DNA from: Pyropia yezoensis
Taxonomy: Eukaryota > Rhodophyta > Bangiophyceae > Bangiales > Bangiaceae
Direction: 5' to 3'
Assembly (NCBI GenBank): GCA_009829735.1
Contig: CM020619.1
Coordinates: 7,430,375 to 7,494,374, forward strand
Length of the DNA stretch: 64,000 bases
The position numbers and the translations under genes are program-made. A model generated the notes under the pieces. It was not told the origin of the DNA and ran no database searches. It was given only the letters and a program-made list of their open reading frames with translations. Of this stretch, positions 1-64,000 are shown in pieces (within the stretch, counting starts at the first letter, position 1; the number at the start of each line of letters is the position of its first letter).

Positions 1-3000
1 CTGACGGGTGAGAACTTCCAGGTGGCTGGACGGGTGCAACTTGCCCCCGGCCGCGCCTGTTGTGCCCGTATCGTACTTGATACCGGGTCAGGAGCCTCCT
101 TGATACGCAAGTCGCTATTACCAAAGGGGATGAGGCTCCAACGCTGGAAGTCTAAAGCTGACCATCTGATCGATATCAATGGTGGGGTACTTCCCATCGT
201 TGGTGCCGTGACCCTACCAACTCGGTTGGGGACCCATGAGGTCGACGTGACCTATGGTGTAGTTGAGAATATATCGGTACCCCTGCTTCTGGGTACCCCT
301 TATGTCGTAACACAAGTGCCTTTGATTTGTGGCCCTGAGTACTGGGTCAAGTTGATGAATGGGGAGACTATCCCCATCCTTGGTAAGGGAAAGTCTGTGG
401 CTCCTGTGACAGTTTCACAGTCGAAGCCTGTTTGTTCTGTGAGGGAAGGGTTTACTGCTACTCTGCGTTTAGCCCGTAAAGTCATGTTGCCCCCCAACTC
501 GGTGGCGCACGTGGATGTTGTAACTGATTATGCGGGGAACGGGTTGGTGCACCCTAACCCCCGTCTTGCTCGCAAGCACCAAGTGCATGTTGCCCTTGGC
601 ACGATGGACTCCAAAGCCGGAGTCCCGTGGAGGATCCAGGTGATGAACCTGAGCTCGTCGCCCAAGTTCTTCAAGTCGGGGGCCAAGTTCGGCTATATCG
701 ACCAACACGAGGGACCGGTAGTAGCGGTCACCCTCAGCGCGGGCGCAAGTAGCGACCCGCAGTCCGGAAAGGAGAAGCATCAAGCCAAGTCGGCCGCCTC
801 TCCTCGGCCCCAGGTAAACATGGAGGGTGTTCCACCCAGGTTGAGGGTTCAAGTTGAACGCCTCTTGGACCAATATCACAAGTTGTGGGATGGTCAATTG
901 GGACTCATGAGAGCTACCCAACACCGGATCGAGTTGAAACCCGGTGCGCCCCCTATACGCCAACAACCGTATAGGGGGGGACCCCGTTCAAGGGCCCTCG
1001 TTAAGGAGCAAGTTGCTCGCATGGAGGCCCTCGATGTGATCGAGGCCAGCAACGCCGAGTGGGCGAGTCCGGTGGTGATCGTCCCCAAAGTTGATGGGAC
1101 CCCCCGGTTCTGTATCGACTACCGTAAGCTCAACGAGAGCACGGTGAAGGATAGTTATCCCCTACCTCGGATGGATGACTGTCTGGACTCTCTGGGGGAG
1201 GCAAACGTGTTCTCTACCCTGGACTGTAACGCGGGGTACTGGCAAATTCCCATTGCCCCGGAGGACAGGCATAAAACTACCTTTACCTGTCACTGTGGTA
1301 CCTACCAGTGCAAGCGCCTACCGTTTGGCCTGTGTAACGCGCCGGCAACTTTCCAGCGCGCTATGGACATGATTCTGGCCGGAGTACGGTGGCAGATCTG
1401 TCTCGTGTACCTAGACGATATCATTGTGTTCTCCCGAAGTCCGGAGGAACACATTGGCCATCTTGGCCAGGTGTTCAAGCTACTTGCTGACGCCGGAGTG
1501 TCACTGAAGGCGAGTAAGTGCCACCTCTTCACTCAAGAGGTGGAGTACTTGGGACATGTTGTCCGTCCGGGGCGTCTCAGTGTCAACGAGAAAAACTTGA
1601 GGGCCATCCGCAAGGCTCAGTACCCCCGGACCCAGACCCAGATGAGGAGCTTCCTCGGGATGTGTAACGTGTACCGACGTTTCACTAAGGGCTTCGCCAA
1701 AGTGGCGAAGCCGTTGAATGAGTTAGTGAGCTCAACGCTACCGAAGAACCTGCCTCCCCCAAGTCGGGTGGAGCAGGAATCCTTTGAGACTCTTCGGGAC
1801 CTTCTGCTGAAGCCCCCTATCCTGGCTATTCCCAGGTTGGGAGGCCACTACATCCTGGATGTGGATGCTAGCTACGACCAACTTGGTTGTGTGTTGCTTC
1901 AGCAGCAGCCGGACAAGGAGTACTTGCCGGTTGGATACTTTAGTAAGGGGCTAAACTCGGCCGAGAAGAACTACGGAGTCACCGAGTTGGAAGGACTCGC
2001 AGTGGTATGGGCGGTGACGTCACTTCGTCACTACCTAGAGGGTGAGAAGTTCCTCATCCGCTGTGACCACCGCGCGTTGCAGTTCATCTTCAAGACGGAC
2101 TGTACGAACACTCGTCTCAACCGGTGGAGGGTGCGACTTGCACCCTTCAACTTTGATATTGAGTACCGACCTGGCAGGCAACATGCCCTTGCCGACGGCC
2201 TCTCTCGGGTACCTACCGAGGGACTGGACACCACCCCAGTCGATGAGGACATCCCCATCGTGGGGGTAGTCACGCGCTCGGGTCAGGCGTTGAATCCCGA
2301 GGCGCCAGGGAACAAGAAGTACTTGCCCCTGTCCCTGGACGAAGTAGTGAAGGCCCAGGCCGAGGATCCCTTCTGCAAGTCGCAGAGGGATACCCTGGAT
2401 ACAGTGGCGGAGACGCGGTTCTTCCTGGGAGACGATGGCCTCCTCATGAGGAGGGGGGTATTCCAGGGGACCGAACAACTTGTCGTCCCCGCATCCCTCA
2501 AGGACAGTATCCTTGAGAGGGAGCATAACGCTCCCACGGGTGGACACCTGGGGTCTAGTAAACTGTACCAGACCCTGAGGACCAGGTACTACTGGCCGTC
2601 CATGGTGGTGGACATCTACAGTTGGGTGGCTGCCTGCACAAGTTGTGCACAGAACCGTCTGATGGAACGGCGGCCTACTACGGCTATGCTATTGTTCCCG
2701 GCCAAGGAGCCCTTCGCCGCGTTGGCGATGGACATCCTTGGGCCACTGCCAGTGACCGAGGAGGGCAACCAGTACCTCCTGGTCATCTGTGACCGCTTCA
2801 CGAAACTTACGCGAGCGATCCCACTGGCAGAGATCACGGCCATGTCGGTCGTGTCAGCCTTCCTAGATCACTGGGTTGCCGCGTATGGCATTCCGGATAG
2901 TACACTATCGGACAATGGACCGCAATTTGCGTCTGTACTGTTTCAAGGAGTGCTGGATATGTTGGGGGTTAAGGCAAACTATGCCACCCCCTACCACCCA

Positions 3001-3822
3001 CAAACTAATGGGCAGGTGGAGCGCTTCAACAAAACTATTGTTAGGCAGCTGCGCCATTATGTGAGTGAGCACGTGAAGACGTGGGACCAATACATTTCTA
3101 TTCTGACCACTGCCTACAATTCGCAGGTTCACTCATCTACCGGGGAAGTACCCCTCGCTTTTGTGACCCCCCGTCGCGTGCGGTCTATTGCCGTGCGGCG
3201 GCCGCTCCCAACTAGGGAGGATGGTGGCAGTACGCCCACTCCTACTGAGAGTAAGGCGGAGTTCGCTGCTAGGCTTGAAAACCTCATCCCTAAAGTCAGG
3301 GCTGAGATGGACAAAGCACAAAAGCGCTACAAGCGTACCTTTGACAAAAAGGTGCGCAACGCCAAGCATGTCCCCGAGCAGGGTGACTGGGTATTGGTCC
3401 ACTCACACACCCCAACTGGGGGTAAGTTGGTGTTCCAGACGAAGGGGCCGTACCAGGTCCTTCGTACTGATGGGCGGCGCTTCACCATCGAAAGTGACGA
3501 TGGGGTCCGCACAGTGAACGGACAGGACGTGGTCAAAGTTGCACCACCGCCTGCAGGCGACCCAGCTTGGGCGCGTGCCTTGAAAACGTGGCGCCTGCCC
3601 TCGCTGCCTGCAGCCAAACAGGGCCCGCAGGAGTACGTGTTCGACAAGTTCATCGACCACGGCTGGGATGAGGATACTGACCGCCTCATGTTGAGGGTGC
3701 GTTGGTTTGGCTACAAAGCCAAGGACGATACGTGGGAGTATGTGGAGGACCTTCCTGCTGAGAAGGTCCGGGCGTACTGTGCCCGGAACGAGATAGACCC
3801 TAACAGCCCTCCCTCAACGTGA
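1..3822 (+). CDS. Ty3/Gypsy chromovirus pol polyprotein, 5' end outside the window
   Basis: The open frame runs in from the window edge, so the true start and any gag lie upstream. Domains in order: aspartic protease with DTGSGAS near codon 20 of the visible frame; reverse transcriptase with FCIDYRKLN, FSTLDCNAGYW and the YLDD catalytic box; RNase H (DVDASYDQLG, TELEGLAVVWA, CDHRALQFI); integrase with an HHCC finger (about 2520-2660), then D (AMDILG), D (SDNGPQF) and E (NGQVERF); a GPY/F-type segment; and a C-terminal chromodomain (about 3628-3790, EYVFDKFIDHGWDED to DDTWEYVEDLP). The integrase after RNase H and the chromodomain place it in the chromovirus branch of Ty3/Gypsy, whose chromodomains steer integration into chromatin. 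All visible catalytic residues are intact and no stop interrupts the frame, so the copy looks young. The coding sequence is unusually rich in short perfect hairpins (see findings). Confidence 0.95.
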   Translation: MTGENFQVAGRVQLAPGRACCARIVLDTGSGASLIRKSLLPKGMRLQRWKSKADHLIDINGGVLPIVGAVTLPTRLGTHEVDVTYGVVENISVPLLLGTPYVVTQVPLICGPEYWVKLMNGETIPILGKGKSVAPVTVSQSKPVCSVREGFTATLRLARKVMLPPNSVAHVDVVTDYAGNGLVHPNPRLARKHQVHVALGTMDSKAGVPWRIQVMNLSSSPKFFKSGAKFGYIDQHEGPVVAVTLSAGASSDPQSGKEKHQAKSAASPRPQVNMEGVPPRLRVQVERLLDQYHKLWDGQLGLMRATQHRIELKPGAPPIRQQPYRGGPRSRALVKEQVARMEALDVIEASNAEWASPVVIVPKVDGTPRFCIDYRKLNESTVKDSYPLPRMDDCLDSLGEANVFSTLDCNAGYWQIPIAPEDRHKTTFTCHCGTYQCKRLPFGLCNAPATFQRAMDMILAGVRWQICLVYLDDIIVFSRSPEEHIGHLGQVFKLLADAGVSLKASKCHLFTQEVEYLGHVVRPGRLSVNEKNLRAIRKAQYPRTQTQMRSFLGMCNVYRRFTKGFAKVAKPLNELVSSTLPKNLPPPSRVEQESFETLRDLLLKPPILAIPRLGGHYILDVDASYDQLGCVLLQQQPDKEYLPVGYFSKGLNSAEKNYGVTELEGLAVVWAVTSLRHYLEGEKFLIRCDHRALQFIFKTDCTNTRLNRWRVRLAPFNFDIEYRPGRQHALADGLSRVPTEGLDTTPVDEDIPIVGVVTRSGQALNPEAPGNKKYLPLSLDEVVKAQAEDPFCKSQRDTLDTVAETRFFLGDDGLLMRRGVFQGTEQLVVPASLKDSILEREHNAPTGGHLGSSKLYQTLRTRYYWPSMVVDIYSWVAACTSCAQNRLMERRPTTAMLLFPAKEPFAALAMDILGPLPVTEEGNQYLLVICDRFTKLTRAIPLAEITAMSVVSAFLDHWVAAYGIPDSTLSDNGPQFASVLFQGVLDMLGVKANYATPYHPQTNGQVERFNKTIVRQLRHYVSEHVKTWDQYISILTTAYNSQVHSSTGEVPLAFVTPRRVRSIAVRRPLPTREDGGSTPTPTESKAEFAARLENLIPKVRAEMDKAQKRYKRTFDKKVRNAKHVPEQGDWVLVHSHTPTGGKLVFQTKGPYQVLRTDGRRFTIESDDGVRTVNGQDVVKVAPPPAGDPAWARALKTWRLPSLPAAKQGPQEYVFDKFIDHGWDEDTDRLMLRVRWFGYKAKDDTWEYVEDLPAEKVRAYCARNEIDPNSPPST

Positions 3823-3933
3823 GGGAAGGCCGAGCAACAGTGCCAAGAGAGTGCTTCAAGTCGAAGTGGTACGCAGAGTGGCTTTAAACTACAGCCCTAA
3901 CCCTCACACTCTCACAACAAAGGCAGCTGCCAA

Positions 3934-5877
3934 CTAGGCACGCATGCTAGACTCTCCCACTCCACGGCCCTCGCCCTCACGTGGAGGCGAGCGGCGAGAC
4001 CCACGCCGATAACGGTCGCCACTCGTTGGAAGGGGCGGCGGCTCCAAGTCGGAACCGTCGCGCCCCTCACGGTCGCGCAAGTGGCGCCGACCGTGGCTAC
4101 TCTTCTGCCTGGTCTTGCGCGCAAGTTTGCGACGCAGACGCTGGACAGACTCCGTCTCCGATGGGGTAGAGGACTCCGAGACGGAGTAAGACAACTCGTC
4201 TTCCGACACGGAGGGAGAGCGCCGCGAGTGACGGCGACGACGGCGAGGAGGCGAGTATGCCCGGCTCGCACGACGCTTGCCACGCCCAAGTGGGGTTGGC
4301 TGGGGCATAATAGCCCCAATGCGAGCCAACTCGGCCGTCATAAACTCCGCCACCGACTCGCAACTCGCGGTCGCCACTGCAGTACGAACGCGCTCCTCAA
4401 GTTGAGGAGTCTCGGAACTTTGGAGGGTTGCGGTCGACGCGGCCAACCAGGAAATGGTGCGCACCAACGTGGTGATCATCATCTCTGAGGTTAGAGGCGT
4501 GGGCGGTAACACCAACTTGGGGTATACCGTCAGGAGGGTGGCCCCCAAGTTGGGAGACACCGGTGTGGATGACTCCACGGCCACGCTGATCGGGATGTTC
4601 CCGTGAGGCTGGAAAGGAACAGGAGGAAGCGGAGGGGCACGCCGAGGTGGCGGTACCCGGGTGTAACTGCGACCCCGACTTGGGGCTCCCGCAGTAGGTT
4701 GAGTCATATGGTCATCATATGAGGGCACAGCCATAACTATGGGCTTGTCCGGGGGTGGCGCAGTGTGACGATCCACCCCCGGGGCATACGGGTAGTCCCC
4801 GATGCCCAACCCCTCTCGTAGGACCACACGGCCGTCGTGAAGTTCACGAGCGACCCACACGAACTGGCGAAGTGCGCCATCGTCCTTGGGCCCCCGAGTG
4901 GGGCGGCGCAACTTGTGCTCAATGCTCTCCCACTCGATAAACTTGTGGAGGCGGAGCATCTCCTCAAGTAGAGTGAGTTGTCCTGACGAGCACCCCTCAG
5001 CAACTAGCTGAGGGGTGAGCTGTTCCAAACCCTGGATGAGCCGGAGGGGGAGATGCCAGAGCATCCCCCGCCGCTGAACACATGACACCCAGGTCGACAT
5101 GACCTCGAGGAGCCACTGGGTGGCCAACATGGCCCACACCAGATGATCAGGGCCAGCCGTCAACATGACGGAGCCGAAGTGGTCAAGCAACCGCGGCAAC
5201 AATGCCGGGAACCCGTAGGGGACCTCAACTTGAGGCCACCACTCGGGCTTCTTCGGGTAGTATTGCTCCTTACTGGCAGCAGACTGCTGAGGAAACTCAA
5301 GTTGAGCCGAGGTCACCAAGTAGGGACCTCGCCGGAAGTCCTTCTCCATCCGCACATCAAAGTGATGAGTGTGCGGATCGGCCTCGTGAAGGTACGGGGG
5401 GCGAGTTGCCACCGCGTCCCAAGTGAAGATCGGCAAGTCGCCGGGACCCGGGATAGTTCCCCCGCGGTCCACCATGGCCTTGGCCCGCTGCACGTCCTCG
5501 ACCTCCTCGTCGTCCAGGAAGGCAAACTGGTCCGTCCTGAAGCCGGCAGGGAACCCGACCCTACGGGGATACTTCTCCCGTAGGCGGTCCCATACCCGAC
5601 CCATCGCTGCGCCGAGTCGGCCACAGCGAAGAACAGTCAACCCCTCCTCATACAGAGGCCAAGCGGGGTAAAACCACCGCCCCAAGGCCTCACGCGGGAC
5701 AACTTGTCCCGCCTCCGGGGGAGATCCTGCCGTCAACCCAAAGCCGGGTGACGCGGGAGTCCCACCCCTCGGAGCGATCGCGGAGCCCCCGCCGGAAGTC
5801 CCGGCAGGCGCTGCACCGTAGGAGGTGTCCTCCATACGCTCATCGAGAGAGTCCGTCTCCACTCCCGGAGTCGCCAT
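3934..5877 (-). CDS. Antisense ORF next to chromovirus pol, 647 aa, function unknown
   Basis: A single long open frame converges on pol from the other strand. I start it at the first ATG (5877); the frame stays open 57 codons further upstream without an ATG. I do not recognise the protein. It has a Pro/Gly-rich N-terminus, a central apparently folded helical part of about 250 residues (around PEWWPQVEVPYGFPALLPRL to LLEEMLRLHKFIEWESIEHK), a Pro-rich linker, and a C-terminal tail full of Arg and Ser-Arg pairs (PPRRRRRHSRRSPS). A helical core followed by a basic tail is compatible with a Gag-like protein or an RNA-binding accessory protein of the retroelement, but there is no CCHC zinc knuckle. 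The same odd-centred palindromes with a CAAGTTG core occur here and in pol, which argues that both belong to one element. Alternatively it is the gag of an abutting element in opposite orientation. Confidence 0.5.
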   Translation of the reverse strand: MATPGVETDSLDERMEDTSYGAAPAGTSGGGSAIAPRGGTPASPGFGLTAGSPPEAGQVVPREALGRWFYPAWPLYEEGLTVLRCGRLGAAMGRVWDRLREKYPRRVGFPAGFRTDQFAFLDDEEVEDVQRAKAMVDRGGTIPGPGDLPIFTWDAVATRPPYLHEADPHTHHFDVRMEKDFRRGPYLVTSAQLEFPQQSAASKEQYYPKKPEWWPQVEVPYGFPALLPRLLDHFGSVMLTAGPDHLVWAMLATQWLLEVMSTWVSCVQRRGMLWHLPLRLIQGLEQLTPQLVAEGCSSGQLTLLEEMLRLHKFIEWESIEHKLRRPTRGPKDDGALRQFVWVARELHDGRVVLREGLGIGDYPYAPGVDRHTAPPPDKPIVMAVPSYDDHMTQPTAGAPSRGRSYTRVPPPRRAPPLPPVPFQPHGNIPISVAVESSTPVSPNLGATLLTVYPKLVLPPTPLTSEMMITTLVRTISWLAASTATLQSSETPQLEERVRTAVATASCESVAEFMTAELARIGAIMPQPTPLGRGKRRASRAYSPPRRRRRHSRRSPSVSEDELSYSVSESSTPSETESVQRLRRKLARKTRQKSSHGRRHLRDREGRDGSDLEPPPLPTSGDRYRRGSRRSPPREGEGRGVGESSMRA

Positions 5878-6936
5878 GGCTCTCCCCAAGTTGGGGAGAG
5901 ACGTCCTGGCTATCGCGGCACGAGACCCGCCTCGAGTTGAGGGGGACTCGGATCGTGGGTAAACGGGTGGCCTCCCCAGCGTGGGGTGGCCCCGTGTAAG
6001 GTGAAGGAGAAGTGGTGGTGGTGGTGAGGTGTGAACCGGGGAGAGCAAGCTGCCAAGTGGGCAAGCTTGAGGAGAGAGGCGGCCAACGTGACCGCCTCCA
6101 CATCCGCGTTACGTACTCAAGGGGGGACAGCAAGTCGCGTCCCCCCCCAACGCCGAGACGTGCGTTTACGCACCCCCTCACAGGGCCGACCGGGTCGGTC
6201 GGAACTGAGGAGAGGGGAGTGTGGCAGTATTGACCCCCAGGTAGGGGGCAACACGTGCCATGCAAGGGGCGGCAGGCCACTAGCCTGATCCGTTCCTCCC
6301 CCTGCATTTGGGTCCATATTCCCTAAGTTTGGGATAGTTAGCTTAGTAGTAAATCCAACTTGGATTTGAGGGTTTTCTGCATTTATCGTCTTGAATTTTC
6401 GTGTGGCCCGGTGGGCAGGTGCTGGGGTGGGAGATTCTGAGTGGCGAGATTCTGAGTGGACCCTGGGGGGATAAGGGGAGGGACAGCGGGGCTTGGCCCT
6501 GCGTCCCCGTCCCGACCAAGAAACTGTTGGACCACACACCATCTTCTTGTTTGTCCGTGGGGGGATTGCCCCACAACAGGGATAGAGTGTGTGCGACTTG
6601 CACTTCTTCCGGTTCCCCCGACACGGGAGGCAGCCCTCGCACACCGCCCCAACTTGGGTACTGTGTGTGCGAGTGGTTTTTGCCACAGCCGGGACTTGGC
6701 AATTTCGTCCTTGGTGCCCACCTACTTGAAGGAGCCAAAGAATCGCCCTTCGAGTGCAGAGATGCCGCGCCGCAGAACCCCGTCAGCTTCCTTAAGTCGC
6801 CCTCCTTGGATCCCCGGCGACAAGACGCACGGATCTCCTGCTTTCAGGACCTTGGTATTACAGATCTTTTCCGCGGTCTGGGGCTCCTGAGGTGCGTGGC
6901 GGTACGTCTTATCACGCAGCTCGCCCATACCGCATC
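5878..6936. other. Non-coding end region of the chromovirus, probable 3' LTR territory
   Basis: There is no convincing gene here. The stretch holds a purine-rich tract at about 6470-6495, where a polypurine tract could lie, and a TGTTGG start at about 6528 that could open an LTR. It also holds two further palindromes of the CAASTTG type (6351-6367 and 6648-6658). Without the 5' LTR in the window the LTR borders cannot be fixed. Confidence 0.3.
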
Positions 6937-8215
6937 TCATGACCGCCATGAGCGTATCGTATCGCCAGCGATACTGCCGTCCGGGATGGCGCCAGCTTGT
7001 TCGTCATTCGGTGGTGGCACAGCCTGCGTTTGCGCGTCTGGCTCGCTCGACACCGGGGCCGGTACATACTCCATAATCTTTTCAATGGCGAACAACTTCA
7101 TCTTGTGGTTCACGTTCAGCTGTACCTGCTTGCTGCTGCAGCGGACCACCCGATAAGCTCCCTCCCGCTGGTCGACCGGATTCTCACGATTGGCCATCAC
7201 TTGCATGCCCGGGATGATATCGTTGGCCGCCGCTCGAGGCACTTGGGTGCGCAACACGGCGTCAAGGCAGATGCGAGCAGCTTTCGTCGACATGTCGGTC
7301 GCGCTTCCAAGAGCGCCCTACGCCGTTCACGGTGATTCGGCCGGTCAATCGGGCTGACCGGCATGCTAGGGTGGATGCCTGACACGAAATACAGGCGATA
7401 TCCCACGGGGGCCCTCCGTCTGTTTTATTGCCTAGACATGCCTGACACGAGATACCGGCGATATCCCACGGGGGCCCGCCGTCTGTTTTATTGCCTAGAC
7501 AGCCAAGAAGAGAGCCTTGTTGGTAGGCGCAGCGCGATCGTCCGCCAAATCTCGCTGGAACATGGTCCACAGGTAGCCATGGTACAGCTCCCCCACTCCA
7601 ACGGCGTTGGGGGTCCCTACGCCCGATGGCCGCATCTTGACGCCAGAGCTCCTAAGAGAGGCAAGGATGCTCGCAGATCTCAGTTGAGAGCCAGCGTCAA
7701 CGTAGAGCTCATCTCAGTCCCACAAGGGGTGTGACCAAAGTGTGCATAAATGCGCCCCACACCTGTGCCGCTGAATATCCGTCACGAGCGGAAGCGGCAC
7801 TGAAGAGCGTGTCACGTTCCACAGCATGCACCATGGCGTACTGCATCAGGAGCACAAGGTCCATGTAGACTAGCCGGTTAGAGCAGATGTCCTCCTCTGG
7901 CAGCGCCACACGGATCCCGCTCAGCTTCTCAGCCATGCTTTGGGGGAGAAGTCGCACCTTGATGCCACTTCTTGAAGCTGCTTCAACGAATCATGTACCA
8001 CGTTGGACGAATCGGCGCGCTTCATGACGGTGTACAGCCGTTCGGGACTGGCATGGATGCATGTGAACAGCATATTGGAGCCCCACACGTCGTCAGCGTG
8101 ACACAGCTTTCGTCCGACCGGCGGACCAACGCTGCCGCCGACACATACCAATGTGTTCGTCGTGTTGTTGAGGTACATGCAATGCTGGTCAATCTCTTCC
8201 ACGCGCGGACGCTGC
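6937..8215 (-). pseudogene. Decayed retroelement integrase (minus strand)
   Basis: Reading the minus strand from 8202 down to 6937 gives integrase-like pieces broken by stops and frame changes. First comes a core-like segment ending SAAQVWGAFMHTLVTPLVG (about 7730). Beyond an in-frame stop come a VDAGSQLRS-like and a GVGELYHGYL-like stretch, then TNKALFLAVQAIKQTAGPRG. A C-terminal domain follows at 7293-6937 (PGMQVMANRENPVDQREGAY to KLFAIEKIMEYVP). The order and motifs (catalytic-core Asp/Glu neighbourhood, the GElYH motif, the Asn/Gln-Thr-x-Gly segment) match integrases of LTR retroelements. The right end stops abruptly at the border of the foldback element. This element is unrelated to the intact chromovirus. 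No function is expected. Confidence 0.65.
7375..7500. repeat. 63-bp tandem duplication inside the decayed integrase
   Basis: Two head-to-tail copies (7375-7437 and 7438-7500) begin with ATGCCTGACACGA and end with TTTATTGCCTAGACA. They differ at only a few positions. The duplication lengthens the already broken integrase reading and looks like a replication-slippage event after inactivation. Confidence 0.9.
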
Positions 8216-8216
8216 C

Positions 8217-9222
8217 ACTGGTGTGCGTCTTCTCTCTGTACAGGGAGAGGGACAAACGTTCACGGTCTCCTGGAATGTGGGGAATACCAAGTACGCACAT
8301 GTGTATTCTGTATTCCCTCCCAGGGCGCTCACAGAGGTAGCAGAAGCCAGTTTTTTTTGTCTCTATGGGAAACGTAGACGTCCCTGAGTCTCTATACACG
8401 TGAATTCATGGCTCACTTCTGCGCAGAAGCGGAAACGTGGTGCCAGTATGCCCACCTGGCGCTACCGAAAGCGCAGCAGTCTGGGCGGACGCCTGGAGCG
8501 TTGGAGGACGTCGGAAGCCAGTCTGACCGCATGAGAAAAATACAGGACGTGTGTGCATGCTCTAGAGGCAGAAAGGCGCATCGTCAAGCGCCCCATCCGA
8601 TGTCCTTTGCCTCCTTCAGAATGTTGTCCACACTCGCATTTGTCTAGCACATCACCTCGAGGCGCTCCAGCCGGCCAAACGAAGAAGGGGGAGACAGAAA
8701 ATCCACTTAAAAGCGACAAAAAACGCATTCCGACATCTTCCTAGGCCATCCATCTGACAGTCTTTTCCGTCTTCGGCTGTCATAGTTGGGGTGTCATGCG
8801 AGCCGTGTACGTTTGCACAGAGAAAAAGAGCGAACGACGATCACTGTTCACGAAGGCTGCGCTTTCTTATGCTTCATTTAGCCTCTGGGCACACCCACCA
8901 GTCCTTTATACTTCTCATGCAATCAGACTGGCTTCCCGCGTCTTCCTACGCTCCAGGTGTCCGCTCAGAATGCTGCGCTTTAGATAGCGCTAGGTGGCCA
9001 TACTGGCACCACGTCTCCGCTTCTGCGCAGAAGTGAGCCATGGATTTACGTGTGCAGAGACTCAGGGGCGTCTCCTTTTCTCATGGAGACAAAAAACTTG
9101 GCTTCTGCTATCTCTGTGAGCGCCCCGGGGGGGAAGAGAGAACGAACATGTGCGTATTTGGTACGTCCCATATTCCAGATGATCGTAAGCTCTTGTCACC
9201 CCCCTGTACATGTGCCACACGG
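8217..9222. mobile_element. Foldback-type element with about 370-bp inverted arms
   Basis: The left arm (about 8225-8590) and the right arm (about 8850-9217) are inverted copies of each other at roughly 85% identity by eye. For example, ATGGCTCACTTCTGCGCAGA at 8408 is matched by its reverse complement ending at 9042. The CGCTCACAGAG-GTAGCAGAAGCC segment at about 8327 matches the complement of about 9098-9125. The arms enclose a short unrelated centre of about 250 bp. No transposase is encoded. Long inverted arms with a short spacer fit a foldback or long-TIR nonautonomous DNA transposon. It abuts the decayed integrase at 8215. Exact ends and target duplication were not resolved. Confidence 0.75.
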
Positions 9223-11307
9223 AGAGAGGTATTCAAGCATGTGCATCACAGACCTGGCTCAATGGTTGGGCGCACGTTTTGTATTCTCACAGCTGGTGCC
9301 ACCGCTGCTGTCGCTGCCACTGCAGGTTTCCTCGCCGCCGCCGATGCCGCTGACCCTCCTACTTCGATAGTAGCACGCACCAAGTACGGAAGGGGTTCGG
9401 TGCGACGCTGAAGAAAACTAAATTCGATTCCATATAGCAAGACTGATTCTTCTCGTTCATACCCAGACGACGTACCTGGGCACATTTTGTACCTCATATC
9501 ATGGCCATTCGACTGCGCTGTCGCACGAGCTCAGTTTACGAAGGGATCAGACGAAAATGCTTCACGCCGAGTTTGTAGCTGTGGCTTTTCCGTCATTTTC
9601 TTGTCGTGTATCTCCTGCAGCAACCAGGTACCGCCTTCGGGCGAAGTGGCGTGGACTTCGATTATGTCTTCACATGCATGCGATGCCATCCTCCGTTTTA
9701 GTAGCGTTCTTCAGGAGCATGGTAGCACGTACAGGGCGGCACAACGTTGGGCAAATTGGGACTGGTTGTTACGACACAAGCGGCGTGCGCGTTGCCGGAC
9801 ACATGCAGCAAAGAATATTCTGCGCCACGAGCTCGGCCAATCGTCACACAAAGGCTTTCAATCATGGGTGGAAGTCCACTGCGGGCTTGCTCTCTCATAC
9901 GAGGAGAAGCGTTGTGGTGTGCACTTCACGCCCGTCACCGTTGCGCACTTCGCAGTCGAACGAACCGATTTGGACAAGCTCACAAATAACCGCGCAGATC
10001 GTTGACCATGCGGTTGGATTGATTGATAATGCGCGGGCACAGCTGGCATCAGACACCAGCCACTCCACCAGTTAGTTGCGGAAAAAGCGTCTTCAACAGC
10101 AAGATCTTTCAAAAAAGCACGCCGCACAGAATCGTTTTTGCTGAACCAAGGCTTGCGTGCATGGCGTTGCAAGCAATTACACAAGGAGTTCAACAGAATC
10201 TGGCCTTGCGCGCGACGACGGGTACCAGGGCAGAGCGCTGGCCGACAGCGCAGCACTGTCTTTCTCCCGTCAAAAAAACCAGCCCGATTTTGGCCTGTTT
10301 TTTTGCTTTGCGCAGCGATATTTTCGCGCAGCTCGACCCTGAGATTGCTTAGCTTGAGTGACAGTTTGCTCCTTTGCTGCAGCGCGGCTCAGAGCACGCG
10401 AAGATTGTAAATAATGTCCGCCAGTGTGACCATCAATAGAGCTGCCCAAAGCTCCGTAAACCGATGCCGAGCATGATTGTCGCAGGAGAACTGCGTACGT
10501 TCATGCTCTTGCTTAATCCATTCATTAATGCATAGATTACTCTATATTTTTTGGCTTATCACGTTTTGACGATATATCAAGAGAAGTTCTTGTGCCTCAT
10601 CGACGTGCACTCCTAGTTTTGAGGCGACAGCCGCGGATTTTCTTTTCCTTCCCATCGATCCCTCCTACCCATCCCGAAGAAGCCTCCCTCGGAGCTGGTG
10701 TTGCGATGGTCGCCAGCTCGATGTCGGTTGCGTCACAAGGGCGTGGGCGAAATTGGCGACTGATTCCTCTGCCGATTCTGGGCGGCGCTCGCCCTCACCC
10801 TCACCACCAAGAGCCCCACCGCTCTCCATGTTGTCCACAGCAACCGAATCAAAACAGTCCTGGTCGTCCTCACTCATGTCAACACCGTCCATCAGTCTCA
10901 GGTTCATGAGCACAAACATGAGCCTCGCCACCTCATCATGCATGGGTCAACCTGTTGCGGATGAGGAAGTAACAAGCGCCTGCGTTAAGAAGGACCTCTC
11001 GACAGCACAGGATGAAGGGCTGGGCGCAAAACTCGCGAATGGGTTGGTGTGGGCGGGCGCCGTCGAGGGGGGCTACTTATAGTTACAAGACTGGCTGATT
11101 CAATCAATCGATTAAACAAACCCGAGAGAAGCATGAGACGTTCTTGTCATCCATGAATGCTAAGCGCGAAGGCTGTGCCTTTTGCATGGATTGAAAGCAC
11201 GCTACGTTCTTTATCCGGCTCTAGTAGTCCTTTGATTAGTTCGTTCAATGTTCCCTTGCTTTCGTCCTGTACGCATTTTATTACATTTTTTCAAGGTATT
11301 GCAGTTT
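9223..11307. other. Gene-poor stretch, possible retroelement remnants
   Basis: No intact gene is supported. On the minus strand at about 10065-9905 a weak retroelement protease-like reading appears, with a VRNGDGREVH string similar to the segment after the catalytic Asp of copia-type proteases. It could be the upstream part of the integrase remnant, split from it by the foldback insertion. A 92-codon minus-strand ORF at 10665-10943 has an acidic centre (MSEDDQDCFD) but no recognisable domain. Confidence 0.3.
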
Positions 11308-11751
11308 TCCCAATTTTGGCCGATCCGGACAAGAACAACGATGCATGAACAACTGTGTGAGCCAATCGCGTGCTGGCAGGTGAGAGCGAGCCAATCGCGT
11401 GCTCTAGGGGTCCGATCGCCCTGAGCATATGATTGGCTGCAGCCACAGTGGGCCTCTTACCAATCGCTGATTGGTCGAAGCACTGTTGTTCTCTCGGCTG
11501 AGGTCGCCGCAGATTCCCCCCACATCGGCTCGTTCCTCTCCGGAACTGTTGTCCAGCTTGTCTTGGTGTCTGTTCCACTCGGGTTCTCCCCTCCATGTGC
11601 TTGGAGTCCAGGGAGAGTCGCAGATCTTACTGTTTGCACAACAATGGAGGCTGATTCGGAGCTTTCATTTGTCAGAGAGGCATCCTGTGAGGCATGTCAT
11701 TGGTCAGTGGACTTTTGTTCTTGTTCTTGTCCGGATCGGTCAAATTTGGGA
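11308..11751. mobile_element. 444-bp nonautonomous TIR element
   Basis: The terminal inverted repeats are about 31 bp: 11308-11338 starts TCCCAATTTTGGCCGATCC, and 11721-11751 is its reverse complement with two mismatches. Both arms share the block CGATCCGGACAAGAACAA. Inside the left end, GAGCCAATCGCGTGCT occurs twice (11359-11374 and 11388-11403) and further CCAATCG/ATTGG motifs appear in both orientations. That subterminal-repeat layout is typical of MITEs. There is no ORF of note. The target site duplication is not clear. Confidence 0.7.
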
Positions 11752-13446
11752 TAACTTCAATAGAAGTGGGGGACACAGTATCGTCCTTCGAGCGCTCCTA
11801 GAGCCGTCCAAGAGTACTCTCTACTTGAAGCGATTACCACTCGGCCGTAGGGAGGTGCCCCACGTCTCCTCTGGCGCATTGGGCACGGGCACCGTCCTGC
11901 AGGCGGGCTCCTCGTCGCGGCGGGGGAGAAGATGTTGGCGGACAACTGCTGCTAGTGAGAAGAAGGGTCAGCGCACGAAGTTCACATAAGTTCGGGCGGT
12001 TGCACTTCAATCGGATCCGACCCAATTCCAGCACTGTTAAGGAACGACAGAGTTTTCTGTGTGCAGGCGGCGACGCATACTGGGCGTACAGTCAATCCCC
12101 GATGATGTGCCACCCCTATGGCATGAATTGCAGCTGCCGCGCCGTGCGCGGGCAGGTTTACTGTGTCAGATCGATTGTGTGGGTCGTAAAACGGGCTGCG
12201 CCGACGTGCACCCAGGCCCCCGTCAGGCCGCTTCCAGCCAGGTCGTGGGCATTGATCATCCAGAAGCGCGACAGACAGTCGTCGCCCGCGAGTTTCTCAG
12301 AAGTCGATCGGGCCAGAAGTCATCCGATTCTTTCCATATGCTCGAAATCTTCGGTCAATAATCACATGCAAGCGCTGGCAGATGGTGAGAGTTTTCAGGA
12401 GACTGGCCCTTGTGCCGCCTCCTCGCCACACGCTGCTGCGATTCTCCCGAGCAGCGGGGCCCTCGCACACCTGCCAGCGGCGTAGACCTCAATCTTTCAT
12501 CCTTTTCAAGGACGATCGCCCGACTGTCTCCCTCTCCCCCCCAGCCACGACAACCTTTGCCTTGCTGCTGCACCGTCCGTCCACGCACCCTGCCCGCTAA
12601 ACGATGACTCGTCCCGTTGCGTCTTTTGCTCTCCTTCTGCGCCGCCGGCTTTCCTCCCGTTTATCCCTCCCCGCCACCATGGTGGCCCTGTCCGGGAGTG
12701 CTCACCTCCATGTCTCTTGCGTTATAGCTCTTCTTCCCATCCTTTGTACTCGTGTGCATTCCTGATCATGTGTTTGCTCCGGCTAAGATGCCGCTCTTTC
12801 TTTCCTACTTTCCCAACTCCCTGCGACCAGCGTGTGCTTTTAGCTCAGCCAAGTGTCCCACCCCCCCCCCCCCCTCGCGGTTTCCCTCATGATGTCTTTC
12901 TCCCCGTGTTTTCCCATCCTGTTTTTCCCTGTACTCTCCCTCCCCTGTGTCCTCTTTTTGTCTTTCCCTCCGGTCTGCCACCCCTGCCCCCCCCCCCTCT
13001 TTCTACACAGAGCTGGTGTGCATCTTCAAGAGTCTGTACAAGCCCCCGTGTGCCACCGGTGGTGAGGCGTTCGTGAGCAAGGGGCAAGGCAGGTGGGCGG
13101 GGCTGTTGCGGATGCCCTCATTTTGGTGGGAGGCTGCGTTGAGGGTGGGGGTTGAGAGAGGCGCGGGAGAGACGATGCGCGCGTTGGGGTGCGTTGGGGT
13201 CAGGTCCGCTGGGGGGTGCTGGGAGCTCGGTGGTGGCGCGTGCTGGCAGACGTTGGCTCTGGGAGAGGTCGGCACTGGGGGAGGTAGGTTGCTGGGGAGA
13301 ATCGTTTTGTGTCGAGGGATGGGGTGGGAGCGACCCAAGCACGTGCGTGTGTCCCGCGTGTTGGTATCCGAATAATGATGTTTGTGCGACCCGATCATCG
13401 TATCGTTCTTTATGCCTCTCCCACCATCATCCAGTTATGGGGATGG
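11752..13446. other. No gene recognised; pyrimidine-rich part
   Basis: I see no supportable coding region. From about 12600 to 13010 the + strand is strongly pyrimidine-rich, including a run of 17 C at about 12860. It then switches to a G-rich part at 13080-13330. Some of it may belong to the 3' side of the transposon whose coding region begins at 13447, but no matching terminal repeat was found. Confidence 0.4.
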
Positions 13447-16400
13447 TTATGGCTCGCTCTCATCTCCCTCGTTCTCAAGTTCACGAGGCATGTTTGCGAC
13501 AGTGTCGAGTACTGTGGGGGGTAGCTGTTCAGCCTCAAGCCACTCAGAAACCGAAATCACACGCTCTGCAACCTGGGATGGTGTGGTGGGCTCGGCAGAG
13601 CAGGTCCATGCCTGCACCATCTGCAAAATGTCCCCTACCTCATCATCCACCCGCAATGTGCCGGTGTGGTAGCTCGAGTGGTGGCTGCGGAGGGTAGCGT
13701 TCGCTTCCGGGAGGAGGACGTCCGCCTTAATCCAGCAATTGCAGATGGTGGCCTCTGTCACCGCGCCCCACTCCGTCCGCAACATGGTGCACGCGTCCTT
13801 CAGGGTAATGTTGTGCAAGCCCGTTCCATCGTCAGCCTCCGGCTCGTCATCAGCTCCAGCGACGGACGCTGCCGGCGGCTGGCGCGGCGAAAATGGCCCC
13901 AAAAATGTGCGGCGCGGTGGAGGCTGGGGCATGGTCGACAGGTTGAAGTGGAACGGCATTCCCGATATTAACGGCAGCCGAAGGGGGTGGAGAGCAGAGG
14001 AGGGCGAACGCCCCAACGAAGGCGCCTCGTTGCCAGACGCCGAAGAGGGAGAGAAAAGGGCAGTGGGCGCCCTTGAGGGCGTCAGGGCGCGGAGCGCGGC
14101 CCACTCTGCCGTCTCAAAAGCGGCGGAGGGACGCACGCCTGATGCGTTGACCGCATCTGGACGGAGAGCAGGCCCTGGGCCGTGAGCGCCGCTGCGGCTT
14201 CGGGCGGCGCCGCCACTCCCTGGCCCGGCGGCGCCGCGGCCGGCCGCCACGGCGGCCGCGCCGCAGGCCGCCCCAGGGGCCGCGCCGCCAGGCGCCCCAG
14301 CATTAGCGCCACCAGGTTCCCAAGCGGCAGCGCCCCCCACAGCCCGAGCGGCGGCGCCTCCAGACGCCACGGCGGTGGCGCCCCCCGTCCCCCGAGCGGC
14401 GACGCTGCCAGCCCCTGCGGCCTCGCCGGCGCCAACAACACCAGAAGCGCCCCCAAAAGACTCCCCAGAGGCGCCGCGGCCAGCAGCCAACGCGCTGCCG
14501 CCGCCGGCCGCCGTGGCGGTGGCGGCGCGGGCCGCGGCGGTGGCGGCGGCGGCGGCCGTCCAGGCGGCTGCGGCGGTAGCCGCCACGGCGGCATCGGCGC
14601 CGGGTGCCTCGGCGGTGCTGCCGCCGGCTGCCCCAGCGGCAATGCTGCCGGCTGTCCCCGCGGCGTTGCTTCTGGCTGCCCCATCGGTGGTGCCGCCGGC
14701 CGTCCCAGGGGCGGCGCCGCCCGGCGTCGCCTCAGCGGCGCCGCCGCCCGCCGCCGCACCGACGGTGCCGTTGCCCGCCTCCCCGATGGTATGGCATCCC
14801 GCCGGCCCAGTGCTGCCGCAGCCCGCCGTCCCATTGTTTCCCTCACGCGGCGCCCCGGCGGCGAGCTGCGACCGCAATTCTTGTAGAACTTTGCGAAGAA
14901 AACGGGACTTTTAGCGTCTTTTGACGGCGGAGATAATTCCCATGTCGAGCGGCTGGTAGATGGATGTCGTGTTGGGGGGAAGGCACTGCACAGTCACACC
15001 GTCCTCCCGTAAAACGCCATGAGATGGAGCATTGTCCATAATGAGGTATACCGGCTCCGTGGTGACCCGGCGTGCCTCCGCCACAAACACGGTCCTGAAC
15101 CAGGCCGCCATGGTAGGCCCGTCCATCCATGCGTTGGTCTGGCTGAAGTAAGGCACGGGGCAGGGCGCGGCCGGCGGACGAAAGCACAGCGGCCGCGCTG
15201 CCTTGCCAATGACAGCAATAGGCAGCTTGTGCGACCCGTCCGCATTCACACACAGAACCGCCGTCACCCGGTCCTTGGCCCGCATTGCCTTGGAGCCACG
15301 AGCCGTCCTCCGCTCCCTCGCAGTGACGTACGAGCGGTAAGGGAGGCAGCGGTAGAAGAGCCCCGTCTCATCCATATTATAGATGAGACGGGGCTCAACC
15401 CCACGGAGTACCTGTCGGAGGGCGTCCATCTCAGCAACCGTGCCACTGCGGTCCGCTGACGCAGCAGCACCCACGAGTGCGATGCTCCTGACGTGATGCC
15501 GCTTAGCCCACCGGCAGACAAAGCCCGTGGACGCCCGAAAGTCCGTAAGCCCCATTTCTTCCGCAATCTCCTTCGCCCGACCCTTCAACAGCTCAACAGT
15601 GACCGGTACGGTGCGACGGCCGCATGCCCGGACAGCAAGGAACCAGCTCAGCAATGCAGCGTCAAGGGCGGGGTGCAGGGCAGACCGAAAACGTGCCGAG
15701 CTCAGGTCCACACTATCCAGTCGCATCGCGGCAAGATACCTCTCACGACGGTACCACGTGTTTCTAATGGCTCGAGGGCACATGGAGATGGGCAGCTCTT
15801 TCTGCACCTGGGAGAAAGTCATCCCCGCGCAGCGCAGGCAGATAATCATCAGTCTGTGCCGCATGGTGACGTGGGCGCGCGGCACCCCGCCTGAACGCAC
15901 TGCAGCGCCACGTAGCCCACCTCTCCCGGGCCGCGCTGCCGCAGGCCGACGCGCGCCACCCACATGCCTGGCCGGGCTTGCCGTTGGCTCGACCGCCCGG
16001 TCATGTGCCGTCGCGAAAGGGGAGTCAGCAACGCGCCCCCCCCGCTCTTGGGCCCCTCCGTCTGAATCCGCGTCCTCCGCGACAGCTGACGTGTCGCCAA
16101 TCCGAAAATGGACCACGACGGCTGCGGCGGCTCGAGCAGCCGCCCGGATCCCGTCCCGAGCGGCGTCCACTAGATGAGGACAGATGACCGCGAACGCTGC
16201 CTCCGCCGCCGCGACTGTCGCACTGAGCGGGGATGCCAGATGGCCCCCCACGTCAGATCCGACACCAGGTGCGTCGCGCTGAGCAGTCATTGGACCAACG
16301 GTTGCCTCCGCGCCGTCACGCATCGATTCGACGATGCCGAAAGGTGGCCGCTCCAGCATGCGGTCGTCTGTCGCGGATCGCCCCGCCGCCGCGCGCGCGC

Positions 16401-16599
16401 CGCGAGCCGGTGTTTCTCCATGCGTGCCACAGGCTCCTTGAGCCGTGCCTCCGCCCCGCGCAGCTCCCTGTGTCACGTCTGCCATGATGTCGGCCGGCGA
16501 AAGTGATAGCAGGTCGCGAGCGATACGTTGCAGGTCAGCCAGCGACCCGCGCGCAATCCGGTCCAACAACGGCGCGACTGGGTGACTGGGGCCTGCCAT
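13447..16599 (-). pseudogene. pogo/Tigger-like DDE transposase interrupted by one in-frame stop
   Basis: The frame starts at ATG 16599. After a long variable N-terminus there is a helix-turn-helix part (MRHRLMIICLRCAGMTFSQV, about 15870) and the DDE catalytic core: YNMDETGLF (first Asp, about 15370), IMDNAPSH (second Asp) and PLDMGIISAVKRR (third Asp, 29 residues after the second). At 14911-14913 a TAA follows KRR, where the family normally has an aromatic residue. Beyond it the same frame continues with KSRFLRKVLQELRSQL. About 210 residues of Ala/Gly-rich sequence come next (about 14860-14160), then the conserved C-terminal part ITLKDACTMLRTEWGAVTEA, ending at 13447. The element therefore looks disabled by a single nonsense change, unless read through. 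The Ala/Gly stretch is unusual for the family and may be a minisatellite expansion. TIRs and the TA duplication were not found. Confidence 0.85.
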
Positions 16600-17008
16600 G
16601 ATCCCGGGGATGGGAAAGACCGGCCGGGGCGTTCCGGCAGGTGCAGGGCAGCGACAGAGAAGAGCGGGGGGTGGGCGACGTCACGCGCTGGGGATGGCGG
16701 GGGTGGAGACGGCGGCACGGGGGGCCGGCGACGGCACGCGTCAGCGGCACCTCCCCGCACGGTCGGATCTTTTCGGACTTTCATTAGTTGATAACCACCT
16801 CCAATGTTTACAAGTTTGAGGCTCGGTCGACCGGGCGGTAGTCAATCGTATCAGAAAATATTCTGACGATTGCGGTCGTCGATCAACTCGTTATAGTGCC
16901 ACATGGCACTATGTAGGACGCCCCAGCATCGGGGATTGACTGTATTGCGGAGCAGGTAAGTCAAATGAGGCCTGATAAGACAAAACTGTTGCGCTTGATC
17001 AATAATGA
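16600..17008. other. Intergenic segment with two adjacent hairpins
   Basis: Upstream of the transposase and downstream of tRNA-Thr there is no coding signal. The stretch holds a hairpin with TCAGAA/TTCTGA arms (16851-16866, extended by ATCG/CGAT with a 2-nt bulge). A second hairpin has 9-bp arms (ATAGTGCCA/TGGCACTAT, 16893-16912). Confidence 0.6.
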
Positions 17009-17081
17009 AGGCCTGACCGAGATTTGAACTCGGGACCTTTTGATTACTAGTCAAATGCTCTACCAACTAAGCCATCAGGCC
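17009..17081 (-). tRNA. trnT-AGU: tRNA-Thr (AGT anticodon), intronless
   Basis: The reverse complement folds as a standard cloverleaf. It has a 7-bp perfect acceptor stem (GGCCTGA/TCAGGCC), a D arm GCTT-AGTTGGTA-GAGC, an anticodon arm TTTGA-CTAGTAA-TCAAA with anticodon AGT, a 5-nt variable loop AGGTC, and a T arm CCGAG-TTCAAAT-CTCGG. The discriminator would be T (17009). A and B boxes are intact and a TTTT run follows downstream on the minus strand. No intron is present, in contrast to the tRNA-Phe gene in the same window. Confidence 0.95.
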
Positions 17082-20000
17082 ACCCTTCCTGCGTGATAGC
17101 GCCGAAATGCGCCATAATCTATACCCAGCTCCCGTGTACGTCAGGTCGGTATGTCCACAAGAGTACTGCTGTCTCCAAGGTCTGGCTGTTGAGTGCAACA
17201 TCAACAGTGAGTTGCAGCACTAGCTTCTTGGTCAGACTCCGATTTTCGGATGTACTATTGGCCGCGACGTTGGTGTGCGACTCTATTGCTGTAGCGCGCA
17301 TCAGCCAACTTTCAGATAACTGCAAGACCGTGGCTGCCTCTCTACAAGCGCGCCACAATCGAAAGCAAATTACAAAACAGCAACTCAGATACCCATGTCC
17401 GCCACGCAGCGAGCCCAATTGAACTGATCTTTCCATGCACAGCGATATAGATACTTGCTCATCATTTTTGCGCACGTGTGGTGGACGCGGGCAATCCGTC
17501 TTAAAAGTAGCCGATTTGCACGGCGTCCTATTCTGGCACGATGCTACTGACGTAGACACAGCGAAGATTGTCTGCATCAACCAGCAGGGGGGCACTTACT
17601 CAGACGCCGATCTGCTCCTTCATGCTTCCATCGCAGATATGAACAAACATCGCTTCCTCTGACCATGTCTGCATATGGAGACACCGGCGGTAGGATTGCA
17701 GTCGGGAAACACCGCGCAAAAAAAGGAAACAAATGGAGTGTCAAGAGACGAAGTGCTGGGCCATCCTGCAGGTAGCAATCACCAACACGGCTCGCAGATG
17801 TTCCGACACGCAGTCTCGGCCACCGGCAGCCCGATTCGGAAAACAATAGCAGTTTTCGAGTGTGTGCGATGCTGTTCTCGTGCGTAAATGCTTGGGGACT
17901 CGTCCGTTCTCTACGTCTTGTTCTTTTCATTGTATGTCTGGAAATCGCTGCTTGCTGAGGTCTGTCGTAGTAGCCAGAGATCGGGACTTAAAGTCATTTT
18001 TTGAAAAATACGGGCACAGCATTGGCTGAACAGAGCTCTCAGCTGCTTGACAAACTAATCATGTGGTCGTTTGACTCGTCAAATGGGGCCGCAACTGTTC
18101 AACGCTGCATGTTCTCAAAAGCATGATGTTTTTTACTGTCATGAGCACAGTACCGGAAGATCTTGGCAGAAGTACTTGTTTCCGTCGAGATGGGAAGAAA
18201 AGTAGAGGCGATTCGAGCCTGTGGGGGCACGTCAGCCCGGGAATTTGTCCCACCGGCAACTTTTATTGGCTGAAAGCCCTTATTAGACAGTCAGTCTCGG
18301 TCCCCCAGGCCAGAATCCGGAAGTCATCAATATATATATGACACTATCCACACTTTCGTGGGTCTAAAATTTAGACAACACGTTTTGATGAACTGCGTTG
18401 TCTCCCCCGCTCAACAATGACCTAGTTGGGAAGCGGGGAATGAAGAAATCGCCATTATCGATTTTTTATGCGGGAGGTCGGTTGCACAGAAAATGTAGCC
18501 CACTGCTGAGCTTGGGCTGCCGTCGATCCCAAGTCGTAGTGATGTGTGGCGGAAAAAAGCACGCAAGACCATTCAACAACGTAATGCAAACTGAGGAGCA
18601 TGGGTACCACGTCACAAGCCGTATGAACCACTTCGGGCTCGTGTAGGAAACGGTGAAGAACTGCTGAGGGCTTCGTCTATTTCGACTGCGTCGATGATTT
18701 GGTTGCATCTTTTTCATGTTGCTGCATGGGTCGCTTAATTAGTCATTGTGAGTGCCCAAATTAATTGAAGGGCACACCTGTTTCGCACTGTAGTCTTCTT
18801 CTTTGCTTATTTGTTTTATGGTCCATGTGGGCTCGGCGCTCCGGAAGCGTTTAATCGTATGTTTCCTCTGTTGCAAAATGTTTTCTGGGCATCGCATTTT
18901 GTTGTCTTGCGTAACTTATTTCGTCGAGATATTTACGTAGTGATTTGGTAAACAAAATACATTGACATGGGTAGATGCAACGGACACTGGTGCGAACGAG
19001 AGTTGAAGTAGAGTGATGATTTTTGATGTGCTCATAGGGGGCGGAGCCAGGTGACGGTCCTTCGTTTCGTTTGAACACATTGATTCAAGAAGGATGTCTT
19101 TGACAACTGCATTAATTGCTTGCTTGCGTTCATTTTTGGTTCTTTCTAACTACTTGCTGGCGCGGCGCATATGGTCGCCATTGACACAACCCCGAAACGG
19201 TTTTGGAGAGGTCTCCAAAGCCTATCATGCGACCGGAGGACTTTGGTGAAGGTGTCTGGCAGTACCGTACGGCAAGCTGCGGCGGTCTCGCGCACTGGCA
19301 TGCCCGTATTGACAGCGTTCGAAGGACACCTTGCAAACCGTGTCCTGGGTTGTAATGGACCCGTAAAATGCTCCAGGTTGTTCCAGTGCTGCTAGAAAAT
19401 GCGAGTCCCGGTTAGCTACATTTGTTGCATCATGACCCCTGAGGGCATTTGCGGTTGTTTTAGTTCCAAATCGGAGAGCGGGATCAACATCGTTCTGTGA
19501 GACCTGGCCAGGTCTTCCCGTGCATGTTGCGGCCTTCCAGTGCTGGTTGCGGGCACTTCCCGAAGAACGTGTCAATTAAGTGATTGATCATTGCAATTAC
19601 GAAGCTGGCCATGAAACGTGTGCCTATCTGACTGCTCAGGGTAACTAAATTTAGGCACATTGCTCAGGCGTCCCGCACGACCGTCGTCCTCTCTACTGCT
19701 AAGTGATTCACAGCCGTTCTCTCCTATGGTCTGCGCTCTCATAGCTCTCCCATTGGCTATCGCTAACGTGGATCACTCGAGCGATCAAGTGCGACCTGCT
19801 GTCGCTACTTAGGCTAAGTTTCGCGACGTGAGCTGCACCAACCATACTGCATAGTCATGGCGTGAAAGATCGCCAGCTCGGGGCTCGAAGCGATCTTGGA
19901 GCATCTGGGTCTTCCGCAGATAAGCTTTTCAAGAAAGACTCCCATCTTCCTCTGTCGGACCAACATAACATCACTGTGGCGCAGTTTTCATTATCTACAA

Positions 20001-21328
20001 ACAGCCAACTCGATCTCGTTCTTACTCCTCTTTTAGCTCGTTATCAGATTTTCATGGTAAAAATGGCCGGAAGCAGCATACACCTCTGTGCACGAGGTTG
20101 TTCCTGTCCACGCTTGTGGGTTGACGTCATTTTGGCTTGCCTGCGCGACTGTCTGCTTTTCATTGAAATGCTTCATTGCACCATCGTGCCACGAAGAACC
20201 CAAGGGATGTTCCTTGTCTATGCTTTCAGGCAACCATCAGTACTCCAATGAAATGACGTACGAGTTGATGAACTGATTGGTAAGGGCGCAGAGACTCTTG
20301 CGCGTGAGCATCGCTTTCACATAATTAACATAGAATGTCAGCACGTCCACTCAAGAGCAGTCTGGACGCGCGTAAAAGCGAGCTCCTTGACCAAAGGTAT
20401 CGCCGTGAAACGCGCACTTGGGCGTCGCGAAAAGATTCAAGCTCACACTTAAAAAGTGCATGACCACAAAGCCATAAACTGATACCGTACACACTGACAT
20501 GCCTTGTATGGTTCTGTGGCTGTAGTGTACTTTAGGTGCTTTCATAGTCGTTGCCTCAGGGTACGTTTCGCCCATGAAGCGTTTATCGTGCGTCACAGCG
20601 TATTAATTACAGCATCTGCAGCGGGTGAACTTGGACAATAAATTCGTTTTATGATCTTGTTTGAGCGAGTCCGGGATATTCTCGAAAGTCTTGCACAGGT
20701 GCGACTCGTGCTTGGGAACTTTGTTTATTTGAATGGGATCGGATAAGTTCTTGTAAGCAAAAGCATCGCTGGCGCTGACGCGCCTGTGGTCTGCGCACAC
20801 CCCGGTGCCTGTCGTCATGCTGCGCACTGGAGAACACACAAAAAAAAACAGCTCCAGGGCGAAGAGAGACTTACGGACTGTCCCAAGGCGTCAAGAGTGC
20901 ATTCATACAAGCCTTCTTTTGCCGCGTTGTGGCTGTCGCAAGAACAGTTGGTGCCAGTTTTTGAGGGGTTCTATTTCTTCTCTCGGGTCTCACCGAGACA
21001 GGAAAAGAGGTCTACGACTGCTTGACGTGAGCATGTGGCTTTTTCGTGGTCGTCGCCTGTTGAGTCGCCAAAGAAATACCAATGCGAGCGTCTATGGGGC
21101 GACATCAAATGACTTTTGAACCAACACTTGCTCACATGTGGTTGTTAAACTCGGCTCAACAGAGCATGCTAAACTCTACATTCAACTCGCTCTTTGCGCT
21201 GCATCGTTGTCAAGCCTTGGTACTCGAGTGACAAAGAATGCGCAGCCGCTATGGACGACACTTTTATTACCACGGCATCATGTCACTGGCCCCTCACACC
21301 CTTCCAAACGCAACTGTCGAGAACTGCT
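17082..21328. other. 4.2 kb of lower-GC DNA without a recognised gene
   Basis: Only short overlapping ORFs occur, none with a recognisable domain or codon pattern like the neighbouring GC-rich genes. Several minus-strand pieces (17119-17595, 19225-19575, 20351-20596) may be fragments of dead retroelements, but no motif is convincing. An (AT)n-like run lies at about 18329-18340. Base composition differs clearly from the gene-rich part to the right. Confidence 0.5.
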
Positions 21329-22255
21329 CTAGACTGCCTGAGCTCTGAGGACTCTCGCGCGATCAACCACATCCCGAGGCACCTCGCTGACTCCCCTGTT
21401 TCCAACAACGAGCACACGGTCCGCAACACCCAGTAATTCCCCGGGCTGATGCGTCACGACTGCGATGGGCAACGTCGACTTCAGCGCACCGAGAAGCGCC
21501 GCTATTCCGCGACGGCTGCCGCCGTCTACACCGGCAAGTGGTTCGTCCAGGAGTAGCACACGAACACGTGGCTGACGAAGCAGCTGAGAGGCCAGAGCAA
21601 GGCGCCGCTGTTGCCCGCCGCTCAACTGAGTGGGCGTTGCGAGCAGGCTGATGTCACCAAGACCAACAGCGTCGAGGGTGGAGCGCACGGCCCCAGGCGT
21701 AGTGACGTCATCTCGAAACAAAGTCAGCTCCTCCAGCACGGACCGCCCTAGAAATGCATCGCTGGCGCGCTGCGGCACCATGCCGACAGACTCGCGGAGG
21801 ACGCGCGAGGCGCGCCGTCGGCGGCGGTACGTCACCCCCCCCAGAGTCACTACTGATGCGCGAGAAGTCGGTGTCCGAAATCCCGCCAGGAGGGAGAGCA
21901 GCGTGGACTTGCCGCATCCGTTCGCGCCAATGAGTAGCACGAGCTCCGACTCGTGCAGCGACAGGGACACATCCTCGAAGAGGGGCGTGTCCGAGAGCGT
22001 CGGCACGGTGTAGCACAAGTTGCTAACAGTCAAGGCCGACGGGGGGTTGGGCGCGCCGTGGGGCACGTACCGAGGCGTCCCACCCAACATTAAGGTGGAT
22101 GAGGGAGTGAACGCTCGGCGCACACTGGCCGCTTCACAGCCCGACAGCGTGCCATGGTGCCTCCGCGAAGAGACCGCAGTGGTGGGGCAGAATGGAATGA
22201 AGGAACAGCCAGCGAGCAGAGGGCCAGCGCACGTGGGGAAGGGCGGCCAACACAT
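21329..22255 (-). CDS. ABC transporter ATP-binding subunit (soluble, probably organellar ABCI type)
   Basis: A single-exon 308-aa protein, taking the first ATG at 22255. It is one complete ABC nucleotide-binding domain without membrane segments. Walker A is GANGCGKST (residues 100-108), the Q-loop is in GMVPQRASD, the signature is LSGGQQRRLA (about 201-210), Walker B with catalytic Glu is VLLLDEPLAGVD, and the switch His is in VVTHQPGEL. The Ser/Arg/Ala-containing N-terminal ~70 residues before the domain look like an organelle targeting leader. Stand-alone ABC ATPases of this size in photosynthetic eukaryotes (ABCI10/ABCI11-like, related to bacterial ECF/CbiO subunits) pair with separate membrane subunits in the plastid envelope for metal or cofactor uptake. 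No partner gene is in the window. Assignment to a specific subgroup is inference. Confidence 0.85.
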   Translation of the reverse strand: MCWPPFPTCAGPLLAGCSFIPFCPTTAVSSRRHHGTLSGCEAASVRRAFTPSSTLMLGGTPRYVPHGAPNPPSALTVSNLCYTVPTLSDTPLFEDVSLSLHESELVLLIGANGCGKSTLLSLLAGFRTPTSRASVVTLGGVTYRRRRRASRVLRESVGMVPQRASDAFLGRSVLEELTLFRDDVTTPGAVRSTLDAVGLGDISLLATPTQLSGGQQRRLALASQLLRQPRVRVLLLDEPLAGVDGGSRRGIAALLGALKSTLPIAVVTHQPGELLGVADRVLVVGNRGVSEVPRDVVDRARVLRAQAV

Positions 22256-23192
22256 GTCGAAGACCAATCAGGGCCGGGGCAGCAGCGGGCGGGGGGAGGG
22301 CAGCGGAGTCGCAAGCAAACCGGAACTGGACCGGCAGCGGACGCTGGAGAGGATACTGTACTCACTGTATCGAGGAGCGTCGCCCAAGTCACAACAGCGA
22401 GTGGTCTCATTAAGAGCACAAATTCTTTCAAGAATTCCATGCGTGTTCCACGGAAAGCGTCCAATCCATATTTTTGTCACGGGATTAGGGAAACCGTGAC
22501 CCGGCTCAAAAAGGCGCTTTCACAAGCCCTGTTTAGGTTTGAGTGTGCGCTTCAAGTTGAGAAAACATACCAAATTAAGCTCAGTTGAGTCAATATATCT
22601 ACAGAGTGTTGCAAAGTGAAGCGTCGGTCGTTTGCAACATCGAGTACACAGCGTGCGCTTCTTTCGTTCTCTCTCTACTCACGCAGGGGGGTGTCTGAAC
22701 GGTTTTCTTTTCTCAGGGAAGGATTAGGGGTCTGCATTAGGGGGACCGCGCCTTAATCTTCCTATGCCAGCAGCCCAGGATGCACCTCATCCCAAGTCCA
22801 GCGCCGAGAGGCTATCCGGCTCATTCCGGGAAATGCTTCCCTAGGCAGAGCGCATATGTATCTATGTATGTAGGTAGGTAGGTACTGGACATGGCCCAGA
22901 TGGTGCGCATTGCGCAAAGGCACTCAGAAACACGTGGCGACACTACCGCGTATAACAGGTTCTACCTTCGCTATGTATGGTAACCTCTGCGAGGAAGACA
23001 AGCTGATATGCCCCGCAGCACACTGCGACGTGCTCTCATTCGTTCTTTGCACGCTGGGCAGGTGAGAAGTCATCCTTCGTTGACGTCGCTCCAGACAGTT
23101 GGGGTCGCTTACAATACAATGTTCCACGACCTCCCTACACATCCTCTCCTCACGATGTCTGCACACACAAGCACCGCTCGCGTGCTGCGCTG
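22256..23192. other. Intergenic, with a short tetranucleotide microsatellite
   Basis: This is the upstream region of the ABC gene and the downstream region of the next minus-strand gene. It holds an imperfect TATG/TAGG microsatellite at 22855-22884. A GGGGGACCGCGCC stretch at 22740-22752 resembles the motif at the Fanzor borders. No gene is seen. Confidence 0.5.
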
Positions 23193-23711
23193 TTACATGA
23201 AATCCCCGATGCGACGATTCTTTGGGTCAAAAATCCGCCGCCAGTCGTCCGGGTGCATCTCGCGCTTCAGCTTGAGGATAAACAGGCGCTCTTCCATCAG
23301 GGCGTCCTTGTCCGACCGCAGCTGGTCCGCATCGTTTGCGGCATCGATGAGAGCATCACGCAGCTCCGCCTCAGACGCACGAGCTGCAGCCGCAGCCTCA
23401 CCAGGATCCATACCGCTGTTCACGTCTGAGCCCACGCTTGCCTCTGGGCCTGCGTCTGAAGCCTCGTTACCAGAGGCGGGCGGAGTGCTCGACGACGGTG
23501 ATGCGTCAGACGTCGTGGAACCGTCGTCACCAGCAGCCGTCATGCACACACCAGCCACGGCTCCGCTCCACCGACGGAGGGGGATGGCCAGCGCCACAGA
23601 AGAGTAGCCCGGAAGCAGGCAAACACGGGGCGAGGCGCCATTGCAGGAGGCGGGCCAACGGCAGGGAAGAAGGGTCGGTGCGAACCCTGGGGGGGAGGTA
23701 CATCTATTCAT
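23193..23711 (-). CDS. Small hypothetical protein, 172 aa, possible organelle leader
   Basis: An ATG-started frame (23711). The first ~55 residues contain Pro, Cys and Arg (LRRWSGAVAGVCMTAAG) and could be a targeting leader. A Ser/Ala/Gly-rich acidic linker follows, then a C-terminal helical part (AELRDALIDAANDADQLRSD, with RLFILKLKREMHPDDWRRIF near the end, finishing in NRRIGDFM). That last ~45-residue segment looks like a real conserved domain, with a coiled-coil-like helix followed by a Trp-Arg-Arg motif, but I do not recognise the family. It lies in the same orientation as the ABC gene, about 0.9 kb upstream of it. No function is assigned. Confidence 0.5.
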   Translation of the reverse strand: MNRCTSPPGFAPTLLPCRWPASCNGASPRVCLLPGYSSVALAIPLRRWSGAVAGVCMTAAGDDGSTTSDASPSSSTPPASGNEASDAGPEASVGSDVNSGMDPGEAAAAARASEAELRDALIDAANDADQLRSDKDALMEERLFILKLKREMHPDDWRRIFDPKNRRIGDFM

Positions 23712-24866
23712 TGTGCAGGGTGCACGGGGGAGAAAGCATGTTGGAACGGTGGAGCTCTCTGGCGCAGCGGGGAACAGACTCAGTCACTTGGCCTAAGTCG
23801 ATGCACAACATTGAAAGAGAAGCCATGCCAGTACCTCCATGACAAAGACTTGCTATATACTCTGTCTGGCAAGTACTTGTGGCCTCCCTGTGAACACAGG
23901 GGTTTCAAGATCTCGAGCGTTCATGGTCGTTTCGATCCCGAGCCGATTTCACCGCGGCGGAGTATAAAAACCCTCACCGTGGTCGCTCAGCCGCTGCCCC
24001 CTGCGCCTGGTAACACTTATACCCACGACGCAATAGCATCGCGCACCCCCGGGACGCCCGTTACACGGCGTCGGTGCGGGCTGGCTGTCGAATAACCTTT
24101 TCGTGTCGGAGAACGAGCCGCCTCTGGTGACGAGCAGGGTCTTTTGGGTGCGGCGGGGGAGCGCCAGGCCTGTTTTCACGAGCGGCCGGGTGCGGTGATC
24201 CACGACCGCAAGAGCGCTGCTACACTTCGTGTTGTTCTCTCGCGTTGACTGTCTTGTGGTTCGAGGTACTCTTGGCGCCCGCACACGTTGACGATGCCGT
24301 CTTGTCTGGTGGCTCTGTTGAACACCGTTGTGCCCTACTTCCCTCACACTGGCAGCAGGATAGGCTCGCTTGGCTGGCTCGTTCACTATTTCCTAGACCA
24401 ACGCGGAGTGTTCCACTGCTACGTCGGCGACGTTGGCCCATTCAATGAAGAACTGTCACGTAGTCTGTTGTGTATCCATTCATTTCCGACCCCATTGTGT
24501 GAGGCCATTGTGAGAGCCAGTGAGCACGTATGTACGTCACGATGAAGTGCATGAACAGCTGCGACAGTCATATGGTGCAGCGAACGTGTGTGGATGGACA
24601 GCCGCGTTGGACATGCCAGATCAGAGGGCGAGTTCCGAGCGTTGCAGCTAAGCCGAGAAAGAAGCCTGAGCTGTAGTCAACAAGCGGAAGTAGCACAGGA
24701 ATCATAGTGTATCGGCGTAGCCCGACAAACAAGTCAGCACACATGGCATCTCGGAAAAAAACAGAATACCGACCCTACACCAACCCCCATCTTCCATGTC
24801 ACTTGCATATGACTGTGCGCTTCGCGACCACTCTGCATCGCCCGGCTCCCCTCCCGCCCACCACAA
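23712..24866. other. Intergenic, no supported gene
   Basis: Short overlapping ORFs only. A plus-strand 85-codon frame at 24288-24545 reads like globular protein (LLNTVVPYFPHTGSRIGSLG) but has no identifiable domain or continuation, so I leave it uncalled. Confidence 0.4.
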
Positions 24867-27800
24867 TCAAAATCCCCCCCCATCCCCCCCACTATTCCTT
24901 GGGCTCTCCCCGTCGCCATCTCGCCTCCGCGTTGACCGGGCAGCATCCTCCACCACCCTCCGCACACCATCCACGTCCGACCCCACCCCGTCGCGCACAA
25001 TGGCCTCAACGAGCGCCGCGGCAGCGCCCGGGGCGGCCGTCTCAGCATCGACGAGGTCCACCTCGAGACGCCCCAACACCTCCATGAGCCCCCCCGACGA
25101 CGACGCCGCCGCGGCAGACCGCAGCCGCGCAATGGCGGGCAGCAGCAGCGACTGCAGCACCGCCGACGAGGCGGGGTGGGGGGGGAGCAACGGGCGCACG
25201 GGGCCGCTACTGGAGGGGCTGCGCGGTCCCACACAGGGCGACGACGTGGCACCGCCGTTGGACAGTCGCGGCGGCAACGGACTTGTCTTGGCCCCTGCCG
25301 CAGCCCACGCAGTGCTGCTAGGCGCGCCCGCCCCGTGGAGGGAAACTCCTGCGCCAACAGCAGAGGCGGGTGGCGGCTCGCCTGATGCTGGCGCTGACGC
25401 AGGCACCGCCACACCGCCCACGTCGTCAACAGGGTCGTCGGGAAGGGAGTCCACGATCGCCCCAAAGTCCCACGATGACACGTTGGCGCCGCCCCGGTCG
25501 GCGGACGAGTGGCGTCGGCCGCCAGCAAGGCCTGGGCCGGTAGTACTGACGCCAGCGCGAGCGTCGCCCGCCCGGACGGCCGAGCTGCCCAGGCCGTTGC
25601 GGCCAGACCACCCCAGCGGGTCATTCATGCCGACCCCCGCCGCGCCAGGCGCCGCGTCGCCCCCGCGGCCGGTACCAGCCGCGCCTCCATCACTCTCATC
25701 GCTGCTACTGGTGGCCCTGCCCACAGCGTCGCTATCCCGCCGGTCAGAGCCAGACCCAACATGTACCACGCTGCCCGCGTCACTTCCGCTCGACTGCGGG
25801 TCCTCACCACCGGTCGCAGACGCGACCGGCCCGGAGGGGGGTGCCGTCACACCGCTGGTGCGGGGCGAAGGCGCCGCAACAGGCGCCGGGGCGGGTGCCA
25901 ATGGCACCGCCGGGTGTACCCGCGCAAGCAGACCGCGGAGCGCGGCTGGCCGGCCGCGCTTGAGGAAGGGGTGCGATAGCAGCGATGCCGCGGACCGACG
26001 TTGTTCGGGGCGCTTTTGTAGGCAGGACGCCACAAAGTCTTGAAAGGACTGCAAGTAATGAAGGGGCAGAGCGCAGAAGTGAATACACACAAGGGTGAAA
26101 GAGGAATGCGAACGTGCCGCTTGCCACAACACTATCACAGGTGCGTGAGTAACAAGTGCATCACAGCTGTGGCCTGCAAAAGATCCCGGAAAAAACGAGG
26201 CACCCGGCGCAAGAGTGACGCAGCCGGCCGTACAAGGTGAGAGAAACATGTACGGGTAGGCAGAACGTACCTTGGAGAAAGTGGACGGCAGGCGCGGGGG
26301 GTCGTTCTTTACAATCGGCATTAGCGCCTGCAGCGGGTGCATCGTCGAGTAGGGAGGGGTACCCAAGGCCATCTCAATCGCGGTGATGCCAAAGGACCAG
26401 ATGTCTGCCTGTACGGTGGTAACCATAGCGAGGTACAAGCCAGCTCCGCGCGTGGGCGACAGCGTGTGTTGCAGCTCAGCAGCACCAACAGACGGCGTGC
26501 GGGTCAGTGGGCCTGCACCAAACATTGCAGCGTGAGCCAACACGCCGCCTCGCCACACTCCACCCAGCCAAGCTCCACCCCGCTGCTGGCCCCCACGAAG
26601 GCCCCTCCAGCCTATTCGAATAAACAAGCCACGGACCGGGCACAATATGCCCCCCCTGCCGCCCCCCACGCCCCATACCCCTCACCAGCACGGCTGCAGC
26701 ACCCCCTCCCCTCCCCCCACCGAAATGCCATGTCACGTTCGCCCCTCGTCCCGCGCTGCCGCGCCCTTACCTTCTCCGCGTAAAAGTCCTCCGACACCAC
26801 CTCAGGGGCCATCCAGTAGGTACTACCCACAAACGTGTTGCGCTGCTTGAGCGTCGCCGTCAGCGTGCCCGCCACCCCAAAGTCTGCGAGCTTCACCTCC
26901 CCGCTCCCCCCCAACAGCACGTTGGCCGCCTTGACGTCCCGGTGGAGCTTGGCCGCCCCGTGTACGTAGGCGAGCCCCGCGGCGAGCGGCGCCAGGATGG
27001 CAGCAATGATCTCCTCGGGGAGGGCCCGCCCCGGGAGGGCGTCGAGCAGGTCCCGCACCGACCCGTGCGACAGGTACTCCATGACAATGGTAAGGGTGGC
27101 GTTCTGGGTGTAGGACGCGATGTACGACACCACGTGCGGGGTGTTGAGGGTGGCCAGCACAGAAATCTCCCGCTGGATAACCTGTCGCTCCACAGACAAG
27201 ACCGAGACGGCGGAGCGGGCGTCGGCAGGTAGAGGGGTACCACCGAAGAAACCGCGCCCACCCACAAAGGCAACGACACGCAAGGCCAGTCAAGACCATG
27301 GGGGAAGCGGAGCGGTACAGTAGCAACAACCAGAGAGGGTCAGACTTCTGCCGGGGTACGCCGCTGGCAGCGCCACGGCCTGCACCATAGAGACGATCCG
27401 CGCGCGACGGCCCCGAAGGACGACGAGGTGGGTGGGCAGCACGGCAGCGGCCTACTAGGGCCCTACCACGCACACGAGCGCCCACCACCAGTGGTGGGCC
27501 GCCCCCAGGGAGGCCGGGCACCCCCCACCCGCCGCACCGCCGCGGCGGAGGCAGCGCCGACCCGCCGCCGACGCCCAGAGCCGGCTACAGCGACGGCGCC
27601 CCCCCCCCCCCCCCCCAGCCACGCCGTGGCAGATCGTGCCTGCCGCATGCCCACTGCTGCGGCCATGAGCAGGGCCGCCGCCAGGGTCGCCGTGGTGCAT
27701 GGCGGCAGGGGCGGCCCAGGGGGCGGCTGCACTCGCACCCCCCCGCGGCGGTACGCCACCCTGCCCGGCCAGCAAGGGTCCGAGCCCCACCCCGCCGCGG

Positions 27801-28245
27801 CGCCCACGCGCGGCCGCCCCTTCGTCGGCCGACCCGGCGCCCCCCCCCCCACCAGCCGTGGTACGCCCGCCGCGGTCATCCGGGGCAACTGCCGACGGAC
27901 TAGCAGCCCACACTCGCCCACAGAGCCCCTCCCACCCCCCCCTCCCCCCCCCGCCCCTAGTGCATCCTCCCGCGTCGCCGTGGTGCGCCCCCCCGGGCAC
28001 AGCAGCTTGTATCACCGGCCAGCTGCCACACAACAACCCAACCCCCCCCTCCCCCCTCCCCTGAAGCCCCCCCACCCCCCCAACTTCCAGCACTGTCCCC
28101 AACGTACCTCAATCTCATCGTCCGCGTTCTCCAAGTCCACCGTCTTCAACGCCACCGCCCGGCCGGTGGCAACCTCCACGCCCTTGAAGACCTGCCCAAA
28201 GCTGCCAACGCCAATGCGCTCGCCAATGATGTACTGGTCCGCCAT
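24867..28245 (-). CDS. STE20/GCK-type Ser/Thr protein kinase, 4 exons
   Basis: Exons on the minus strand: 28245-28108, 27181-26771, 26408-26271 and 26048-24867, all joined in phase 0, giving about 622 aa. Donors are GTACGT, GTAAGG and GTACGT; acceptors end in CAG. The kinase domain occupies residues 6 to about 260: Gly loop [12 protein letters not shown], Lys34 in VALK, Glu51 of helix [12 protein letters not shown] (126), DFG (146), TYWMAPE (168-173), and [20 protein letters not shown] with the Arg of KRPEQRRSA closing the C-lobe. The APE region and the AIEMALG string are typical of germinal-centre kinases (MST/SPS1/SIK1 group), which act in polarity, stress and Hippo-like signalling. The ~360-residue tail is Gly/Ala/Ser/Pro-rich and low complexity, ending in a helical stretch ([11 protein letters not shown]). 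Intron 1 is large (926 nt) and C-rich on the + strand. The start is the ATG just before the Gly loop. Confidence 0.9.
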
Positions 28246-29480
28246 GGCGGGGTGGGGGGGGAGGGGGGGGGCGGGAGGCAAGGCAGCCCGGCCACGGAAA
28301 GGGGCGGGGCGGGCGGCCGCCGGTGCCGCCGCCGCCGCGGCGACACCTTTGCCGCTCGGCTGCTCGCCGACGATGCCACGGGCGCGCGCGGGAAGAAAAG
28401 GGGGGAGCTTGATGCCGTCGGCAGCCGCGGGCCGGTGGATGGACCGCCCGCCCGCCCCCGCGCGCGGCCGACGCCGTAGAGCCACACGCAGGGCGGTGGC
28501 GGCGGTGGATGCCCTTGTCAGCGTCGCCGCTGGAAACGGTGCGCGGCCGGGGGGATGGGCAGCCGCCGGGGGTTCTGTAGGAGCGGGAGCGGCGTAGCGG
28601 GTGAAAGGAGGCCTGGGGAAGAGGCCACGAGGGGTGGGAGGTGGTCGAGGGGGAGGGAAGGGGGGGCGGCTCGTGGGCACGCTAGCCGACCGCGTTGCAC
28701 ACGACGGGCCGGCCCTGCAACAACCGAGCAGACAAGAGAGCTTACACAAGTACGGGCCTTTCTTGACCTGTAGCCCCCCTGAGGGCCCTCAGACGAAAGG
28801 TCCACCAGCTGATACTCGCACGCAAGTCCATCCATTTCCCCACCTACACCTCTTTCACCTTGTTATTGGCGGCACGCCTCCCGCCAGCAATGCGGGTGGC
28901 GGGGGCTCAAGCTTGTCTGTAAACGGGTGCGCGGCGCGTTCGGGTGTCGTGGCGCGCGCCGCCGCACCTCTCGACGGGCACGCGCCGCCGCACCTCTCGA
29001 CGGGCACGCGCGTCGCCAGCCGGCCACCGCGGCATCCTCTGCGCGGTGGCGCGTCTGGCGCCGCGCGGCAGCGGCCCGTACGGCCGTGCGGCGCGCTCCC
29101 CTCAGACGTTGCGCGCGGCTCCACCCGACGCGCTCGTGCCCCGCCGCGCCGCTTGGATCGTGCTCGCGCGGCGCGTGGCCCCCTCTTTGTCCCCCTCCCT
29201 CCGACGTCCCCGCGCTGACCTCACCCCCCACAGCGATTTACCGACTACCATCCGTCTTTCCTCCCCCCTGGGCGGTGGCGGCGGCACCGGCACCGGCACC
29301 GGCCGTAGATCCACCCCGCCTGGTGGCAGCGGCAGCGGCAGCTGCAGCCGCATCGGCGGTGGTAGTGGCAGCGGTGGCGGCGGCAGCGGCGGTGGTGGCA
29401 GCAGGAGCGGCCCCTTGCCTTTGCCGGCTCCCTCCCCCTCTCCCCCGCCCCTCCACCCCCCCCTCATCTCGTTGGCCACG
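28246..29480. promoter_or_regulatory. Shared upstream region of kinase (-) and VHS-GAT gene (+)
   Basis: The two genes diverge from this 1.2 kb segment, so it must hold both promoters. It contains a perfect 26-bp tandem repeat (28955-28980 and 28981-29006, beginning CGCGCCGCCGCACCTCTCGA) and several G/C runs. No TATA-like element stands out. Part of the right side is an open frame continuous with the VHS-GAT gene, so a longer N-terminus using a non-ATG start is possible but not favoured. Confidence 0.5.
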
Positions 29481-32400
29481 ATGCAGCCGCCACCACCACC
29501 TGCCGGGCCCGTCAGCCGCAAGCACCACGTACAGGCGGTGGCGGGCCAGACCTTTTCCCGCTTCCTCCCCCGCTCCTCCTCCCACGCGGCACCGGCAGGG
29601 CCGGCCGCCGCAGCGCCGTCGGCCGGGGGCGGGGGGCCCAACGGGTCGGGTCTGGCCGGGGAGTCCGCCACTTCCGCCTCCACATCTGCCGACGGGGGGG
29701 CGCTGGTTGTCGCCGCGTCTGCGCCGGCCGCGTCGTCCGGCGGTAGCGGCAGCCTCGGTGGCGGCGGCGGCGGCGGCGGCGGCGGGCCGCGACCGTCAGA
29801 CGCAGGCGCCCTGGGCATCCGGCCGTCAGAGCTGACCACCCGCGCCCTGCGGCTGGTGACCGAAGCCACCGCCGCGGGGGTGGCGGAGGATGTAGCCGAG
29901 GCCCGGCGGGTGGCGCTGGTGCGGGTTGTCCTCGGGGAGCACGGCGGCGGGGATGCGGTTGTGGGGGCCCTCCGCGAGCGGCTGCGCTCCCTGGAGGAGG
30001 TCCCCGTCCTCAACGCACTGACGCTCCTCGACGAGCTGATGCGCACCTGCCCCTACTTTTACCGCTACGTGGCGGGGCCCAAGATGTTTCGGGACATGTG
30101 GCGGCTGGTGGTGCCCAATTACAAGGACGGCGTCAAGGGGCTCCGCTTTAAAAAGGGGTCAGCCGACACGCGCTCCGAGGCGGGGCGAGCGCTCGCGACG
30201 GAGCGGGTGCTCATCCTCATCCGCGCCTGGGCCGAGACGCTGTCCACCATGTTCCCTGGGCGGATTGAGCCGGAAGCGGGGTTCCTCATTGAGCGGTACA
30301 ACAACAAGCGCACCAAGGTGAGCTTCCCGCCGGTGCCCAAGTCCGAACTCCCATGGGTGTGTCGGGTGAGCCCGGGGCCAGATGTTTTCAAAAAGGGGGG
30401 GAGGCAGGCCGGTGGGCGCGGGGCGGCCGCTGCCGCTGGAGCAGCTGCAGGCGGGGCAGCGGGCACTATCGCTGGCCGTCCGCCTGCGGGGTCAGGCCAC
30501 GCACAGCGGTCGGCCAGCGCGCCCGCGCCGCCGCCTCCGTCGCTGGACGAGGTGGAGGCCACCGTCTCCCTATTTGAGAACCTGCTGGAGAGCGCCACCG
30601 ACGCGGAGGAGGTCAAGGGCGAGCTCCACACGGACCTGGCGACCCGCTGCCGTGGGATGTACGCCAGCATGGGCACCCTCTCAGAGGGGCTGGACGAGAG
30701 TAGCGAGCTCAGCCGGGCGGTGGTCTTTGCCGACCGCCTCCGGGCGGCGTTGCATGTGCATACAGAGGCGGTAGAGCACGGGCGGCTGACGTCCCTGGCT
30801 GCTGCGCGTGCCTCGGGCGGTGGGGGTGGCGGCACAGACGGGGAGGGCGGCGACGCTTCGGGCGATGCGAACGTTTCGGGCGATGGAAAGGTCCTGGCGG
30901 CTACCCCTGGGGAAGAAAATGGCAGCCTCGGCGCCCCTAGCGTGCCCGAGCCGGCTGTGGCTGCTACCGCCGCTGCCACAACGGCGATGGCCGCTGTGGT
31001 GGCCGCCTCGGCGGTCACTCGGAGTGCCCCATCGCCGGCGGCAGCGGCCAACTCGGATTCGGTGCCTGCGATAACGGAGCCCACTGCGTCGGTGGCCCCA
31101 GGCTTTGCCACCCAACCCGAGGCTGAGCGAGTGGCGGAACGGGCGCGCCAACAGGCGGAGCAGACGCAGCAGGCCGACGCGGATGCGGCGGCACAGAAAG
31201 TGCGGAAGCGGGAGGCCGCGGAGGCGAGCGCTGCGCAGGCCGCTAAGGAGCGGGAGGCGGCGGCGGAGCGGCAACGGAACGAGGAGCGGTTGGCAAAGGC
31301 CAAGGCCAAGGAGCGAGCCAAGCGGGAGGAGCGCGAGAAGGAAGCGGCAGAGGCGGCCGCGGCGGTAGCGGCTGTGGAAAAGGCCGAGGCGAAGGAGAGG
31401 GCCGAGGCGAAGGAGCTGGCGAAGGAGAAAGAGCGGAAGCAGAAGGAGGCTGAGGAGCGGGAGCGGGAACGAGAACGGGAACGGGGGCGGGAGCGGGAGT
31501 CGGACCGCGATAGGGAGCTGGAGCCTGAGCGTGCCGCAGTCGTGGCGAAGAAGAAGCCCAAGGAGGACCGCAAGGAGGACCGCAAGACCACGGATGAAGA
31601 CCTGCTGGCGCTGCTGGGAACCCGGGCTGGACCGACGGATTCCAAGTCTGCGTCTCGCAAAGACAAGAAGGGCAAGCACAAAAAGGCGAGCAGCGGCACC
31701 AGCACGTCTTCCAACGCCAGCCTGGATGGTGGGAGTGGCAAGGACCGGCGCAAAGGCGGTAAGACGTCTGCCAGCGGGGACCCGTTTGCCTTGCTCGCTG
31801 AGCGGTACAGCAGTACCGCGGTCGGGTCCTCGACGGACGCGGTGGACGCGACGGCCGCGGGTCTGGCAGGCGCGACAATACAGCAGCCGCCGGCGCAGTA
31901 CATGACCGCGCCTCCGGGGATGATGTTTGGTCAGCCGTACGGTGCGTACATGTCGGGGCCGCCCATGTACCCGATGTCGGCCGTGTCGATGCAGCAGCTG
32001 CAGCCGGGCCAGATGCAACAGCCACCCCTGGGTCAGATGCAGCAGCTGCAGCCGTGCCAGATGCAGCAGCTACAGCCAGGCCCGATGCAGCAGCTGCAGT
32101 CTGGCCAGATGCAGCAACCACAGCCGGGACAGCCGCAGCAGGCTGGGCAGATGCAGCCGCCGCAGTCGGGAGGGATGCAGCTGCTACAGCCTGGGCAGAT
32201 GCAACCGCAGCAGCATGGACAGATGCAGCTGCAGCAGCCGGGACAGATGCTGCAGCCGCCGCAGCCTGGGCAGATACAGCCGCAGCCGCCAGGGCAGATG
32301 CAGCCGGGACAGATGCAGCCGCAGCAGTCAGGAGAGTTTCAGCCACCCCAGTCTGGGCCACTACAGCAGCAGCAGCTGGCGCAGCTGGCGCAACAGCAGC

Positions 32401-33509
32401 AGGCGGCGCAGCTGGCGCAGCAGCAGCAGGCGGCACAGCTCGCTCAGCAGCAAGCCTTCCAACAGCACCTCCAGCAGCAGATGGTACAGCAGCAGCCGCA
32501 CCAGCAGCGGCAGATGCCCCAGCAGCAGCAGCCCGTGCCCCAGCAGCAATCCTCGCCGTCGCAGCAGCCGCAGGCGCAGCCGCGGGAGCAGCCGGCGTCC
32601 TCGCCGCCGGTGCAGCGGGCCAGCCCGCAGCACGGCCCTGCCGCAGAGCCGCCGCGGGCGTCGCAGCCGCCGCCGGCCGGCGGCCAGCCGCAGCAAGCCC
32701 CCCCGCCTCCGCCCCGCCCCCCCCCCCCCCCCCCAACAGAGCAGCCGCAGCAGCCGCCGTCGGTGCAGCACCCTACGGGCGTGCCGCCGTCCCCGGGAGG
32801 CCCGCAGCCGCTGCCGCGGCCCGTGGGCGCGTATGGCACCTTCCACCCGGCCACCGCGTACCAGTCGTACAACCCGGCGGCGGCCTACCAGACTGTCAAC
32901 CCCGCCATGTTTGGCCAGCAGCTGCCCATGTACGGCTCGATGGCGTATGGGGGTAACCCGTACGCGTCGGTCGGTGGCGCGGGGGGGGGCGGGGGTGGCG
33001 GCGGCCTCATGCAGCCCCAGCAGCAGCAGCAGCAGCAGCAGCTGCCGGCCTACGCGACGATGAACCCCTACGCCATGGGCAACCCCTACGCGGCGTACAA
33101 CAGCTTCTCCACCGTGTCGTCTGGGCCGCCTGCGGTGCTGCCGCCACCCTTGTCATCAGCGGCGGCGGCGCCGTCGGCGGCGGGCACGCAGGCGGGTCAG
33201 CCCCCGTCGCCGGCGGGCGGGGCGCCGTCAGCGGCGGCGCCGCCCCCCCCCTTTGCGGTGGGGCCCGCCGGCATGGGCGGCTACGCCCAACAGCCGGTGG
33301 CCGCCAACCCCTACGGCCCCTACATGGGGTACCTGCCGGGCCAGCAGCTGCCGCCGCCGCCGCCACCACCGGCAGCGCCGCCGGGCGTGTTTCCCCCGCA
33401 GCAGGGCATGATGGTGGGGGGGCCAATGCAGATGCAGGGCGGCCTGCTGCCGCCGCCGTATGGGGTGGGCGCGCCGGTGCTGCCGCCACCGCCGCCGCCA
33501 CCCGGGTGA
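29481..33509 (+). CDS. VHS-GAT adaptor (TOM1/TOL-like ESCRT-0 type), 1342 aa, copy A
   Basis: Single exon; start chosen at ATG 29481 because the upstream in-frame sequence is low complexity. The VHS domain spans about residues 112-290 (LTTRALRLVTEATAAGVAED, LLDELMRTCPYFYRYVAG, ERVLILIRAWAETLSTMF, GFLIERYNNKRTKVSFPPVP). The GAT-like three-helix domain spans about 355-437 (LDEVEATVSLFENLLESATD to ADRLRAALHVHTEAV). Next come an Ala-rich linker, a highly charged coiled-coil/single-helix region (about 544-694, Lys/Glu/Arg repeats), a clathrin-box-like DLLALLGT, and a DPFALLAERY motif (about 770). A Gln-rich tract follows (about 837-1010) built from iterated Gln-Met-Gln-X-Gln units, then a Pro/Tyr-rich tail with NPYA repeats. 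VHS-GAT proteins bind ubiquitinated cargo on endosomes and recruit clathrin. A paralogue lies at 46867-49455. Confidence 0.9.
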   Translation: MQPPPPPAGPVSRKHHVQAVAGQTFSRFLPRSSSHAAPAGPAAAAPSAGGGGPNGSGLAGESATSASTSADGGALVVAASAPAASSGGSGSLGGGGGGGGGGPRPSDAGALGIRPSELTTRALRLVTEATAAGVAEDVAEARRVALVRVVLGEHGGGDAVVGALRERLRSLEEVPVLNALTLLDELMRTCPYFYRYVAGPKMFRDMWRLVVPNYKDGVKGLRFKKGSADTRSEAGRALATERVLILIRAWAETLSTMFPGRIEPEAGFLIERYNNKRTKVSFPPVPKSELPWVCRVSPGPDVFKKGGRQAGGRGAAAAAGAAAGGAAGTIAGRPPAGSGHAQRSASAPAPPPPSLDEVEATVSLFENLLESATDAEEVKGELHTDLATRCRGMYASMGTLSEGLDESSELSRAVVFADRLRAALHVHTEAVEHGRLTSLAAARASGGGGGGTDGEGGDASGDANVSGDGKVLAATPGEENGSLGAPSVPEPAVAATAAATTAMAAVVAASAVTRSAPSPAAAANSDSVPAITEPTASVAPGFATQPEAERVAERARQQAEQTQQADADAAAQKVRKREAAEASAAQAAKEREAAAERQRNEERLAKAKAKERAKREEREKEAAEAAAAVAAVEKAEAKERAEAKELAKEKERKQKEAEERERERERERGRERESDRDRELEPERAAVVAKKKPKEDRKEDRKTTDEDLLALLGTRAGPTDSKSASRKDKKGKHKKASSGTSTSSNASLDGGSGKDRRKGGKTSASGDPFALLAERYSSTAVGSSTDAVDATAAGLAGATIQQPPAQYMTAPPGMMFGQPYGAYMSGPPMYPMSAVSMQQLQPGQMQQPPLGQMQQLQPCQMQQLQPGPMQQLQSGQMQQPQPGQPQQAGQMQPPQSGGMQLLQPGQMQPQQHGQMQLQQPGQMLQPPQPGQIQPQPPGQMQPGQMQPQQSGEFQPPQSGPLQQQQLAQLAQQQQAAQLAQQQQAAQLAQQQAFQQHLQQQMVQQQPHQQRQMPQQQQPVPQQQSSPSQQPQAQPREQPASSPPVQRASPQHGPAAEPPRASQPPPAGGQPQQAPPPPPRPPPPPPTEQPQQPPSVQHPTGVPPSPGGPQPLPRPVGAYGTFHPATAYQSYNPAAAYQTVNPAMFGQQLPMYGSMAYGGNPYASVGGAGGGGGGGGLMQPQQQQQQQQLPAYATMNPYAMGNPYAAYNSFSTVSSGPPAVLPPPLSSAAAAPSAAGTQAGQPPSPAGGAPSAAAPPPPFAVGPAGMGGYAQQPVAANPYGPYMGYLPGQQLPPPPPPPAAPPGVFPPQQGMMVGGPMQMQGGLLPPPYGVGAPVLPPPPPPPG
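31990..32535 (+). repeat. Gln-Met/Gln-Pro codon repeat array in VHS-GAT copy A
   Basis: Imperfect CAG-ATG-CAG based units of 12-27 bp encode GQMQQLQPGQMQ-type repeats, grading into CAG/CTG-rich GCGCAGCAGCAG units. The corresponding part of the paralogue is much shorter, so the array expanded after duplication. Confidence 0.85.
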
Positions 33510-34980
33510 GGACGGCGGCGGCGCGACCGCGCGTTGGCACTGGCACCGTATTTTTTTTTTTCTGTTCTGTTTTTTGTTCTTCAGTGATGGGGATGCAGGC
33601 TGTCGTGGGGGATCACGCCCGCTAGGTGCGGGTGCTCTTTCTTTGTGTTTCTTGTTTTTTCGGTTTCCCTCGCGCGACCCACCTCTTTGGTACAGCTGAG
33701 GTATCTTTCGTTCACACCTCTTTCGTACAGCGTGGGTCCCTGCTGTCGTCGTTCTTTCACCCTCTACCCCCTTTTTTTTTAAATTCTCTCCACTGCTGCC
33801 TGCGACAGCCGCCTTTATCCCTGCGGTGGGTACGCCTGGTCTGGGTAAGGTGGTCCCGTCCCACGGACGTCGTGTCCCCCTCTTGTTCCCCACGACTGCC
33901 GCCTCCCGTCGGTCGCCCCGCCGCTGCCCAGACCCCCTCGCCCGCCCAAACACCTTGCATACACGCCCAACGAATGGATTGGTGGCCCCCCCTCCCGCTC
34001 GGCCGCCAGTGGCTGATACCCGCGCCTGCAACTCTGCTGTCAACCGTCACCAACCAGACACGCCCCCATCCCCGCCACGAGATCACCCTCCCGGTCCGGA
34101 CCGGCGGCCGTCTGGCCCGTGTCGACCCGTCCCGGTGCCATACAAAACACGGTGGCGAGCGTGCGGCACCACCGCACAACCCCCACTTGCTCGGAACAAC
34201 GATGGCACCACCCCCCACGGACAACGTTCCATTCCGTGCCGTGCCGTAGCGTGCTGTGGCAGCGGCCGGGCATCCATCCCTAAGCTACAGCCCCCCCCCC
34301 CCCCCTCCCCCCCTTATGCTCACGCGGAATCGGGGGGCCGTCATCTCCCCCCCCCCTCTGACCCCCCTCCCCTCGACGCCCTTCCGTCATGGCATCTGCA
34401 TGCACGCCTCGTCGGTGACGCGGCCGCGGCCGGTCGAGCAAAGCCCGGGCAGACGTCCCACCAGCCCGCACCCCACCCACCCCACCAGTGGCCCCACTTT
34501 CTCCCCGCCCTTCACCCCCTTCACCCCCCCCCTCCTCCCCCCCCCCCACCCCCCCACCTGCCGACGCTGGCACACGGCCCCGGCCCGGCCGCCGCCGCCG
34601 CCACCGCCGCCGCCAACCGCCGCCGCCACCGCCCGCACCGCCGCCGTGTCCCGCCGCGGGCCGCAGCGGTCGACGCGGGCCCCTGCGTGCGAGAGGGGGA
34701 GGGAGGGGAGGGGCGGGGGGGGGGGAGACGGCGCCACCCTACCTCCTCGGTGGGTTGGAGCTGCAGGGCTGCCGCGGGTCGTCTGCCAGCCCCCCCCAGA
34801 CCCCCCCCCCCCCCCCACCCCCCTACCCGGCATCCGCCCATTGAAAGCGCGTGGGACACCAGCGGTCAACCCGACACCCCCCGCAACCCACCCTCGCTCC
34901 TCCTGGGGGGCCACCGCCACGGCCACCACCCCCACCCGCGGGCGCCGGCGCCGTCACGCGGCACGCCCCCCGCCGCCACC
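33510..34980. other. Intergenic, 3' region of VHS-GAT A and 5' region of the GRAM gene
   Basis: T-rich runs at 33550-33580 and 33770-33782 may serve 3' end formation. From 34270 to 34930 the + strand is C-rich, with many runs of 7-14 C. The open frames here have low-complexity Pro/Arg composition on every strand and are not credible genes. The segment from 34500 to 34980 is probably the promoter and 5' UTR of the next gene. Confidence 0.5.
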
Positions 34981-35392
34981 ATGGGGAGCGCGTCGCCCCC
35001 CCCGCCCCGCGCCGCCGCCGCCACCACCACCGACCCGATGGCGGCCAAGCTCCACCTCCCCCCCGGCGAGACGATCGCCGCCTCGTGGCCGGCGGCGCTG
35101 GCGCGCCGCGGCGTCCTGCCGCCGCTGCTGCAGGGCCGCCTCGTCCTCACCTCCACCCACCTCCGCTTCCACGCGCGGCTCCTCGGCCGCGTGACGCGGG
35201 TGGCCATCCCCCTGGCGGGGGTGCGGGGGGTGGCCAAGCGGCCGGGACTCCTCCCGGCGGGCGCCATCCGCGTGGTGGTGGTGCCACCACCGCCGGAGGC
35301 GCCGGGGGGGGGGGGGGGCACCGCCAGCAGCGACAGTGGCGGCAGTGGCGGGAGCGGTGACGTCGGTGGCGGCAGCAGCGGCGGTGGCGGCA

Positions 35393-35456
<64 letters not shown>

Positions 35457-38353
35457 AGGTGATGGGGAGGACGACGAGTGGGTGTTTGGGAGCCTCCTCC
35501 ACCGGGAGGCCACCCTGTGCCGCCTCCGCGCCGCTGTCGCTGCCGCCACAACGGCTGCGGGAGACGTTGCCGCCGCGGCGGGGCGGGGTGACCCGACCGC
35601 CGCCCCCACCGCCGCCGCCGCCGCCACCGCCGCCCGCGCGGCAGCCGCCCACGTCAATGGCGCCGCCGCCCCCCCCCCGCCGTGTGCAACGACGGAGGAG
35701 TGCATGGAGCGGGGGCGGGTGCACGAGGTGCTGTCCACCACCTCCCGGGCGGTGGTGGGGGCGGCGGTCACACCCCTGCGGGGGGCGGTGGAGCGGCTGC
35801 TCCCTGCTGGGCTGGGCGGGGGGGCGGGGGGGGGGGGGGGTGGGGCGACGCACCCCGCTGAGGGAGGGGGGTTTGGGGGCGGGGGACGGCGCCACTCGCA
35901 GGGCAGCGGCCGCCACTCAGACGGCGGGGGGCACGGGCCCTTCGAGGGGGGCGCGGGGGACCCGTCGAATACGTCGGCCGCCCCTGTCAATGGCGCCGTC
36001 GCCGCCGTGGCCCCGTGTGCGGCGACGGAGGAGGGCGTGGAGCGGGGGCGGGTGCACGAGGTGCTGTCCACCACCTCCCGGGCGGTGGTGGGAGCGGCCG
36101 TTGCGCCGCTGCGGGGTGCGGTGGAGCGGCTGCTGCCTGCTGGGCTGGGCGGGGGGGCGGGGGGGGGGGTGGGGACGCCCTCCGACGCCGCCACCAGCGG
36201 CGACGGTGACCCGCGGCAGTCGCCGCCGCCGCCGGTCGCCGTGCCCGCCGCTGCCCCGGGGGCGCCGCCGCCGACCTCCGCGGCGACCGAGCCGGGCGGT
36301 GATGCAGAGGGGGCTGTGGGTGCCGCTGCTCTGGCCGACGCGCTGCCGGCGGCAGGCCCACTGGCCACCGCCACGCCTGCTGCCATGCCGCCGCCGGCCA
36401 CCGCCGCGGCCATTCCGGTGGCGACGGAGGCGGTGGGGGCGGCGGCGGCGGCGGAGGATACCCCCTACACCACCCCGGCAGCGTCGACCGACTCGCTGTC
36501 GCGGTCCGACGGCTGCGTCGGCGTGGCGGGGGACACGGACGGCGACCCGCCGGCTGTCTCCTACTCGGCCACGTCCGACACGGACGGCCGTGGGTCGTCG
36601 GCCGCCGTTGCGGGCGGGGGCGACGGCGGCGGCCTCTTTGCGCCCTCTCCGCGGGGCCCCGTGTGGGTGGGCGCCCCCGGTGGGGCCCCCCCCGCGGCCC
36701 CCGCGGCGCCCCTGTCGGCGGGCACTCCCGTGCCGCTCCCCCCCGTGGTGCTGCCCCTGTCGGCCGCCGCGGCGTTTGGCGCCCTCTTTGGGGACCCAGC
36801 CTTCCTCTACACCCTCTACACCAGCCGCGGGCGGTCGTCCCTGGCCATCCCCCCGGACTGGGGGGGGGGCGGGGGGGGGGGGTGCACCCGACACGGGAGG
36901 TGCGGTACACCAAGGCTCTGACCATGCGCATCGGCCCGCCGTCGACGCGGGTGGTGGAGACCCACACCCTGTCGGCGCCACCCGGAGCGGTGCGGGTGGA
37001 CATGGCCATGCACTCCCTGGACGTGCCCTTTGGGGCGGCCTTTCGCATCCGCATGGCATTTACGCTCACCGACGGCAATGAGGGCGGGGGTGGGGGTGGT
37101 AGCGGCAGCGGGGTCGGGGGGGGGGGGCGGCGGCGGCGGCGGGCGGGGGCGGCAACAACGAGGAGGCCCCCGGGGGGGGCTGCTGCACCCTCTCTGCTTT
37201 GGTGGGCGTGACGTTTGTGGCCGCAAAGGTGGGCCGCCTGACGCCCACGGGGCGGATTGAAAAGGGGGCGCTGGCGGGGGCGGGGGAGTCGGCAGCCGCC
37301 CTGCTGGCCGCCGCCGCCACCTGGGTGGCCGACGCTGCCGCCGCGGCGGCGGCCGCGGACGAGGCCGCCGTCGCTCGCCGGGCCGCCCGCCGGTCGGCGC
37401 GGCGCGCCAGGGGTGGCGGCGGTGCCACGGCGGCAGCGGCGGCGGCGGCGACGGCGGCGGCGTCTGCGGCACCGGCGGCCGCACGGCGCCCGCCGCGGGG
37501 TCTCCCGGCGGGGCGGCGGGCGGCGGCAGGGGTGTCAGGTGGTGGGGACGATGGTGGTGGTGGTGGTGGCGGTGGCGATGGTGGTGGTGGTAGGAAGGAC
37601 GTCGACAGGGGTGCCGGCGGCGGTGGGCACGCCGCCAGTGGTGGAGGCGAGGCTGATGGTGAGGGGGGGCGCGACCACCCCGTCGGGGAGGCGCGGGGGG
37701 TGGGGGCGCCTGCAGAGCCCCCGGGGCGGCCGCCCCTGCCACTGCCAGCCGGCTGGGAAGCAGCCGCCGCGGCGGGGGGCGTGTCGCTGGCCCCGCCCGC
37801 CGCGCCCGTCGTGGCTGCTGCGCCCCGGCGGCACGCCCGGACGCGGTCGTCGACCTTTTCGTGGGGGCCCCCTGCGGATGTGCTGGCGGCCGCCGCCGCT
37901 GCCAGCAGCGACGGCGGCAGCGACGGCGGAAGCGGCAGCGGCATGGACTGTGGTGGGGGCTCGCACGGGCGTGGCGGCGGCGGCGGGGTCAGCGGCGGCG
38001 GTGTCGCCGTCCCGTCTGGGTCCCCCCGGCGGGTTACCCGGGCCGCGCGGGCGTGGGCCGCGTCAGGCCTCCCCCCCCGCAACGCTGCCGCCGCCGCTGC
38101 CGCCGCCGCCGCCGCCAACGTCACTGCTACTGCTGCGGCAACAGACCACGGCGGGTGGGCGGTAGCGCCGTCCACCCCGCCGGCGGCGGGGGTGGTGGCC
38201 AAGGCGCCACCGTGGACGCCGCGCCGGGACGTGGCGGCGTTTGTGGCGGGCGTCGGCGTTGGCGTTGCCGCCGTCACGGCCGTTGCCGTCGCCACGGGGG
38301 CTGCAGAGGTGCTGTGGGGGGGGGGCGGTGGGTGTGCGACGTTGGCGGGGTGA
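34981..38353 (+). CDS. GRAM-VASt-TM protein (Lam/GRAMD1/VAD1-like sterol transfer type), frame shifted at two G-runs
   Basis: Starts at ATG 34981. A GRAM domain lies at residues about 45-187: GRLVLTSTHLRFHARLLGRV and AIPLAGVRGVAK, then DDEWVFGSLLHREATLCRLR after an inserted ~55-residue Gly-rich tract encoded by (GGC)n. Low-complexity sequence follows, with a duplicated segment RGRVHEVLSTTSRAVVGAAV. A VASt domain follows, starting FGALFGDPAFLYTLYTSRGR (about 36775). Its continuation (REVRYTKALTMRIGPPSTRV, VPFGAAFRIRMAFTLTD) lies one frame over, and its end (LVGVTFVAAKVGR) one further frame over. The shifts fall at G-runs 36860-36882 and 37116-37127, and each fits one missing G. A C-terminal hydrophobic segment (FVAGVGVGVAAVTAVAVATG, about 38238-38300) is a likely ER membrane anchor. 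The family moves sterols at ER contact sites. I read the shifts as probable homopolymer errors, but a real pseudogene is possible. Confidence 0.75.
35385..35456 (+). repeat. (GGC)n triplet run encoding poly-Gly inside the GRAM domain
   Basis: An almost pure GGC repeat of about 19 units, preceded by interrupted GGC/AGC/GGT units. It separates the two halves of the GRAM domain in the encoded protein. Confidence 0.95.
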
Positions 38354-38386
38354 GGCTGCTGTACACGAAGAGAGAAGAGAGTATGC

Positions 38387-38402
38387 ACGTGGGGGGACCG
38401 GC
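38387..38402. repeat. Left copy of 16-bp direct repeat bracketing the Fanzor gene
   Basis: ACGTGGGGGGACCGGC is identical to 42845-42860 and in the same orientation. It lies 34 bp after the stop of the GRAM-VASt gene and 163 bp beyond the stop of the Fanzor gene. It may mark an element end or a target duplication. Confidence 0.8.
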
Positions 38403-38600
38403 CCCCGGGGAGAAACACTGCGTTAGCAGAGTAACCCCCCTCACACGCACACTGAACATCCGACGAAAACCCGCACGCGGCTCGTCGGAGAGAGGGGCGA
38501 ACCGAGCTCGTGGCACTCGGCGACCGGTGGCTATCGTGCCGTGAGTACCGCGGTGTGGAACCGACTCACGCCACGGAAGTTGCCCCGCCGCCGCCCGCCA
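38403..38600 (-). ncRNA. Candidate Fanzor guide (omega/f) RNA region at the 3' end of the gene
   Basis: TnpB and Fanzor nucleases use a non-coding RNA made from the 3' end of the gene and the adjoining element end. This stretch overlaps the Fanzor 3' end and runs to the direct repeat. It holds a perfect 7-bp hairpin (38460-38466 with 38482-38488), a CTGC-GTTA-GCAG hairpin (about 38418-38429), and a bulged stem at about 38513-38551 pairing ACTC..GGC..GA with TC..GCC..GAGT. Transcription and boundaries are inference; the guide would be templated by sequence just outside the element end. Confidence 0.35.
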
Positions 38601-41600
38601 CCGCCGGCGCACCGTCTCCCGCCCGTGCCGCTCCGGAGAGCTCCGTGGATGCCACCGTGTGCGTGTCCGCCACCACCGCCGCCCGCGCCCCGCCGGCGCC
38701 ACCCGGTCCGACGGCGCCTTCCCTGCCCGCGTCGCCCGTGGCGCCCGCCACCACTGCGGCGCCAGGGGGACGGCCGCCGTCGCCCCCGCCAGCTCGGCCC
38801 GCGGGGGTGGCGCCCGCCGCCTCGCCGTCGTCACCGCCGTCCAGCACCGGCCTTCGCACGCGTTGCGGGCGCACGAACGGGTGGCACGGCAGCTGCCGCA
38901 TCTGCCGCAGCGCCTTCCACCCCATGTTGGCCGCCGCGTTGACGTCGCGGTTGACCAGCCGCCGCGCGCACGCCTGCTCCACGCAGCGCTTGACGCCCCA
39001 CACCCCTGCGGCGTTGGGGGCACGAAACACCACGCCCGCCGGGGGTGGGTGCTTGACCGCCCGCTCTGCCGCCATCTTGGCGCCCTCTGCTCGGCAGGCC
39101 GCCCGCCGCGCGGCGGAGCGCACCGGCTGGGTGCGCTCCCAGCCCGCCGTCGGCGGCGCACGCGGCCACCCCTGCCGGCCACGGCGGCCCCGCCGCCGTC
39201 CACAGATCAGGGTGCCGCGGGGTACGGGCGGCGGCGCCGCTGCCGACGCGTACACAACCGCCAGCTGCTGGCGGCAGCCGGCGCACGCCTGACTCGAGTT
39301 GTGCTCGTCTGCGTCCACCATCCAGCACAGCCGCCGAATGTGGCGGCGGAGCCACGTGGCGCCCCCTCGGGTAGCCGCCTGCCCGACCACCACCACCACC
39401 GCCGAGCGGTTGACGACCCGGCGGAGGCGGCCACCCGTCAGCTCCCGCGCCACGGCCTCGCCCAGCCGCCGCCGTTGGATGACTTGATGCACCCGCGCCT
39501 TGCGCTGGCCGGCCGTCGCCGCGGCGCCCCACACCGCCCTGTACTTTGGCTGGCGGCGTGACTCCATCCACTGGCGGCTGGCCGCCAGCACCGCCGCCGC
39601 GTCGCCCGTCCGCACCGTGTCGTGCGCGGCGACCACCTCGGGGGTCGTCGCCGGCGGCTGCTGGAGCGCGGCCAGCCGCTGCGCCGCTTCCCGCCGATGC
39701 GCCGCCGCCGCCCGCGCCGTCATGCCGTTTCCTGCAGCTTCGGTATAGCGGCCCCTGCTCAGCGTGTACACGGCGCCCGTGGGGGGGGGCGCCCGCCACC
39801 CCCGTGTCGCCCCGACCGCGTCTGCCACGCGCGCCGTCAGGCCGTCCAACGCGGACGCAAACGCGCCGGCGGCGGCCACGTCCTGCTCCGCCGCCGCCGT
39901 CTTGCACACCGCGAACGCGGCGCCGTCGGGCCGCCCGTCTGCCACGCGTGGCTGGAACAAGCCGGCGGCGGCGCGGCGCAGGCATCCGAGTGCTACTTGT
40001 ACGGCCGCGTGACGCGGCACCCGCCACCGGTCGTTCCCGGTGGCCGCCACCAGGCGCTGCGCCGCGGCCCGCAGGCGCCGCACGGCGCCGCGCCGGAGGG
40101 ACGCCGCCGGCCCCCGCGCGGTTCTCGCAGACGGCGGGCGCGCCGGAGGCGCCGGCGCGGCTGTGCCGCCCGCGGCGCCGCCGCGTGCCGGTCCAGTCCT
40201 GGCCGCCTTGCCGCACGGCGGCTGCCGTTGCTCTGCGCCGCCGGGGCCGGCCTTGCGCTTTCTCCGCGCCGGCAAAAGGGGGAGGGCGCCCGGCCCCGCC
40301 CCGGCCGCCGCGGCCGCCGCCGCGGCGCCCGCTGCCGCCGCGTCGGCCGGCGCCAGCGCGGCGGCCCGCCACACCACGCCGTCTAGCGCCAGCGCCGCAC
40401 GGGTGAGCGCGTCCGCCGCCATCAGCCGCGACCGCGCCAGCCGGCGGCGGCGCACGTACGGGCGGTCGCCCCATGCCGCCGCGAACGGCCCAGACGAGAC
40501 CGCCGTCAGGACTGTGGCCTTGCCGGGGTCTGCCGACACCACGGTCAGGGTCTCGACGGCGGCGGCGGAAAAACCCTGCTTCTCCAGCTGCGTGGTGGGG
40601 CTCCCCGCCACCCGCTGCTGCACGCGGGTGCCGTTCGCCTTGCGCGTCGCCGCCGCCACGTCGGCGGCCTCGGCCTCGGCGGCAGTCGCCGGCCGCGACA
40701 GCGTAAAGACCACCCCCTCCCCGTTGGAGCGGAGGTCGGCGCCGGCGGTGCACCGCACGGTCTCCAGCCCCAGGAGTCCCGCAATGGCCGCCGCCCCCCG
40801 CCGACGGACGTTCTCGTACAGCTCGCGGTGTCTGGGCCAGGCGCGCCGGATGAGCGGGCCCAGGCGTGCCTTGGTCACCGTGCCGTACCCGTGCAGGGTG
40901 GCGACCTTGCCAGGCACCAGCGAAAAGGGCTTGTCCACCACCCCCTCCACCTGCACGTTCAGCAGGTACGGGATGTACTGTGCCCACCGGCGCTCGACCG
41001 CGTGCGCCCCGCCCGTAGGGAACAGCGGCGGGGTACCCTGTGCGGGCGCCGGCTGCGCCCGCGCCCGCGCGTCGGCAATCTCCGTCAGCGCGGCCGCACG
41101 CACGTCGGAAGGTAGGGCCTCAAGCTTGGCCGCGTGCGCCGCGTGGGGCGTGTCGATCCCTCGCTCCAGGCAGCTCCTGGCGGCGGCGTAGACGGCGGCG
41201 CGGCGCCGTCCGCGTTGCTCGTCGCCGCAGGCGGGGGCTTCGGCCGCATCCACCACCTTTGCGGCCACCCGCCACGCCAGCCGCCGGGTGGCGACCGCCA
41301 CCGTTCGCGCCGTGTGGGTGACGATGGTGGTCACCACCCCCCGCCACCTCGCGTGGCTGTTGCCGTGAGGCAGGTGGTCGTGGCACGCGGCGTCGAAGGA
41401 CGACGCGAGGGCGTCCATGGCGTTGCGCGTGGCGTCCATCAACGCCGGGTACGACACCAACAGCCGACGCGCAGCAGGCCCGCACAGCGTGTTGTCCCGC
41501 GCCCGCCCGCAGCTGCCGCACGTCACGCCGGCGGGCAGGCTGCCGCCGTGTGCGCCGCGGCAGCAGACCGCGTACGCCACCCAGTTCCAGTACTCGCCCC

Positions 41601-42513
41601 ACTGGGCAGAGCCGGGCAGCGCCGCCGCCCACCCGTCCGCCTTGACGGCGCCAAAGAGTGTGTGCACGGTGTTGAGCCACACCAGGGTCAGCGTGAAGTG
41701 CAGCTGCGTGTGGTGCTCGGCGGTGGCGAGGAACCCGCCGCGCAGGACGGCGTGTGCCGTTCCGTCGGGGGTCGCGGGAAGGGCGCGCAGAACGGCCGCC
41801 ACGGGCACCATCACCGATGACGTCACCGTCGCCCGGCAGGCGTACGGGTCGGACGCGGCGGGGTCCTCCCCGCGGTCGTACGCGTGCGGGTTCTTGTCGC
41901 CGAACAGCGCCGTGGCCGGGCACGTCGCCGCCCCCGTCTTGTGCGACCGCTGGCGGCATCGGGCGCAGGGGCGGCCGCCGGGCGCCGCCCCGCGGCGGTC
42001 CTCCACCTCTACACCGCGCCGCGCCATGCCGCGGGAGGTGCTCCCAATCAGGGACGCCGCCCGCCGCGCCCGCTGCGCCAAAAGACTGTCGTCGTCCAAC
42101 GGGTCGTGCGCGTCCACCCACGCGGTCGCGCCCGCCACCGCCGGGGTGGTGGCCGCCTCCAGGGCGGCGCCCGCCGCCGCCACCGCACCGTCGGTGGTGG
42201 GCGCAACTTCGTGCGGCGCCCCGGCTGCGGCGGCCGCCGCCGCCGTCAGTCCGGCGAGGGCCGCGTCCAGCGCGGCGCCGTCGGGCAGCTGCGGGCGCCG
42301 CGCCCGCGCCTCGCCCACGTGGCGGAGCAGCCCGCGGAGGCGCCGCTGCTTGAGGTGCACGGCGGCCTCCAGCTCGGCCAACTCCCGCGGGTCGGCCTGG
42401 TCGCCCGACGCGGCGCCATCTCCGGGCGGGAGGGCGTCGTCGGCGTCTGCGCGTGGTCCGTGCGGTCCTTCGTCTTGAGGGCCGGCGCCCGGCTGCTCCT
42501 CGTCCGGCTCCAT
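38566..42513 (-). CDS. Fanzor: eukaryotic TnpB-like RNA-guided nuclease, about 1315 aa
   Basis: Single exon; first ATG at 42513 (the frame is open 18 codons further up without an ATG). The split RuvC nuclease is recognisable. RuvC-I is TVVSADPGKATVLTAV (Asp662, the Asp-Pro-Gly form usual in Fanzors). RuvC-II is a strand VVVVVGQAATRGG lacking the usual Glu, followed by WMVDADEHNSSQACAGC with Glu1070 directly before the zinc finger, the alternative Glu position described for Fanzors. RuvC-III is RLVNRDVNAAANMGWKAL (Asp1190). The zinc finger uses C1077/C1080 and C1177/C1182. The N-terminal half has an acidic start, helical Ala/Arg-rich parts and two Cys clusters (CARC at 183, CGSC further on). 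At about 1315 aa it is long for the family because of Ala/Gly/Arg low-complexity inserts. Fanzors are programmable, RNA-guided DNA endonucleases carried by mobile elements. The catalytic residues look intact. No other transposase is adjacent. Confidence 0.85.
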   Translation of the reverse strand: MEPDEEQPGAGPQDEGPHGPRADADDALPPGDGAASGDQADPRELAELEAAVHLKQRRLRGLLRHVGEARARRPQLPDGAALDAALAGLTAAAAAAAGAPHEVAPTTDGAVAAAGAALEAATTPAVAGATAWVDAHDPLDDDSLLAQRARRAASLIGSTSRGMARRGVEVEDRRGAAPGGRPCARCRQRSHKTGAATCPATALFGDKNPHAYDRGEDPAASDPYACRATVTSSVMVPVAAVLRALPATPDGTAHAVLRGGFLATAEHHTQLHFTLTLVWLNTVHTLFGAVKADGWAAALPGSAQWGEYWNWVAYAVCCRGAHGGSLPAGVTCGSCGRARDNTLCGPAARRLLVSYPALMDATRNAMDALASSFDAACHDHLPHGNSHARWRGVVTTIVTHTARTVAVATRRLAWRVAAKVVDAAEAPACGDEQRGRRRAAVYAAARSCLERGIDTPHAAHAAKLEALPSDVRAAALTEIADARARAQPAPAQGTPPLFPTGGAHAVERRWAQYIPYLLNVQVEGVVDKPFSLVPGKVATLHGYGTVTKARLGPLIRRAWPRHRELYENVRRRGAAAIAGLLGLETVRCTAGADLRSNGEGVVFTLSRPATAAEAEAADVAAATRKANGTRVQQRVAGSPTTQLEKQGFSAAAVETLTVVSADPGKATVLTAVSSGPFAAAWGDRPYVRRRRLARSRLMAADALTRAALALDGVVWRAAALAPADAAAAGAAAAAAAAGAGPGALPLLPARRKRKAGPGGAEQRQPPCGKAARTGPARGGAAGGTAAPAPPARPPSARTARGPAASLRRGAVRRLRAAAQRLVAATGNDRWRVPRHAAVQVALGCLRRAAAGLFQPRVADGRPDGAAFAVCKTAAAEQDVAAAGAFASALDGLTARVADAVGATRGWRAPPPTGAVYTLSRGRYTEAAGNGMTARAAAAHRREAAQRLAALQQPPATTPEVVAAHDTVRTGDAAAVLAASRQWMESRRQPKYRAVWGAAATAGQRKARVHQVIQRRRLGEAVARELTGGRLRRVVNRSAVVVVVGQAATRGGATWLRRHIRRLCWMVDADEHNSSQACAGCRQQLAVVYASAAAPPPVPRGTLICGRRRGRRGRQGWPRAPPTAGWERTQPVRSAARRAACRAEGAKMAAERAVKHPPPAGVVFRAPNAAGVWGVKRCVEQACARRLVNRDVNAAANMGWKALRQMRQLPCHPFVRPQRVRRPVLDGGDDGEAAGATPAGRAGGGDGGRPPGAAVVAGATGDAGREGAVGPGGAGGARAAVVADTHTVASTELSGAARAGDGAPAVAGGGGATSVA

Positions 42514-42844
42514 TGCGAGCGCCGCGGACGTCAGGAGCGGGTGGGGGGGACGCGTGCTTCTTGGCACGGGGACGGGCAGCGATCCCGTGGGGGTGGGGCG
42601 AAAAAAAGAGGGAAGAAGGGAGGGGGCGGGGGGTCAGCGTGGTTGGGGGGAACAGCGAAGGGATGGGAGTAGCGATAAGGGGAGGGGGCAGCGATGGGGG
42701 GGGGGGGGGAGCGAGCGGGGGGGGTGCAGCGAGCGGGCAGAGGACAGCAAGGGGGCGGGTGGGAAGAGAGTCGGGGAGGAAGTACAGGGGGTTAGCTGAC
42801 GAGCCACCCAGCGTGAGCCAATGAGAGGCGTGTTTGTTAGCCTA
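42514..42844. other. G-rich upstream region of the Fanzor gene
   Basis: Probable promoter side of the Fanzor gene. It is strongly G-rich on the + strand, with runs up to 15 G and iterated CAGCGA/AGCGAGCGGG motifs at 42640-42760. No other gene is seen. Confidence 0.5.
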
Positions 42845-42860
42845 ACGTGGGGGGACCGGC
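42845..42860. repeat. Right copy of 16-bp direct repeat bracketing the Fanzor gene
   Basis: ACGTGGGGGGACCGGC, identical to 38387-38402. A second related TGGGGGGACCGCGGG follows at 42866-42880, and an inverted relative GCGGTCCCCCA lies at 42914-42924. The right border therefore carries a cluster of the motif. Confidence 0.8.
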
Positions 42861-42991
42861 TATGCTGGGGGGACCGCGGGGGACCCCCCCCAGGGACGCA
42901 ATCTGGCGGGGTTGCGGTCCCCCATGGCCGAATGAGGGTTGATTATTGCTGGGCGCAAAATGTGTAAGTTTTCGCGCTGTCCACCATCTCA

Positions 42992-43093
42992 GCCTTCATA
43001 GCTCAGTTGGGTCTGTAGCGCTCCACAGCTGCGGCAACGAAGAGCGCACGACTGAAGATCGTGAGGCCGCCAGTTCGATCCTGGCTGCAGGCA
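42992..43093 (+). tRNA. trnF-GAA: tRNA-Phe (GAA) with a 29-nt intron in the D-loop
   Basis: Exon 1 is 42992-43011, the intron 43012-43040, exon 2 43041-43093. Spliced length is 73 nt: acceptor GCCTTCA/TGCAGGC (one T.C mismatch, 42996 with 43088), D stem GCTC/GAGC with loop AGTTGGGA, anticodon arm CACGA-CTGAAGA-TCGTG (GAA), variable AGGCC, T arm GCCAG-TTCGATC-CTGGC, discriminator A. The precursor forms a bulge-helix-bulge: outer stem GCTC/GAGC, 4-bp central helix GTTG/CAAC (43006-43009 with 43035-43038), 3-nt bulges GGT and GAA on opposite strands, and an intron hairpin CTGTAGC/GCTGCGG. Cutting after the second base of each bulge removes exactly 43012-43040 and restores a canonical D-loop. Non-canonical D-arm introns of this kind are known from red algal nuclear tRNAs. 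Confidence 0.9.
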
Positions 43094-43772
43094 GATACGT
43101 GTAGCGCATCCCTCGGCATGTGTGCCGTTTGCGTCACACGGGACCCTACGTCTTTTTGTAACTCACGCGGGGTTTCTCAGTCGCCCGGCGGCTCGTCTCG
43201 ACGGACGGTGGGAGATGGCCCGTAGTATAACCGTTCCCAGGAGCGGTGCGCCACCGCCGCTCAAAGGTTTGTCCGCAGCGTCGGGATGCGATGGGGTCCC
43301 AAGAAGCCGCCGCAGCCCCGTCGGAAGACAGCCAGCGGGAAACCGCGATAAGCGACCGCCGCTTGAGGAGTTGCTCTCAATCGGAACGCGGACGAGGACA
43401 GTGACGCTCGGCCAGTGGGGTCATTGCTATATCAGGTCTGAAGGTGGGCGACAGGTTGACATGGTCGGCGATGCTGAGTAGGAGAGCGGGTCTCAACAAG
43501 AACGTCGCGGCATGCACCAACCAGTAGCAACCAAGGGTCACATGAAACAGGTTGCAAAAAGCCCGGTGCAATGCTTCAAAGCAAGCCGTGTGGACACGCG
43601 ACAGAGCGTCCCCACCCTACGCACGGTGCTGCGCTACAGTCATAACTTGCCTGACCCCCGCCCCCTGACCGCCGTGCACGAGCCACAGCGGCTACCCACT
43701 CTGCGCCTAATCCTCCCCCACGTCGTCATCACAGTGGAGGAGCATCAGCGCTGCCATCGACCCCCCCCCACC
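43094..43772. other. Intergenic, no supported gene
   Basis: A TTTTT run at about 43153 may end tRNA-Phe transcription. The right part is the 3' region of the minus-strand peroxiredoxin gene. Short ORFs here have no recognisable content. Confidence 0.5.
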
Positions 43773-44643
43773 TCACATGCTCTCCACAAACGACACCACC
43801 TCCTCCACGTGGCCGTCTACGGTGACGCCAAGCCACTCGCGGGCCACCACCCCCTCGGCGTCAATGACAAAGGTGGAACGGACAACGCCCATAAACTCCT
43901 TGCCAAACTTCTGACGCAGCTGCCACACCCCGTACGCCTCGAGCATCGTCTTGGCCTCGTCCGATGCGAGCGCGAAGTTGAGCCCGTACTTGGCCTTGAA
44001 GGCGTCATGGGACTCGACCGAGTCCCCGCTGACGCCAACCACAACGGCGCCCGCAGCAGCCAGGCGGTCGGCCGCGTCACGGAAGCCCTGCGCCTCAATC
44101 GTGCAGCCCGGGGTGTCGTCGCGCGGGTCTATGGAAGGCATGTGGAAAGAAGCCGGGGGGTGAGGGGGGCGGGGGGGGAGGATGGGAGGGAGCAGGCGGC
44201 CACATGGGGAGGTGCAAGCGTACCATCCACAAACCAGGCGGAACCGCCAGGTCGAGTCAGCACCGGGTGCACGCCATGGACCTCCCTCCCCCCCAAGAAG
44301 AACTGACCGCGGATGCACGGCGCGTTACCAGGAAGCAAGAAACAGAAAAAAAAAACGTACAAAAATAGAGCACCACCTTCTTGCCCCGCAGGTCTGCCAG
44401 GCTCACCTCCCCCGCCCCGTCGGTGGGCAGCGTAAACGGTGGCGCAGGGGCGCCTACCGCCACCGCCATCCGCACAATGCCGGCACCGCCCGCAGCGGCC
44501 ACCCGCGTCGGCGCCACCACCGGCAGGCGCGCGCGGCGGGGCGTTGTGGCGGCAGCAGCGGCGCCGGAGGGCGCCACAAGCGCCGACGCGGCCGCCGGCC
44601 GCGGGACGGTGACCGACGCGGCGGGAGCGGCGACAAACGCCAT
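43773..44643 (-). CDS. PRXQ: Peroxiredoxin Q (BCP family), 2 exons, one-Cys form
   Basis: Exon 1 is 44643-44361 and exon 2 is 44128-43773, giving 212 aa. The donor is GTACGT and the acceptor CATAG; the split codon rebuilds Tyr95, giving KKVVLYFYPRDDTPGCTIEA, the family core. Residues 1 to about 58 (Ala/Val/Arg-rich, MAFVAAPAASVTVP) look like a plastid transit peptide. The mature part has VGAPAPPFTLPTDGAGEVSL, then the peroxidatic Cys103 in TPGC, FRD with its Arg, GVSGDSVESHDAFKAKYGLN, and a C-terminal VRSTFVIDAEGVVAREWLGV. PrxQ reduces peroxides using thioredoxin. The usual resolving Cys five residues after the peroxidatic one is Gln here and no other Cys remains, so this would act by a one-Cys mechanism. 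The start is the ATG that opens the transit-like leader. Confidence 0.93.
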
Positions 44644-45141
44644 CAGAGCAACGGGAGAGGGGGGATTGGGGGGGGGGGGGGTTGGCCTGTGGCGGATGGT
44701 CGTGGTGGGGATCCGTGGGCGGCACAAGCGTGGCGTTGGCGGGCCGGGCGCGCGCAGGCGCGGTTCGACACCAAGAACGCCCTGTGCTCGAGGCGACGTG
44801 ACCTGCGGGATCCCCGAGCTGCAGGGCGCTGTGCCGCGCATCGTGTGCGAACGAATTTCAGAACAAACTTCTCTAATAAGGTACGTACTAGGTACGTACA
44901 AACATTAAGGAAGAGACCTAAAGGAGCTGCACTGCCCTTTATCTCTGCCCCCCGACGCGCCCCCTACCAGCGCACCCCTATTCCATCACCTTCGCCCCCC
45001 GTGCAGAACAGATGGCCAAGGCGGCGGCGCCCGCCAGAGTTTTCATCCCCCCCCCTGGCGGCGCCCGCATCGTCAGCTTCCCCCGCGGGCGGTTGCGGTG
45101 CTGGCGCTGGTGGTGCTGGTGTGGTTGCGGCGGGGGTGGCG
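44644..45141. other. Upstream region of peroxiredoxin Q; GC-rich, no clear gene
   Basis: Contains a GTACGTACTAGGTACGTAC near-palindrome at 44880-44900. An ATG-started frame at 45013 (MAKAAAPARVFIPPPGGARI) runs into the TIR element after about 45 codons. It could be the start of a gene broken by that insertion, but I do not recognise it. Confidence 0.35.
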
Positions 45142-46064
45142 GCGCAGTGGATCTTAATCCATGTACCTAGAATTTCGCGCATGCGAATGCGAGCACGTGC
45201 CAGAGCGTGTTTTGGGTCTCCGTCGACCTCGGTTCCCTCTGCGAACCCCTGCTTCAAGTTCGAGAACGATCACGCATGAGACGATAAAAAACACTTGCAT
45301 TGCGCACTCCCCCACATTCTGCGCGCATTCTGCCACACATCCAGCAGAAAAAAACACCCTGAGTGCATGTGCATGTTTTTTTTTTCGGCCCCTTGCCGGA
45401 AGCATGCACATTGATGATCCGTGGGCCACCTGATTACATCGTTCCACAACCTCTTGCACCGCCCGTCGGCGCAAGGCATACACGTGTCTGCACAGTTCGT
45501 GCGGGAAGCGCTGCTTGACCTCGCCCGCGTCGCCGCGGGGTGTGCGCGGTCACCGCGTAGTCGACCTGGTGCACTTCGTCAGCGCCGTTGTGGCACAGTT
45601 TGCGGACAGTGCGCAGCGAACCGTGTCTGAAACGACACGCCCTTTGTGAAAGGATGCGCTGACGGTCACCAATTTGCATCGAGTGTTCGTTTGATTCTGC
45701 ATTGTTGATGCGCGTTTGCAGAACATTGCTCCGCACTGATGTTTGGACTCTCACGGGACATGTGCATTTCGGATTGTTCCATGCGAGAATCCACTGCAAA
45801 TACGTGTTGGTTTTGGGCTATCTCAGCCGGTACTGAACAACAAGCTTCACTTCTTACATGAGGACGTAGCCATTCACGTCCTGGTCGTCGTAGGCAAGAA
45901 ACGAAGAGGAAAAAAGAACCTCCCAGCTCGTGGTGGTGCTCACGCACCTTTTATGCGCGGTTTTCGCCCTCCAGAGGCCACAGGGGCCACCATGCAAAAA
46001 CGTGTTTCGTAGATGCGGGCCCGATGCGCGGAATTCTAGGTACATGGGTCAAGAGCCACTGCGC
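45142..46064. mobile_element. Nonautonomous TIR transposon, about 0.92 kb
   Basis: The ends are inverted copies over about 40 bp. The left end reads GCGCAGTGGATCTTAATCC then ATGTACCTAGAATTTCGCGC; the right end, on the other strand, reads GCGCAGTGGCTCTTGACCC then ATGTACCTAGAATTCCGCGC. Between them is markedly less GC-rich DNA with T/A runs (45370-45385, 45900-45920) and no transposase-like ORF. A 4-bp GGCG may flank both sides, but the surroundings are GCG-repetitive, so the target duplication is uncertain. It was inserted into GC-rich sequence. Confidence 0.75.
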
Positions 46065-46185
46065 GGCGGTGGCGGCGGCGGGGTCGCCACTGGCGGGCTC
46101 GGAGAGGATTCAATAGTCGTGTCATGCACAGCCAGACGCGCAATGAGCTTCTCTTTCTTATGCACTTTTTTCTGCGGTCTCCGTC

Positions 46186-46345
46186 AAGGGGGGGGGGGAG
46201 CGACACCGCGAGGGGGGGGGGGGGGGGTGCCGGGGCCAGCCAATGGCGGGGTTGCTGGGGGGGGGGGGGGGGTGCCGGGGCCAGCCAATGGCGGGGTTGC
46301 TGGGAGGGGGGGGGGGGGGGGGGTGCCTGGGCCAGCCAATGGCAG
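46186..46345. repeat. G-run minisatellite
   Basis: Three to four tandem units of about 45-50 bp combine a run of 10-20 G with GGTGCCGGGGCCAGCCAATG and GCGGGGTTGCT. The last unit is degenerate. The G-runs vary in length and make G-quadruplexes likely. It lies in the 3' flank of VHS-GAT copy B. Confidence 0.85.
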
Positions 46346-46866
46346 CCAAGAGGCGGCGGTGGTCACTGCGGCAGCCGGGAGGGCTGAGAACGGCGGGCTG
46401 GCAGCCGAGTACAATGGGGGCGCGGGTCGACGTCGTCAAGGGGGGGATGTCGAGGGTCAGACCACGACAGCGGCCTTTGTGCCACTGGGGCGGAAATGGA
46501 GGGGGATGGAGGGGATGCAGCGCCAGGCGGCGGGTTGGCTGTTGGGGTGGGGGAGGGGGAAGGGGACTTCCCGGCAAAGCGGCTGTCCGCGGTGGCAGTG
46601 GCTGTGGCGGCGGCTGTGGCGGCTGCTGTCGCTGGCACCGCCACAGCGGGCGCCCCCCCGTGCTGCTGAGACCGACCCGCGGGCGGCGGCCACGCGTCCA
46701 CAACGCTCCCTCGCCAAAAGAACGAAAGGGCCAGTGACGGTGCGGGGCACAAGTCATGGAGAGGGAAGAAATAATGAAAAAGCGTCCACCCAACGGGGCG
46801 GGTGGCCGGCGAAGAAATGGTGCCACGAACCACACTACATGCTAGCTACACCCCGTAAGCGCCTTG

Positions 46867-49455
46867 TCACTGTGGTGGTGGAGGTGGCGGCGGTTGTCCC
46901 CCATTCATCGCCCCCGGCGGGTAGGGTGGTGGAGGCGGTGGGAGCTGTCCAAACGCGCCGGCGCCCGACACGCCGGCGCCCGCAAAGCTCGAGTACATTG
47001 CATAAGGGTTGCCAGGCGCCGGTGGGGCCCCGGCGGGGGGCCGCCCGGGATAGGGTGGCGGGGCAACGGATGAAGACTGCAGCTGCCGCTGCTGCTGCGT
47101 CTGCTGAGGAGGGTTGGGCAGCCCCCCAGGGGCAACCGCAAAGCTGTTGTACGCCGCCGCCGTTGCGTAAGGGTTGGGCATGCCCGGCGTCGCCGCGTAC
47201 GGGTTGCCATACTGCTGCGTCCGGGGCTGCGGCGGCATCCCGCCGCCGCCGCCACCCGCCCCCGCGTACGGGTTGTTGCCATACGCCACGGAACCATACA
47301 TCTGCATCTGCGTTGCGTACATGGCAGGGTTGACTGACTGGTAGGCTGCAGCTGCGGCTGTTGGGTCCACAGTCTGGTAGGCCGCAGCCGCCGCCGCCGC
47401 CGGGTTGAAGCTCCCATACACACTTGCTTGTTGTGCTGCCATCCCTGGGGCGCCCGCCATCTGCAGCTGCTGCCCCATCTGTGGCTGCATCCCCAGCTGC
47501 TGCATGCCTTGAGGTTGTCCTCGCATTGACTGCTGCGGGTAGTGGCTCATTTGCGGCACGGGCGGGGGCACGTAGGTAGAGTAGGGGTTTGCAAACATCA
47601 TCCCCGGTGCGCCACCCATCTGGGATTGCCCCTGCAGAGACACGTTGCCCATCGTCGCGGTCGTCACGTCAATCGTGTCGGTGGAAGTGGAGGTGGCGGC
47701 CGTGTTGTAACGCTCTGCCAACATCGCAAACGGATCCGCCACGGGGCCGGCCTTGCTGCCGCCGCCGCCCTTGCGGCGGCTCGACGGCTTAGCGTCCTCA
47801 CTGCTGTCCGAGTCGCTGCTGTCACCCTTTTTCTTCTTGGCCTTCTTGTCCCTGCGCGCCGACGACTTACCGGCGCCCTCCGAAGCATCGACCACCACCA
47901 GCATACCCGCCTCCTTCTTGGCCTTGCGCTCCTCCTTTGCCTTTTCCTTCTTCCGCCGCTCCTTCTCCCGTTCCTTTTCCCGTTCCTTTTCCTTGCGCTC
48001 CTTCTCCTTACGCATGGCCTTCTTGTGCGCCGCCTCCCGTTCCCGGCGCTCCTCCTCCTCGTCCACCCCGTAAGGCTGCAGTGGCGGCGGCGGCAGCGGC
48101 CGCGCATCGTAAATGTCATCATCGCTCGACGGGTCGTCCATATCCGAGTCCATGTTGACAACAGGGATGTGGCTAATCGGCGCCAACCGCCCCGTCTCCA
48201 CCGCCTCCCGATGCACCGAGAGCACGTTGCGTAGGCGCTCACCCGTGCGAGATGCCCGAGCCACCTCCCCCTCCTGCTCCATCGATATCGCCAGCTGGTG
48301 CATGTTGTCATAAATGACCTGGCAGCGGGTGGCGAGGTCCGTAAACACGTCGCCCTTGACCTCCTCCGCGCCCGACGCCTTCTCGAGCATGTTCTCAAAC
48401 AGTGTCACCGTGTTCTCTACCTCTGTCAGCGACAAATTGGGTGGCAGGCCCGCGGCGGGCCCCGTCGACGATGACCGCCCGCCTGGCGCCGACGCCGAGC
48501 GGCTGGGCGGGCCACGCCCCCGGGAAGACACGTCCACACTCGTCTGGATGGGGCATACCCAGGGGAGCTCGGACGGGGGCACGGGCGGGAAGGCAATCTT
48601 GGTGCGCTTGTTGTTGTACCGCTCAATGAGGAAGCCCGCGGCCGGGTCAAAGCGCTGGCGAAACATTGTCGACAGCGTCTCGGCCCAGGCACGGATGAGG
48701 ATGAGCACCCGCTCCGCCGCCTGCGTGCGTCCACCCGGGGTGCGGCCGTCAAAGACGCTCTTCTTGAACACTTTGCCCTTCACACTCTCCTTGTAGTCGG
48801 GCACCACAAACCGCCACATGCGACGAAACACCTTCTCCGACGCGACAAAGCGGTAGAAAAAGGGGCACGTGCGCATCAGCTCGTCAAGGAGCGTCAGCGC
48901 GTTGAGCACCGGCACCTCCTCCATGGACTTGAGGCGCTTGCGGATGGCAAACATTACCGCCTGGCCGCCGCCTGGCTCGGCAAGCGCGATGCGCACAAGG
49001 GCGACCCGCTTCTTCTCCGCCACGCTCTCCGCCACCCCCGCCTCGGTGGCCTCGTCCACCAGCACCACGATGCGGGTGACAAACTCCTGGTTCCGCACCA
49101 GCCCGCCGCCGCCGCCCATCGCCGCCGCCTCGGCCGACCGCACGCCGGCGCCATTGGCCGGCGGGATGTAGCCCGTCACGTCAAGGACGCCGCTGCCACC
49201 GCCGCCGCCGCCGCCTACACCAACCCCTCCCCCGCCCCTGCCGCTGGCACCGCCACCACCGCCACCGCCGCTCGCGCCGCCATTGGCCCCGTCCGAAGAC
49301 GATGGAGGGATGTAGGCGGTGGCGGCGCCGCCCGACGCGGTCGACGTGTAGGAGGAGGACGTTGGGATGGGGCGGGAAAAGGTGCTCCCCGCGGCGGTGG
49401 GCGTCGGCTGCAGCCGCCCGCCACCGCCCCCACTTGCAGACGTGGTATACGACAT
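46867..49455 (-). CDS. VHS-GAT adaptor (TOM1/TOL-like), 862 aa, copy B
   Basis: Single exon from ATG 49455. After a Gly/Ser/Tyr-rich N-terminus the VHS domain covers about residues 118-300 (FVTRIVVLVDEATEAGVAES, LLDELMRTCPFFYRFVASEK, ERVLILIRAWAETLSTMFRQ, GFLIERYNNKRTKIAFPPVP). The GAT-like domain covers about 325-410 (LTEVENTVTLFENMLEKASG to RLRNVLSVHREAVETG). Then come an acidic stretch (DMDDPSSDDDIYD), a Lys/Glu/Arg coiled-coil region, a Ser/Asp-rich segment, and the motif DPFAMLAERY shared with copy A. The tail is Gln/Met/Pro-rich with SFNPAAA, YQSVNPAMY and NPYA repeats. Likely an endosomal ubiquitin-cargo adaptor that binds clathrin or AP-type partners through the DPF and NP motifs. Order and wording of motifs match copy A throughout, so the two are paralogues; copy B lacks the long Gln repeat array. 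Confidence 0.9.
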   Translation of the reverse strand: MSYTTSASGGGGGRLQPTPTAAGSTFSRPIPTSSSYTSTASGGAATAYIPPSSSDGANGGASGGGGGGGASGRGGGGVGVGGGGGGGSGVLDVTGYIPPANGAGVRSAEAAAMGGGGGLVRNQEFVTRIVVLVDEATEAGVAESVAEKKRVALVRIALAEPGGGQAVMFAIRKRLKSMEEVPVLNALTLLDELMRTCPFFYRFVASEKVFRRMWRFVVPDYKESVKGKVFKKSVFDGRTPGGRTQAAERVLILIRAWAETLSTMFRQRFDPAAGFLIERYNNKRTKIAFPPVPPSELPWVCPIQTSVDVSSRGRGPPSRSASAPGGRSSSTGPAAGLPPNLSLTEVENTVTLFENMLEKASGAEEVKGDVFTDLATRCQVIYDNMHQLAISMEQEGEVARASRTGERLRNVLSVHREAVETGRLAPISHIPVVNMDSDMDDPSSDDDIYDARPLPPPPLQPYGVDEEEERREREAAHKKAMRKEKERKEKEREKEREKERRKKEKAKEERKAKKEAGMLVVVDASEGAGKSSARRDKKAKKKKGDSSDSDSSEDAKPSSRRKGGGGSKAGPVADPFAMLAERYNTAATSTSTDTIDVTTATMGNVSLQGQSQMGGAPGMMFANPYSTYVPPPVPQMSHYPQQSMRGQPQGMQQLGMQPQMGQQLQMAGAPGMAAQQASVYGSFNPAAAAAAAYQTVDPTAAAAAYQSVNPAMYATQMQMYGSVAYGNNPYAGAGGGGGGMPPQPRTQQYGNPYAATPGMPNPYATAAAYNSFAVAPGGLPNPPQQTQQQRQLQSSSVAPPPYPGRPPAGAPPAPGNPYAMYSSFAGAGVSGAGAFGQLPPPPPPYPPGAMNGGQPPPPPPPQ

Positions 49456-51429
49456 GGGGGAGTGCTAGGGGGAGGAAGCTGCGCAAGAGAGGGGCGGGGG
49501 AGGGGCGCGGAAAGGGGAATACGTGGGGGAGCAGACCCCCGCCAGGGGGGGGGGGGGGCGCGCCGACGGCAGAGGCCAGCGCCTGCCGCGATTCCGCTGC
49601 GCTGCGACGGGGGAGCCAGAGGTTGGCGACACCGAGATCCCCCTATTCTCTCCCCCACCCCCGCCCTCCCCGATCGCGTGGCCAAGCGACGGCACACAAG
49701 CGCAGCGCTCACCACCGACCAGCGCTGCAGCGGGGCACACGGCAGCGGCTACCCACCGCCGACCGCCTCCCTCCCACGACCGCCCTCTGCAGGTCAACGT
49801 CACAGCCACGGCCGCTACCCGACCGCGCTGCGGTGGATGCGTGGGAGGATGCCGAGGGACCGCGGGGGGCGGTCGCAAAGGGGAAAGCCGCGTAGGGGGT
49901 GGTGGGTGGGGCGTGCGCAACGCACCACCCACGTGTGGGCGGTGGTGGTTGTGGGAGGGGGGAGGACGGGGGGGGAGAGGCAAGAGCGAGAGAGAGCGGG
50001 GGCCGGGGGGGGGCAATGCGGTTGCCCACACGGGCGACCAGGACGGCGGTACGGCGGCGAGACGGGCCTGCGCAAGGGGAGGTTGCAGCGCCACCCCCCT
50101 CACGCTGGACACCTGGCCACTCCACGCCAGCGTCGCACCCACCCCCCGTCGCGCAGGTGAAAAAAGGGCGGCCCCCCTGTGTCTGGGGTGGGGGAGGAGT
50201 AGGACGGCACAGGGAGGGTTGGGCTCAAAGTTGACCAAAGTTGACTCACTGGGGGAGTGGACAGGCAGTGTGAAAATTGTACGGTGACCAGCGCTTCGGC
50301 GGGGGAGGTGGCTCGGGTACCATGCACACACGAGTTTTTTGTTTTGATTAGGGATGCTTTTGATTATTGATTTGCGCTTTGCGGGCTACAGGAAAAGTTT
50401 TAAAGTTTTCGAATGTTCTTGCTCGCCAAGGAAGGAGGCAGTGGAGCGAACGGCGTCCTCTCGTATGACTGCGGTCGTCGGACTTCCAGAAGCTGCACTA
50501 TTGATGGCACTATTGATGGCGATGTATTATGGTGGAGAGGGACCGCCGGGGGGGGTAAGGAGATGGCACCACCTTGAACTGAACGGGGTTTGAGGGTGGC
50601 TTCGTGGCGAGGCGTCCTTGCGCAGGTCTCTCATGTAAGCGAGGAAGAATGTAGTGGGGGGTGGCGGCGGCCCCATGGGCGGTGACTCGCCCCCGTCCGC
50701 GGCAGTGACACCTCCCCGTCAGCGGCGGTGACTGCGGCTGGTAGCCTGTCGGTCGGCGCTGCTGCCAGTGCCCCTGCCGACACGCGCGCCGCCGCCAGTG
50801 TGGGCGGCGCGGACCAGGTGGAGGCTTGCATCGACGCGGGGGCTGCGGCAGTGGTGTTCGCCGCCGCCGCGGTGGGGACAGGCGGCGGTCCCGGCGACGG
50901 TAGCGGCGGCGTCGTCGGAGGCTGTTCCGGCGACGACGGCCGTCGGCAGCGGTGGCCATGCTGGGGAGGGGGGGGGGGGCTCTCGGCATGACGCGGGGTG
51001 CGAATGGTGATGGCGGTGAATGTGGTGGGGGATCCTGGACACCCGACGGGACGAGGTATGGGGGCAGCCCCAGGCACGGAAGGGTGAAGTGAGGGGCGCG
51101 GCGACCACCAGAAACCTTCCCCTGGGCAAAAGATTATTTAAAAGTCGAGGCGATGATGATCTTTCAAACTATTCTTCCCATGCCCGGTGAAATATGTGAA
51201 TGCAGTATTCCGGGGAATCTATTGGCTGAAGGCCAAATGCCCTCGTGCGCTGTGAGCCGGTACATACTACATGCGGCTAGGAATCGTCGAGATCGGTCGC
51301 TCCTGTCCATTACTTACTGAAAGAACCTGGGCCAGGTCGGATTCTATTGGTCGGAAGAATATTCGAGAAATTTAGAGCTCGTGTGTGCATGGTATCGGGG
51401 CCGGGGAGAGGTGGGGTCCGTGGTGGCGT
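49456..51429. other. Intergenic: promoter side of VHS-GAT B, then no gene recognised
   Basis: 49456-50330 is GC-rich with purine/pyrimidine runs and would include the promoter of the minus-strand VHS-GAT B gene. 50336-51430 has mixed composition. The frames at 50510-51129 are Arg/Pro/Ala low complexity on both strands and are not credible genes. Confidence 0.45.
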
Positions 51430-52340
51430 GGACTCCACGCAGGGTTGGCAACAATAATATTGTATTATAATGTATAATTATATAAAGTTAGATTAATTTA
51501 ACATTAATATATAGATTAAACAAGAGCAAAAAGAGCCCTTTGATTAATCTATGGTGTACTTGAGACAACAATTGCTGTGCTATGTTCGCAAGTATACCAT
51601 GATGGAGCGTTACATCGGTAGGTATGAAGTCGGCCAGGCGTGTTGTGTCTGGCGCGCGGCCGTCGGATGCTGGAGAGACTGCAGGTGCTACCACGCCCTG
51701 GTACGCTGTCGCTTCAGGTTCTCCTCACTCGCCAGCCACCTCCCCCCCCATCCTCGAGTCCACTCAGGACGGCCTTCCCCCTCTCCTTCACCTCCTCGGA
51801 CCGACTTTCCCGTGCGCCTACGGCCACAAGCGACGTCGATGGCGGCGGGCGCGGGAGCATCGATTGACCCGGCCCGCTGGACCTCAGCTAGATTCGACTC
51901 GACTTCGCGCCCCTTTTGATTGGCGATGCCGCTTGAGGCCGCGCTCCCAGGCGGAACGGCACCACTGGAGCCACCCCCTTATTAACTGGAACCACCGCTC
52001 CGTCCACGCTTAGCTAGTCGGAAAGTGCCGAGGGACGCCGCCAGGAGTTCCAAAGTCGATCCTGGCGAGGTCGAAGAGCACAGCCTGGTGAAGTTTCAGG
52101 TCGCGGGAGATCCTCCGCAATGCGGCGAAGAGATGACCCCGGGAATAGTGATGGTGAAGTCTAGACGTCGGGTGCGGACAGGAGCCGCGCAGAAGGCATC
52201 TGCCTTGGTTTGATAGCGACAACTGTCAAGTAGAGCCACAATAAGTCGACATCGTTTTAAGTACTCTCATATAATGAATAATGCGTATACATAAAAATCA
52301 AAAGTGCGTTAATTAATCTATAGAATAATTAAAGCTGAGA
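51430..52340. other. AT-rich bordered segment, possible small transposon remnant
   Basis: An AT-rich island at 51440-51545 and another at 52245-52340 flank a GC-richer centre. The borders carry inverted TATATAGATTAA-type (about 51509) and TTAATTAATCTATAG (about 52308) sequences, so this may be a degraded TIR element. No ORF is recognised. Confidence 0.3.
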
Positions 52341-53019
52341 CAAAGTTATCCTGGTGAGGAAAGGATAATGTCGTTACGCTAATCCGTGCACATTGAGTGG
52401 AGGAGAGGCATGCCCAGGTTGTGCGCTCGACTGAAGCACATTCTGCACAAGCATGGTGGAGCCACTGCTCGGTACAATTTTGTAGTGTAATGGGCCTCTG
52501 TCACGTATTTCATGTTGACATCAAAAATGAAAGCTCCCTCGAATCCCTGGGAATGTATTTCGTACGTACTTCCTCTCACGACCACAATGTTCCATATCGC
52601 ATGCATCCTTCATGCGCTGTTGTGTAATATGAATTGAAAATTTAAACATTGGGGGAGACATGCCACGGCGACGACGACCGCTGCCCCAGCGGACGCACCG
52701 TCGCTCCAGCGGACGCACCGCCGTCGGCAGTGGTCGACGTGGCGCCCAGCCTCGTCGCGGGCGGCAGTGTCCACCCTCTTATGGTCACCATTGATCTACA
52801 TACGGAACAACGCCACGAGAGGCGTCAGGTGGCAACGTCCGAGCATGGCAAGCTCAGCAGCCCCGGCTACGTGCCCAGGCGCAGTGGCCCCTGGTACGTG
52901 TCCACGCGCATTCAGAGCACCCTTTTTTTCGTTTCTTTATTGTCATTTTTGATTGCGCGGGAGCGGGAGCGCGCTCGGCGCTGATATCGAGAACACTGGC
53001 TAATGAACTCACCCTGTGC

Positions 53020-54709
53020 ATGGTTGACTCTTCACAATGGATGGTTTGGCTTTTTCGACCCACAGACGCCGGCAGCTCTGTCGTTGACGACCCCACGCGC
53101 GCCCCGGAGGATATCTGTGCCCCAGAGCCTGTTTCCCCCCGGGCGGCTCCCGCGGCGGCGAAATGCGGTGCCTGTGGGTACCAAAAGACTTTGGAGGCTG
53201 GCAAGACGCACTACTGGTCAATTTGCAAGCTCGTGGTGGACCGCATGCGGTGCCCTGCTGCACTGTCGGTCGGCCACAAGTTTTATACTGGGGCCGGTTG
53301 CGAGAACGGCAAATGCCCTTGCAAGAGGCCGTACGTTATTCCGATACAATCAGCGGTGGAGGGCATCTGGACGGCAGGGAGGCAGCTTCTCCGTGTGGGA
53401 ATGCTTTGAGACGTATTCTGACACTCTCTTTGGCAAGCCCTTTCAGCTTTTCTCGTGCTTTTCTCTGGTTGTTTTTTCCGGCTTTTTTCCAGGTGCAAGA
53501 AGTGCCACAAGCCCGGGCACAACCCGCAAACGATCGCGCTCGACCCCCAGCTTTTTGACCGCAAAGTCACGGCTGGGGGCGTCACGTTCAACAAAAAGGC
53601 TCGCAAAACGATGTCTGGACGTTTCTACGTCTGTGACGCATCGGGCGATGCGTTTTATGGGTCAGAGGCTCGGCGGGCCCGCGACGAGTACGCGTCGATT
53701 GACGCCACTCGAGAGGTGAGGGCGGCGCGGCGCCGATCCCTGCTCGCCAATTTTGTGGCGTCGGCCACACCGGTGGGGACTGCCATCTCCACCCTACAGG
53801 CCATTGAGTCGCCGGCGTCGGCTGTCGCTCCTGAGAATGCTGCCGCTTCTCTCGAGCAGGCGCGGTGCGCCGACAGTGGCCTCAACGCCCTGGCCAGCGC
53901 CTATGGTGGGGCACTGTCGGCAGCTCTGGGGGGATCCAGTGGGGTCGCGTCGGACTGCGCCCCTGGGGCAGCGCTGGCGGTGCTGAACGGGCGCCAGGCA
54001 GCTGCTGAAAAGCAGGCTGCCTTGCGCCTCCGCACATCCATGGAGGCGCTGGAGGCGCCTGTGGGATCCGCTCGACTCTGCGTTGAGTTAACCCTATCGT
54101 CTTGTTTCAATCACCGAGAGGAGCCAGCATTCTGCTCTGCATTTCCTCCCTAGGACTTTCCGGAGCTATGTTTTCCACGCAACATACTGCGCCGTTGTTT
54201 TCTTTGCGACCGGGATTGCGAGACCATATGCCGGGAGCTCTGTACTTTCCATCCGAAACTGACTTTAGTTGCATGTGCGCATCGGTTGGTTTCCCTGCAG
54301 CGGTTTCTCTTGATATGAGCATATGGCCTTTCTTTGCATTCCAAACTACAGAACAAACTGGGCCTCTCCTAGCGCTAGCCTCGCAGGAGGAGTCATCCAG
54401 ATAGACAACTTGGGTTCCCCGAGTGGGGAAGTGGCCCCGACGAGGGCTCCGCTTCGGTTGTCCCCGGCCCAGGCCGCGGCGGCATTAACAGGGTTTGGTT
54501 TTGGGGACGAGGGGGGAGAGGAGCGTGCCTTATTTTTGAGCCGTGTGGAGGGTTCTGCGCGGGAGTACGGTGTGCGAGGGTCCACCCTGGGGGGCTCAGC
54601 GAGCATTGACACCCTGGTGGGTCAGTTGCTGTCCGGGCTTGACCCGGATGACAAGGTGCTTGCCTCTCATCAAGCCACTTGCCGTGACTGGGTTCTGTCT
54701 TTGAGATAG
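53020..54709 (+). CDS. Cys-rich, probable zinc-binding protein of unknown function, 3 exons
   Basis: Proposed exons: 53020-53330, 53493-54060 and 54401-54709, about 395 aa. Intron 1 (162 nt, GTACGT to TTTTTTCCAG) splits a Pro codon and joins GCENGKCPCKRP to CKKCHKPGHNPQTI, giving a compact Cys/His cluster: KCGACG, ICK, RCP, GCENGKCPC, CKKCHKPGH. Intron 2 (GTGGGA to ATCCAG, in phase 0) is less certain. After the cluster comes DRKVTAGGVTFNKKARKTMS and GRFYVCDASGDAFYG, then an Arg-rich helix and Ala-rich sequence. The spacing suggests two zinc ribbons or knuckles, hence nucleic-acid or protein binding, but I do not recognise the family. It could be a transposon-derived gene. Upstream at 52640-52990 there is no clear further exon; a 20-bp tandem repeat around GCGGACGCACCG lies at 52682-52722. 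Confidence 0.6.
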
Positions 54710-55234
54710 GTGGGATATGTCATTTCTGTGCGCTGGCGCTGGCGCTGATGACATGGGCTTTACGTTTTGCTGCTTCCCGCCCCACTCTTTGGAATAGAGA
54801 GACAAGCAGTGTAAGAAAAATAAGGTGCGGGACATTTAGAGACATCGGGCAGCCATGCACGGAGCTTTGTTGACATGACAACCCTGGGCGCGACAGGCAC
54901 ATTCAGGGCAAGTCTGTATCACGCTCCCATCTCACCGAGCCGGACTCATGTGCGTCAGCTTCTGCTGTGCAACTTTACCCACCGTCAGCGCGCGTCAGCG
55001 CCTCCTAATTTTGGACAGTCGACCCAAAAGACAGGTACATCTACATCCCACGGATGACTGCCATCCACGACTCCCCTATCCACCCACAGTCGACCCCCGC
55101 TTCCTCAGCCAGCAACAATGGATAAAAGAAAAGAGGAAAACAGTGCATCAACTCCACGACAGAAACACACCATGCCATTCGCCATGAAAAATATAGTCCC
55201 ATGCCCACTCCACCTTCCGCCACACTTCTCCAAA
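54710..55234. other. Spacer between the Cys-rich gene and the satellite
   Basis: No gene recognised. Composition is mixed and ordinary, ending at the first C-rich block of the satellite. Confidence 0.5.
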
Positions 55235-58200
55235 TAACCTTCGGGCCCCCCCTCCCCCCCCCTCCCGCCCCTCCCCTGTCGACCATCCCCCCCCCCCCCC
55301 CCCCCGTCTCGCGCACGGTGGCGTCCAGGCCAGCGCCCTCGTCGCCGCCTTTCCAACTCCTCCTCCCCAGCAAGGACCCTGTCCAGTCGCCACAACTCCC
55401 GCATTCCCCACCCACCCACACAACCCACTTCTCCCTGGACCAGGCAAGCACAGCCATGGGGAAAGCACAGGTGCAAGACGGAAAGAGAAGCGCCGGTAAT
55501 TTCAGGCTAAGCAGCTCGGCTCGTCCCCATCTCCTCTCTCGGATTCTCGCCAGGCTTCTCAAACCTCGACATCTCCCCCACCCCCCCACCCCCCCCCTCC
55601 CGCCCCTCCCCTGTCGACCATCCCCCCCCCCCTCCCCCCCGTCTCGCGCACGTTGGCGTCCAGGCCAGCGTCCTCGTCGCCGCCTTTCCAACTCCTCCTC
55701 CCCAGCAAGGACCCTGTCCAGTCGCCACAACTCCCGCATCCCCCACCCACCCACACAACCCACTTCTCCCTGGACCAGGCAAGCACAGCCACGGGGAAAG
55801 CACAGGTGCAAGACGGAAAGAGAAGCGCCGGTTGTTTCAGGCTAAGCAGCTCGGCTCGTCCCCATCTCCTCTCTCGGATTCTCACCAGGCTTCTCAAACT
55901 CAACATCTCCCCCGCCCCCCCCGCCCCCCCGTCTCGCGCACGGTGGCGTCCAGGCCAGCGTCCTCGTCGCCGCCTTTCCAACTCCTCCTCCCCAGCAAGG
56001 ACCCTGTCCAGTCGCCACAACTCGCGCATCCCCCACCCACCCACACAACCCACTTCTCCCTGGACCAGGCAAGCACAGCCACGGGGAAAGCACAGGTGCA
56101 AGACGGAAAGAGAAGCGCCGGTTACTTCAGGCTAGGCAGCTAGGCTCGTCCCCATCTCCTCTCTCGGATTCTCGCCAGGCTTCTCAAACCTCGACATCTC
56201 CCCCACCCCCCCCTCCCCCCCCTCCCGCCCCTCCGCTGTCGACCATCCCCCCCCCCTCCCCCCCGTCTGGCGCACGTTGGCGTCCAGGCCAGCGTCCTCG
56301 TCGCCGCCTTTCCAACTCCTCCTCCCCAGCAAGGACCCTGTCCAGTCGCCACAACTCCCGCATCCCCCACCCACCCACACAACCCACTTCTCCCTGGACC
56401 AGGCAAGCACAGCCACGGGGAAAGCACAGGTGCAATACGGAAAGAGAAGCGCCGGTAATTTCAGCCTAAGCAGCTCGGCTCGTCCCCATCTCCTCTCTCG
56501 GATTCTCGCCAGGCTTCTCAAAATCAACATCTCCCCCACCCCCCCCTCCCCCCCGTCTCACGCACGGTGGCGTCCAGGCCAGCGTCCTCGTCGCCGCCTT
56601 TCCAACTCCTCCTCCCCAGCAAGGACCCTGTCCAGTCGCCACAACTCCCGCATCCCCCACCCACCCACACAACCCACTTCTCCCTGGACCAGGCAAGCAC
56701 AGCCACAGGAAAAGCACAGGTGCAAGACGGAAAGAGAAGGGCCGGTTATTTCAGGCTAGGCAGCTCGGCTCGTCCCCATCTCCTGTCTCGGATTCTCGCA
56801 AGGCTTCTCAAACCTCGACATCTCCCCCACCCCCCCCTCCCCCCCCTCCCGCCCCTCCCCTGTCGACCATCCCCCCCCCCTCCCCCCCGTCTCGCGCACG
56901 TTGGCGTCAAGGCCAGCGTCCTCGTCGCCGCCTTTCCAACTCCTCCTCCCCAGCAAGGACCCTGTCCAGTCGCCACAACTCCCGCAACCCCCACCCACCC
57001 ACACAACCCACTTCTCCCTGGACCAGGCAAGCACAGCCACAGGAAAAGCACAGGTGCAAGACGGAAAGAGAAGCGCCGGTAATTTCAGGCTAAGCAGCTC
57101 GGCTCGTCCCCATCTCCTCTCTCGGATTCTCGCCAGACTTCTCAAACTCAACATCTCCCCCACCCCCCCCTCCCCCCCGTTTCACGCACGGTGGCGTCCA
57201 GGCCAGCGTCCTCGTCGCCGCCTTTCCAACTCCTCCTCCCCAGCAAGGACCCTGTCCAGTCGCCACAACTCCCGCATCCCCCACCCACCCACACAACCCA
57301 CTTCTCCCTGGACCAGGCAAGCACAGCCACGGGGAAAGCACAGGTGCAAGACGGAAAGAGAAGCGCCGGAAATTTCAGGCTAAGCAGCTAGGCTCGTCCC
57401 CATCTCCTCTCTCGGATTCTCGCAAGGCTTCTCAAACCTGGACATCTCCCCCACCCCCCCCTCCCCCCCCTCCCGCCCCTCCCCTGTCGACCATCCCCCC
57501 CACCCCCCCCCCCGTCTCGCGCACGGTGGCGTCCAGGCCAGCGTCCTCGTCGCCGCCTTTCCAACTCCTTCTCCCCAGCAAGGACCCTGTCCAGTCGCCA
57601 CAACTCCCGCATCCCCCACCCACCCACACAACCCACTTCTCCCTGGACCAGGCAAGCACAGCCACAGGGAAAGCACAGGTGCAAGACGGAAAGAGAAGCG
57701 CCGGTAATTTCAGGCTAAGCAGCTCGGCTCGTCCCCATCTCCTCTCTCGGATTCTCGCCAGGCTTCTCAAACCTCGACATCTCCCCACCCCCCCCTCCCC
57801 CCCCTCCCGCCCCTCCCCTGTCGACCATCCCCCCCCTCCCCCCCCCCGTCTCGCGCACGGTGGCGTCCAGGCCAGCGTCCTCGTCGCCGCGTTTCCAACT
57901 CCTCCTCCCCAGCAAGGACCCTGTCCAGTCGCCACAACTCCCGCATCCTCCACCCACCCACGCAACCCACTTCTCCCTGGACCAGGCAAGCACAGCCACG
58001 GGGAAAGCACAGGTGCAAGACGGAAAGAGAAGCGCCGGAAATTTCAGGCTAAGCAGCTAGGCTCGTCCCCATCTCCTCTCTCGGATTCTCGCAAGGCTTC
58101 TCAAACCTGGACATCTCCCCCACCCCCCCCTCCCCCCCCTCCCGCCCCTCCCCTGTCGACCATCCCCCCCACCCCCCCCCCCGTCTCGCGCACGGTGGCG

Positions 58201-61200
58201 TCCAGGCCAGCGTCCTCGTCGCCGCCTTTCCAACTCCTTCTCCCCAGCAAGGACCCTGTCCAGTCGCCACAACTCCCGCATCCCCCACCCACCCACACAA
58301 CCCACTTCTCCCTGGACCAGGCAAGCACAGCCACAGGGAAAGCACAGGTGCAAGACGGAAAGAGAAGCGCCGGTAATTTCAGGCTAAGCAGCTCGGCTCG
58401 TCCCCATCTCCTCTCTCGGATTCTCGCCAGGCTTCTCAAACCTCGACATCTCCCCCACCCCCCCTCCCCCCCCTCCCGCCCCTCCCCTGTCGACCATCCC
58501 CCCCTCCCCCCCCCCGTCTCGCGCACGGTGGCGTCCAGGCCAGCGTCCTCGTCGCCGCGTTTCCAACTCCTCCTCCCCAGCAAGGACCCTGTCCAGTCGC
58601 CACAACTCCCGCATCCTCCACCCACCCACGCAACCCACTTCTCCCTGGACCAGGCAAGCACAGCCACAGGGAAAGCACAGGTGCAAGACGGAAAGAGAAG
58701 CGCCGGTAATTTCAGGCTAAGCAGCTCGGCTCGTCCCCATCTCCTCTCTCAGATTCTCGCCAGGCTTCTCAAACCTCGACATCTCCCCCACCCCCCCCTC
58801 CCCCCCCTCCCGCCCCTCCGCTGTCGACCATCCCCCCCCCCTCCCCCCCGTCTGGCGCACGTTGGCGTCCAGGCCAGCGTCCTCGTCGCCGCCTTTCCAA
58901 CTCCTCCTCCCCAGCAAGGACCCTGTCCAGTCGCCACAACTCCCGCATCCCCCACCCACCCACACAACCCACTTCTCCCTGGACCAGGCAAGCACAGCCA
59001 CGGGGAAAGCACAGGTGCAATACGGAAAGAGAAGCGCCGGTAATTTCAGCCTAAGCAGCTCGGCTCGTCCCCATCTCCTCTCTCGGATTCTCGCCAGGCT
59101 TCTCAAAATCAACATCTCCCCCACCCCCCCCTCCCCCCCCGTCTCACGCACGGTGGCGTCCAGGCCAGCGTCCTCGTCGCCGCCTTTCCAACTCCTCCTC
59201 CCCAGCAAGGACCCTGTCCAGTCGCCACAACTCCCGCATCCCCCACCCACCCACACAACCCACTTCTCCCTGGACCAGGCAAGCACAGCCACAGGAAAAG
59301 CACAGGTGCAAGACGGAAAGAGAAGCGCCGGTTATTTCAGGCTAGGCAGCTCGGCTCGTCCCCATCTCCTGTCTCGGATTCTCGCAAGGCTTCTCAAACC
59401 TCGACATCTCCCCCACCCCCCCTCCCCCCCCTCCCGCCCCTCCCCTGTCGACCATCCCCCCCCCCTCCCCCCGTCTCGCGCACGTTGGCGTCAAGGCCAG
59501 CGTCCTCGTCGCCGCCTTTCCAACTCCTCCTCCCCAGCAAGGACCCTGTCCAGTCGCCACAACTCCCGCAACCCCCACCCACCCACACAACCCACTTCTC
59601 CCTGGACCAGGCAAGCACAGCCACAGGAAAAGCACAGGTGCAAGACGGAAAGAGAAGCGCCGGTAATTTCAGGCTAAGCAGCTCGGCTCGTCCCCATCTC
59701 CTCTCTCGGATTCTCGCCAAGCTTCCCAAACCTCGACATCTCCCCCACCCCCCCTCCCCCCCCCTCCCGCCCCTCCCCTGTCGACCATCCCCCCACCCTC
59801 CCCCCCGTCTCGCGCACGTTGGCGTCAAGGCCAGCGTCCTCGTCGCCGCCTTTCCAACTCCTCCTCCCCAGCAAGGACCCTGTCCAGTCGCCACAACTCC
59901 CGCATCCCCCACCCACCCACACAACCCACTTCTCCCTGGACCAGGCAAGCACAGCCACGGGGAGAGCACAGGTGCAAGACGGAAAGAGAAGCGCCGGTAA
60001 TTTCAGGCTAAGCAGCTAGGCTCGTCCCCATCTCCTCTCTCGGATTCTCGCAAGGCTTCTCAAACCTCCACATCTCCCCCACCCCCCCTCCCCCCCCCTC
60101 CCGCCCCTCCCCTGTCGACCATCCCCCCACCCCCCCCCCCATCTCGCGCACGGTGGCGTCCAGGCCAGCGTCCTCGTCGCCGCCTTTCCAACTCCTTCTC
60201 CCCAGCAAGGACCCTGTCCAGTCGCCACAACTCCCGCATCCCCCACCCTACCACACAACTCACTTCTCCCTGGACCAGGCAAGCACAGCCACGGGGAGAG
60301 CACAGGTGCAAGACGGAAAGAGAAGCGCCGGTAATTTCAGGCTAAGCAGCTAGGCTCGTCCCCATCTCCTCTCTCGGATTCTCGCAGGCTTCTCAAACCT
60401 CGACATCTCCCCCACCCCCCCTCCCCCCCCCTCCCGCCCCTCCCCTGTCGACCATCCCCCCCACCCCCCCCCCGTCTCGCGCACGTTGGCGTCAAGGCCA
60501 GCGTCCTCGTCGCCGCCTTTCCAACTCCTCCTCCCCAGCAAGGACCCTGTCCAGTCGCCACAACTCCCGCATCCCCCACCCACCCACACAACCCACTTCT
60601 CCCTGGACCAGGCAAGCACAGCCACAGGGAAAGCACAGGTGCAAGACGGAAAGAGAAGCGCCGGTAATTTCAGGCTAAGCAGCTCGGCTCGTCCCCATCT
60701 CCTCTCTCGGATTCTCGCCAGGCTTCTCAAACCTCGACATCTCCCTCACCCCCCCCTCCCCCCCCCTCCCGCCCCTCCCCTGTCGACCATCCCCCCCCCC
60801 TCCCCCCCGTCTCGCGCACGTTGGCGTCAAGGCCAGCGTCCTCGTCGCCGCCTTTCCAACTCCTCCTCCCCAGCAAGGACCCTGTCCAGTCGCCACAACT
60901 CCCGCATCCCCCACCCACCCACACAACCCAATTCTCCCTGGACCAGGCAAGCACAGCCACGGGAAAGCACAGGTGCAAGACGGAAAGAGAAGCGCCGGTA
61001 ATTTCAGGCTAAGCAGCTAGGCTCGTCCCCATCTCCTCTCTCGGATTCTCGCAGGCTTCTCAAACCTCCACATCTCCCCCACCCCCCCTCCCCCCCCTCC
61101 CGCCCCTCCCCTGTCGACCATCCCCCCCCCCCCCCCCCGTCTCGCGCACGGTGGCGTCCAGGCCAGCGTCCTCGTCGCCGCCTTTCCAACTCCTCCTCCC

Positions 61201-64000
61201 CAGCAAGGACCCTGTCCAGTCGCCACAACTCCCGCATCCCCCACCCACCCACACAACCCACTTCTCCCTGGACCAGGCAAGCACAGCCACGGGAAAAGCA
61301 CAGGTGCAAGACGGAAAGAGAAGCGCCGGTAATTTCAGGCTAAGCAGCTCGGCTCGTCCCCATCTCCTCTCTCGGATTCTCGCCAGGCTTCTCAAACCTC
61401 GACATCTCCCCACCCCCCCCTCCCCCCCCTCCCGCCCCTCCCCTGTCGACCATCCCCCCCCCCCCCCCCCGTCTCGCGCACGTTGGCGTCAAGGCCAGCG
61501 TCCTCGTCGCCGCCTTTCCAACTCCTCCTCCCCAGCAAGGACCCTGTCCAGTCGCCACAACTCCCGCATCCCCCACCCACCCACACAACCCACTTCTCCC
61601 TGGACCAGGCAAGCACAGCCACAGGGAAAGCACAGGTGCAAGACGGAAAGAGAAGCGCCGGTAATTTCAGGCTAAGCAGCTCGGCTCGTCCCCATCTCCT
61701 CTCTCGGATTCTCGCCAGGCTTCTCAAACCTCGACATCTCCCCCACCCCCCCTCCCCCCCCTCCCGCCCCTCCCCTGTCGACCATCCCCCCCCCCTCCCC
61801 CCCGTCTCGCGCACGTTGGCGTCAAGGCCAGCGTCCTCGTCGCCGCCTTTCCAACTCCTCCTCCCCAGCAAGGACCCTGTCCAGTCGCCACAACTCCCGC
61901 ATCCCCCACCCACCCACACAACCCACTTCTCCCTGGACCAGGCAAGCACAGCCACGGGAAAGCACAGGTGCAAGACGGAAAGAGAAGCGCCGGTAATTTC
62001 AGGCTAAGCAGCTCGGCTCGTCCCCATCTCCTCTCTCGGATTCTCGCCAGGCTTCTCAAACTCCACATCTCCCCCACCCCCCCTCCCCCCCTCCCGCCCC
62101 TCCCCTGTCGACCATCCCCCCCCCCCCCCCCCGTCTCGCGCACGGTGGCGTCAAGGCCAGCGTCCTCGTCGCCGCCTTTCCAACTCCTCCTCCCCAGCAA
62201 GGACCCTGTCCAGTCGCCACAACTCCCGCATCCCCCACCCACCCACACAACCCACTTCTCCCTGGACCAGGCAAGCACAGCCACGGGAGAGCACAGGTGC
62301 AAGACGGAAAGAGAAGCGCCGGTAATTTCAGGCTAAGCAGCTAGGCTCGTCCCCATCTCCTCTCTCGGATTCTCGCAAGGCTTCTCAAACCTCGACATCT
62401 CCCCCACCCCCCCCTCCCCCCCCTCCCGCCCCTCCCCTGTCGACCATCCCCCCCACCCCCCCCCCCGTCTCGCGCACGGTGGCGTCCAGGCCAGCGTCCT
62501 CGTCGCCGCCTTTCCAACTCCTTCTCCCCAGCAAGGACCCTGTCCAGTCGCCACAACTCCCGCATCCCCCACCCACCCACACAACCCACTTCTCCCTGGA
62601 CCAGGCAAGCACAGCCACAGGGAAAGCACAGGTGCAAGACGGAAAGAGAAGCGCCGGTAATTTCAGGCTAAGCAGCTCGGCTCGTCCCCATCTCCTCTCT
62701 CGGATTCTCGCCAGGCTTCTCAAACCTCGACATCTCCCTCACCCCCCCCTCCCCCCCCCTCCCGCCCCTCCCCTGTCGACCATCCCCCCCCCCCTCCCCC
62801 CCGTCTCGCGCACGTTGGCGTCAAGGCCAGCGTCCTCGTCGCCGCCTTTCCAACTCCTCCTCCCCAGCAAGGACCCTGTCCAGTCGCCACAACTCCCGCA
62901 TCCCCCACCCACCCACACAACCCACTTCTCCCTGGACCAGGCAAGCACAGCCACGGGAAAAGCACAGGTGCAAGACGGAAAGAGAAGCGCCGGTAATTTC
63001 AGGCTAGGCAGCTAGGCTCGTCCCCATCTCCTCTCTCGGATTCTCACCAGGCTTTCAAACCTCCACATCTCCCTCACCCCCCCTCCCCCCCCCTCCCGCC
63101 CCTCCCCTGTCGACCATCCCCCCACCCTCCCCCCCGTCTCGCGCACGTTGGCGTCAAGGCCAGCGTCCTCGTCGCCGCCTTTCCAACTCCTTCTCCCCAG
63201 CAAGGACCCTGTCCAGTCGCCACAACTCCCGCATCCCCCACCCACCACACAACTCACTTCTCCCTGGACCAGGCAAGCACAGCCACGGGGAGAGCACAGG
63301 TGCAAGACGGAAAGAGAAGCGCCGGTAATTTCAGGCTAAGCAGCTCGGCTCGTCCCCATCTCCTCTCTCGGATTCTCGCCAGGCTTCTCAAACCTCGACA
63401 TCTCCCCCACCCCCCCCTCCCCCCCCCTCCCGCCCCTCCCCTGTCGACCATCCCCCCCACCCCCCCCCCCGTCTCGCGCACGTTGGCGTCAAGGCCAGCG
63501 TCCTCGTCGCCGCCTTTCCAACTCCTTCTCCCCAGCAAGGACCCTGTCCAGTCGCCACAACTCCCGCATCCCCCACCCACCCACACAACCCACTTCTCCC
63601 TGGACCAGGCAAGCACAGCCACAGGGAAAGCACAGGTGCAAGACGGAAAGAGAAGCGCCGGTAATTTCAGGCTAAGCAGCTCGGCTCGTCCCCATCTCCT
63701 CTCTCGGATTCTCGCCAGGCTTCTCAAACCTCGACATCTCCCTCACCCCCCCCTCCCCCCCCTCCCGCCCCTCCCCTGTCGACCATCCCCCCCCCCTCCC
63801 CCCCGTCTCGCGCACGTTGGCGTCAAGGCCAGCGTCCTCGTCGCCGCCTTTCCAACTCCTCCTCCCCAGCAAGGACCCTGTCCAGTCGCCACAACTCCCG
63901 CATCCCCCACCCACCCACACAACCCAATTCTCCCTGGACCAGGCAAGCACAGCCACGGGAAAAGCACAGGTGCAAGACGGAAAGAGAAGCGCCGGTTATT
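55235..64000. repeat. Satellite array, about 27 tandem units of 333 bp (some 290 bp), continuing past the window
   Basis: Using GGCCAGCGTCCTCGTCGCC as an anchor I count 27 copies between about 55330 and 63835. Spacing is mostly 330-337 bp; four steps of 287-290 bp come from units that lack about 43 bp of the C-rich block with CTGTCGACCATC. Each unit has a long pyrimidine block (runs of 6-15 C), a unique-sequence part and a purine-rich end (GACGGAAAGAGAAGCGCC). Units share blocks of private variants, showing higher-order duplication. The array has no internal gene. It begins abruptly at about 55235 and is still running at 64000. Confidence 0.97.

Follow-up and report, generated by a model that had tools for sequence, protein, structure and literature searches.

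A divergent, oversized Fanzor-like gene in a putative mobile unit of the red alga Pyropia yezoensis

A gene of Pyropia yezoensis appears to encode an unusually large and very divergent Fanzor relative, and the direct repeats on its two sides suggest that it lies in a mobile unit of about 4.5 kb. The reading that best accounts for the whole, to which we give a probability of roughly 0.68, is that of a divergent, oversized and RNA-guided Fanzor carried by a ~4.5-kb non-autonomous element that would be moved in trans. Membership of the Fanzor/TnpB family is predicted with high confidence from the sequence of the 1,315-aa protein, and mobility of the unit within the boundaries given below seems rather likely. 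Positions refer to the window, by which is meant the whole 64-kb stretch of DNA that was analysed, and published work is cited throughout for excerpts of the papers concerned.

The gene and its putative catalytic fingerprint

An open reading frame runs over 38566..42567 on the minus strand, and its ATG at 42513 yields 1,315 aa, the start Met coinciding with that of a homologue, P0001. Features of the gene, with the extent of their conservation among the homologues P0001 to P0006, are:

38566..42513, minus strand: gene of the Fanzor-like protein, 1,315 aa, with no stop and no intron needed
41920..41967, minus strand: N-terminal Cys/His cluster CX2CX4HX6C (residues 183-198), kept in P0001, P0002 and P0003
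40528..40530, minus strand: putative RuvC-I Asp662 (DPG); DPG in P0001-P0005, all five of the homologues (six in total) whose sequence covers the site
39304..39306, minus strand: putative RuvC-II Glu1070 (the alternative Glu of Fanzors), located six residues ahead of the first CxxC; kept in P0002-P0006, all five of the homologues (six in total) whose sequence covers the site
39274..39285, minus strand: first zinc-ribbon knuckle, Cys1077/Cys1080
38986..39273, minus strand: stretch between the two knuckles (residues 1081-1176), which holds an insertion
38968..38985, minus strand: second zinc-ribbon knuckle, Cys1177/Cys1182 (CX4C)
38944..38946, minus strand: putative RuvC-III Asp1190 (NRD); RD in P0003, P0004 and P0006 (IRD there)

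A DPG motif together with the alternative Glu has been put forward as the molecular fingerprint of Fanzors (PMC10711439). The first-pass annotation had placed the RuvC residues at Asp662, Glu1070 and Asp1190, with the Glu beside the zinc finger in the Fanzor manner, and they stand exactly there: DPG, E-x6-CxxC and NRD are all found, and E1070, in the context EHNSSQACAGC, is precisely six residues ahead of the first CxxC. DPG and E-x6-CxxC occur together in the query, P0002, P0003, P0004 and P0005, and together with RD in the query, P0003 and P0004; RD is absent at the D1190 position from P0002, where the sequence diverges, and from P0005, whose gene model ends just before it. The pattern [TS][TS]xx-C4 zinc finger-X(5,50)-RD is also present, as SSQAC..C and CVEQACARRLVNRD. 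In the query the second knuckle, CX4C, comes 96 residues after the first, and we infer that the four Cys of this split ribbon bind zinc.

The combined fingerprint did not appear in any of 20,000 shuffled versions of the protein, the expressions used having been written after the motif had been seen. The D-to-E distance is 408 residues in the query, 412 in P0002, 449 in P0003 and 410 in P0004; the gene model of P0005 gives 215. The query's spacing of 410 from the Asp to [TS][TS] falls outside the published D-X(125,275)-[TS][TS] (PMC3627910), and the DPG/alternative-Glu fingerprint sets no such spacing in the section concerned of PMC10711439. We consider it rather likely that the triad D662/E1070/D1190 is catalytically competent.

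Family assignment and relatives

The profile search proposed in the first-pass annotation gave a divided answer. The lack of a profile hit, which that annotation had named as grounds for refutation, holds for the full-length protein at curated cut-offs, and the zinc-ribbon segment taken alone has a significant E-value with a score that is still sub-threshold. At full length no Pfam or NCBIfam family was reached at cut-off (PF07282, E 2.9), phmmer found no match in the PDB and a profile search of the PDB gave one unrelated match at E 2.9. With the C-terminal segment of the query alone the TnpB/Cas12f zinc ribbon PF07282 was the sole family (E 0.0058, 17.2 bits), and it was matched in four of the five members of the C-terminal alignment. 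Removal of the 75-residue zinc-ribbon insertion brought the query segment to E 9.4e-5 and 22.9 bits, the best segment still lying below the cut-off of 26.3 bits; all three insertion-free segments matched (E 9.4e-5, 7.7e-4 and 3.5e-3), and from one hand-jumbled control segment the match was absent. The C-terminal segments had no match in the PDB or NCBIfam. Profile cut-offs are thresholds for recognition, not defining residues, and the sub-cut-off match is taken as supportive.

Alignment by hhalign to four TnpB-family segments from PDB matches gave a probability of 87% (E 4e-6), against 24% with the unedited segment, and set E1070 opposite the Glu of L79 (PDB 9b0l), which we take to be a mimivirus protein of Fanzor2-like type. 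The zinc-ribbon register and Glu position align with L79, and DPG is present in the L79 match, whereas its chain has 520 residues against 1,315. AlphaFold models were too poor to use (pLDDT 38.7 for 1,184 of the 1,315 residues, 34.8 for P0004). Support for Fanzor identity comes from the exactness of the fingerprint, from its retention among the homologues and from a PF07282 match that falls in the correct register.

The homologues number at least six and range from 47 to 92% identity, with the motif residues conserved through 47%. Two are named Pyropia yezoensis, P0005 and P0006; they lie on different contigs and are closest to different homologues, and P0006 is annotated as a 412-aa frame matching residues 811-1213 only. 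No relative of the protein was found in the viral contigs or the bacterial and archaeal genome contigs scanned, nor by tblastn of P0004 against phages and plasmids. So far the lineage has turned up only in what look like bladed red algae, and the protein is most aptly treated as a new Fanzor lineage of unusual size from these algae, with about twice the usual Fanzor size, a RuvC D-to-E distance of 408-449, a split zinc ribbon and the N-terminal Cys/His cluster as its apparent traits. A published description of the gene was not found in the excerpts consulted from a mostly open-access literature.

With Fanzor1 proteins (SpuFz1, GtFz1, PpFz1) the protein shares a DPG RuvC-I, an alternative Glu placed six residues ahead of the zinc ribbon, the [TS][TS]xxC and RD motifs, a eukaryotic host and large size. 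Unlike them it reaches 1,315 aa, where most have 600-700 (PMC11423790), and it has a D-E distance of 408, an insertion-split zinc ribbon ending in CX4C and scores below profile cut-offs. PpFz1 bears a RuvC insertion of its own, of ~100 aa (FRI; PMC11423790). By description it also resembles CMe-1A, a Fanzor1 of the red alga Cyanidioschyzon merolae with no terminal inverted repeats and no known transposon class (PMC3627910), which is an element of ~3 kb, against ~4.5 kb here, and is present there in ~150 copies (PMC3627910).

Setting and boundaries of the unit

As claimed earlier, the unit sits between a gene and tRNA-Phe. On the left a frame at 37199-38353 has no Pfam family; the preceding frame, at 33826-36921, matches GRAM weakly (21.4 bits, cut-off 23.6), and the two may be one gene. 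On the right Rfam places a tRNA at 43011-43093 (39.2 bits), which ARAGORN missed and whose anticodon was read by eye as GAA (Phe). The earlier statement that no companion transposase is present also holds, Pfam finding no transposase or recombinase in the main frame and no family of any kind at E 0.1 in 10 further unit frames of at least 150 aa; nor was a tyrosine recombinase found in the unit frames or the 10 long window frames scanned. The boundary features are:

38382..38386, plus strand: TATGC, outer 5-bp direct repeat, left
38387..38402, plus strand: left copy of the 16-bp direct repeat, on the gene's 3' side
42845..42860, plus strand: right copy of the 16-bp direct repeat, on the gene's 5' side
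42861..42865, plus strand: TATGC, outer 5-bp direct repeat, right
42866..42876, plus strand: repeat core TGGGGGGACCG in a third exact copy, just beyond the right boundary

The 16-bp copies reported on the two sides of the gene are exact, and no other 16-mer copy occurs in the window, even with two mismatches allowed. The further copies said to cluster at the right end reduce to the core TGGGGGGACCG, found exactly three times in the window (38390, 42848, 42866). Among the viral contigs the 16-mer has one exact match.

Shuffling produces an exact non-trivial 16-bp direct repeat in 11 of 100 cases for 37000-44500 and in 16 of 100 for 33000-44500, and the 16-mer alone is therefore weak evidence for a boundary. 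The real sequence holds two such pairs in the shorter interval (as many in 5 of 100 shuffles) and three in the longer (0 of 100), and the remaining pairs (39916/42271 and 35184/40002) sit within open frames. TATGC lies directly outside both 16-mers and is the only TATGC or GCATA on either strand of 37001-44500, the whole window having 41. This outer pair did not figure in the first-pass annotation. Taken together, the 16-bp repeats and the TATGC on both sides suggest a mobile unit of ~4.5 kb.

The ends are direct rather than inverted, as had been noted. The best inverted end match is 8 bp, equalled by 78 of 300 shuffles inside the 16-mers and 103 of 300 with them, and ends of the DDE transposon type were rejected. 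Between the inner ends there is a direct match of score 18, equalled in 26 of 300 shuffles, which was likewise not adopted.

Alternative readings

Doubtful, though the best placed of the rivals, is a resident immobile gene, domesticated or relic, with flanking repeats that are chance or local G-rich duplications. The frequency of 16-bp repeats in this GC-rich DNA and the few homologues (at least six) suit it; the outer TATGC pair, with no other occurrence across 7.5 kb, does not, nor do the two further Pyropia yezoensis proteins on different contigs with different nearest homologues, one of them the 412-aa frame.

We consider it rather unlikely that the 16-bp repeat is a target-site duplication, made when a Fanzor element, perhaps Helitron2-like or another non-autonomous element with long variable duplications, entered a short imperfect tandem repeat (TATGCACGTGGGGGGACCGGC / TATGCTGGGGGGACCGCG). 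Here TATGCACGTGGGGGGACCG on the left aligns to TATGCTGGGGGGACCG outside on the right with a single 3-base gap, a match equalled by 0 of 500 shuffles, there is no terminal inverted repeat, and many Fanzor1 Helitron2 insertions in Chlamydomonas have duplications of ~7-19 bp (PMC3627910), but such a duplication would need to coincide exactly with the stretch of the tandem unit that separates the two TATGC copies. A Crypton-like element, with TATGC as recombination core, the 16-mer as terminal arm and a tyrosine recombinase acting in trans, is tentative to the same degree. Cryptons have 4-6-bp terminal direct repeats and TATGC occurs in this way at 38382 and 42861, abutting both 16-mers and nowhere else nearby; CryptonS has 5- or 6-bp ones, mostly TATGG (PMC3212892), and one Fanzor1 subfamily, MCi-2A, has part of a Crypton recombinase (PMC3627910). 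Unlike CryptonS, the unit has 16-bp direct repeats inside the 5-bp ones, where the excerpts of PMC3212892 describe Cryptons without long direct repeats, and the 11-bp copy outside must be a resemblance of the target. With no tyrosine recombinase in the unit, only a non-autonomous element served in trans would be possible.

The first-pass annotation had likened the direct ends to IS605/IS607-type mobility. Nothing points there, and the Crypton-like end or the target duplication fits at least as well; the idea was dropped because direct repeats by themselves are not diagnostic of the two families and because no recombinase was found in the unit. Neither an HUH nor a serine-recombinase TnpA of IS200/IS605 or IS607 is found in the unit frames, and no IS607-type serine recombinase, to which Fanzor2 is linked (PMC3627910), is seen there. 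Since TnpA is also missing from many TnpB elements (PMC3627910), its lack is compatible with a non-autonomous element of these families.

Quite improbable is a separate Fanzor class restricted to bladed red algae (roughly double the normal size, with split zinc ribbon and large RuvC insertion) in a TATGC-bounded Crypton-like unit with a flank-derived guide, homing into empty TATGC sites by combining tyrosine-recombinase-style movement with RNA-guided cutting. That the protein is an unrelated zinc-finger protein, in whose GC-rich coding sequence a fingerprint-like motif arose by chance, would suit the full-length searches, empty at cut-off, and is very improbable against a fingerprint unseen in shuffles, motif residues kept at 47% identity and in-register PF07282 and hhalign matches.

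A working model

In the preferred reading, of an RNA-guided Fanzor in an element moved in trans, homology suggests that the triad and zinc ribbon would cut DNA where an omega-RNA directs them, this RNA being made from the gene's 3' end and flank. The candidate region, guessed from position, is:

38403..38700, minus strand: region of the candidate omega-RNA, taking in the end of the gene and its 3' flank, fold z -2.96

Taken alone, the 179-nt 3' flank folds in an unremarkable way, with z -1.14 and 24 of 200 shuffles doing as well. The unit, with no transposase of its own and bounded by the 16-bp repeats and then TATGC, would be moved by another enzyme, and cutting of empty sites by the nuclease may favour the element's retention or copying.

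Implications

Should this be a working Fanzor, the family would reach well beyond the sight of curated profiles, and since full-length searches are empty at cut-off, profile-based surveys may miss the oversized red-algal lineage. It would also be a natural test of how an RNA-guided nuclease is affected by large insertions in its RuvC domain and zinc ribbon, and would offer a seaweed group in which Fanzor-driven spread could be studied through empty and filled sites. On sequence grounds, this relative appears to widen the known range of eukaryotic RNA-guided DNA cutters.

Fanzor fingerprint of the protein and its homologues

The protein considered here, the query, is encoded by the following frame.

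38566-42567, minus strand: Fanzor-like frame, ATG at 42513 giving 1,315 residues, stop TGA

At least six homologues (P0001 to P0006) were found over three protein searches, and so the frame is coding. Each search scored the 7,968-7,996 candidates sharing most five-residue words, and so distant Fanzors, including those of Cyanidioschyzon, are out of reach for comparison. P0001 is 92% identical to residues 1-716, starts at the same Met and carries a tail which we take to resemble sequencing adapter; P0002, P0003 and P0004 show 62%, 47% and 52% identity, and P0006 shows 82% over 403 residues. Both P0005 and P0006 carry the name hypothetical protein of Pyropia yezoensis, on contigs of 8.2 kb and 43.6 Mb, which points to a bladed red alga (Bangiales) as the likeliest host. 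The annotated P0005 (I4F81_012934) is without several segments that P0003 and P0004 have, probably because introns were predicted within GC-rich coding sequence and not through real deletion.

As given in an excerpt of PMC10711439, the Fanzor fingerprint is a RuvC-I DPG with a catalytic Glu six residues ahead of the zinc finger, a combination placed there at below 1% of TnpB-family homologues. The residues named in the first-pass annotation are all present in the query: D662 opens the RuvC-I DPG, E1070 stands beside the zinc finger with exactly six residues between it and C1077xxC1080, and D1190 is the Asp of RD in CVEQAC-ARRLVN-RD. The query, P0003 and P0004 have every part together. Shuffling the query 20,000 times gave the combined pattern, whose expressions were composed after the motif had been seen, in 0 cases. 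Elsewhere the fingerprint is incomplete, P0001 lacking the C-terminal half and P0006 the N-terminal half, with P0002 diverging ahead of RD and the P0005 gene model stopping ahead of it. DPG is conserved in all five homologues covering that site and the RuvC-II Glu in 5 of 5; among the five reaching the zinc ribbon RD is kept in P0003, P0004 and P0006 (there as IRD) and is missing from P0002 and P0005. D-E-D is the published catalytic triad, and from the residues we infer that the query may be catalytically active.

Profile and structure comparisons

PF07282 reaches no better than E 2.9 against the whole protein, but matches its 201-residue C-terminal segment at E 0.0058, the sole Pfam family listed for the query. 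In that segment search it matches four of five members; three further families each hit a single member (best 0.076). Once the 75 residues inserted between the zinc knuckles are removed, E becomes 9.4e-5, 7.7e-4 and 3.5e-3 in 3 of 3 segments, again with no other family listed and over profile positions 18-60 of 60; a single hand-jumbled control gave no family match in this search. The expected TnpB/Fanzor relationship is thereby supported in segments, although the best score, 22.9 bits, lies below the curated 26.3 bits. For comparison by profile, four segments were taken from PDB matches: L79, LaTranC and two proteins annotated as transposases or OrfB. This gave a probability of 87% (E 4e-6) and aligned E1070 to the L79 Glu, the probability falling to 24% with the insertion kept in. 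The C-terminal segment had no match in PDB or NCBIfam. AlphaFold models made with six sequences, of 1,184 query residues and of P0004, were too poor (pLDDT 38.7 and 34.8).

Proposed ends of the unit and predicted guide

The gene lies in a candidate unit of about 4.5 kb with these proposed ends.

38382-38386: TATGC, outside the left 16-mer
38387-38402: left 16-mer
42845-42860: right 16-mer, direct
42861-42865: TATGC, outside the right 16-mer

The reported 16-bp direct repeat is real, the 16-mer being present exactly twice. By itself it is weak boundary evidence, because a non-trivial 16-bp direct repeat without mismatch arose in 11 of 100 shuffles of 37000-44500, and the gene itself contains another real pair. 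TATGC abuts the left copy upstream and the right copy downstream, with no further TATGC or GCATA in 37001-44500, and these outer flanks add weight to the boundaries. Of the further motif copies described at the right end there is one, a third copy and of the 11-bp core only, just beyond the right TATGC; the left block TATGC-ACG-TGGGGGGACCG therefore matches a right outer block TATGC-TGGGGGGACCG, and 0 of 500 shuffles were as good. The ends are direct as proposed, and inverted repeats find no support, 78 of 300 shuffles giving as good a match. Neither the main frame of the unit nor any of 10 further frames in it showed a transposase family.

The guide of such systems is the flank adjoining the 3' end of the gene. 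Here that flank, for a unit ending at the 16-mer, would be the minus strand of the sequence left of 38387, beginning GCATACTCTCTTC. Part of PMC10432273 shows Fanzors to be RNA-guided DNA endonucleases whose omega-RNA derives from the transposon end region. The fold of the candidate omega-RNA stretch, 38403-38700, beats 200 of 200 shuffles (z -2.96), but the stretch is GC-rich and almost half coding; the 179-nt flank alone folds unremarkably (z -1.14, 24 of 200 shuffles equally good).

Either TATGC served as the recombination core, with the 16-mer as an arm of the element, or a tandem pair pre-existed and insertion duplicated 16 bp of it. Under target duplication the first 16 bases of the guide would match the other junction of the element and so risk self-cutting, which mildly favours TATGC as core. 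The unit is a plausible candidate for a mobile element.

Neighbouring features in the window

22-3822, plus strand: Gypsy-type retroelement frame carrying domains for RT, RNase H and integrase and weakly matching a chromodomain, below cut-off
14911-16599, minus strand: Tc5/pogo-like transposase frame (HTH_Tnp_Tc5 and DDE_1)
28944-33509, plus strand: frame with a below-cut-off GAT-domain match
42992-43093, plus strand: tRNA-Phe(GAA)-like gene, matched by Rfam and missed by ARAGORN
43773-44318, minus strand: AhpC/TSA peroxiredoxin frame, its N-terminal part apparently, by eye, in another frame past an intron (44257-44901)
46867-49455, minus strand: frame with GAT-domain and VHS matches, all below cut-off
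55246-64000: C-rich satellite of about 25 units of about 334 bp, with strong GC skew, reaching the window end

The two GAT-matching frames are possibly related trafficking genes. Immediately upstream of the Rfam match a probable-looking second tRNA 5' half, GCCTTCATAGCTCAGTTGG, was read by eye, and so the tRNA gene may have a short D-loop intron.

Divergence from known Fanzors

At 1,315 residues the query exceeds the 600-700 typical of most Fanzor1 proteins according to a portion of PMC11423790. The D-E distance is 408 in the query and 412, 449 and 410 in P0002, P0003 and P0004. It drops to 215 in P0005, where the gene model apparently has segments spliced out. Bao and Jurka (PMC3627910, in part) give a D to [TS][TS] spacing of 125-275, a detail from which the query, with its longer spacing, departs. 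Its zinc ribbon is split, with 96 residues between the knuckles, the second being CX4C, and it has a further cluster.

Residues 183-198 of the query: CX2CX4HX6C, also in P0001 to P0003

This stretch is absent from the P0005 model, and P0004 and P0006 begin further downstream. The query is thus a divergent, oversized form, carrying no family label in the sources searched, and by its defining residues it belongs to the Fanzor group, with Fanzor1 and Fanzor2 both possible.
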